Below are positions 1 through 35,279 of a stretch of 35,279 nt of DNA, in pieces. The notes beneath the pieces are model-generated. The model saw nothing but the letters and a program-made list of their open reading frames with translations. It was not told the origin of the DNA and did not search any database. Positions within the stretch are counted from its first letter, which is position 1. Every line of letters starts with the position of its first letter. The DNA is from an uncultured Bacilli bacterium (GTDB lineage: Bacteria > Bacillota_I > Bacilli_A > RF39 > UBA660): NCBI GenBank assembly GCA_944359085.1, contig CALVSQ010000010.1, forward strand, positions 1 to 35,279. Direction: 5' to 3'. The translations under genes were made by a program, and so were the position numbers.

Positions 1-92
1 CTACATTTTGTTGTAGAATTTCAGGAATTATTCATAAGTAAACTTATAATAGGAATTTATCACAAATTTAAGACATTCAAGTCAATTTAATA

Positions 93-121
93 TTTACATT
101 TAAAAGAATATATGATATATT
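93..121 (+). promoter_or_regulatory. Promoter for the repeat-protein gene
   Basis: A -35 box TTTACA (93-98) and a -10 box TATATT (116-121) are separated by 17 bases, 27 bases before the ATG at 148. A clear ribosome binding site, AGGAG, lies between them and the start. The rest of 1-92 holds no gene; it has a small inverted repeat at 1-16 (CTACA...TGTAG) that may be the tail of a hairpin from a gene to the left, and a 14-base palindrome at 34-47. Confidence 0.5.
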
Positions 122-147
122 TATATAAAGAATAGGAGTAGATATAT

Positions 148-450
148 ATGAATGAAAATTTAAACAATCAAGAGAATTTAAATAATAATTCTCAGACTAT
201 TAATAGTCAACCAACCCAACCTGTGCAACCAACCCAACCTGTGCAACCAACTCAACCTGCACAACCAACTCAGCCTGTGCAACCAACACAGCCTATGCAA
301 CCAACTCAGCCTGCGCAACCAACTCAGCCTGTGCAACCAACTCAGCCTGCGCAACCAACTCAGCCTGCACAACCAACTCAACCCGCACAACCAACTCAAC
401 CAGAAATAGACGATGACTTTAAAGATATTAAAAACAATAAAAATTGGTGA
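148..450 (+). CDS. QPTQPx-repeat N-terminal part of a frame-broken surface protein
   Basis: This 100-residue frame starts at an ATG with a good AGGAG ribosome binding site. After an Asn-rich head (residues 1-20) come about eleven six-residue units of the form QPTQPx (residues 21-85), then an acidic stretch EIDDDF, a basic stretch and a TGA stop. Pro/Gln-rich low-complexity heads like this usually sit in the cytoplasm before a single membrane helix in low-GC Firmicute surface proteins. No such helix follows. The remainder of the protein appears one frame over, from 413. I read the two frames as one gene broken by an insertion of one base or a loss of 3n+2 bases, possibly taking the membrane helix with it. 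Whether the short peptide is made by itself is unknown. Confidence 0.6.
208..402 (+). repeat. 18-base tandem repeat encoding QPTQPx
   Basis: About eleven degenerate copies of an 18-base unit (CAACCAACTCAGCCTGYG-like) lie head to tail. Copies differ mainly in the sixth codon (Val, Ala or Met) and at third positions. Because the unit is a multiple of three, gain or loss of copies keeps the reading frame. Confidence 0.9.
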
Positions 451-1669
451 ATATGAATTTGATGAATTATTTAAACAAGAAAATAATGAAAACATTAATC
501 AAACCATTGAAGATTATAAATATATGTTCAATCAATTAATTGATTATATAAATAATTCATTTGTTGAAGAAAAATTTGAAAAAACTAATGAAAAAATAAC
601 AATTAATGATAAAGAATTAAATGCAACTGCTAATACTTATATTTTAGATAATGAAACCATTAATACAATGAAAAATTCTATTATAGATAAAATATTAGCT
701 GATGAAAAATTTATTGACTTATTAGTAAAATATAGTAGTGAAAATACAACTAAAGAAGAAATTAAAGAATCATTAGAAGAAAGTAAAAATCAAAGTATTG
801 ATGATGCTAATTTAACTGCAGGAAAATCTGAAGCTAATATGATTGTAAGTGGAGTTAATGCTTATTGTGCAACTAGTGAAATGAAAGCTATGTTAGATGA
901 TACATATGTTGATATATGTGCTGATGGTGTTACTATTGATGAAGTAGACACAATGATTAATTTAGGTAATGCTAAAATTAACAAAATCACATATCAAAAA
1001 GAAGTAACAGAATTAATTGTTGAAAGTAATGGTTATACATTTACACTTCAAAATGATGGTTCATTTAAAGAAGAAAAAAATGATACGTATGAAGCAATAA
1101 GTAAAGCTATAATATATACTTATAAAAACAAATTTGTTGCATTTAAATTAATGAATAATGAAAATATAATAGATTATACAAGTTATGAAGGTATAAGCAC
1201 TTTAAATGTTACCGAAAAAGATAAAACTATTTTAACTGGAAAATATCAAAATAATGAATTAACTATTTCAATTACTGATGATAGTACAGATATTACTTTA
1301 AATTATAATAAAGATAGTAAAACAGCAAATCTTACTTTAAAATCTGGTGAAAATATCATTAATACTAATCTTAAATTTGTTACAAATAAAATAAGTGATA
1401 ATGAAACTAATGTAAAAACAGATATTAATTTAACTATTTCAACACCAAGTGGAAGTTCTAATTTAAAAATAAATATTGATACAACAGAATATATTAATAA
1501 TGATATCGAAATAAATAAACCGAATAGTTATATTGAATTAGATGAATTAACTGAACAAGATTATCAAGAAATTTTTATTAATCTATACAAAAATGTAGAA
1601 GGAACATCATTAGAAGCTTTATTAAATAGTTTATTGATGGGAAATGATAATTCTTTAGATATTTATTAA
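413..1669 (+). CDS. Extracellular-type protein, C-terminal part of a frame-broken gene
   Basis: A 418-residue frame, acidic and rich in Asn, Thr and Ser, with no membrane helix or signal peptide. It overlaps the end of the 148-450 frame and its ATG has no good ribosome binding site, so it probably began as the continuation of that gene. The first half (to about residue 125) is helical and the second half is made of repeating beta-type strands, as in low-GC Firmicute surface proteins of the DUF6583 kind; that match is from memory and not certain. Residues about 130-215 contain a segment like the part of a type IV pilin after its membrane helix ([15 protein letters not shown], then a second Cys in DICADG). 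A clean terminator follows the stop. Function unknown; probably surface-exposed if an intact form exists. Confidence 0.6.
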
Positions 1670-1692
1670 AAGTGTTTTTGAACACTTTTTTT
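1668..1692 (+). terminator. Rho-independent terminator
   Basis: A 9-bp stem AAAAGTGTT/AACACTTTT with loop TTTG is followed by a T run. It overlaps the stop codon of the preceding gene. Confidence 0.9.
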
Positions 1693-1732
1693 ATTTATCT
1701 AAATATGATAAAATTAGTTTAGGTGATTATTA

Positions 1733-2677
1733 ATGACTATTACTTTAAAAGTTAGTGAAAATACTAAAGAAAAAATGATTGAATATTTTGAAGATAAAAA
1801 AAGGCCAAAAACTCCTGATTATGCTATTTTTCAAGCAGATGAAGCTGATACAGTAGTTACTTTATATAATTCAGGGAAAGCTGTTTTTCAAGGCGTAAGC
1901 GCTGATATAGACGCTAATATGTGGAAAGAAATGGAAAGACACCTAAACCCTACTAAAAAAGTAGAAATGACTAATAGCAATGACAAAAAGAAAAAAGAAA
2001 AAATAATAGAAAAAGTTGATCCTAAAATATATTATGCTAATACTATTGGTTCTGATGAAGTTGGAACTGGTGATTATTTTGGCCCAATAGTTGTTACTGC
2101 TAGTTATGTAGAAAAAGAAAATATTCCTTTTTTAGAAGAATTAGGTGTTAAAGATTCTAAAAAATTAACTGATGAAAAAATATTAGAAATAGTACCTAAA
2201 ATAATAAAAAAAATACCTTATGAATGTATTATTTTATCCAATAAAGAATATAATGAAAATTATACTAGTGATATGAATATGAATAAAGTAAAAGCAATAT
2301 TACATAATAAAGTACTAAACAAATTAAAAGAAAAATATCAAGCTGATTACATTGTAGTTGACCAGTTTGCGCAACCTTATGTATATTACAATTATTTAAA
2401 AGGGACTAATTATGTAAGAAATATTACATTTATGACTAAAGCTGAAGATAAATGTTTATCAGTTGCTTGTGCTTCTTTAATTAGTAGATATGTATTTTTA
2501 AAACAATTTGATAAATTAGGAGAATCAATTGATACATTTTTAATTAAAGGTGCCAGTGACAAAGTTGATGAATTAGGAGTTAAAATAGTAAATAAATATG
2601 GCTTTGATAAATTAAAAGAAGTTGCTAAATTAAACTTTAAAAATACCGAAAAAATTAAAGAATTATTAAAAAAGTAG
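1733..2677 (+). CDS. rnhC: Ribonuclease HIII
   Basis: RNase HIII cuts the RNA strand of RNA-DNA hybrids in the cytoplasm, helping remove R-loops and misplaced ribonucleotides. The 314-residue length is normal for the family. Residues 1-85 form the substrate-binding N-terminal domain typical of HIII enzymes (DUF3378/TBP-like), which separates it from RNase HII. The catalytic domain opens with the signature GSDEVGTGDYFGP, giving the first Asp-Glu metal ligands, and continues with VVDQFAQP and KAEDKCLSVACASLISR. The start ATG is preceded by AGGTGA. It is a single-gene unit between two terminators and meets murC tail to tail. Confidence 0.96.
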   Translation: MTITLKVSENTKEKMIEYFEDKKRPKTPDYAIFQADEADTVVTLYNSGKAVFQGVSADIDANMWKEMERHLNPTKKVEMTNSNDKKKKEKIIEKVDPKIYYANTIGSDEVGTGDYFGPIVVTASYVEKENIPFLEELGVKDSKKLTDEKILEIVPKIIKKIPYECIILSNKEYNENYTSDMNMNKVKAILHNKVLNKLKEKYQADYIVVDQFAQPYVYYNYLKGTNYVRNITFMTKAEDKCLSVACASLISRYVFLKQFDKLGESIDTFLIKGASDKVDELGVKIVNKYGFDKLKEVAKLNFKNTEKIKELLKK

Positions 2678-2693
2678 ATTACTCTACTTTTTT
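2668..2693. terminator. Bidirectional terminator shared by rnhC and murC
   Basis: A perfect 11-bp stem (2668-2678 with 2683-2693) has a loop of only TTAC and A/T runs on both sides, so it can stop transcription from either strand. The rnhC stop (2675-2677) and the murC stop (2679-2681) both lie inside it. Confidence 0.9.
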
Positions 2694-3992
2694 TGATTCT
2701 AATAATTTTTCATATTTATTTTGCAATACATAAATATCTTTACTACTCATAAATATCATAACTGCATTTTTATGCTTTAATAATTTATCGGCTGTATCTA
2801 AATTGATATATTCACCATTATCTAATTTGTCTAAAATAACTTGATATGTTACATCATCATAACCTTCTTCTTCTCTATCAACGCCAACATCCATTATATA
2901 TGATTTGTCAGCTAAATTTAAAGCATCCGCAAATTCTTGAGCCATTTCTTTAGTTCTTGATAAAGTATGAGTTTTCAAAATAGCAACTATTTCTTTATCA
3001 GGATATTTTTGTCTAGCTCCTTTAATTGTAACTTTTACTTCTGTTGGATGATGAGCATAATCATCAATAGTAACAATATCACCAATTACTTTTTCTTTAA
3101 ATCTTCTTTTAGCACCTTCAAATGTCTTCAAGTATTTAGCAACTTCTTTTGCTTCTAACCTTTCATAATAACAAACACCTATAACAGCTAATGAATTTAA
3201 TAACATATGTTTACCATATAAAGGTAAATCAAAATGACCATAATAATTATCTTCAACAAAAACATCAAAACTTGTTCCTTCATTAGTAAAAACTACATCT
3301 TTTGCTATAATATCATTATCATCATTTAATCCATAATAAAATATTGGAACATTTACTTCTAATGTATGAGTATATGGGTCATCTCCACAAGCAATTACCA
3401 TTTTTTCAGCTAATCTCGCATATTCTTGATATGCTGAAATAACATCATCAATATCTTTGTAATAATCAATATGATCCAATTCAATATTTGTTATAATTGC
3501 ATAATATGGTGTATAACTTAAAAAATGTCTTTTGTATTCACAAGCTTCTAAAGCAAAATATTTATTTTCTTTATTTGCATAACCAGTTCCATCACCTATT
3601 AAATAATTACAACCAGTTATATTTTTTAATACATGACTTAACATAGCAGTAGTAGTAGTTTTTCCATGACATCCAGCTATAGTAATTGTTTGAAACATTT
3701 TAGTTAATTTTCCTACCATATCTTGATATGAATATATTTTTAATCCTAATTCTTTAGCTCTCACAATTTCTTCATGAGTATCTTTAAAAGCATTTCCTTG
3801 AATTATTATCATATCGTCTTTTATATTGTCCTTATTAAAGTTATATATTTTTATTCCTTTTTCTACTAAAGATTGTTCAGTAAAAAAATGATCTGGTTTA
3901 TCACTACCTTCTACTTCATATCCTAGACCATCAAGAATTTGTGCTAAAGCACTCATTCCTGTACCTTTTATTCCGACAAGAAAGTATTTCAT
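2679..3992 (-). CDS. murC: UDP-N-acetylmuramate--L-alanine ligase
   Basis: MurC adds L-Ala to UDP-MurNAc with ATP, the first amino-acid step of the peptidoglycan stem peptide, in the cytoplasm. Evidence: N-terminal Rossmann motif GIKGTGMSALA, the Mur-ligase ATP loop AGCHGKTTTTAML, the NIELDHIDYY segment, and DDYAHHP near residue 315. The 437-residue length is normal. The start is preceded by GGAGATGATT. A TATAAT box (4022-4027 on the complement) lies 30 bases upstream without a convincing -35, so it appears to be transcribed alone. Its presence shows that this organism builds a cell wall, unlike true mollicutes. Confidence 0.96.
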   Translation of the reverse strand: MKYFLVGIKGTGMSALAQILDGLGYEVEGSDKPDHFFTEQSLVEKGIKIYNFNKDNIKDDMIIIQGNAFKDTHEEIVRAKELGLKIYSYQDMVGKLTKMFQTITIAGCHGKTTTTAMLSHVLKNITGCNYLIGDGTGYANKENKYFALEACEYKRHFLSYTPYYAIITNIELDHIDYYKDIDDVISAYQEYARLAEKMVIACGDDPYTHTLEVNVPIFYYGLNDDNDIIAKDVVFTNEGTSFDVFVEDNYYGHFDLPLYGKHMLLNSLAVIGVCYYERLEAKEVAKYLKTFEGAKRRFKEKVIGDIVTIDDYAHHPTEVKVTIKGARQKYPDKEIVAILKTHTLSRTKEMAQEFADALNLADKSYIMDVGVDREEEGYDDVTYQVILDKLDNGEYINLDTADKLLKHKNAVMIFMSSKDIYVLQNKYEKLLESKKVE

Positions 3993-4060
3993 CTAATCAT
4001 CTCCTATTAATATTTTACACCATTATAAAGTAAAAAGTCCATATTTTTAACAAAATAAAT

Positions 4061-4086
4061 GAAAAAACACTTAATTTTAAGTGTTT
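4061..4086 (-). terminator. Terminator after obg
   Basis: On the minus strand the stem AAACACTTAA/TTAAGTGTTT is followed by a T run. The obg stop codon (4085-4087) overlaps it. Confidence 0.88.
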
Positions 4087-5353
4087 ACTCTTTATATTCA
4101 AATTCAAAATCTAATATTCTAATAGTATCTCCTTCAATAGCACCTAGTTTTCTAAGTTCATCATCAACACCATATTTTCTTAATTTATTAGCGAATCTAT
4201 TAGCTGATTCATCAGTATTAAATTTAGTCATTTTTAATAATTTTTCAACTTTTTCACCTTTTACAACCCAAGTATTACCATCTTTAACAATTGTAAATGG
4301 TTTTTCTTCTTTAAATTTATATAAAACATGACTTTCAAATTTTTCTTCTTCATATAAAGGTTCTTTTTTTATTTTGTCTAACATACTAGCTAGTACTTCA
4401 ATAACTTCTTTTAACCCTTCGTTAGTTATAGCTTTAATAGGATAAATAGGTACATTTACTTTCTTTTTAAATTCTTCTAAATTATCTAAAGCATTTGGCA
4501 TATCCATTTTATTAGCTATAATAATTTGTGGTTTATCTAATATTTTTGGATTGAATTGTTTTAATTCATTATTGATAATTACGTAATCATCATATGGGTC
4601 TCTTCCTTCTGTTGCACCCATATCGATAACATGAGCAATTACTCTAGTTCTTTCAATATGTTTTAAAAATTGGTCACCCAAGCCATCACCATTACTAGCG
4701 CCTTCAATTAATCCCGGTAAATCAGCAACTACAAATGAAGAATTATTAGATTTAACAACTCCTAAATTGGGTTTTAAAGTTGTAAAATGATAAGCAGCAA
4801 TTTTAGGTTTAGCTTTAGATATTTGAGATATAATAGTTGATTTACCAACGCTTGGCATACCTACCAATCCAACATCAGCTAATAATTTTAATTCTACTTT
4901 AACATTTCTAACCTCACCAGGTTCACCATTTTCTGCGAAATGAGGGGCAGGATTAGATTTAGTAGCAAAAGCAATATTACCTCTGCCACCACGGCCACCA
5001 GCAGCTACAACAACTTCATCATCTTTTTTCGTTAAATCAGCTATAATTAAATTAGTATCCAAATCAGTTACAACTGTTCCTAATGGTACTTTAACAATAA
5101 TATCTTCTGCTTTAGCACCATGCATACCTTTACCTTGGCCATTTTCTCCTTTTTTACCTTTTATTTGCTTTTGATATCTTAAATCAATTAAAGTATTTAA
5201 CCCTTCATCTACTTTAAAAATAATGTCCGAACCTTTTCCACCATTACCACCAAAAGGTCCACCCATTTCTACAAATTTTTCTCTTCTAAAAGCCATACAC
5301 CCATCGCCACCAGTTCCGGCAATAAGTTCTAACTTCACTTCATCAATAAACAT
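4085..5353 (-). CDS. obg: GTPase Obg/CgtA
   Basis: Obg is an essential large-ribosomal-subunit assembly and stress GTPase. All three domains are visible in 422 residues: the Gly-rich Obg fold (GTGGDGCMAFRREK, GGPFGGNGGKG), the G domain with P-loop GMPSVGKS, switch DLPGLIEG and NKMD, and a full C-terminal OCT domain (from about residue 345) present in Gram-positive forms. It closes the conserved rplU-prp-rpmA-obg cluster but has its own promoter and is cut off from rpmA by two terminators and a response regulator gene. The ATG is preceded by a modest GGTGATT site. Confidence 0.97.
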   Translation of the reverse strand: MFIDEVKLELIAGTGGDGCMAFRREKFVEMGGPFGGNGGKGSDIIFKVDEGLNTLIDLRYQKQIKGKKGENGQGKGMHGAKAEDIIVKVPLGTVVTDLDTNLIIADLTKKDDEVVVAAGGRGGRGNIAFATKSNPAPHFAENGEPGEVRNVKVELKLLADVGLVGMPSVGKSTIISQISKAKPKIAAYHFTTLKPNLGVVKSNNSSFVVADLPGLIEGASNGDGLGDQFLKHIERTRVIAHVIDMGATEGRDPYDDYVIINNELKQFNPKILDKPQIIIANKMDMPNALDNLEEFKKKVNVPIYPIKAITNEGLKEVIEVLASMLDKIKKEPLYEEEKFESHVLYKFKEEKPFTIVKDGNTWVVKGEKVEKLLKMTKFNTDESANRFANKLRKYGVDDELRKLGAIEGDTIRILDFEFEYKE

Positions 5354-5371
5354 AGTAAATCACCAATTACA

Positions 5372-5400
5372 ATTATACATTAAAAAAAAATAGTAGTAAA
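5372..5400 (-). promoter_or_regulatory. obg promoter overlapping the upstream terminator
   Basis: The complement reads TTTACT, 17 bases, TATAAT with a TG two bases ahead of the -10 (extended -10). The -35 box (5395-5400) sits in the loop of the response-regulator terminator. Confidence 0.6.
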
Positions 5401-5409
5401 TACTATTTT
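5381..5409 (-). terminator. Terminator after the response regulator gene
   Basis: Minus-strand stem AAAATAGTA/TACTATTTT with a 5-base loop and a long T run. It begins inside the last codons of the response regulator. Confidence 0.88.
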
Positions 5410-5777
5410 CTTAAAATCATTTTTTCTAAACAAATTCTTATTTCTTTTTCATTAAATGGCTTATTTAAAACGTCTACTATTGGATAATTAAATACCTTAT
5501 CAATTGAATCTTTAGTATCATCACCTGTTAAAATACAAACAGGAATTTTATTAAATAAATTATTTGTTTTAAAAATTTCTAAAACTTGAAATCCATTACA
5601 AACTGGCATATTTAAATCTAAAAACATACCTACAAATTCACTATCAAAATTATTTCTAATAACTTCAATTACTTCATTTCCATTTTTTGCGACTATAACA
5701 TTATACTCATCTTTAAACATTTTAGAAGCAAAAGTTGTAATAATGCTAGAATCATCAACAATCAATAAAATTTTCAT
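5403..5777 (-). CDS. Stand-alone response regulator receiver domain (CheY/Spo0F-like)
   Basis: A 124-residue single receiver domain with no output domain. The acidic pair is D8-D9, the phospho-acceptor D54 is in MFLDLNMP, Thr84 is in ILTG and Lys106 is in NKPF, so it should be phosphorylatable. The frame is open further upstream, but the ATG at 5777 is preceded by GAGGTAGATGAT and an extended -10 box (TGGTATAAT, 5797-5805 on the complement), so I start there. It lies between rpmA and obg, exactly where Bacillus carries spo0B, the phosphotransferase that works with Spo0F. No sensor kinase is in the window. Its partner could be a remote kinase or phosphotransferase; a chemotaxis CheY is the alternative, though no other chemotaxis gene is visible apart from the CheD-like one. 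Confidence 0.88.
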   Translation of the reverse strand: MKILLIVDDSSIITTFASKMFKDEYNVIVAKNGNEVIEVIRNNFDSEFVGMFLDLNMPVCNGFQVLEIFKTNNLFNKIPVCILTGDDTKDSIDKVFNYPIVDVLNKPFNEKEIRICLEKMILRK

Positions 5778-5796
5778 ATCATCTACCTCTATAGCA

Positions 5797-5805
5797 ATTA
5801 TACCA
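5797..5805 (-). promoter_or_regulatory. Extended -10 promoter of the response regulator gene
   Basis: The complement reads TGGTATAAT; there is no good -35 box at the usual distance, as expected for an extended -10 promoter. Transcription would start just ahead of the GAGGT ribosome binding site. Confidence 0.5.
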
Positions 5806-5834
5806 TATTTTTTTAAATTTTGTTCTTTATTTGC

Positions 5835-5890
5835 AAAAAAAGATAAAAAACTATTTAGTAGCATAAACACTTACTTGTTTTTTATCTTTT
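5835..5890 (-). terminator. Terminator after rpmA
   Basis: Minus-strand arms AAAAGATAAAAAAC and GTTTTTTATCTTTT pair perfectly over 14 bp around a 25-base loop, followed by T residues. The left arm lies inside the last codons of rpmA. Confidence 0.75.
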
Positions 5891-6141
5891 CCAACTCTTT
5901 CAAATTTAACATATCCGTCTATTTTTGCATAAACAGTATCATCAGAACCAATTCCAACATTAACACCTGGATAAACTTTAGTTCCTCTTTGACGATATAA
6001 AATAGATCCACCTGTTACATACTCACCATCACTAGCTTTAGCTCCTAGTCTTTTTGATATCGAATCACGACCATTTTTAGTAGAACCTTGTCCTTTTTTG
6101 TGAGCAAATAATTGTATATTTAATTGCATCAATTTTAACAC
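5851..6141 (-). CDS. rpmA: 50S ribosomal protein L27 with a cleavable N-terminal extension
   Basis: L27 sits at the peptidyl-transferase centre of the large ribosomal subunit. The mature part begins at HKKGQGST and carries the usual [12 protein letters not shown] and [11 protein letters not shown] motifs. Ahead of it is the Firmicute-type extension ending in QLFA, which the protease Prp removes. I place the start at GTG 6141, eight bases after a strong AAGGAGG; the GTG at 6150 is part of that ribosome binding site, and the next ATG (6129) would shorten the extension. This gives 96 residues. It follows prp by 2 bases in the L21 operon and ends in a terminator. Confidence 0.95.
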
Positions 6142-6143
6142 AA

Positions 6144-6434
6144 TTAACACCTCCTTATTTCTATATATTTAGGGTATTGTTTTTCTAATTCTTCTAATAA
6201 ATCAATCAAATTATTAATTAATTTATTTGTTATTTCATCATCTTTAATAATATCAATAGTAACACCATTATCATCACTATATTTAATTGCATCACTATCA
6301 ATTCTTAATATAGCATTAACTGTTGTAATTACCATTGATGATACGGAAGCACAAACTATGTCTTTCCCTAATTCATCATAATTAGCGTGTCCCTTAATAA
6401 TTATTTGTTTTTCTTTAATACTTATTTTAATCAT
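6144..6434 (-). CDS. prp: Ribosomal-processing cysteine protease Prp
   Basis: Prp cuts the N-terminal extension from L27, a step needed for ribosome function in Firmicutes. The 96-residue length is typical. The catalytic pair is visible as His16 in [11 protein letters not shown] and Cys28 in DIVCASVS. The frame is open upstream, but those residues overlap the end of rplU and are not Prp-like; the ATG at 6434 overlaps the rplU stop by 8 bases, giving coupled translation. Its substrate gene rpmA is the next gene. Confidence 0.93.
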
Positions 6435-6735
6435 TATTTTCTTCAATTTTTTTGATTTCAACTTTAGTATATGGTTGACGATGACCTTGAGTTTTACGGT
6501 ATTTTTTCTTAGCATTATATTTAAATACTTTAATTTTTTTATCTTTACCGTGTTTAATAACTTCACCCTTAACTGTTACATTACTTAAATAAGGATGTCC
6601 AGGAACACCATTGATCATTAATACTTTGTCAAATTTTACTTCTTTTCCAGCTTCAGCATCTAATTTTTCAACATAAATTACTGAACCTTCTTCAACATAG
6701 TATTGTTTTCCACCTGTTTCAATTACTGCTTTCAT
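6427..6735 (-). CDS. rplU: 50S ribosomal protein L21
   Basis: L21 binds 23S rRNA in the large subunit. The 102-residue sequence begins [17 protein letters not shown] and has the C-terminal family motif [19 protein letters not shown]. The ribosome binding site is AAGGAGGTAAAGT. It is the first gene of the rplU-prp-rpmA operon and is preceded by an L21-type RNA leader and a strong promoter. Confidence 0.97.
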
Positions 6736-6822
6736 ACTTTACCTCCTTTAATCTCAGACTCGCCATTAAGGTGATTATACTTTAAACCTTTTCTGCGCGG
6801 TTGTAGAGAGGCCTCTACACAG
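6736..6822 (-). ncRNA. L21 ribosomal leader RNA
   Basis: The 5' untranslated region of rplU contains a 7-bp hairpin (TGTAGAG/CTCTACA around 6802-6819), a GCGCAG block and a GGCGAGTCTGAGA block close to the ribosome binding site. These fit the L21_leader family of Bacilli, thought to be bound by L21 to control its own operon. Assigned from memory of the motif; a covariance-model search would settle it. Confidence 0.72.
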
Positions 6823-6828
6823 TTCTTA

Positions 6829-6857
6829 ATTTTAGCACATTTCCCCTTATTTGTCAA
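6829..6857 (-). promoter_or_regulatory. Promoter of the L21 operon
   Basis: The complement reads TTGACA, 17 bases, TAAAAT. It is a near-consensus housekeeping promoter placed correctly for the L21 leader, and lies across the end of the upstream M50 protease gene. Confidence 0.85.
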
Positions 6858-7560
6858 ACACTTTTCTAATAATTTCTTTTTCTGTATAAAATTTATTATT
6901 AATATTAAAAATATGTTTGGTTTGTTTTTTCATACTATTTATATTTTTAATAACTTTATGCTTTTTATAATTAAAATTATTTAAATATCTTTCTAATAAA
7001 AATTTATTAAAATAATATTTATGTTTAATAATTTCTTTAAATAATTCAACTATTATAAATATTAAAATAAGCGATAAATCTATTTTATATAATATAACTA
7101 AAATAATAAAAATAAAGGATAATATTATACTTAAAATATGACTTAATTTATAAGGAAAAAAAATATTAAATATAACATTAAATATTTTGCTACCATCTAA
7201 TGGATAAATCGGTAATAAATTAAACAATAGTATAGCTATATTATAATAATTAAATACTAAATTATCTTTATATAACAAATAAAAGATAATTTGAAATAAA
7301 GGCCCTAATATAGCTATGATAAATTCTTCTTTTAATGATTTATCAATATTTTCTTTAAATATTGTAATACCACCAAAAGGTAATAAAATTATTTTATCAA
7401 TCTTCCATTTAAATATTAAGGCTCCTATTATATGACCTAATTCATGAACAATAATAATTGAGCTAAAAATAATAAAATTTTTAAAATTACCCGTTAAAAA
7501 ACAAATAAAACCAATTATATAAAAAAATATATGAATTTTAAATGTATTCTTGGTAATCAA
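6847..7560 (-). CDS. M50 intramembrane metalloprotease, SpoIVFB-like
   Basis: A 237-residue polytopic protein with site-2-protease zinc motifs: HELGH at residues 39-43 and NLLPIYPLDG ending in Asp122, each inside a hydrophobic helix. SpoIVFB of Bacillus cleaves pro-sigma-K in the sporulating mother cell, and this gene has the same neighbours (spoIVFA-like upstream, rplU downstream). The C-terminal 60 residues are basic and show no CBS domain that I can recognise. The start is TTG, after GGTGAGG, overlapping the upstream gene by 23 bases. Nothing else in the window proves sporulation, so the substrate may be another membrane-bound regulator. Confidence 0.85.
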   Translation of the reverse strand: MITKNTFKIHIFFYIIGFICFLTGNFKNFIIFSSIIIVHELGHIIGALIFKWKIDKIILLPFGGITIFKENIDKSLKEEFIIAILGPLFQIIFYLLYKDNLVFNYYNIAILLFNLLPIYPLDGSKIFNVIFNIFFPYKLSHILSIILSFIFIILVILYKIDLSLILIFIIVELFKEIIKHKYYFNKFLLERYLNNFNYKKHKVIKNINSMKKQTKHIFNINNKFYTEKEIIRKVFDK

Positions 7561-8065
7561 TTACCTCACCATCTTTGTAAAATACTAAATATAAATTAGA
7601 ATTAGAAACACCAATTAAACTTCCATCTTTAACATAATCATACAATTTTAAATTAATATCTTTCAAATTAGAATACCATAAATCAATACCGTTTTCTTGT
7701 TGAATAATTATTGTATTACCATATCCTTCTTTTTCACCTATAAAAATTACAATACCAGAATCTATTGCTGGTACTAAATAATTATCTTCAACTAATAGAG
7801 ATACACCATCTTTATATTTATTAGCTTCTTTATAATTTAATTTTTCGTTAAATACTGGTGTTATAGTTTCAAAATATTTACTAAAAGGTAAACTAGAACC
7901 AAATTTATTTTGATACCATTTATTTATTTGGGCAAAGGAAATATTATCTTCATATACATATTTATAAAAATTAGATTTGAATTTATCATTCTTTAATAAT
8001 ATTAAAGTTAAAATTGTTAAAATAACTAATACCAAAAATTTTAAAGCTGTAGATTTTTTTATCAT
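7538..8065 (-). CDS. Membrane-anchored degenerate M23/LytM protein, SpoIVFA-like
   Basis: 175 residues: a single membrane helix (about 8-25), a linker, and a C-terminal LytM/M23-type fold (VPAIDSGIVIFIGEKEGYGN, then IIQQENGIDLWYSNL). The zinc-binding His and Asp residues of active M23 enzymes are missing, as in SpoIVFA, which tethers and inhibits SpoIVFB. Position immediately before the M50 gene, with overlapping ends, supports a SpoIVFA-like partner. Identification rests on this context plus the fold; sequence similarity to Bacillus SpoIVFA is weak. Confidence 0.72.
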   Translation of the reverse strand: MIKKSTALKFLVLVILTILTLILLKNDKFKSNFYKYVYEDNISFAQINKWYQNKFGSSLPFSKYFETITPVFNEKLNYKEANKYKDGVSLLVEDNYLVPAIDSGIVIFIGEKEGYGNTIIIQQENGIDLWYSNLKDINLKLYDYVKDGSLIGVSNSNLYLVFYKDGEVIDYQEYI

Positions 8066-8099
8066 TTTTTCACCTTAATAAATATATGAATAAAAATTG

Positions 8100-8125
8100 A
8101 AAAAAAATGACTATTTTAAGTCATT
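8100..8125 (-). terminator. Terminator after the Rpn-family gene
   Basis: Minus-strand stem AATGACT/AGTCATT with a 6-base loop, followed by a T run; the stop codon of the gene at 8111 is inside it. Confidence 0.88.
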
Positions 8126-8935
8126 AATTTGTTCTATAGTTAAATTTGTTATTTTACTTATTGTTTCTAAATCCATATTTAAATCTAACATTTTTTTAGC
8201 ATTTTCTATTTTATTTTGTTCGATTCCTTCTAATTTTCCTTCAGATAATCCTTGATTAAGTCCTTTTTCATACATTACTTCTTCATATTGTTTTTGCTCT
8301 TCTTCTTTACTTATCCAATCTACTACAAATTGATCATTGTTAGCTTTTATTACTTCTTCTTTAAAATTATTCACTATCTCACTCTTTTCTGATAATTCTT
8401 CTAATCCTTGTTTACCTAAATCTAACATGATTAATGCTTCTTCACCTTTGGTAAACTTCTTATCATTATTATAATAGTTTTTTATGTATTTGTCTATACC
8501 TACATTATATATTTTTATATAATCAGTTAACTCTATTTTATTTATTTTATCATATAATGTATATATACTTTTTTCATATTTACTATTATAAAAATTTAAA
8601 TTTACTTGAATTATCGAATGACCTACTTTGTATTTATTTCCTCTTTCCGTATTTTCACTTGCTAATTTAAAAATGTAATGTAGATTTCTAATTTTTATTT
8701 CTTCACTATAATTTGTATTTAATTCAACATTAATTATTTTATCCTTTGTTTTTACTAATAAATCTAATCTTTGACCACGTATTTTATAATATTCTTGAAT
8801 TAAATTAGGATTTAATATTTGTAAGTCTTCAATTTTTTTATCTATAATTGTCTCTAAAATTGCTATTAAGAATTCTTTTTTAACAGCAGCATACATGAAA
8901 ACTGGTTCATGTCTTGCAGTATAGAATTTTTTTAT
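8111..8935 (-). CDS. Rpn family nuclease (PD-(D/E)XK), start appears to be AUA
   Basis: Rpn proteins are PD-(D/E)XK endonucleases linked to recombination and phage defence. Here the core reads GQRLDLLVKTKDKIINVELNT, with Asp and Glu of the active site, and the C-terminus has the family's charged stretch (EKGLNQGLSEGKLEGIE) and a short terminal helical motif. The first ATG is at 8896, but the frame continues upstream for 13 codons encoding IKKFYTARHEPVF, which is the usual Rpn N-terminus, up to an in-frame TAA. A strong AGGAGGTGA site is placed exactly for the ATA codon at 8933-8935. ATG 8896 has no ribosome binding site. So the start is a non-standard AUA or has been lost by ATG-to-ATA change. 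A conservative call would be 8111-8896 (261 residues). Confidence 0.78.
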   Translation of the reverse strand: MKKFYTARHEPVFMYAAVKKEFLIAILETIIDKKIEDLQILNPNLIQEYYKIRGQRLDLLVKTKDKIINVELNTNYSEEIKIRNLHYIFKLASENTERGNKYKVGHSIIQVNLNFYNSKYEKSIYTLYDKINKIELTDYIKIYNVGIDKYIKNYYNNDKKFTKGEEALIMLDLGKQGLEELSEKSEIVNNFKEEVIKANNDQFVVDWISKEEEQKQYEEVMYEKGLNQGLSEGKLEGIEQNKIENAKKMLDLNMDLETISKITNLTIEQINDLK

Positions 8936-8942
8936 TTAAATC

Positions 8943-8975
8943 ACCTCCTATTAGTTTTATTAGCCAAAAGGAGGT
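8943..8975 (-). promoter_or_regulatory. Hairpin that can hide the ribosome binding site of the Rpn gene
   Basis: ACCTCCT (8969-8975 on the complement) pairs perfectly with AGGAGGT (8943-8949) around a 19-base loop. The second arm is the ribosome binding site itself, so folding would block translation. Confidence 0.55.
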
Positions 8976-9045
8976 CAAAATCCTTCTTAATTTATAAATA
9001 AATTTACAAATACACACAGTTTCTTATAAGATTTAATTATTTGTT

Positions 9046-9074
9046 AAAAAAAATCAAAAATTAATTTGATTTTT
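9046..9074 (-). terminator. Terminator after the rnfD-rnfG gene
   Basis: Minus-strand stem AAAATCAAA/TTTGATTTT with a 6-base loop and a T run, overlapping the last codons. The 100 bases beyond it, up to the Rpn leader, show no gene. Confidence 0.85.
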
Positions 9075-10446
9075 CGTATTCTAATACATTTGTAATCATT
9101 TTCTTTAAAGCATTAGAAGTAACTGTCGCACTACTTACTGTATCTAATGATTCTAAATCATTTTGATTAACTATTAATTTATTTATATAATCTTCATCAA
9201 GTACTAATTGATATCTATTAGCTGTTTCATGATGGGATGTGATTTCAATAGAAATTATTTTACCATTTTCAAAAGTAACAGATGCTTTTATTTTACCACC
9301 GTAACCTTTTTGAGAAACATTGTAAATAGTTTGATTATTTACTTTTTCTTTACTAATTAATTCAAAATTAGGATCACCGCTTCCTTCAACTCTTCTAGTA
9401 GAAGCTAACAATATTGTTGAAATCATAATAACAATACAAATTAAGAAGAACCAAATAATTGATTTAATAAAATTAAATCTTGATTGAACTCCTATTTTAT
9501 CTAAGAAAATAACAAATATATTTACTATCAAAATACTAAATGCTACACCTTCTACACCAGTAAATCTAAATATAACAGTTATTAATCCCAATAAAATTCC
9601 TTGTAATGTTTGACCAATTGGTGTAACACAACTAGTCACTGGATCAGTAGCCATAAAAACAGCTCCAAACATTAATCCACCACTTAAAATATGAAAGAAT
9701 GGATAATAAATGCCTTCACCTAATAATCTACTTATTCCTAAAGTTATTACAAATACCGTTAAAATGTAAAATAAAGGTATACGCCATTTAATTGTTTTTG
9801 TTAAACTTAAAAATATAAAAGCAACTAAACATAATAAAGCACTTGTTTCAGCAAAACTACCTGGAATAGTACCAATAAAGAAATTAGATAAATCACCATA
9901 AGGTTTTACTAATTCATTATAACTTCCAAGACCAGTTACCATTGATGCATTAGTTAAAGGAGTAGGTTTGCTAATAGTATCTAATTCATATGCACTAAAA
10001 TAATTATCAGTAGTTAAAATACTAGAAAAAAACAATATTATAAATAAGTATCCAACTAAAGCAGGATTAAATATATTTTTACCAAATCCACCAAAAGCTA
10101 TTTTACTAATACTTGCTATAGCACTTCCAATAACTAAAATATATATTGGTGTATGTAAAGGTAAAATCAAAGCTAAAAATAATCCTGGAAAAAATGCATA
10201 AGAATTTTTAATATAGTTTTTTTTCTTTAAAATTAAAGCATAAATTGCTTCAACTATAAATGATGTTAATGATGCAATTATGATTGAAATTATTGGACTA
10301 AACATTTCAATAAAACTTATCATGCCATGACTATAAGGAATATAACAATTTTTATAAATACTAAATATTATAAGTGGTAATAAAGCTATTAATAAATTAA
10401 TCATTATTCTATGTGTTTTATATTTGCTTCTTAAAAATGGTCCCAT
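9061..10446 (-). CDS. RnfD-RnfG fusion, membrane flavoprotein subunit
   Basis: The first 345 residues or so are RnfD/NqrB-like: about ten membrane helices, the FGGFGKNIFNPALVGY motif, and GGLMFGAVFMATDPVTS. The covalent-FMN site of RnfD (usually SGATPL) reads SKPTPL, with Thr162 kept. After the last helix (about 330-348) comes an extracytoplasmic FMN-binding domain like RnfG, with GYGGKIKASVTFENGKI and the FMN-attachment motif SSATV (Thr441). RnfD alone is usually about 300-330 residues, so this 461-residue protein is a fusion. Rnf complexes couple electron transfer between ferredoxin and NAD to ion transport. It overlaps rnfC by one base. RnfA, RnfE and RnfB are not in the window. Confidence 0.87.
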   Translation of the reverse strand: MGPFLRSKYKTHRIMINLLIALLPLIIFSIYKNCYIPYSHGMISFIEMFSPIISIIIASLTSFIVEAIYALILKKKNYIKNSYAFFPGLFLALILPLHTPIYILVIGSAIASISKIAFGGFGKNIFNPALVGYLFIILFFSSILTTDNYFSAYELDTISKPTPLTNASMVTGLGSYNELVKPYGDLSNFFIGTIPGSFAETSALLCLVAFIFLSLTKTIKWRIPLFYILTVFVITLGISRLLGEGIYYPFFHILSGGLMFGAVFMATDPVTSCVTPIGQTLQGILLGLITVIFRFTGVEGVAFSILIVNIFVIFLDKIGVQSRFNFIKSIIWFFLICIVIMISTILLASTRRVEGSGDPNFELISKEKVNNQTIYNVSQKGYGGKIKASVTFENGKIISIEITSHHETANRYQLVLDEDYINKLIVNQNDLESLDTVSSATVTSNALKKMITNVLEYEKSN

Positions 10447-11702
10447 TATTTATCACCTCTTAATATTTTTTTTGCATCTTTAACTCTTTCTCTAACTAAC
10501 AAATTAGCAGGACATATATAAGAGCATAATCCACATTCAATACATTTTTCTGGATGTAATTTTTTTAACTTATTAATATCTTTATCTTTTTTTACTTTTG
10601 TCCTCATAATTAAAACTGGGCTTAATTTTGATGGACATACTTCGACACATTTACCACATTTCAAACAAATTGTAGGTATATCTATTTTATTTTCTAAAGC
10701 TAAAATACAATTCATATTAGCTGATACAACTAAATCTTCAACTTTTTTACCCATCATTGGCCCACCAGCAACAATTACACTATTTTCCTTAACTTTTAAT
10801 TGCTCTAAAACTTCACTTACTGGTGTTCCTATTTTTACTAAAACATTTCTTTTGTCTTGCAAATTTTCACCAGAAAAAGTTATTATTCTTTCTATTAATG
10901 GTTTATTATATTTTAAAGCTTCATATATTGCATAAATAGTAGATATATTATTAACAACTATTCCTTCTTCAATTGGATATTTATCGTATTCTTTATGAGT
11001 AACTTCTTTTATTAATTTTCTTTCCCATCCCATTGGATAAACATTAGGAACTAATTTAATTTTAATTTTCAAATAAGTTCCTATATAATTATCAAATGTT
11101 TGTTTTAATTCAACATTTTCTTTTTTTATAGCAATTATAGCTTCTTTAATTTTGTTTATTTCTAATATGGCATCTATTGCTTCTAATATTTCTTCACATT
11201 TTTGTTTAGCCAAAATATGATCTGCTGTAATATATGGTTCACATTCCACAGCATTAATAATAAGTGTATTTATATTTTTAGGTTCATATTTTACATATGT
11301 AGGGAAACCAGCTCCACCTAAACCTACTATTCCATTTTCCATCAATAAATTTAAAAATTCTTCTTTAGTATATTTATTTATACTTCTTTTTACACTTAAT
11401 TTTTGTTCAATTTTTTCTTTAAAATCATTTTCAATTACAACACATTTTACTTTTTCACCATTGAAACATGTTTTCTCTTCAAAATCTAATACTGTACCAC
11501 TGACACTAGAATGAATTGGAATACGAAAATCTCCTTTTCTTTTCCCAATAATACTTCCTTTATAAACATATTCCCCTTTTTTTACTAAAATAGTGATATT
11601 AGTATCATTACCGCTTATTAAAGGTATATATACTTTTTTTGGTTTATTATATACAAGCAACTTATCATTTGTTAATTTATGTTTATCTATCTTAACTTTC
11701 AT
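10446..11702 (-). CDS. rnfC: Electron transport complex subunit RnfC
   Basis: RnfC is the cytoplasmic NADH/FMN- and iron-sulfur-binding subunit of the Rnf complex. Evidence: the GLGGAGFPTYVK nucleotide-binding motif, NAVECEPYITAD, and two [4Fe-4S] clusters, CLKCGKCVEVCP and CIECGLCSYICP, near the C-terminus. The length of 418 residues is normal for short Firmicute forms. A GTG at 11723 is in frame, but it lies at or before the expected transcription start of the promoter at 11728-11756, so the ATG at 11702 is more likely. It forms a two-gene operon with the rnfD-rnfG fusion. Confidence 0.92.
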   Translation of the reverse strand: MKVKIDKHKLTNDKLLVYNKPKKVYIPLISGNDTNITILVKKGEYVYKGSIIGKRKGDFRIPIHSSVSGTVLDFEEKTCFNGEKVKCVVIENDFKEKIEQKLSVKRSINKYTKEEFLNLLMENGIVGLGGAGFPTYVKYEPKNINTLIINAVECEPYITADHILAKQKCEEILEAIDAILEINKIKEAIIAIKKENVELKQTFDNYIGTYLKIKIKLVPNVYPMGWERKLIKEVTHKEYDKYPIEEGIVVNNISTIYAIYEALKYNKPLIERIITFSGENLQDKRNVLVKIGTPVSEVLEQLKVKENSVIVAGGPMMGKKVEDLVVSANMNCILALENKIDIPTICLKCGKCVEVCPSKLSPVLIMRTKVKKDKDINKLKKLHPEKCIECGLCSYICPANLLVRERVKDAKKILRGDK

Positions 11703-11727
11703 ATTATCACACTTTCTATTCACAATA

Positions 11728-11756
11728 ATTATACTAAATTATATAACCAAATTCAA
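11728..11756 (-). promoter_or_regulatory. Promoter of rnfC-rnfDG
   Basis: The complement reads TTGAAT, 17 bases, TATAAT. Its -35 box abuts the T run of the der terminator. Confidence 0.75.
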
Positions 11757-11787
11757 GAAAAAAAACAAGATAATTTAATTTTCTTGT
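11757..11787 (-). terminator. Terminator after der
   Basis: Minus-strand stem ACAAGA/TCTTGT with an 11-base loop and a run of T; the der stop codon lies in the loop. Confidence 0.85.
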
Positions 11788-13091
11788 TCTCCTTTATTTT
11801 TGAATTGTAATACTATCGGTGTACCTTCAAAATCAAAAGACTCTCTTATTTTATTTTCTAAATATCTTTCGTAAGAAAAATGAATTAAACCTTTACTATT
11901 TACTTGAATATTAAATGTTGGTGGTTTATTTGATGCTTGATTACAAAAATAAATTTTCAATCTTTTACCTTTATAAGATGGTGGCAAATTAAGATTATAA
12001 GCATCTTTTATACAATCATTTATTAAGTTAGTTGCAATCATTTTAGTACTATTATTATAAACTTTTATTATTTCAGGCATTAAAGTATGCATTCTTTTAT
12101 GTGTTTTTGCAGATAAAAATACAATTGGTGCATAAGGCATAAATTGAAAATTATTACGAATATCTTTAATAAATTTTTTCATTGATTCATCTTTATCATC
12201 AACTGTATCCCATTTATTAACTACTATAATTATTGGCTTACCCGCTTCAATTGCATAACCTGCTATATGTTTATCATGTTCAATTATTCCTGTTTCAGCA
12301 TCAAGTACTAATAAACAGACGTCAGATCTATCAATTGCTTTCATACTTCTTAATAAACTATATTTTTCTACTGCTTCATAAATTTTACCTTTTTTTCTCA
12401 TACCAGCAGTATCTATAACAATAAATCTTTCATTATGATAAGTAAATGGTGTATCAATTGCATCTCTTGTAGTTCCAGCAACGTTACTTACAATTACTCT
12501 TTCTTCATTTAAAATAGCATTAACTAAACTACTTTTTCCAACATTTGGTCTACCAATAACACTAAATTTTATTGAATCATCATCTTCTTCAATTACTTCT
12601 TTAAAATCTTTAGTTATTTCTTTTAACAATTCATAAATTCCCTCATTTTGTTCAGAACTTATATTTATATAGTTATCAAATCCTAATTCATAAAAATCAT
12701 ATATATTGTCTTTAGCTAATTTACTATCTATTTTGTTAATAGCTACTATTATTTTTTTTCCTGATTTTAATAGCATGTCCTTAACTACTAAGTCATTAGT
12801 TGTTATTCCTTCTTTAGCATCTACTACAAAAACAATAACATCAGCTTCGTTAATTGCTATTTCAGCTTGAACTTTTATTTCATCATTAAATTTTTCATCA
12901 CTAATATCAATACCACCAGTATCGATCAAATGAAAAGAATAATTTTCAAACTTAACGTTGCCATATAATCTATCTCTTGTAATACCTGGAATGTCTTCTA
13001 TTATAGCCATTTTTGATCCAACAAGTCTATTAAATAATGTACTTTTACCAACATTTGGTCTTCCAACTAATGCTACAACTGATTTTTTCAT
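11775..13091 (-). CDS. der: GTPase Der (EngA)
   Basis: Der is an essential 50S-subunit assembly GTPase with two G domains in tandem. Both are seen: GRPNVGKSTLFNRL with DTGGID and NKID in the first, GRPNVGKSSLVNAI with DTAGMRKKGK and NKWD in the second, followed by the C-terminal KH-like domain (from about residue 350; NKPPTFNIQVN). The 438-residue length is typical. The ribosome binding site AAGGTG lies 7 bases before the ATG. It overlaps the upstream unknown gene by 4 bases and ends the engB-unknown-der operon, grouping two ribosome-assembly GTPases. Confidence 0.97.
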   Translation of the reverse strand: MKKSVVALVGRPNVGKSTLFNRLVGSKMAIIEDIPGITRDRLYGNVKFENYSFHLIDTGGIDISDEKFNDEIKVQAEIAINEADVIVFVVDAKEGITTNDLVVKDMLLKSGKKIIVAINKIDSKLAKDNIYDFYELGFDNYINISSEQNEGIYELLKEITKDFKEVIEEDDDSIKFSVIGRPNVGKSSLVNAILNEERVIVSNVAGTTRDAIDTPFTYHNERFIVIDTAGMRKKGKIYEAVEKYSLLRSMKAIDRSDVCLLVLDAETGIIEHDKHIAGYAIEAGKPIIIVVNKWDTVDDKDESMKKFIKDIRNNFQFMPYAPIVFLSAKTHKRMHTLMPEIIKVYNNSTKMIATNLINDCIKDAYNLNLPPSYKGKRLKIYFCNQASNKPPTFNIQVNSKGLIHFSYERYLENKIRESFDFEGTPIVLQFKNKGEQEN

Positions 13092-13546
13092 AATTTCACC
13101 TTCTTACTGTTTCTTAAAATATATTTTATCTTCTCACCATATATAATATTTGAATATTCCAATATTTTATTTAAAATATTATTATCTTTCACTTGTATAT
13201 ATAGTTTATCTTTTAATTTATATATATTTGAATTATTTATTATACTTTTATTTAAATATTCATAATCTATTTCATATAAAAATACATTATCATTTAGTTT
13301 AACTTCCATATCTATTTGATTAAAATAATTATAATAATCTAAATCTTCATTTTCTATCTCTATAACGCTACCATAAAATTTATCTATATAGATATTGATA
13401 CTATAATAACCATTTAATTCTATATGATAATCTTCTTTAAATTTAATAAATAATTTTTTAAAATAGTTCTCCAAATTAATTTGTTTAAAATTAATTCTTT
13501 TATATAAAAAAACAATAATTTTATTATCTTTACTGATTAATTTCAA
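13088..13546 (-). CDS. Unknown protein between engB and der
   Basis: About 152 residues, very rich in Lys, Asn, Ile and Tyr, with no membrane helix and no motif I recognise. Alternating hydrophobic residues suggest a mixed alpha/beta soluble domain (IELNGYYSINIYIDKFYGSVIEIEN). The frame opens with GTG at 13555, but that GTG is part of the AGGTGG ribosome binding site; the TTG at 13546, five bases after it, is a better start. It overlaps der by 4 bases (ATGA) and follows engB by 36 bases, so it is probably co-transcribed with both GTPases. A role linked to ribosome assembly is only a guess from position. Confidence 0.7.
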   Translation of the reverse strand: MKLISKDNKIIVFLYKRINFKQINLENYFKKLFIKFKEDYHIELNGYYSINIYIDKFYGSVIEIENEDLDYYNYFNQIDMEVKLNDNVFLYEIDYEYLNKSIINNSNIYKLKDKLYIQVKDNNILNKILEYSNIIYGEKIKYILRNSKKVKL

Positions 13547-13591
13547 TTTAACCACCTAAAATAGTTTATGAAATAATTAATAAAATGTCAA

Positions 13592-14173
13592 TTACATTGT
13601 TCTTTCTATTTTTTGATATATTTCATCTTTACCTATTTTTGTAACATTACTAAACATTACAAATTCATCACCTACTACTAAATCTAAATCTTCTAATAAA
13701 ATATTTCTTTGTTGTTGCTGTTTAGTAATTGGAATTTTATCTACTTTAGTTGCTACTATAGTAACAGGTAATTTATAATATTTTAAAAAGTTATACATCA
13801 TTATATCGTCATTTGATAATTTATGTCTAAAGTCTACTAACATAAAAACTTGTTTTAAATTTTTTCTATTAGTTAAATAGTCTTCCATCATAAGACCAAA
13901 TTTTTTTTGTTTTTTCTTATTTACTTGAGCATAACCATATCCAGGAGCATCTACTAAATAATATTGCTCATTAACTAGATAAAAATTAATTGTTTGCGTC
14001 TTACCAGGTGTAGCAGATGTACGAGCATAATTTTTTCTATTAATTAATGTATTTATAAAACTACTTTTACCAACATTAGAACGTCCAACTAATAAAAATT
14101 CCGGTTTATTATCTGTTGGATATTGGCTACGTCTAACTGCACTGATTGATAAATTAACTGAACTAATTTTCAT
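13592..14173 (-). CDS. engB: Ribosome biogenesis GTPase EngB (YsxC/YihA)
   Basis: EngB is a small GTPase needed for late 50S assembly. The 193-residue single G domain carries P-loop GRSNVGKSSFIN, the switch I motif ATPGKTQTINFY, DAPGYGYAQV and TKVDK, all typical. The ATG is preceded by AAGAGGTGAATTTAA. It is the first gene of the engB-unknown-der operon, under a good promoter. Confidence 0.96.
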   Translation of the reverse strand: MKISSVNLSISAVRRSQYPTDNKPEFLLVGRSNVGKSSFINTLINRKNYARTSATPGKTQTINFYLVNEQYYLVDAPGYGYAQVNKKKQKKFGLMMEDYLTNRKNLKQVFMLVDFRHKLSNDDIMMYNFLKYYKLPVTIVATKVDKIPITKQQQQRNILLEDLDLVVGDEFVMFSNVTKIGKDEIYQKIERTM

Positions 14174-14198
14174 TTAAATTCACCTCTTAAGTAAAATA

Positions 14199-14227
14199 AT
14201 TATAACATTAAGTTAAATAAAAGTCAA
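14199..14227 (-). promoter_or_regulatory. Promoter of the engB operon
   Basis: The complement reads TTGACT, 17 bases, TATAAT, with TG two bases ahead of the -10. The -35 box overlaps the tail of the terminator of the preceding gene. Confidence 0.78.
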
Positions 14228-14263
14228 AAAAACTATCTAGATTTCATTACTTCTAAATAGTTT
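14226..14263 (-). terminator. Terminator after the CheD-like gene
   Basis: Minus-strand arms AAACTATTTAGA and TCTAGATAGTTT pair over 12 bp (one G-U) with a 10-base loop and a T run, overlapping the stop codon. Confidence 0.9.
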
Positions 14264-14721
14264 AATCCAAATTTAACTTTATCTGTTACAAATTTACCGG
14301 TTTGAGAATCAAAAGCAAATTCACCAGAAGTAGTTTTCTCATCATAATTTACAAAATTATCTGGAATTTTACTAATATCGAAAGGTTCAAAATTAGCATT
14401 TTTAGTTTTAAATTCTCTAAAAAAAGCGTTCAATCTTCTTTTTATACCATAAGGATCATTTTCTCTTGAATAAAAACCAGGAATAATTAAATATTGAAAG
14501 TTATTTTCTTTTTCAAAATCTATTAAAGACAATAATTTCATTAAAGTTGATTGCCAATCTGTTGATAAATGAGCAACCAGTGCCGTTTTATTATTTTCAT
14601 CGTATAAAAGCAAACCAAAACATGTTGCTAAAGCTTGAGTTCCAACAATTGGTTTTTCTTCATTTGAAATTACTGCTTCATTCATACTAGCCATTTTAAA
14701 AAGATAAGTTAAATCATCCAT
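14233..14721 (-). CDS. CheD-like putative cysteine deamidase
   Basis: 162 residues, soluble. I recognise no close family, but the segment IVGTQALATCFGLLLYD...VAHLS resembles CheD, the chemoreceptor glutamine deamidase. CheD uses Thr, Cys and His spaced as T21-C27-H44 (Thermotoga numbering); here Thr28, Cys34 and His51 keep exactly the same spacing, and the hydrophobic pattern around them agrees. The C-terminal 60 residues are not obviously CheD. It follows the 3' end of the tmRNA gene by 25 bases with a strong AAGGAGAG site and no terminator or promoter between, and ends in its own strong terminator. No chemoreceptor, CheA or CheW is in the window, so the substrate is unknown. Another CNF/CheD-fold enzyme, or an inactive relative, remains possible. 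Confidence 0.6.
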   Translation of the reverse strand: MDDLTYLFKMASMNEAVISNEEKPIVGTQALATCFGLLLYDENNKTALVAHLSTDWQSTLMKLLSLIDFEKENNFQYLIIPGFYSRENDPYGIKRRLNAFFREFKTKNANFEPFDISKIPDNFVNYDEKTTSGEFAFDSQTGKFVTDKVKFGLNYLEVMKSR

Positions 14722-14746
14722 TATATTCTCTCCTTAAAAACATATT

Positions 14747-15089
14747 TGGTGGAGTCGAGGGGAATTGCACCCCTGTCCGAAAATATAAAGATTAAAGTTC
14801 TACAAGTTTAGATAATTTGTTAATGTCCTAAATAATAATAAATCATCAAAATTTTATTTAGTAATTTCCATATTTATTCATCAATAATTCTAGAAAAAAA
14901 TTATTAACATAACTCACTAATCGAGCCTCTTTTATATTCCGTGAGTAAAAATATAAAGAAGCAGCCTTCTAATATATTAAGCGAAAGCTAATTGATTTCT
15001 GTTTCCAGTTATTTTTAAATTTGGATGTATCGTATACCTTACGACTTGCCCTTTAAAAATTATTATTTTCGTCGAATCTAAGCGACCCC
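14747..15089 (-). ncRNA. ssrA: Transfer-messenger RNA (tmRNA)
   Basis: tmRNA rescues stalled ribosomes with SmpB and tags the unfinished protein. The 5' end GGGGTCG (15083-15089) pairs with the 3' CGACTCC before an encoded CCA (14747-14749), making the seven-pair acceptor stem. The T arm GGGGTGCAATTCCCC and the 5' block TTAGATTCGACG are typical. The tag-reading frame ends GNRNQLAFA followed by TAA (around 14985-15010); the first codon of the tag is uncertain. Its length of 343 bases is normal. It explains the gene-free stretch 14722-15183. smpB lies just upstream. Confidence 0.95.
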
Positions 15090-15100
15090 ATGCGGTATAA

Positions 15101-15129
15101 ATTATACCACAATTTTATTTTTTTGTAAA
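15101..15129 (-). promoter_or_regulatory. ssrA promoter
   Basis: The complement reads TTTACA, 17 bases, TATAAT, 11 bases before the first G of the tmRNA. Confidence 0.75.
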
Positions 15130-15183
15130 ATTTAATATTTTTTGTTAATTTAAATTTGAAGTGCAACTTTTTAATTAAAAAAT

Positions 15184-15771
15184 TTAATATTTTTTTGTTT
15201 TAGGCTTTATTTCATCAATTGAAGGATTTTCAATCAAAACAAACATATTACTAAATCCTAATTTTTTTAGTTGTTCATTTAAAAGTCCTATATCATTTAT
15301 GTTAAGAGACTCTTCCTCAAAAATTTGAATATGTTTAATATAAGTAAGTAGTGCTTGATTAAAATCATTTTCAATAGTAAAATTATTGATAAAATCACAA
15401 ACAAGTGTATATTCTTCTAAATATTTTTTTAAATGTATATCAAATAATTTACTACCAAATGGTATTCTTGAAAAAACTTTAATAGATTCAATAATTTTTT
15501 TCAAAATACTTAAAGCATATTTAGCATAATTATATAAATGACAATCAATAATTTTATTTAAAATATCATCTTGCAATTCAAAATATTTTAAATTTTTACT
15601 TTTATATAATTCTTCTAATTCCGCCACTTTATCAAAATAAAGTATTCCTGCATTAACAATATAGCAATCACCAATTTGTTCTATAATATTTAAATAATAT
15701 TCTATTTTATTTGTCAAAATATTAGTTTTGATTTTAAATTCATTTCTATTTTCAATTTCTAAATTTTCCAT
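15184..15771 (-). CDS. Unknown helical protein between smpB and ssrA
   Basis: 195 residues, acidic, predicted by eye to be almost all alpha-helical, with no membrane helix, signal peptide or motif I know. It starts 8 bases after the smpB stop with an AGGGGGAAAT ribosome binding site, so it belongs to the rmuC-rnr-smpB transcript, and it stops before the ssrA promoter. Being placed between the two trans-translation genes makes a link with ribosome rescue conceivable, but nothing in the sequence shows it. Confidence 0.75.
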   Translation of the reverse strand: MENLEIENRNEFKIKTNILTNKIEYYLNIIEQIGDCYIVNAGILYFDKVAELEELYKSKNLKYFELQDDILNKIIDCHLYNYAKYALSILKKIIESIKVFSRIPFGSKLFDIHLKKYLEEYTLVCDFINNFTIENDFNQALLTYIKHIQIFEEESLNINDIGLLNEQLKKLGFSNMFVLIENPSIDEIKPKTKKY

Positions 15772-15779
15772 ATTTCCCC

Positions 15780-16217
15780 CTAATAATTTTTTAAATCTTT
15801 AGCTATTTGTCTTTCAATATCCTTTTTCTTTATAGATTCTCTTTTATCATAATTTTTTTTACCTTTAGCTAGTCCTATTAATAATTTTGCCTTATTACCT
15901 TTAAAGTATAATTTGATTGGTACTAAGGTAAAACCTTCAATTTCTAACTTATCTCTCAACTTTAAAATTTCTTTTTTATGCATTAATAGTTTTCTTGTTC
16001 TAGTTTCTTCATGATTAAATCTATTTCCTTGTTCATACTGGCTGATATGCATATTAAGAATAAATATTTCATTATTCTTAATAATTGCATAACTATCTTT
16101 TAAATTACATTTTCCTAATCTTATTGATTTAATTTCTGTTCCAGTTAAAACAATACCTGCTTCAAATGTATCAATTATTTCATAATCAAAATTAACTTTC
16201 CTGTTTTGTATCTCCAT
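15780..16217 (-). CDS. smpB: SsrA-binding protein SmpB
   Basis: SmpB binds tmRNA and brings it to stalled ribosomes. The 145-residue protein has the family blocks: VNFDYEIIDTFEAGIVLTGTEIKS, KDSYAIIKNNEIFILNMHISQY and the C-terminal KGKKNYDKRESIKKKDIER tail, which enters the mRNA channel. It overlaps the end of rnr by 26 bases, the common rnr-smpB order, and its RNA partner ssrA lies 0.7 kb downstream. Confidence 0.97.
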   Translation of the reverse strand: MEIQNRKVNFDYEIIDTFEAGIVLTGTEIKSIRLGKCNLKDSYAIIKNNEIFILNMHISQYEQGNRFNHEETRTRKLLMHKKEILKLRDKLEIEGFTLVPIKLYFKGNKAKLLIGLAKGKKNYDKRESIKKKDIERQIAKDLKNY

Positions 16218-18300
16218 CTCTTACCACCTCAAAGTCAATTGTTCTTTTTTCTTTATCAGCAGATACAACTCTTACTTTAATACTATCTCCTAATCTAAAT
16301 CCACGTTTATCTTTATTGCCTCTTACTGTAAAGGTTGTCTCATCATAAGTATAATAGTCACCTTTAATACTATCTAATCTAATTAATCCTTCAATTAAAT
16401 TAGGAAGCTCAACAAACATACCAAATGGCATAACTGAACTAATAATACCTTCATATTCTTCACCAATATGATCCATCATATATTCGGCTTTTTTCATATC
16501 ATCAACAGCACGTTCACATTCAATACTTCTTCTTTCCATATTAGATGTATGTTCAGCAACAAAAGGTAACTCTCTTTCATAAAAGTTAATTGTTTCATTA
16601 TTAATATTATTATCAAATATATATGTATGTAGTAATCTATGAACTGTTGTATCTGGATATCTTCTAATTGGAGATGTAAAATGAGTATAACATTTACTAG
16701 CAATACCAAAATGTCCTATATTATTTGTATCATATATGGCTTTTTGCATACTTCTTAATAATAAAGCTGACAATAAATGAAATTCTTTTTTATCTTTTAA
16801 TTGCTTTAATATATTTTGCATAGTTTTAGGAGTTAATTTATGTAAATCTTCTTTTACTTTATAACCTAAAATATTTAAAAATCTCATAAAATTATTAATT
16901 TTTTCTTCATTTGGTTCTCCATGAATACGATAAATAAAAGGTAATTCCATATAATAGATATGAGTAGCTACTGTTTCATTAGCAACTATCATAAAGTCTT
17001 CAATTAACTTTTCTCCTTCTCCACGATATCTTAATGTAACATCTATAGCTTTTCCTTTATCATCTACAATTATCTTAGATTCATCAATATCAAAATCAAT
17101 ATAACCTCTATTTTCTTTATTTTTACGTAGGATATGCGCTAATTCTAACATTAATCTTAATTTTTCTTCATAATCTTCGTATCCTTCTGGTACTATATTT
17201 TCTTCTAATATTTTATTAACATTTTTATATGTCATTTGTTTTCTAGATTTAATAACAGTTTGTAAAATATCATAATCTACAACATTACCATTTTTATCTA
17301 TTTCCATAATACATGATACTGCTAATCTATCTACATTAGGATTTAAAGAACAAATACCATTAGATAATTTATGAGGTAACATTGGTATTACTCTATCTGC
17401 TAAATAAACACTAGTTCCTCGATCAAATGCTTCACTATCTAGTGATGTGTTTGGTCTTACATAGTAGCTTACATCAGCAATATGAACACCTAATTTATAA
17501 TTGTCTCCAACTTTTTCAATTGATATCGCATCATCAATGTCTTTAGTATCATCACCATCAATAGTAAATATCATTTCATTTCTTAAATCAGTTCGTCCAA
17601 CTAAATCTTTTTCTAAAACTTCATCAGGTAAATTATCTACTTCCTTCATTGTTTCATCACTAAAAGTATCAGGAATACCCATTTCATTAGTAATAGATAA
17701 AATATCAACACCAGGATCATTTTTATGACCTAATATTTTAATAACTTCTCCTTTATAATTATTATCTTTTAATTTATTAGTTATTTTTACTAAAACCTTA
17801 TGTCCTGGCATAGCACCCATAGTTTTATCTAATTTAATAGTTATTTTTACTCTTTCATCATCTAAATCTACATAAGGAACATTCTTATTAAAATATACTT
17901 CTCCTACCATTTGTTTAAATTTACGATCAACTATTTTAACTATTCTACCTTCTAAATCAATACCTTTTGGTGAAGTTATTTCTACTACTACTCTATCCCC
18001 ATGAATTGCGCCATTCATATTAGTTGGTGCAATGAAAACATCATCATCACCATCAATATCAACAAAACCATATCCTTTTTTATTAGCTATCATTGTTCCT
18101 AGTTTTAAATGACTATTAGTAAATAATAAATAATTATTTTTTTTAGTTCTATATATTTTTAAACTATCTTCCATTTCATTTAACACTTTTAATAATTGTT
18201 TTAATTCATCTACTGAATTAAAACCTAATCCGTCATTAATTTCAGTAACTGATAAAGCTTTGTCACTATTTTTTAATAATTCTATAATTTTTTCTTCCAT
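16192..18300 (-). CDS. rnr: Ribonuclease R
   Basis: RNase R is a processive 3'-to-5' exoribonuclease that degrades structured RNA and works with tmRNA-SmpB on defective messages. In 702 residues: a winged-helix start (1-60), cold-shock-type OB domains (about 65-215), the RNB catalytic core with IDGDDTKDIDDAIS (metal-binding Asp residues), HFTSPIRRYPD, and a C-terminal S1 domain (EGIISSVMPFGMFVEL). No long basic tail is present. The gene is 9 bases after the DUF2238-like gene and overlaps smpB. The start has a GGAGGA site. Confidence 0.97.
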   Translation of the reverse strand: MEEKIIELLKNSDKALSVTEINDGLGFNSVDELKQLLKVLNEMEDSLKIYRTKKNNYLLFTNSHLKLGTMIANKKGYGFVDIDGDDDVFIAPTNMNGAIHGDRVVVEITSPKGIDLEGRIVKIVDRKFKQMVGEVYFNKNVPYVDLDDERVKITIKLDKTMGAMPGHKVLVKITNKLKDNNYKGEVIKILGHKNDPGVDILSITNEMGIPDTFSDETMKEVDNLPDEVLEKDLVGRTDLRNEMIFTIDGDDTKDIDDAISIEKVGDNYKLGVHIADVSYYVRPNTSLDSEAFDRGTSVYLADRVIPMLPHKLSNGICSLNPNVDRLAVSCIMEIDKNGNVVDYDILQTVIKSRKQMTYKNVNKILEENIVPEGYEDYEEKLRLMLELAHILRKNKENRGYIDFDIDESKIIVDDKGKAIDVTLRYRGEGEKLIEDFMIVANETVATHIYYMELPFIYRIHGEPNEEKINNFMRFLNILGYKVKEDLHKLTPKTMQNILKQLKDKKEFHLLSALLLRSMQKAIYDTNNIGHFGIASKCYTHFTSPIRRYPDTTVHRLLHTYIFDNNINNETINFYERELPFVAEHTSNMERRSIECERAVDDMKKAEYMMDHIGEEYEGIISSVMPFGMFVELPNLIEGLIRLDSIKGDYYTYDETTFTVRGNKDKRGFRLGDSIKVRVVSADKEKRTIDFEVVRDGDTKQES

Positions 18301-18309
18301 AAAGTCCTC

Positions 18310-18861
18310 CTACAAATTATCTATCAAAAATCTAATCAATAATTTTTTATTTTTATATTCAAATATAAAACTTAATATAAACAATATATTACCAAACAAA
18401 GTAATAATAATATCATTCATTGTATCATAGACACCAGTTGCTTTTCTTTGCATGTCACCATTAAATAAATTATCTACCATAAATTCAAATATTTCCCATA
18501 GTCCTGAAGTAGCTAAAGAAAATATAAAAATAAACAAACAACTAAATATTAAATTATCAAACTTTTTAAATTTTTTTAATATTAAAATTGCTAGTATACT
18601 TGATAAAAATCCCCATATAAAATGTGAAAAATTATCATACCAATAAATAGTTCTAAAAAAATGTAATTGACATCCTAAAAATAAAGCTATAAAACTAAAT
18701 ATTAAATATAAAAAAGTAACAATTGGTTTTAATTTTAATATAAAAGGAATTATTACAACTAAACTAAATAATAATATTGTTATATCTTTATTAATAATTG
18801 TAAACAAAAGTGAAATAAAACAAAATACAAAAGAAATTAATATATTTATTTTATTCAACAT
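18310..18861 (-). CDS. DUF2238-like integral membrane protein
   Basis: 183 residues with about five membrane helices. The pattern YWYDNFSHFIWGFLSS, then SGLWEIFEFMVDNLF and TGVYDTMNDIIITLFGN matches the conserved polar residues (Asp, His, Trp-Glu, Asp-Asp) of the DUF2238/YjdF-like family, whose function is unknown. The start overlaps the end of rmuC by 11 bases and rnr follows after 9 bases, so it is in the same transcript, although no functional link to RNA decay is known. Confidence 0.78.
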   Translation of the reverse strand: MLNKINILISFVFCFISLLFTIINKDITILLFSLVVIIPFILKLKPIVTFLYLIFSFIALFLGCQLHFFRTIYWYDNFSHFIWGFLSSILAILILKKFKKFDNLIFSCLFIFIFSLATSGLWEIFEFMVDNLFNGDMQRKATGVYDTMNDIIITLFGNILFILSFIFEYKNKKLLIRFLIDNL

Positions 18862-19912
18862 CTATTTTCTCCATTTCTACTTGATTAATTGAATTAAATC
18901 TTTTTGTTATTTTATCGGTTGTTGTATGTATATCTTTAACATCTTTACTTACGGTTTCAATACTTCGATATAATTTATCCCATCTTTCTTTATATCTATT
19001 GAATTCATTACTTAACAATTTTAATTCATTATGTATTACTGTAGCATATTTATCTCTTTCCATATTTTTAATTATTACTTGAATAGTAGTTAAAGTACTA
19101 ATTAAAGTTGTTGGACTAGTAATCCACACTCTTTTTTTATAAGCGTATTCTATTATATCAGAATGATGAGCATTAACTTCTGCGAAAATTGCTTCAGCAG
19201 GCAAAAATAAAATTGCTTGATCTGACGTAATACCATCAATAATATATTTATTGGCTATCGCATCAATATGTTTTTTCATATCATTTCTAAATAACTTTTC
19301 TGCTTGTTCTCTAATACTTATTTCATTTTTTTTATCCACCATTATTTGATAATGTTCTAAAGGAAATTTTGAATCTATTGCAATTGTTCCTAATGGTTGT
19401 GGCGCAAATAAGACACAATCAGCTATTGTATCATTATTAAATTTATATTGCATCTGATATATTTTATCGTTATCACCAAATATATTATACATAATGTTTT
19501 TTAAATTAACTTCACCAAATATTCCTCTTGTTTTTTTATCAGTTAAAATACTTTGTAAAGATATAATATCACTAGATAAATTATCTATTTTCTTTTGTGC
19601 CTCATCTATTTTAGATAATCTTTCTAAAACATTAGTAAAAGTCTTATTAGTTTTTTCAAAATTTTCATCTAATCTTTCATTAACTTTATTATTAATTAAA
19701 GTTAATTTATTGTCTAATTTATCATTTAATTTATCAAAATCATTAGTTAAATCTTTACTAAAAGATGATTTAAATTCACTAACTTCTTTTACCACATTTG
19801 TTTCTAACTTACCTAATCTTTCAGTTATATTTGATTCATTAATATTTTTTGATAAAGATAATATACAAACTATTAATATTATTATCAATAAAATTATTAT
19901 TATATATTCCAT
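18851..19912 (-). CDS. rmuC: DNA recombination protein RmuC homologue
   Basis: RmuC proteins limit recombination at inverted repeats; a nuclease role is suggested from their PD-(D/E)XK-like fold. In 353 residues: an N-terminal membrane helix (2-20), a coiled coil (about 30-120), and the RmuC domain with TRGIFGEVNLKNIM, TIADCVLFAPQPLGTIAIDSKFPLEHY and SDQAILFLPAEAIFAEV. It is the first gene of the rmuC-DUF2238-rnr-smpB-unknown run, with an extended -10 box (TGGTATAAT, 19928-19936) 15 bases upstream. Confidence 0.93.
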   Translation of the reverse strand: MEYIIIILLIIILIVCILSLSKNINESNITERLGKLETNVVKEVSEFKSSFSKDLTNDFDKLNDKLDNKLTLINNKVNERLDENFEKTNKTFTNVLERLSKIDEAQKKIDNLSSDIISLQSILTDKKTRGIFGEVNLKNIMYNIFGDNDKIYQMQYKFNNDTIADCVLFAPQPLGTIAIDSKFPLEHYQIMVDKKNEISIREQAEKLFRNDMKKHIDAIANKYIIDGITSDQAILFLPAEAIFAEVNAHHSDIIEYAYKKRVWITSPTTLISTLTTIQVIIKNMERDKYATVIHNELKLLSNEFNRYKERWDKLYRSIETVSKDVKDIHTTTDKITKRFNSINQVEMEKIDVE

Positions 19913-19927
19913 ACAATCACCACTTTA

Positions 19928-19936
19928 ATTATACCA
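19928..19936 (-). promoter_or_regulatory. Extended -10 promoter of the rmuC operon
   Basis: The complement reads TGGTATAAT; no convincing -35. It sits just downstream of the rhodanese terminator. Confidence 0.5.
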
Positions 19937-19944
19937 TATTTTTA

Positions 19945-19975
19945 TAAAAAAAGCCTTATATTAATTATAAGACTT
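19945..19975 (-). terminator. Terminator after the rhodanese gene
   Basis: Minus-strand stem AAGTCTTAT/ATAAGGCTT (one G-U pair) followed by a T run; overlaps the stop codon at 19974-19976. Confidence 0.82.
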
Positions 19976-20261
19976 ATTTTTCTAATAACCATCCTTCATA
20001 GCCTTTAATAACATTATATACTTTATATCCTTTTACTGCCAAAATGTTACAAACTTTTAAACTATTTTTACCATATTGACAATATATATAATATTCTTCA
20101 TTTTTATTTAAATACTTTTCAGGATTTTTTAATAATAATATATAAGGTATATTTATAGCACCATTTATATGGTTATCATTATATTTTTCAATACTTCTAA
20201 TATCAATAATGTTTATATTATTTTTATTTAATAATTCCTTTATTGAAATATTTAATCCCAT
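19974..20261 (-). CDS. Single-domain rhodanese-like protein
   Basis: 95 residues forming one rhodanese fold: NIIDIRSIEKYNDNHINGAINIPY near the start, the active-site loop YCQYGKNS with Cys, and GYKVYNVIKGYEGW at the end. Such small proteins carry persulfide sulfur for sulfur transfer or detoxification. The catalytic Cys is present, so it should be active. The ribosome binding site is AAGGTGG. It lies 56 bases after the coupling-protein gene, with a perfect palindrome over its promoter region, and ends in a terminator. Confidence 0.88.
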   Translation of the reverse strand: MGLNISIKELLNKNNINIIDIRSIEKYNDNHINGAINIPYILLLKNPEKYLNKNEEYYIYCQYGKNSLKVCNILAVKGYKVYNVIKGYEGWLLEK

Positions 20262-20269
20262 ATAACCAC

Positions 20270-20292
20270 CTTAATACATTATATGTATTAAG
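20270..20292. promoter_or_regulatory. Perfect palindrome over the rhodanese -10 box
   Basis: CTTAATACAT and ATGTATTAAG are perfect 10-base inverted arms around a 3-base centre. A TATAAT (20278-20283 on the complement) lies inside it, and the arm runs into the ribosome binding site. It could be a repressor site or an RNA hairpin; no T run follows, so it is not a normal terminator. Confidence 0.5.
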
Positions 20293-20316
20293 TAATAATT
20301 AATAAAGGTAATTAAA

Positions 20317-22476
20317 CTAATCTTCATCATTAAAGAAATCATCAAAAAATTGATCGTCAGTAACACCATTAATTACTTTATTATCTTCTTCTTCTAATTC
20401 AATTTTTGGTTCAATCTTATTTACAACTTCTTTATTATTAGAATTTGAAACGTTTTCTTTTACAACAGTATTTTCTTTTGTTGTAATATCTTTAATATTA
20501 TTTGTCTGTGTAATTTTTTCAACACTTTTTTGTTCAACTTTTGGTAATTCTTTAGTTTCTTTTTTGTCTTTCAATTGTTCTTGTTTTTCTTGTTCTTCTA
20601 ACTCAGCAATTTTAGCATCAATTCTCTTTACTAATGAATCTATATCAAAAGAATCATTTTTTTCTGAATTAGGAACTGGTTTTGCAAATGAAGAACCGCC
20701 AGGCATTGAAGAGTTCATTGGATTGAAAGAATTCATCATTTCATTCAATTTTGATTCTCTTTTTTTATCTACATAAGCTTTTATATCGAATAATTTGATT
20801 TCTTGTTTTTCTCTATTTGGATAAGTAGCTTTAGGATATGATTTACCCCAACCACCTTCCTTTTGAATTTTCCAATCTGGAACAACTTTTGTTTTAAATG
20901 GCATTGATCTAATTCTCAAAACAATTATTGTATTTTCAGGTAATCTTTGTAAATCACTAACGGTAACTAAAGGTGTGCTAGCTGTTTTATCTTTTTCTTT
21001 TGATTTTACTTCACCACATAATTTACTTATTTCTTCTAATGAAGCCAATTCACTACTAATAAGATAAACAATATTACCACAGTTACCTTTTATTGTTTCA
21101 CCATTTTCTTTGCCATAAACTTGATATAATTGTGCAAAGTTTTGAATAATAAATGTAAATCTTATATTTCTACTTCTTGCAGCAGTAACCATTGTTGTTA
21201 CATCTTTTAGTGGTGGCATATTAGCAAATTCATCTAGTATAAAGTTAGTTTTAAATGGTAATTTACCACCAGACTCTTGTGCCACATCAATTAACGTTTC
21301 ATAACATTGTTTAATAAAAATTGTAACTAAAGAGTGATAAGTTTTCTTTTCATCTTGAATAACTAAGAAAACCGCTGTTTTCTTTCTACCAATATCTTTT
21401 AAATCAAAATCACTATGGCTTAACATTTCAGATAAATTTTCTCTTGATGAAAACAATTTTATTTTTTGTTTAAAAACTGATAAAATACTACTTTTTGTAT
21501 CATTAGGAGCCATAATAGTAGATGAAACATTAATATATGCTGGACTTGATTTATCTTTATATCCAAAATATTCTTTTATATAAGTACTATTACCAATTTT
21601 TTCTTCACCTACTGTTGTCATTAAATTAATAGTATTTAAATTTATTTCTTCTTCTTTAGCATCTTCAAATAAAGCTAATGCTAAACCTGTAAAATAGTCA
21701 GCTGATGTTTTTTCCCAGAAAGGATCTTGACTTTGTGCTTTATCATCATAAAGAATATTCATAGCTAAGTCATCTAATAATTCGTTTGCTTTATCTTTAT
21801 TACCACTTTTATACAATTGATAAGGTAAACCTAATGGATTCCATGCACTACCTTTCTGTGGATCACGAAAATTTAATAATACAATGTTATATCCTTTTTC
21901 TCTTAACATTTCTGCATTATTTTCGTAAATTTCACCTTTAGGGTCAGTAATAATCATTGATTCACCTTTTTTAGCTAATATTCTAACCATTGGCTGAACC
22001 ATTGTTTGCGTTTTACCAGCACCAGTAGAACCTAAAATAAGATTATGATATTCTCCACCATCAACCCAAATTTCTTTACCATTATTTATTAATGGAATAC
22101 CTGCATATTCACTAGTTTCTTGATTTGGTAAAACTTTATAAATTTTATCTTGTTTTTTAAATTCTTTTTCCTCACACCATCTAGAATAGCCTTTTTCTTC
22201 CTTTACACCAGTTGTAAAACCAAATCCTTTATCTCTTTCAAAAAAATGTGAAGAAACACTAGTTATTATAAAAATAAGGGCAAAAATATAACCTACAATA
22301 GTTGGAACAATATATTCTTTTGAAAATGCAGGAATTGGATTAAACCCATGAAATGTTGCATTACTCGCAAAACTACCTAAATTTAAAACTGCAATTGCGA
22401 CAAAATATAATAATACTATGGCAAAAATTACAAAAATTAAATAATCTTTAGCACTAGCTTTAAATTTTAATTTCAT
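20317..22476 (-). CDS. VirD4/TraG-type coupling ATPase of the type IV secretion-like system
   Basis: Type IV coupling proteins bring substrates to the secretion channel. About 719 residues: two N-terminal membrane helices (about 12-34 and 58-78), the P-loop LGSTGAGKTQTM near residue 150, ITDPKGEIYENNA, SAWNPL, Walker B NFILDEFANMPPL and the FIIQNFAQL segment, all of the TraG/VirD4 family. The C-terminal 150 residues are a charged, Gln/Lys/Glu-rich tail that ends very acidic (DDQFFDDFFNDED) and is a plausible substrate- or partner-binding region. The GTG at 22485 lies inside the GAGGTG ribosome binding site, so I start at ATG 22476. It is the last gene of the secretion block. No relaxase is nearby, so the substrate may be protein. 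Confidence 0.92.
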   Translation of the reverse strand: MKLKFKASAKDYLIFVIFAIVLLYFVAIAVLNLGSFASNATFHGFNPIPAFSKEYIVPTIVGYIFALIFIITSVSSHFFERDKGFGFTTGVKEEKGYSRWCEEKEFKKQDKIYKVLPNQETSEYAGIPLINNGKEIWVDGGEYHNLILGSTGAGKTQTMVQPMVRILAKKGESMIITDPKGEIYENNAEMLREKGYNIVLLNFRDPQKGSAWNPLGLPYQLYKSGNKDKANELLDDLAMNILYDDKAQSQDPFWEKTSADYFTGLALALFEDAKEEEINLNTINLMTTVGEEKIGNSTYIKEYFGYKDKSSPAYINVSSTIMAPNDTKSSILSVFKQKIKLFSSRENLSEMLSHSDFDLKDIGRKKTAVFLVIQDEKKTYHSLVTIFIKQCYETLIDVAQESGGKLPFKTNFILDEFANMPPLKDVTTMVTAARSRNIRFTFIIQNFAQLYQVYGKENGETIKGNCGNIVYLISSELASLEEISKLCGEVKSKEKDKTASTPLVTVSDLQRLPENTIIVLRIRSMPFKTKVVPDWKIQKEGGWGKSYPKATYPNREKQEIKLFDIKAYVDKKRESKLNEMMNSFNPMNSSMPGGSSFAKPVPNSEKNDSFDIDSLVKRIDAKIAELEEQEKQEQLKDKKETKELPKVEQKSVEKITQTNNIKDITTKENTVVKENVSNSNNKEVVNKIEPKIELEEEDNKVINGVTDDQFFDDFFNDED

Positions 22477-22516
22477 TATGTTCACCTCATAACTATAAAT
22501 AAGTATATCACATTAT

Positions 22517-23227
22517 TTAATCAATTTCATTATTTTTTTTAATTTTAATATAAATATATAAAGATGTCATTAATATAAATAAAATGATTCCTCCTATTAT
22601 TATTATTGAAATTAAATTATTTTGAATATAATCCAATATCATAACATCGTATCTAACTTTAGGTCCTATTTTAAAATACAAATTATCTTTAGTTGTATTT
22701 TTATTAACTATCCAAGTATATATATTACTTTTTTTATCTACTTTATCAGCATTATGATTTACTATTTCATTATAAAATTTTATATTAATTGTATATGTAT
22801 TATTTTTTGAGTCTTCTGAAACAATTTCATCATTTTTAATACTCTCTAAAAATTGATTTTTTGAAGTTTCAAATTTAGTATAACTACCTATTCTTTCTAT
22901 AGTAGCATTATTAAACATATTTTTAAAAGAAACAGATGCTACATAATCATCTAAATTTGAATATTTTCTAGTCACAATAAAACTAGATATTTTATTATCA
23001 GATTTTGTATTAACCTTATAGTTTTCATAGCCAGAATTTTGTAAATACAAATTAGAATAATAATCTAAATATTCCTCTTTAGACATTGAACTATTTTCAA
23101 TTGTCTTATTATCAACATATATATATATTTTCTCTTTAACTTCCTCTTTATTTGTTATAGTTAAATCATACTTAACATCACATCCTGTTAATAAAATTAA
23201 TACTGCTAAAATAAATATTTTTTTCAT
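22517..23227 (-). CDS. LppM-like lipoprotein with C-terminal membrane helix
   Basis: 236 residues. The signal peptide has a lipobox LLTGC (Cys15), so the mature N-terminus is lipid-anchored outside the membrane. The body is mostly beta-strand (YDLTITNKEEVKEKIYIYV), and a membrane helix near the end (about 208-229) is followed by a basic tail. A lipobox plus a final membrane helix is the layout of LppM-type proteins. It lies 8 bases after the SpoIID/M23 gene and 40 bases before the coupling protein, so it is probably a part of the same secretion complex on the outer face. Its exact role is unknown. Confidence 0.75.
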   Translation of the reverse strand: MKKIFILAVLILLTGCDVKYDLTITNKEEVKEKIYIYVDNKTIENSSMSKEEYLDYYSNLYLQNSGYENYKVNTKSDNKISSFIVTRKYSNLDDYVASVSFKNMFNNATIERIGSYTKFETSKNQFLESIKNDEIVSEDSKNNTYTINIKFYNEIVNHNADKVDKKSNIYTWIVNKNTTKDNLYFKIGPKVRYDVMILDYIQNNLISIIIIGGIILFILMTSLYIYIKIKKNNEID

Positions 23228-23235
23228 ATTACCTC

Positions 23236-25521
23236 CTAGTTACAACTTGGACAACCAGATTCTTCGATACATTGTTGTTCTGAAGCATATAATGCGCCTC
23301 CAACCATTCCACTTAATTGAACATTTTTAAAATAAGAAACAGGATCTTCTTTAACTTTATTATTGTTTTCATAATGATAAATTTCAATGTGTAAATGGTT
23401 TCCAGTTGATTCACCAGTTGAACCAACATTGCCTATCTTTTGTCCAGCCTTTACATGTTCTCCAACACTTACCAACGTTGAAGGTCTAATTTGATGAGCA
23501 TATAAACTATAATATTCATATTTATTAGTAGTAGCATCATAATTGCCATGACCTATCACAACATAATTCCCATATGAATAATGATTTGGTACATTTTGTA
23601 CTACTACTCCATCAGCAATTGAATAAATATTAGCATCAGCAGGAGCAGATATATCCGTTCCACCATGAGTCCTGCAACAATTATCAATTGGATGTACACG
23701 CCATCCAAAAGCAGATGTAACATTATTATTATTTAAATCCAAAGGATATCCTACCGATGAAACGTTTATTTCTTCAATATTACCTTTATAAAAATAATTA
23801 AGTACTTGTTGATAACTGCTACCATTTTCTATCATAGTATTAGCTACCGCTTGATCCATTATATTTGTAGAAGAATTACAAGTTTCATTAACACAACTAG
23901 ATCTATATTGTGTAACTACAAAAGATTCATTTTCAATAACAAATTCTGAAAAAGTACTATCTATAGCAACTTTAATTTTTTTTAATGTTTCAACATCATC
24001 TAATGGTTTTTGATAATAATTCCCATTTTCATCCGGGCCACTAACGATAGTATCATGATTATCATCATCACCATCTTCCATACTATGACATCCTTCTGCC
24101 ACACTACAATATACCTGATTCATCGCACAACTTTTAATACGCAAATTGGTTGGTAAAGCGTTTACATCTGCATTATTTATGGCATACAAATAATTTTTTA
24201 CCACAACTGCCATCAATTTTAAAAATTCTTCTGATCTACCAGTAGCAAATCCTTCAACATATAATACTCCTTGTATATAATCATATAAAGAAACTTCTTC
24301 CATTACAAGTCCATTATTACAATCTAGTATAGTTACTGTAGTATTATTTATAGCGAAATAATCGGATGTGTTTTCTGTCCCAGAAATATATTCATAAAAC
24401 TCAACCCTAGAAAAAATTTCATCAATTACATTTTTTATTTCTATATTAATTTCTTCGCCTTGTTTATTATCAAAATAAAAATATCTTATAAAGTATGTTT
24501 CTAAATATTCTTTATATTTATTAAGATTGACTTTCCAATATTTTTTTTCTATTTTATCTTCTATTTCTTCATCATCACAATCAACTTCATCATCATTTTC
24601 ATCATAACATTTTATTTCTTCAAAAACCATATTTTGAGCTAATTTAGAGACCATTTTTTTGCTTTTTTTGAAATTAATCATATTTGAAGATGGTAATTCT
24701 TCAACATTTTCAATATCTTCTTCAATATCTTCAAGAGTTATCAATGGATCAGAATATGTTAATGTTGCTATTATTAATGATGTATTTAATTCTACATTCT
24801 TCTCTTTTTTATATTTATCATGAACTTTATCTACTTCATCATAAAAATCATTTTTTTCAATTTCATAGCATTCCTCATCAGTACACCATCCTCTTAATGT
24901 TACAAAATTTCCTACTTTTTCAAAAAATGAAGAAGTTTTTCCTAATAAAGAATCCATATAAAAAAGCGGAGAAATAATTATACTTATAACAGCAATAATT
25001 ATTAAAAATACAAAACATCCACTTAATAAACCTGGAACTAGGGTTAAAAATTTAGTTATTTGTTTTGATAATTCAATTGAACCATTAACACTATTTTTTT
25101 CATCATTTGGTTTACTATCTTGTTGATTTTTTAAATTTTTTCTTGCTTTTAGTAAATTAAATGGATTACCAGGTGCTATTGTAGAGTTATCAGCTGCTTG
25201 ATTTATTATTTTATCTCCCACTTCAGTTTTGGATAATTCTTCAACTACTTGTCCCCCTACACCAGGTGCATAAGCATCCCCAATTTTTTTAAAAGTTTCT
25301 TTAGCCAATTTTTTTTTATAATTTTTTATTGGGCCATTACCTGAATTCGAACTTCCATTTTGATTTTTTTTATAAAAATTACCTTCACTAGATTGATTAT
25401 TATTATTGTTTAAATTATTTTGATTATCAATTGGATTTGGTGATGCCGAAAAATTCCCTTCATCAGGAATTCTTCGTTGAAATTTTTGTGGATCATATCC
25501 ATTATTTGGTTTATTATTCAT
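23236..25521 (-). CDS. Membrane-anchored SpoIID-like + M23 peptidoglycan enzyme of the secretion locus
   Basis: 761 residues. A Gln/Asn-rich cytoplasmic head (1-150) is followed by one membrane helix (about 160-186) and a large outer part. Residues 405-585 look like SpoIID: EEVSLYDYIQGVLYVEG, then KLMAVVVKNYLYAI, and at the end NGSSYQQVLNYFYKG, matching the family's opening and closing motifs. Residues 600-735 are an M23 metallopeptidase with the full set: His619 and Asp623 in THGGTD, His676 in YAHQ, and His709/His711 in NHLHIE. SpoIID cuts glycan strands and M23 enzymes cut peptide bridges, so the protein could open the wall for the channel. Gram-positive conjugation systems normally use SLT plus NlpC/P60 instead. 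Many Cys residues in the outer part suggest disulfides. Confidence 0.88.
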   Translation of the reverse strand: MNNKPNNGYDPQKFQRRIPDEGNFSASPNPIDNQNNLNNNNNQSSEGNFYKKNQNGSSNSGNGPIKNYKKKLAKETFKKIGDAYAPGVGGQVVEELSKTEVGDKIINQAADNSTIAPGNPFNLLKARKNLKNQQDSKPNDEKNSVNGSIELSKQITKFLTLVPGLLSGCFVFLIIIAVISIIISPLFYMDSLLGKTSSFFEKVGNFVTLRGWCTDEECYEIEKNDFYDEVDKVHDKYKKEKNVELNTSLIIATLTYSDPLITLEDIEEDIENVEELPSSNMINFKKSKKMVSKLAQNMVFEEIKCYDENDDEVDCDDEEIEDKIEKKYWKVNLNKYKEYLETYFIRYFYFDNKQGEEINIEIKNVIDEIFSRVEFYEYISGTENTSDYFAINNTTVTILDCNNGLVMEEVSLYDYIQGVLYVEGFATGRSEEFLKLMAVVVKNYLYAINNADVNALPTNLRIKSCAMNQVYCSVAEGCHSMEDGDDDNHDTIVSGPDENGNYYQKPLDDVETLKKIKVAIDSTFSEFVIENESFVVTQYRSSCVNETCNSSTNIMDQAVANTMIENGSSYQQVLNYFYKGNIEEINVSSVGYPLDLNNNNVTSAFGWRVHPIDNCCRTHGGTDISAPADANIYSIADGVVVQNVPNHYSYGNYVVIGHGNYDATTNKYEYYSLYAHQIRPSTLVSVGEHVKAGQKIGNVGSTGESTGNHLHIEIYHYENNNKVKEDPVSYFKNVQLSGMVGGALYASEQQCIEESGCPSCN

Positions 25522-25540
25522 TTACATCACCACCAATTAA

Positions 25541-27325
25541 TTATAATCCGCCACCACTTCCAAATGAATCTAATTCTTGTTCAGTAGCAATAACATTTAT
25601 TCTCATTCTTCTACTGCCACATACAAATAATGCTTCACCTTGGTTGTAACGTTTTATACTCTCTTTTTCATTATCATTTAAATCTATTAATTTAGATAAA
25701 TCCTCAACTGCTTGTTTTTTTAATCCCATAACTAAATAATAAGAAGCATTGTCAAATATAGCTTTTCCTTGAGTTATAACTGAAGGATCACTAAAATCTG
25801 AAGGTTGTTGAGTAATTATTATAGTGCCAGTATTATACTTTCTAGCACGTCTTTGAATTTGTCCTAAAAAATCTGCACCTAATATATTATTGCCAGAAAT
25901 TAAAACGTGAGCTTCATCAACAGTTAAAACCGTATTTATATTTGGATTCAAAGTTAAACTCCAAGCATATTTTAAAACATTAAAGAATAAAGCATTCCTA
26001 ATATTTTTATCACTATTCATTAATTCTTTAATATTAAATACAACAAAATTACTTTGAGGTTGAATAGTCGTATGACCATCAAAATAATATCTCAATTCTT
26101 TTACTAAAGGGCGTATTTTTAATTCCAATTTTTCTAATATATCTTTTTCGTGTGTTTTTTCTGGAATAGATAATAATTTACCTCTAATTGTTGCATAAAT
26201 ATCTTTAAAAGTTGGATAATCTTTAGACGTTAACTTAGAAAAATCAGTAGTAAAATCTATTCCAAATCTTCTATAAGTATCTTGGGCTATTTCACTAAAT
26301 ACATTAATTACATCTTCTTCTGTACTAGGATCATAATATTTAATAAATGCTTTTAAAGATTGTAAAGTTCTTGTTAAAACAGTGTACCCTAATCCTTGTT
26401 TGATTTCTTCTTCATCAGCATCCATTATAATTTCAAGTGGATTTATCATACCGAATTCTCCACCTTTTCCTAAATCAATGAAATCTCCACCATATAATCT
26501 TGCCATGTCTTCAAATTCACCTTCTGGATCTATTATTACAATCTGATTATCATTTCTTATATGAGTTCTAATCAATAGTTTAGCAGCAGTAGATTTACCA
26601 GAACCAGATGTACCTAAAACAATTATATTGGCATTATTTCTATTATGTTCTTTCTTTATTTGATATAAAAATTGGTTAAACAATATAACTCCACCAGAAA
26701 AATCAACACCTAATAAGCACGATAATCCTGGATCTTTTATACTATCAAATATAAATGGAAACATAGCGGCAATTGTAGGTGCAGGAATAGGAGTACCTAT
26801 TCTATTTTCAATTGATTGATTAGGATAAATAGGTAAAATTGATTTTAAAACTCTTTCTTGTTCAAATCTTAAAGGAAAAGCTTTCATTTCCATTGCTTCT
26901 AAATAACTTTTTACTTGTAATTTTTTTGCTATTAATTCTTCTTCTGAATTAGCTGTAACCATTACATGCATTTGAAAATCATATATTTTAGATTGTGTAC
27001 TAACTAATTGTGAAATAAAATATTCTAATGATTCATAATCTTGTCTTATTCTTTCTTGAATAGTTTTATCGTTTTCTTCTTGATATCTAGCTTTTAAATC
27101 AGCTATTTCCTTATTTAACATTCTTTGAATAACACTAAAAGGAAGTGGAATATGTTTTATAACAACTTTAACTCCTGACATACTAGTTAAATTAGCTAAA
27201 TAACCAGGAGAAATAAATTTTGGATATGAAACTACTGTTAAAATAGTAGCATATTTGTCACTTATAACAAAATCACTTGATCTAAATTCTAAGCCCTTAG
27301 GAGCTATTTGACTTTTTATATCCAT
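25541..27325 (-). CDS. VirB4-like ATPase, main part
   Basis: VirB4 ATPases drive assembly and transport in type IV secretion systems. In 594 residues: an N-terminal module (1-190) with long helices, P-loop VLGTSGSGKST (237-246), IIDPEGEFEDMARLYGG, the Walker B TVDEAHVLISG and TIIITQQPSDF, all typical of the VirB4/TraE family. VirB4 proteins are usually about 600-820 residues; the neighbouring 180-residue gene encodes what looks like the missing N-terminal piece, and together they make 774. The ATG overlaps the stop of that gene by one base (TAATG), implying coupled translation. Confidence 0.93.
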   Translation of the reverse strand: MDIKSQIAPKGLEFRSSDFVISDKYATILTVVSYPKFISPGYLANLTSMSGVKVVIKHIPLPFSVIQRMLNKEIADLKARYQEENDKTIQERIRQDYESLEYFISQLVSTQSKIYDFQMHVMVTANSEEELIAKKLQVKSYLEAMEMKAFPLRFEQERVLKSILPIYPNQSIENRIGTPIPAPTIAAMFPFIFDSIKDPGLSCLLGVDFSGGVILFNQFLYQIKKEHNRNNANIIVLGTSGSGKSTAAKLLIRTHIRNDNQIVIIDPEGEFEDMARLYGGDFIDLGKGGEFGMINPLEIIMDADEEEIKQGLGYTVLTRTLQSLKAFIKYYDPSTEEDVINVFSEIAQDTYRRFGIDFTTDFSKLTSKDYPTFKDIYATIRGKLLSIPEKTHEKDILEKLELKIRPLVKELRYYFDGHTTIQPQSNFVVFNIKELMNSDKNIRNALFFNVLKYAWSLTLNPNINTVLTVDEAHVLISGNNILGADFLGQIQRRARKYNTGTIIITQQPSDFSDPSVITQGKAIFDNASYYLVMGLKKQAVEDLSKLIDLNDNEKESIKRYNQGEALFVCGSRRMRINVIATEQELDSFGSGGGL

Positions 27326-27867
27326 TATCCTAACACCGTCCCAAAAGTAGTAGTAGTACCACCATTTAAAAAGTTATCCAAAATCATTCTTAAATCATCA
27401 TTAGTAGTTTGATATGCAACTAATCCAGCGCCAGCAAAAGTATTGATTAAGTTTCTTATTCTTTTTTGAATTAAATCATCTTTTTTTTCTCTAAATAATA
27501 AGAAATATTCTGTATCAACTATATTATTATTCATAAACATATTACCTTTATTAATATCTTCCATTATTAATTTTCTTTTAACCGGACTACTAACATTATT
27601 ATATAATAATTCTAATTGAGATAAATATATATTAATATCAACAGGTCTATCAGCAGCTATTATCCAAAATTCATAATCAATAGTATTATAAACAGTTCTT
27701 AAATTAGAAATAATGCTATCTTGCGTATTTTGATCAAGAATAAATATGTTTCTTGGCATTATTTTTACTCCTGTAACCTTTAAACCATTATCTAAAATTA
27801 TATAGCCATTTTTTATTTCTTTTACCGGAATATCATCATTTGTATATCTATTTCTTTTCTTCGCCAT
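27325..27867 (-). CDS. N-terminal VirB4-like module encoded as a separate gene
   Basis: 180 residues, soluble, no P-loop. It begins with a basic head and then IPVKEIKNGYIILDNGLKVTGVKIMP, the kind of opening seen at the N-terminus of VirB4/TraC-like ATPases of Gram-positive conjugative elements, and a mid-part of helices (VDINIYLSQLELLYNN) with the end NGGTTTTFGTVLG. The gene overlaps the PrgI-like gene by 20 bases and the VirB4 gene by one base. I read it as a split VirB4 N-terminal domain; it could also be a distinct adaptor. Confidence 0.7.
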   Translation of the reverse strand: MAKKRNRYTNDDIPVKEIKNGYIILDNGLKVTGVKIMPRNIFILDQNTQDSIISNLRTVYNTIDYEFWIIAADRPVDINIYLSQLELLYNNVSSPVKRKLIMEDINKGNMFMNNNIVDTEYFLLFREKKDDLIQKRIRNLINTFAGAGLVAYQTTNDDLRMILDNFLNGGTTTTFGTVLG

Positions 27868-28162
27868 GAGGAAAACACCAACCCTTCCATTTAAACTTTC
27901 TTTGATTCATATAAAAACCTATTGCCGAAGCTATTAACGTTCTCATATTGTAATAATTAGGAACCGGCATTACTAGGAATCCAGTTATTAATGCCGGTAA
28001 TAATGCTATTATGGCAAACGTAATTTGTTCAACTGGTAGAAGTAATAACAATAATAATGTTAAACCCACACCAATACCAAATAATATTAAATCAAATGTT
28101 GTAAACAATCCTAAAATTAACATTGATTTTTTAGCGTTTGCTGGTATTAAATAATTATTCAT
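27848..28162 (-). CDS. PrgI/VirB3-like membrane protein
   Basis: 104 residues with two close membrane helices (about 15-42 and 46-65) and a basic C-terminal tail that ends KWKGWCFPHGEEKK. Size, two-helix hairpin and placement immediately before VirB4 match PrgI-family/VirB3 proteins, which anchor VirB4 at the membrane. The ribosome binding site is weak. It overlaps the next gene by 20 bases. Confidence 0.8.
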   Translation of the reverse strand: MNNYLIPANAKKSMLILGLFTTFDLILFGIGVGLTLLLLLLLPVEQITFAIIALLPALITGFLVMPVPNYYNMRTLIASAIGFYMNQRKFKWKGWCFPHGEEKK

Positions 28163-28178
28163 CTAGTATCACACCCTT

Positions 28179-30053
28179 TTATTTTTTATTCCAATTACTA
28201 TCATTTCCGATTATTATTCCTGAACTAGTATATTGTTCACCTTTATGAACATTTACAGTACCACCATTTTGAGTTTGCACTTGACCACTGCTTGTAGCAG
28301 TATTTATAGTTGTCCCTGTTGATGAACCTGATGAATTATCAGAAGTTGATAATTCAACAGTAACTTTAGGTTGCGCTCCACTCATTATTGCACTTGCTGC
28401 ACCTCTAGCGGCATCAACATCTGTTTTTGGTGAATCATCAATGTGATATAATCTCTTAATATCCTTAATTTGATCATCAAGTGAACTAATATTTTTAGCA
28501 TATTTTCCATAAAGAGATCTATTATCTTCTATTGCTTTATTTAATTTATTCTTGTCTTCTTCAGTTGTAGCTTTAGCAAGTTGATCATAGAATGTTTGTA
28601 GCTGAGCATCTAATTTTGCTTGTTCACCTTGTATTGCATACTTACTTTTCTTTAAATTATCTATTTCATCTTTACCAGAATTCTTTCCGAATTCTTTCCA
28701 TGGACTATATACCGAATAATCTTTTCCAGTTATTTCTTTAAATCCAGCTTGCATACCAGTATGAAGTGCTCTAGGACTTTTTCCTTTGTCGTCTCCCATT
28801 AGAGGAACTTTTCCTTTTATTTCTCTTCCAGCTCCCATCATACCTTGAATCAAACCTCTACCGGCATGTCCAGCTTGTACACCTGCTTTATATCCTGTAT
28901 AAGCTCCACCTGCTAAAGCAGCAGCAGTTGTAACACCAGCTCCAACCAAAGGTGTTTGACGCAATTTATTCATAGGATTCAAAGTAAACTTATCATCCAT
29001 TTTAATTCCTGTTAAATCTTGAATTAATTGAGGTAATTGTTTAGCAAATAATAATGCTCCTAAAATTATAAATACTTTTACAAATACATTAACTTCAGCT
29101 GGTAATCCTGTTGTTGCGTCAACAAATTTTAAATCAATAACTTGAGTTATAACAAAAATAGCAAAATAAATAGCAAGTAATCTTATAAATAAATCTAAAT
29201 ATGTCCCTATAGTTGTTTTAACCCATTTGTCAAATGTTTCTTTACCTTTTTTAGGATCAATTCTAGAAATAATTGGGACTGGAGCAATCATACGTAAGAA
29301 ACCCAATTTTACACTTCTAAGTGCAACATCAAAACAAAAGACAATCAATAATAATAGTAAAGCCACACCTGCTAATGTTGAAATTATAGGAATATAATAC
29401 ATAACATATTCATCGTTTGAATCTTTCAAATGCAATAAATCATAATCCATATATACATTTATACTTTGCGAATTGAATGAATTATTTAAGATATTTTTTA
29501 AATTATCATAATCACTACCTATTCCTAATTTGCAAGAATCAGTATCTTTAAGCAATCCATTTTCATTTACGCAATCAGAATATTTGTCATAATCAAAATG
29601 ATAAAATGCCTTAAATGTTTCATACGCCATAACATTTCCAGCATTGGCAGTAACATTTGGATTTACACTAGTAGTTGAAAATATTTTTCCTAAAATATTA
29701 TCTCTTAAAATTATTTGTTGGATTTCCATTGCTTGAGAGAATAACCAAGGTGTAGCAATTAACAAAGTAAGAGTAATAATAACATTACTAATTAATTTAC
29801 TAAAACCTTTACTTTTGTCTAAAAATGCGTCTGGATCAACTATATAAGTTAAGATTGAAAACGATACTTTGAATAGCATAAAAATACCTAAAAGTCCATA
29901 AACTTTTGAGGCAAAAGTATCAAAAATATCTTCTGTAAAAATAGTAGTATTAGCTATATCAACCAAAAGATTATAAATAGTTGGAACAAAGCCATAAAAT
30001 AATTTATCAAGCCAAAACGATATGAAACGTAAAATTGTCTCTAACCATCCCAT
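28179..30053 (-). CDS. VirB6/TrbL-like polytopic channel protein
   Basis: 624 residues: an amphipathic start, about six to seven membrane helices within the first 360 residues, an outer loop of about 100 residues with two Cys (SDCVNENG, TDSCKLG), and the cytoplasmic loop FLRMIAPVPIISRIDPKKG seen in VirB6/TrbL proteins of Gram-positive type IV secretion systems. VirB6 proteins form the inner-membrane channel. The last 250 residues are hydrophilic: a Gly/Ala-rich stretch, a coiled coil (about 455-535) and a Ser/Thr/Gly tail. The start is preceded by GAGGTG. A terminator and a -10 box lie between this gene and the pilin gene upstream. Confidence 0.85.
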   Translation of the reverse strand: MGWLETILRFISFWLDKLFYGFVPTIYNLLVDIANTTIFTEDIFDTFASKVYGLLGIFMLFKVSFSILTYIVDPDAFLDKSKGFSKLISNVIITLTLLIATPWLFSQAMEIQQIILRDNILGKIFSTTSVNPNVTANAGNVMAYETFKAFYHFDYDKYSDCVNENGLLKDTDSCKLGIGSDYDNLKNILNNSFNSQSINVYMDYDLLHLKDSNDEYVMYYIPIISTLAGVALLLLLIVFCFDVALRSVKLGFLRMIAPVPIISRIDPKKGKETFDKWVKTTIGTYLDLFIRLLAIYFAIFVITQVIDLKFVDATTGLPAEVNVFVKVFIILGALLFAKQLPQLIQDLTGIKMDDKFTLNPMNKLRQTPLVGAGVTTAAALAGGAYTGYKAGVQAGHAGRGLIQGMMGAGREIKGKVPLMGDDKGKSPRALHTGMQAGFKEITGKDYSVYSPWKEFGKNSGKDEIDNLKKSKYAIQGEQAKLDAQLQTFYDQLAKATTEEDKNKLNKAIEDNRSLYGKYAKNISSLDDQIKDIKRLYHIDDSPKTDVDAARGAASAIMSGAQPKVTVELSTSDNSSGSSTGTTINTATSSGQVQTQNGGTVNVHKGEQYTSSGIIIGNDSNWNKK

Positions 30054-30094
30054 ATGAACACCTCATTTATTAACGAATTTCTCAATCTTATATA

Positions 30095-30123
30095 ATTATA
30101 TCATAAAAAAAAAAGATAATAAA
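30095..30123 (-). promoter_or_regulatory. Possible internal promoter before the VirB6-like gene
   Basis: The complement has TATAAT (30095-30100) and, 17 bases upstream, a poor -35 TTTATT inside the terminator stem. It would restart transcription of the secretion genes after the pilin terminator. Confidence 0.4.
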
Positions 30124-30138
30124 CAATTTATTAATCTT
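30105..30138 (-). terminator. Terminator between the pilin and VirB6-like genes
   Basis: Minus-strand stem of 11 bp with one bulged T (AAGATTAATAAA/TTTATTATCTT), loop TTG, then a run of ten T. It probably lowers expression of the channel genes relative to the pilins. Confidence 0.78.
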
Positions 30139-30141
30139 TTT

Positions 30142-30495
30142 TTATCTTTGTACGCAATTGCTATTAGATTCACTATAATTAATAAAGCAATCAACACAAC
30201 CCCAAATATTACCATCATTGTCGTTAGCAACTAAATTAAACACGATTTGAACGATAAATACTATTAAGAAAACAACAACTGCGGCAATTAATCTCTTTAT
30301 AAAAGTTTGTTGACCCTTTTTAATTTCATCTTCTTTTTGAGCCATTACAGCTTTACCTAAATCTAACATACCAAAAACAATTAATAAAATTGGAACAACA
30401 ATTTTAATTATTGTTATACCAGTTGTAACTAATTTAGGAATCATTTCATTCATAACTATGGTTCCATCACCACAAGTAACATCTAATAAAAACAT
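30142..30495 (-). CDS. VirB2-like pilin, copy 2
   Basis: 117 residues with two membrane helices joined by a charged cytoplasmic loop (AQKEDEIKKGQQTFIKR), the hairpin layout of VirB2/TrbC pilins, and a C-terminal outer part with CVDCF. It is a paralogue of the next gene upstream: the motifs GMLDxxKAV, AQKEDxIKKGQQTFIxRL and CVDCFxN are shared. Unlike that copy it has no signal peptide; it starts MFLLDVTCGDG. The ATG at 30510 lies ahead of the GGGAGG ribosome binding site, so I use the ATG at 30495, seven bases after it. Confidence 0.8.
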   Translation of the reverse strand: MFLLDVTCGDGTIVMNEMIPKLVTTGITIIKIVVPILLIVFGMLDLGKAVMAQKEDEIKKGQQTFIKRLIAAVVVFLIVFIVQIVFNLVANDNDGNIWGCVDCFINYSESNSNCVQR

Positions 30496-30543
30496 GCAAT
30501 ATCCTCCCATCTACATATATAATACTATATATTCTTTTAATTG

Positions 30544-30951
30544 TCAATTCACTATTGTACAATTACCGTTAACAAAACAGTCAACACAATTCCACATATT
30601 CTGATTTTCATTTTTTGGAGCAACAAATCCTATTATTATTTCAACAAATAAAAACACTAAAAATACTAAAGCTCCTATTGCTAGCCTTCTAATAAAAGTT
30701 TGTTGTCCTTTTTTAATATCATCTTCTTTTTGAGCTATAACAGCTTTCAAAAAATCCAACATGCCAAATATTATTATAATTATTGGTGTAGCAATTTGTA
30801 ATATTATAAATACAATTCTAACAATTTGTGGTGCAATATAAGGTATAAAACTATCACCGCATTGAATTTTTTGATAACTTGCAGCTTGAACAAATGTAGT
30901 TGAATAAATAAATAGAAAGATAAAACTTAAACAATAACATAATTTTTTCAT
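30544..30951 (-). CDS. VirB2-like pilin, copy 1, with signal peptide
   Basis: 135 residues. A signal peptide (cleavage likely after VQA, residue 23) precedes a short outer segment with a Cys and then two membrane helices around the loop AQKEDDIKKGQQTFIRR, ending with NMWNCVDCFVN. VirB2-type pilins build the filament or channel lining of type IV secretion systems. It lies 9 bases after the TadZ-like gene, with ribosome binding site GGTGAAAAA. Paralogue of copy 2; the Cys residues kept in both suggest disulfides or a metal site. Confidence 0.8.
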   Translation of the reverse strand: MKKLCYCLSFIFLFIYSTTFVQAASYQKIQCGDSFIPYIAPQIVRIVFIILQIATPIIIIIFGMLDFLKAVIAQKEDDIKKGQQTFIRRLAIGALVFLVFLFVEIIIGFVAPKNENQNMWNCVDCFVNGNCTIVN

Positions 30952-30959
30952 TTTTTCAC

Positions 30960-31946
30960 CTAAAATAATCCTAAGATTTTTTTCCTTTTTTCGCCTTCTT
31001 CAGTTTGTTGTCTTAAAAATCCTAATTTAGCTAAAAAAGTATCCATAATCAATATATTTGAATCATGTTCATTTAATGGTGGCATATTAAAGAAAAATTT
31101 TGCTCTTGCTTCATATTGTAATTCTAAAACATCTTTAGAACTTAATAAACTTTGATTTAAAATTATTTTTCTACCTTCTAATTGTTTGAAAACATTTCTA
31201 TTTATGTGTATTAATCTATTTAATTTAATTATTGAAGGTTCAACCAAATATATAATTTCTTGTACTAATCCTAAAGCTACTGGGCTCTTGTTAACATCAA
31301 TAATAATAGCATCTCTATCATTATTTTTTTCAATGAAATTTCCTAGTTCTTTACTTGAAATGCTAAACAAACTTTTTTTATCATTAAAATAATTAAAATC
31401 ATTAGAATCTACTTCTACACCAATAGCATTATAATTTTTCTTTAACTGTTTTACCATTAAATAGGTAAAAGTTGTAGCACCACTTTGATCTGTTAAATTT
31501 TTAATACCAATAACACGGCAATAATTAGCTTCTGTTCCTTGATATACAATTTGTTGCTCTTGATCATCTAATTGATGATATTGTGCAACATCACGATAAC
31601 TATTTGGATTATTATATAAATAAAGAACACCTTCTGCATTTCTTGTAAAATTATAAATCCCCATTGATATTAATTTTGACAAATAACCAGGTGATGATGA
31701 TTCTTCATTATCATCCAATAACAAAATCAATTTATCCATATCTAATGAAATTGACAATTTTTGTAAAGTTCTTATATCTGTGTAATCTTTTAATGCTGTA
31801 ATATCTAAAATCATTCTTTGATAATAAAAATTTTTAAACATTTCAATTATTTCATCTACTGAATATTGTCCCTCAATAGATTTAATAATATCAATATTCA
31901 AATTAGACAACATATCCTTTTTTTGATTAACTATAATTACATTCAT
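30960..31946 (-). CDS. TadZ/CpaE-like protein with a degenerate P-loop
   Basis: 328 residues. Residues 1-125 look like a receiver-type domain without phosphorylation site, and residues 140-300 like a MinD/ParA-type ATPase, the layout of TadZ/CpaE, which places Tad pilus machines in the cell. At the P-loop the sequence is DQSGATTFT (153-161): the Gly-Ala-Thr-Thr frame is kept but the Walker Lys is absent, so ATP hydrolysis is unlikely, as in some TadZ proteins. It abuts the pseudopilin-like gene upstream with no gap and the pilin gene downstream by 9 bases. No TadA, TadB or TadC is in the window. Confidence 0.72.
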   Translation of the reverse strand: MNVIIVNQKKDMLSNLNIDIIKSIEGQYSVDEIIEMFKNFYYQRMILDITALKDYTDIRTLQKLSISLDMDKLILLLDDNEESSSPGYLSKLISMGIYNFTRNAEGVLYLYNNPNSYRDVAQYHQLDDQEQQIVYQGTEANYCRVIGIKNLTDQSGATTFTYLMVKQLKKNYNAIGVEVDSNDFNYFNDKKSLFSISSKELGNFIEKNNDRDAIIIDVNKSPVALGLVQEIIYLVEPSIIKLNRLIHINRNVFKQLEGRKIILNQSLLSSKDVLELQYEARAKFFFNMPPLNEHDSNILIMDTFLAKLGFLRQQTEEGEKRKKILGLF

Positions 31947-32396
31947 TTATCCTTCAACCTCGCTTTTTTCAAATAAAATTCTAGATTCACCATATAACGG
32001 TATTTCAATAAAACTACCTATTATAGGAAAATCAAAATGAATAAATACTCTTACCCCATAATAATATCCTTTTGATGTATGAAATTCATAAACACAATAA
32101 TTATAAGAACTATTTGTATTTAATGGTTGAATAGGATTTTGAGAATCTTCAGGATTATCAACTGCCTCACACTTTTGATTAAGATCTATTTGATATCCAA
32201 CCATCCTTAAATTTTCATCAATTTCTGTTTGAGCTGCACTAGTATAACCATCATATTTTTCAATAATATCTATTATTCTATTTCGCACCTTAAATCCTTT
32301 TGAATATGCAATCGATCCAATATAAAGCGCAATAAAAATACCAATAAAAATTAATACAAAATTTAAAACCATAGTAGTTCCTACTGCTTCCTTCAT
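31947..32396 (-). CDS. Single-pass pseudopilin-like protein, copy 2
   Basis: 149 residues: a short N-terminus, one membrane helix (about 9-30), then an outer domain of about 115 residues. It is a paralogue of the gene at 32479: both share FKVxNRIxxxxEKYxGY after the helix, EIDxxLxxxGY, a Cys, YxYCxY and GYYYGV. This resembles TadE-type pseudopilins; a VirB8-like assembly protein, which has the same one-helix layout, is the main alternative. It has its own promoter and GGAGGGAAAG site and begins the main secretion transcript. Confidence 0.65.
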   Translation of the reverse strand: MKEAVGTTMVLNFVLIFIGIFIALYIGSIAYSKGFKVRNRIIDIIEKYDGYTSAAQTEIDENLRMVGYQIDLNQKCEAVDNPEDSQNPIQPLNTNSSYNYCVYEFHTSKGYYYGVRVFIHFDFPIIGSFIEIPLYGESRILFEKSEVEG

Positions 32397-32420
32397 ACTT
32401 TCCCTCCATATTCTTTTTAA

Positions 32421-32449
32421 ATTATACTATATTTTTGTAATTTCTTCAA
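32421..32449 (-). promoter_or_regulatory. Promoter for the main secretion transcript
   Basis: The complement reads TTGAAG, 17 bases, TATAAT, 25 bases before the gene start and just after the terminator of the preceding paralogue. Confidence 0.72.
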
Positions 32450-32469
32450 GTTTTTTAAAAATATAATAC

Positions 32470-32493
32470 AAAAAAGAATCATTTTGATTCTTT
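32470..32493 (-). terminator. Terminator after the first pseudopilin-like gene
   Basis: Minus-strand stem AAAGAATCA/TGATTCTTT with loop AAA and a T run; the TGA stop at 32479-32481 is inside it. Confidence 0.88.
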
Positions 32494-32922
32494 AGAAGTA
32501 AACTTAAACATTCGATTAGTTTTAGTAAAAACAGGGAAATTTATAATATCTACCAATGGCAAATCTAAATTCATATATGTCAAAACACCATATATGTAAT
32601 ATCCATTTTTTGGTGGCTTTTTATTATCAATATATATACAATAACGATAATTTTCATTAAATGAATCTATTAAAATCATACCATTATATGTTTGTTTACA
32701 ATTAGCATCTTCAACAGAATAACCTAAATTGCCTAATACTCTATCAATTTCTTTTTTGGAATAATCATTATATCCCTCATATTTTTCTAAAGTTTTAACT
32801 ATTCTATTATTAACTTTAAAAGCTTTATAATAGCTTAAAGTACCAGATATAAATGCGAAAACAATAATTACAAAAATTATAACAATATTATAAATAAAAG
32901 TATGTCCGACTGGTCCGCTCAT
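32479..32922 (-). CDS. Single-pass pseudopilin-like protein, copy 1
   Basis: 147 residues with one membrane helix (about 9-31) and an outer domain containing the Cys pair and GYYIYGV shared with the next gene. See that entry for the family choice (TadE-like pseudopilin, or VirB8-like). It has its own promoter upstream and a strong terminator downstream, so it forms a monocistronic unit and may be made in a different amount from its paralogue. It is the first gene of the secretion block, directly after tyrS. Confidence 0.65.
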   Translation of the reverse strand: MSGPVGHTFIYNIVIIFVIIVFAFISGTLSYYKAFKVNNRIVKTLEKYEGYNDYSKKEIDRVLGNLGYSVEDANCKQTYNGMILIDSFNENYRYCIYIDNKKPPKNGYYIYGVLTYMNLDLPLVDIINFPVFTKTNRMFKFTSKESK

Positions 32923-32948
32923 AAAAACACCTACCTTTACTAAAAATA

Positions 32949-32977
32949 ATTATACTATATATTTTTTTTTAATGCAA
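32949..32977 (-). promoter_or_regulatory. Promoter of the first secretion-block gene
   Basis: The complement reads TTGCAT, 17 bases, TATAAT; the -35 lies 2 bases after the tyrS stop codon. No terminator is visible after tyrS, so read-through from the T-box operon is possible. Confidence 0.75.
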
Positions 32978-32979
32978 TC

Positions 32980-34194
32980 TTAAATTCCTAAATAATATTT
33001 TTTCTTTCCTTTTCTTAACACAATAATTGAATTATCAATAGCCATATCTTTAGTGATTAATTTATCTTCTAATACTTTCTCATCATTAATTGCAATGGCA
33101 CCGTTATTTATAAATTCTCTTGCTTCTCTTTTAGAAGAACAAATATTATTATCTACTAATAAATCAACTAAATTTTTTTCTTCAAATTTAAAGGTTGGTA
33201 CTCCTTTAAAACCAATTAATATTTCATCTTTATTTAAATTTTTAATGTTACCACTAAATAGTGCTTCGCTTATTTTAACGGCTTTCTCGTACTCATCTAT
33301 TCCATGTAAAAATGTAATAACTTCTCTGGCTAGAGCTTTATGAGCTTCTCTTTTTTCAGGACATTCTAAATGTTTTTTTTCTAATTCATTAATTTCATCA
33401 ATTGATAAAAACGTTAATTTTTTTAAATATTCAATTACTTTACTATCTTCAGCATTCAAGAAAAATTGATACATTTCATAACTAGATGTTTTATTGATAT
33501 CTAACCATATTGCATTTCCTTCAGATTTACCAAATTTTGTTCCATCTGCTTTAGTAATCAAAGGCATAGTTAACCCATATGCTTCTTTATTTATTTTTTT
33601 TCTTATTAACTCAACCCCAGATGTAATATTTCCCCATTGATCAGAACCACCAATTTGTAATGTGCAGCCTTTGTTTTCATATAACCATAAGAAATCTAAT
33701 GATTGCATAATCATGTATGAAAATTCTGTATAAGTAATTCCAATGTCTAATCTACTTTTAACAGTTTCTTTATTTAACATATAATTTAAATTGAAATATT
33801 TACCATAATCTCTTAAATAATCTATAAAATTAATATCTTTAGACCAATCATAATTATTAACAACTTCAAAACCAAATATATCTTCTACTTGTTTTCTTAA
33901 CTTTTTATAATTATAATCTAATTGTTCTTTAGTTATCATTGGTCTTTCAGCAGTTGGCTTCGGATCTCCTATTAATCCTGTCGCACCACCTACTAATAAA
34001 ATAGGGTTATGTCCACCTTTTTTTAATCTTGTAGCCATTGAAAAAGTTGAATAATGACCAATATGTAAACTATCACCCGTAGGATCTGTTCCTATATAAA
34101 ATGTTAATCCTCCATTATTAATTTTTTCAATTAAACTTTCATCAGTAATATTTTCAATTAAACCACGCCATACTAATTCATCATATAATTTCAT
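32980..34194 (-). CDS. tyrS: Tyrosyl-tRNA synthetase
   Basis: Charges tRNA-Tyr. 404 residues with the class I signature LHIGHYSTF, the Tyr-binding region GGSDQWGNITSG, the KMSKS-type loop KFGKSEG and a C-terminal S4 RNA-binding domain (ICSSKREAREFINNGAI). The ATG overlaps the dut stop by 4 bases (ATGA). It is the last gene of a T-box operon, and its promoter-distal place after two dUTPase genes is odd, since T-box synthetase genes usually come first. Confidence 0.97.
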   Translation of the reverse strand: MKLYDELVWRGLIENITDESLIEKINNGGLTFYIGTDPTGDSLHIGHYSTFSMATRLKKGGHNPILLVGGATGLIGDPKPTAERPMITKEQLDYNYKKLRKQVEDIFGFEVVNNYDWSKDINFIDYLRDYGKYFNLNYMLNKETVKSRLDIGITYTEFSYMIMQSLDFLWLYENKGCTLQIGGSDQWGNITSGVELIRKKINKEAYGLTMPLITKADGTKFGKSEGNAIWLDINKTSSYEMYQFFLNAEDSKVIEYLKKLTFLSIDEINELEKKHLECPEKREAHKALAREVITFLHGIDEYEKAVKISEALFSGNIKNLNKDEILIGFKGVPTFKFEEKNLVDLLVDNNICSSKREAREFINNGAIAINDEKVLEDKLITKDMAIDNSIIVLRKGKKKYYLGI

Positions 34195-34676
34195 TTTTCA
34201 TCTCTCCTATCTGTACTTCCTAATCCACCTTTTCTAATATTTGTAACATTATCATCATCCGTTATTAAATATTTAATAAATACTCCTTGACAATATGCCT
34301 TATTTTTAGAAATAATAACTTCTTTATCACCTTCATTTTGAATGGACAACCACAAATGTCCTTCATTAGATTCATTATTGTAATAATCACTTTCTATTAA
34401 TCCTACTTGATTAGTTAATCTTAAATTATATTTAAATCCCAAACTACTTCGCATAATCAATAATAATGCTTCATCACTGTTAAAAACAGCTTTATATCCT
34501 GTAGGTATTTTAACTATTTCATTAGGTTTAATAATTATATCATTGATAGCATAAAAATCATATCCTGCACTATTTTTAGTTGCTCTTTTAGGTAATAAAT
34601 AATTATCATATAAATTTATATCATCTTTAATATCTTTTTTGAATTGTTCAAAACTTATTTTTTCAAAATATCTCAT
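34191..34676 (-). CDS. dut: Trimeric-type dUTPase, catalytic Asp replaced by Glu
   Basis: dUTPase turns dUTP into dUMP, keeping uracil out of DNA. The 161-residue protein has motif 1 SAGYDFYA, motif 2 RSSLG, motif 3 and motif 5 RKGGLGSTD of the trimeric family, and the Firmicute-type insertion after motif 3 (YYNNESNEGH). Motif 3 usually reads GxIDSDY, and its first Asp activates the water molecule. Here it reads GLIESDY (codon GAA), so activity may be reduced or altered. The gene follows the dimeric-type dUTPase by one base and overlaps tyrS by four. Confidence 0.87.
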   Translation of the reverse strand: MRYFEKISFEQFKKDIKDDINLYDNYLLPKRATKNSAGYDFYAINDIIIKPNEIVKIPTGYKAVFNSDEALLLIMRSSLGFKYNLRLTNQVGLIESDYYNNESNEGHLWLSIQNEGDKEVIISKNKAYCQGVFIKYLITDDDNVTNIRKGGLGSTDRRDEK

Positions 34677-34677
34677 A

Positions 34678-35157
34678 TTAATAACCTTCTTCTAATCTCT
34701 TTTCTTGTTTTTCTATTTTTCTTAAACAAGCTTCATATATTTCTTTTTCTTCTAGATTTACTAAACTGCCTATATAAATTAAATAACTAAAAATTTTAAT
34801 TACAATTTTTTCATTAACATTATCAATCAACAATGTAGAAAGTTTGAAAACATCATTTAAACATATAAGAATATCAGAAGAAAAGTCATATGTTTTAATC
34901 TTTACTTCATCAATATTTAAATAATTATAGAAATATAGACATACCATAATACAATCAGCTAATTCTTCTAATGCTTCTTCTTTTTTCATTGATTTATTAG
35001 ACCAATATTTAAAACATCTAGATTCATTTGCAAATTCAGCTATTTCAACTATTAATTCAATACAATTTTTTTCAAACATTTTTTCATCATTTTTAAACTT
35101 TTCAAAAAATATGTCATCTAACCTTTTATTTTTAATATATATTTCATTCCAATTCAT
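34678..35157 (-). CDS. Dimeric-type (all-alpha) dUTPase or related NTP pyrophosphohydrolase
   Basis: 159 residues, all helical. The metal-binding pattern of the MazG/dimeric dUTPase superfamily is clear: E38-x-x-E41 in VEIAEFANE and E65-x-x-D68 in LEELADCI, with the dUTPase-typical CFKYW between them. It is related to the Bacillus YncF-phage type by fold class only loosely; dUTP is the most likely substrate. The frame is open to 35217, but that part is the T-box leader; ATG 35157 sits six bases after GGAGG. It is the first gene of the T-box operon. Confidence 0.82.
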   Translation of the reverse strand: MNWNEIYIKNKRLDDIFFEKFKNDEKMFEKNCIELIVEIAEFANESRCFKYWSNKSMKKEEALEELADCIMVCLYFYNYLNIDEVKIKTYDFSSDILICLNDVFKLSTLLIDNVNEKIVIKIFSYLIYIGSLVNLEEKEIYEACLRKIEKQEKRLEEGY

Positions 35158-35170
35158 AAAAATCCTCCAT

Positions 35171-35279
35171 AAAAAAATATTCATATAATAAGGACGAATA
35201 TAAATCCGCGGTACCACCTTAATTTATGAATATTTCATACACTTTAATTTATAACGTAATTACCCGTTTTAACTCCCAA
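35171..35279 (-). promoter_or_regulatory. T-box leader of the dUTPase-dUTPase-tyrS operon (cut by window end)
   Basis: The T-box sequence GGTGGTACCGCGG (35206-35218 on the complement) is exact. A terminator hairpin ATATTC/GAATAT (35177-35182 with 35196-35201) with a T run follows, and upstream AATATTCAT can compete for the same arm. The specifier loop is outside the window, so the amino acid is not seen; Tyr is inferred from tyrS. Confidence 0.9.

Follow-up and report, generated by a model that had tools for sequence, protein, structure and literature searches.

Between positions 20,317 and 32,922 of the window (a 35,279-nucleotide stretch from an uncultured gut bacterium of the RF39-type Bacilli) lies, to judge from profile and structural-model matches, a gene cluster encoding a Gram-positive type IV secretion system (T4SS) together with TadZ-like and TadE-like proteins. 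We are quite confident of this anatomy and of its domestication taken alone. The fuller explanation, on which our confidence is evenly poised, is that a domesticated, relaxase-less MPF_FATA-like T4SS and a divergent Tad pilus now act as a contact-dependent exporter, most likely of proteins.

The ORF positions confirmed the dense same-strand arrangement of T4SS- and Tad-like genes reported in an earlier note on this DNA, with 12 ORFs rather than 11 once the VirB4 pieces are counted individually, all on the reverse strand and tightly spaced. Its VirD4, split VirB4, VirB6 and M23 identities were borne out by strong profile matches. The VirD4-type coupling ATPase (20,317-22,485; 722 aa, two N-terminal TM helices and a low-complexity tail) scored 298 bits against NF045973 (CD1115 family), above the cut-off. 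The C-terminal piece of VirB4, which carries the ATPase domain (25,541-27,325; 594 aa), reached 365 bits across positions 295-891 of NF045975, under that model's full-length cut-off, and the N-terminal piece (27,325-27,867; 180 aa), corresponding to TrsD by position and homology, matched positions 98-276 of the same model (4e-13). The VirB6/TrbL-like polytopic membrane protein (28,179-30,053; 624 aa, variable tail) matched NF045889 (3.5e-10) and also TrbL_4. The wall enzyme (23,236-25,521) consists of a TM helix, a SpoIID-like domain and an M23 endopeptidase (3.1e-23) with the motifs HGGTD and HLH. Other parts named in the earlier note gave weaker matches. The SpoIID part matched SpoIID_LytB at 0.0034, with the catalytic-type Glu position apparently kept. 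The VirB3/PrgI-like protein (27,848-28,162; 104 aa, two TM helices) was weak on its own (0.24) and recovered through its family profile, which matched mobile PrgI proteins at 99.0% probability. The two pilins are probably VirB2-like: pilB (30,142-30,510; 122 aa) matched T4SS_pilin PF18895 at 0.011, and pilA (30,544-30,951; 135 aa, signal peptide) was placed by alignment and a weak profile match, with no PF18895 match in the profile search. The LppM-like lipoprotein (22,517-23,227; lipobox LTGC, C-terminal TM helix) had no profile match itself, and PF21946 was found at 1.9e-4 in its relative L029. A PDB sequence search with the pilins gave no matches, a PHROGs search nothing of note except M23, and promoter and terminator scans no signal above chance level.

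The TadZ/CpaE-like protein (30,960-31,946) combines a receiver-like domain with a degenerate ParA-like domain, in which the alignment showed loss of the Walker A lysine and retention of SGATT. It had no sequence-level match, including in a PDB sequence search. Its AlphaFold model (pLDDT 83, pTM 0.54) matched 3fkq along the whole chain in Foldseek, as well as ParA folds, which upholds the original call. 3fkq is a two-domain Eubacterium rectale protein that we take to be the TadZ of that species. In a 392-genome sample of the phylum all 17 TadZ-like matches fell within this family, and kinship with plasmid TadZ was weak (64% in set-to-set profile comparison). The one-helix pseudopilins psp1 (32,479-32,922; 147 aa, leader MSGPVG; dN/dS 0.07-0.23) and psp2 (31,947-32,396; 149 aa, leader MKEAVG) belong to a family whose alignment shows a short conserved leader, M(K/R)xxxG. 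An AF2 model of the psp2 family has a long N-terminal helix and a beta sheet, with no PDB fold match. Over its N-terminal 52 residues the family profile is similar to plasmid DUF4320/TadE-like proteins (85.7%, hhalign).

Comparison with relatives gave the ancestral order rcpC-tadA-tadB-tadC-flp-psp1-psp2-tadZ-pilA-pilB-virB6-prgI-virB4N-virB4C-(M23-lppM)-virD4. In many relatives the first five genes sit immediately upstream, and the window's genome has them on a separate contig (C31), so that absence of the Tad genes, and with it the earlier picture of a machine lacking TadA/B/C, was rejected. The Tad pilus set (TadA, TadB, TadC, Flp, RcpC, TadE-like, TadZ) is complete and forms one run in relatives, the RF39 TadB and TadC being identified through a profile chain via plasmid sets only. 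The set-to-set comparison did not establish kinship of Flp with plasmid Flp (48.9% over 11 columns). A single A24 prepilin peptidase, at G000:C5, is unlinked and may serve an ordinary type IV pilus. In G013, a near twin of the window, tadZ and the T4SS stand in one run and the tadABC part is absent there. Among contigs with 9.8 kb upstream, tadZ precedes virB4C in 50 of 55; among those with a 9 kb flank, virD4 lies downstream in 59/59, rhod in 50 and rmuC in 48. Chance is excluded because the gene order is kept in tens of genomes. Recurrent genes in the cluster outside the named set had no domain matches, and no candidate effector or cargo gene was recognised.

Our sample comprised 117 genomes of the order. 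The split virB4C of the T4SS was found in 99 (in one of them broken across two contigs), TadZ in 94 and both together in 87 (association odds ratio 11). The two modules are separable: about 9 of the 99 T4SS genomes have neither TadZ nor an RF39-type TadA, the modules are unlinked in several further genomes, and in 36 of the 87 they lie on different contigs of fragmented MAGs, where linkage is undecidable. One obligate complex of Tad and T4SS was rejected because of this separation. What survives of the hybrid system first proposed is one ancestral cluster of Tad-type and T4SS genes with no detected relaxase, kept across the order. At 12 of 20 tadZ loci tadZ and the T4SS form a single run. VirB4 is split in 80/80 contigs. 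A frameshift was rejected as the cause, since the same split site is found order-wide and on plasmids and matches the TrsD/TrsE organisation. The locus is mostly single-copy and intact. VirB4C distances track those of the essential GTPase ObgE (r 0.65, 0/2000 permutations), as do those of TadZ (r 0.61) and TadA (r 0.59), and VirB4C identity exceeds ObgE identity in 96% of genome pairs. With dN/dS of 0.017-0.039 for VirB4C and 0.011-0.066 for VirB4N, the machine is under strong purifying selection, and inheritance of the T4SS is broadly vertical.

VirB4, VirD4, PrgI/VirB3, VirB6 and a wall hydrolase stand in one cluster, as in MPF_FATA-type systems. The linked relaxase of a conjugative element was sought genome-wide as PF03432 (MOBP) and MobL only, and neither type was found within 15 kb of any of the 99 split virB4 genes; ICE-type virB4 genes of the same genomes have a MobL about 2-3 kb away in 13 of 17 cases. 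In place of the variable site, integrase and patchy spread of a mobile element we found order-wide presence, descent-like distances, a mostly conserved rhod/rmuC flank and no integrase among the window ORFs.

The best reading of the locus's origin is that both modules go back to a mobile-element machine of Bacillota in which T4SS and Tad were already combined. In set-to-set family profile comparison (hhalign) against mobile-element protein sets, RcpC scored 99.9%, TadB 99.0%, TadC 98.8%, VirB4N 99.4% and VirB6 98.6%; kinship of the pilins with plasmid pilins was undetected (2.7%). In a tree TadA nests among Bacillota mobile Tads, apart from canonical CpaF. The VirB4 tree put long-branched ICE rows within RF39 and is not strong enough to say where the clade stands with respect to plasmid systems. 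The same gene set occurs on Exiguobacterium pEYLC1.2 (NZ_CP082335.1) and Parageobacillus thermoglucosidasius NZ_CP063416.1, whose proteins are detectable kin of the RF39 proteins: RcpC, ParA-like, TadA, TadB, TadC, DUF4320 and a small Flp-sized ORF on the Tad side, and VirD4 (CD1115), TrbL/VirB6, PrgI and VirB4 on the T4SS side. VirB4 is split in pEYLC1.2 and in the Mycoplasmatota zrk4 plasmid CP074574.1, as in RF39. The Bacillota systems differ in being plasmid-borne, with another gene order, a lysozyme-family wall enzyme instead of SpoIID-M23 and, in the first two plasmids, MobP3 or MobQ relaxases; no relaxase was seen on CP074574.1. The earlier note, which thought the system undescribed, had named a known integrative conjugative element family with the same gene order and a relaxase as a finding that would overturn it. 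The gene set does exist with relaxases on these plasmids, in a different order, which goes halfway towards that finding, and the searchable literature yielded no description of it as a named family and nothing relevant pairing RF39 with T4SS or Tad. The claim of an undescribed hybrid holds in part, as the roughly nine T4SS genomes noted above lack this Tad. The split of VirB4 has a precedent in TrsD. The Tad and T4SS pairing is not unique to RF39.

Among the closest described systems is the relaxase-less MPF_FATA T4SS of Patescibacteria, which includes a VirB4-N protein and arrays of VirB2 and is essential in Southlakia epibionticum (PMC12102498, PMC12857230); pGO1-type systems, too, have their VirB4-N-like part as a protein of its own, TrsD (PMC12102498). 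The Patescibacteria and RF39 machines are both chromosomal, mostly without relaxase and in small-genome hosts, and share MPF_FATA-type VirB4, TrsD-like VirB4-N, PrgI, VirB6, VirB2-like arrays and wall hydrolases adjoining virB4. In RF39, however, VirD4 adjoins virB4 and a Tad locus stands within the same cluster, whereas the VirD4 of Patescibacteria is non-essential and mostly encoded at a distance from virB4, and their T4SS is partnered by an ordinary type IV pilus from elsewhere in the genome. The IncI R64 thin pilus is likewise encoded together with a T4SS, and the PAPI-1 type IVb pilus with VirB4/VirD4; these pili recognise or gather recipient cells (PMC12857230; PMC5297154), but the systems are mobile, belong to Gram-negative hosts, use type IVb pili instead of Tad and are active in conjugation. 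In the Gram-positive Cutibacterium acnes, Flp/tad plasmids carry a tad locus adjoining VirB4-like and TcpC-like genes, a connection left open by its authors (PMC5696575); unlike RF39 these plasmids are actinobacterial, linear, non-chromosomal and equipped with an FtsK/TraB-type translocase. Mycoplasma ICEs (Mbov_0396/0397 families) supplied the NCBIfam models that VirB4 and VirB6 matched best, but are mobile, lack Tad, live in a wall-less host and have an unsplit VirB4 model.

A conjugation-type channel fixed without a relaxase, usually beside Tad genes, suggests an old mating machine now used for cell contact and not for plasmid transfer. TadA/B/C, RcpC and TadZ would assemble Flp and TadE-like subunits into a thin pilus, which makes contact with a neighbouring cell and pulls it in. 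The SpoIID-M23 enzyme would open the wall, VirB3, VirB4 (N and C) and VirB6 would form a membrane channel displaying the VirB2-like pilins, and VirD4 would feed cargo, most likely proteins, to the surface or the neighbour. The joint working of pilus and channel and the direction of transport are inferred. Alternatively, and in our view unlikely, the machine may still transfer DNA, acting in trans on mobilisable elements or exporting or importing chromosomal DNA, with Tad for contact; the gonococcal island and H. pylori ComB move DNA in such a way. Every clear relative is a conjugation machine, VirD4 is retained under constraint (dN/dS about 0.08-0.12), 19/117 genomes hold PF03432 relaxases away from the split-VirB4 machine, and Tad serves transformation in Micrococcus luteus (cited in PMC5696575). 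Yet relaxases of the PF03432 and MobL types are uncommon and not linked to the machine, MobL going with its own ICE-type VirB4, and a parasite's helper would not be expected in about 85% of genomes under constraint stronger than that of ObgE; ComB-like uptake, moreover, works without VirD4.

Also improbable is that the T4SS mainly serves to assemble its VirB2-like pilins into an adhesive surface layer, Tad being a further adhesive pilus, and that nothing is exported into cells. The pilins and surface parts do evolve fastest (pilA dN/dS 0.17-0.30, with VirB6, M23 and lppM high), arrays of 1-6 pilins occur in relatives, and so do fusions of 300-685 aa with a signal peptide and a variable ectodomain, a pilin fused to a secreted domain being found on plasmid CP074574 as well. 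VirD4 is dispensable in the display and adhesion analogue, Bartonella Trw, whereas here it is conserved and present at all loci with enough flank. That the locus is what is left of an integrated conjugative plasmid or ICE, in decay and persisting by chance, would fit descent from a mobile machine, the failure to find a relaxase and the lack of an integrase among the window ORFs, but it is very improbable and was rejected on the mostly single-copy, intact, order-wide locus with its low dN/dS and conserved order and flanks.

Animal guts commonly harbour RF39-type bacteria, which are uncultured. The machine must matter to them, because it is present in about 85% of genomes and its VirB4 is more constrained than ObgE. 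The machine's nearest functional parallel is the T4SS without which a Saccharibacterium cannot live on its host cell. It is possible, though rather unlikely, that RF39-type bacteria depend on contact with bacterial or host cells through a Tad-guided T4SS; they would then be a second lineage, independent of Patescibacteria, to have adapted a Gram-positive conjugation machine as a core organelle for contact or feeding. Reviews know Gram-positive T4SSs almost entirely for DNA transfer, and mostly without VirB2 pilins; a large group of Bacilli would provide a second test case. Conjugative-type plasmids of culturable Bacillota that carry both Tad and T4SS may offer an experimental model, and the machine itself hints at how partners of RF39 bacteria might be sought and their cultivation attempted.

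The cluster at 20317-32922 comprises 12 ORFs, all on the minus strand, flanked by tyrS on one side and a rhodanese-rmuC pair on the other; the earlier note was right about the common strand but had counted eleven genes. Among the type IV secretion system (T4SS) and associated parts that it named, VirD4, both pieces of VirB4, VirB6 and M23 have clear family-search support; identification of PrgI, the SpoIID part, the pilins and LppM is less secure, being based on family profiles, motifs or relatives. One ORF is probably TadZ-like, on the strength of an AlphaFold model matching 3fkq, which we take to be E. rectale TadZ, as well as ParA proteins; in the alignment the Walker A lysine is absent throughout the RF39 TadZ family. 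The genome (1.13 Mb, 59 contigs, of which the window is C10; completeness estimate 68%) presumably belongs to an RF39-type lineage, and its nearest named kin include Candidatus Faecisoma merdavium (VirB4C identity 94%), Coprosoma and Pelethosoma, all uncultured gut Bacilli; NCBI places Faecisoma under Mycoplasmatota.

Elsewhere in the window, a single minus-strand ORF (9061-10446) encodes a fusion of RnfD with an FMN_bind (RnfG-like) domain and adjoins RnfC (10446-11723), with no RnfA/B/E among the ORFs adjoining 9061-11723. Near the ribosomal protein L21 gene, an M50 protease adjoining a small M23-domain membrane protein (6847-8065, minus strand) is reminiscent of SpoIVFB/SpoIVFA; we know of no sporulation in the RF39 lineage. 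A plus-strand ORF of tandem QPTQPV/A repeats (148-450) lies upstream of and overlaps the ORF at 413-1669.

The rest of a Tad system lies outside the window. In most of the tadZ loci of 20 relatives, rcpC, tadA, tadB, tadC and a small Flp-like pilin gene stand upstream of psp1, psp2 and tadZ, with Pfam support for RcpC and TadA. In this genome that half is found away from the cluster on contig C31 (locus L087: rcpC 8090-8926; tadA 8926-10125; tadB 10138-11040; tadC 11040-11822; flp 11882-12121), and in two close species it is likewise apart from the T4SS. TadB and TadC had no match in Pfam; profile comparison with the plasmid TadB and TadC sets gave probabilities of 99.0% and 98.8%, and these sets in turn matched canonical TadB and TadC at 98.7 and 97.9%. 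A second Tad locus, of canonical type, is present in some RF39 genera (L177:4042-9900, also L178-L181). It encodes Flp (KGQALVEYLLI), TadE/F-like proteins, a ParA with intact Walker A and CpaF, and in L177 it lies between obgE and murC; at window 3992-4085 these two genes are adjacent with no Tad between.

Both modules proved to be kept across the lineage, a point the earlier note had left to be checked. Among 117 genomes sampled over the order, 99 have the split virB4C, 94 have tadZ and 87 have both; T4SS occurs without TadZ in 12 and TadZ without split VirB4 in 7. The TadA of this system is present in 3 of those 12, leaving about 9 T4SS genomes without this Tad. The RF39 TadZ profile found no match outside the RF39 family in a 392-genome phylum sample. 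Linkage of the modules is upheld in part: in the 87 genomes, tadZ and split virB4 stand within 13 kb on one contig in 45 but 16-109 kb apart on one contig in 6, and the 36 with separate contigs are uninformative because of assembly breaks. In 80 further contigs, selected by VirB4 similarity and thus biased to near kin, tadZ was upstream of virB4 in 50/55 and virD4 downstream in 59/59 with sufficient flanks. The breakpoint between modules varies, falling between flp and psp1 in the window's species group and between pilB and virB6 in others.

Over 24 genomes, VirB4C distances correlated with those of ObgE (r 0.65, 0/2000 permutations), as did those of TadZ (r 0.61), TadA (r 0.59) and VirD4 (r 0.39). 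VirB4C and TadZ distances correlated with each other at 0.75. VirB4C identity exceeded ObgE identity in 96% of genome pairs (means 72 vs 62%). Between close species, dN/dS was 0.017-0.039 for VirB4C and 0.08-0.12 for VirD4, comparable to tyrS, rnr and rmuC, and far looser for pilA, VirB6, M23 and lppM than for the ATPases. It is the surface parts that vary; the ATPases are fixed.

No PF03432 or MobL relaxase was found near the T4SS. In a genome-wide search covering these two relaxase types, PF03432 occurs in 19 and MobL in 14 of the 117 genomes, and neither lies within 15 kb of any split virB4. As an internal control, with coordinates compared by hand, a MobL relaxase stands ~2-3 kb from 13 of 17 ICE-type VirB4s in the same genomes, which are unsplit (785-864 aa, 26-34% identity). 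Recurrent unassigned cluster genes encode membrane or secreted products without a Pfam domain. A large family (L137:11794-13803 and 44 relatives, 218-976 aa; no Pfam domain in the one member checked) mostly follows virB4C directly, often where no SpoIID-M23 gene is recognised, and may represent a wall enzyme of divergent type. Relatives also have small membrane proteins encoded between M23 and virD4 (L137:16429-16923, L150:15793-16311), which by look only could be VirB8-like (NTF2-type). In genome G009 an oppositely oriented ORF, HTH or transposase-like (L091:9374-10774), separates pilA from pilB, the other cluster genes being intact.

Such a combination also occurs elsewhere: a VirB4 search of plasmids found circular plasmids with both modules. 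Exiguobacterium pEYLC1.2 encodes a MobP3 relaxase, VirD4, a PF18895 pilin, TrbL, PrgI and split VirB4 beside RcpC, a ParA-like protein, TadA, TadB/C-like genes, a small Flp-sized ORF and DUF4320; a Parageobacillus plasmid (relaxase MobQ) and a Mycoplasmatota plasmid also carry both. The first two thus bear a relaxase, whereas the RF39 locus has no PF03432 or MobL relaxase nearby. RF39 RcpC, TadB, TadC, PrgI, VirB4N and VirB6 matched sets drawn from these plasmids together with other mobile systems at 98.6-99.9% probability. RF39 TadA falls inside the Bacillota mobile Tads (support 95/87, 100/99; long branches), apart from canonical CpaF, a group that also takes in the additional, ordinary Tad present in certain RF39 genomes. 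The simplest history, though the VirB4 tree is too weak as proof, would be that a Tad-bearing conjugation machine entered the RF39 ancestor and then lost its relaxase. In another Bacilli family (G029), tadA-tadB-tadC runs straight into virB6-prgI-virB4C-virB4N (L079:5217-13862). The order of the two VirB4 pieces is reversed there, and an ArdC-like gene follows downstream; this is likely a mobile Tad+T4SS element.

In the open-access literature we found no paper on a Tad+T4SS system in RF39-type bacteria and none naming Tad+T4SS plasmids as a kind. A relaxase-less, Gram-positive type T4SS that has VirB2 arrays and a VirB4-N protein of its own is already known in Patescibacteria. Tad beside VirB4 has been described for C. 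acnes plasmids in a paper that did not settle whether the two are linked (PMC5696575).

Some VirB2-like pilins are joined to a large N-terminal domain that is secreted and variable, giving fusions of 300-685 aa (L062:14356-16047, L067:4335-6392, L069:5164-7035, L028:8913-10016 and others), and a Mycoplasmatota plasmid has a 791-aa fusion of the same sort (L085:3231-5606); these are possible adhesin-pilins. What is observed of the RF39 machine is only its anatomy, conservation and kinship. Transfer of DNA in trans is a possible function of its T4SS, as is pure surface display. Our proposal of contact, wall opening and export is drawn by analogy with R64 and PAPI-1, in which a T4SS is served by a type IV filament that gathers or recognises recipient cells (PMC12857230, PMC5297154), and with Patescibacteria, whose growth on host cells requires a relaxase-less T4SS with arrays of VirB2. 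The Tad pilus would make contact with another cell, SpoIID-M23 would open the wall and VirD4-dependent export would follow, so that the RF39 locus may encode a pilus-guided export machine whose cargo is most likely proteins.
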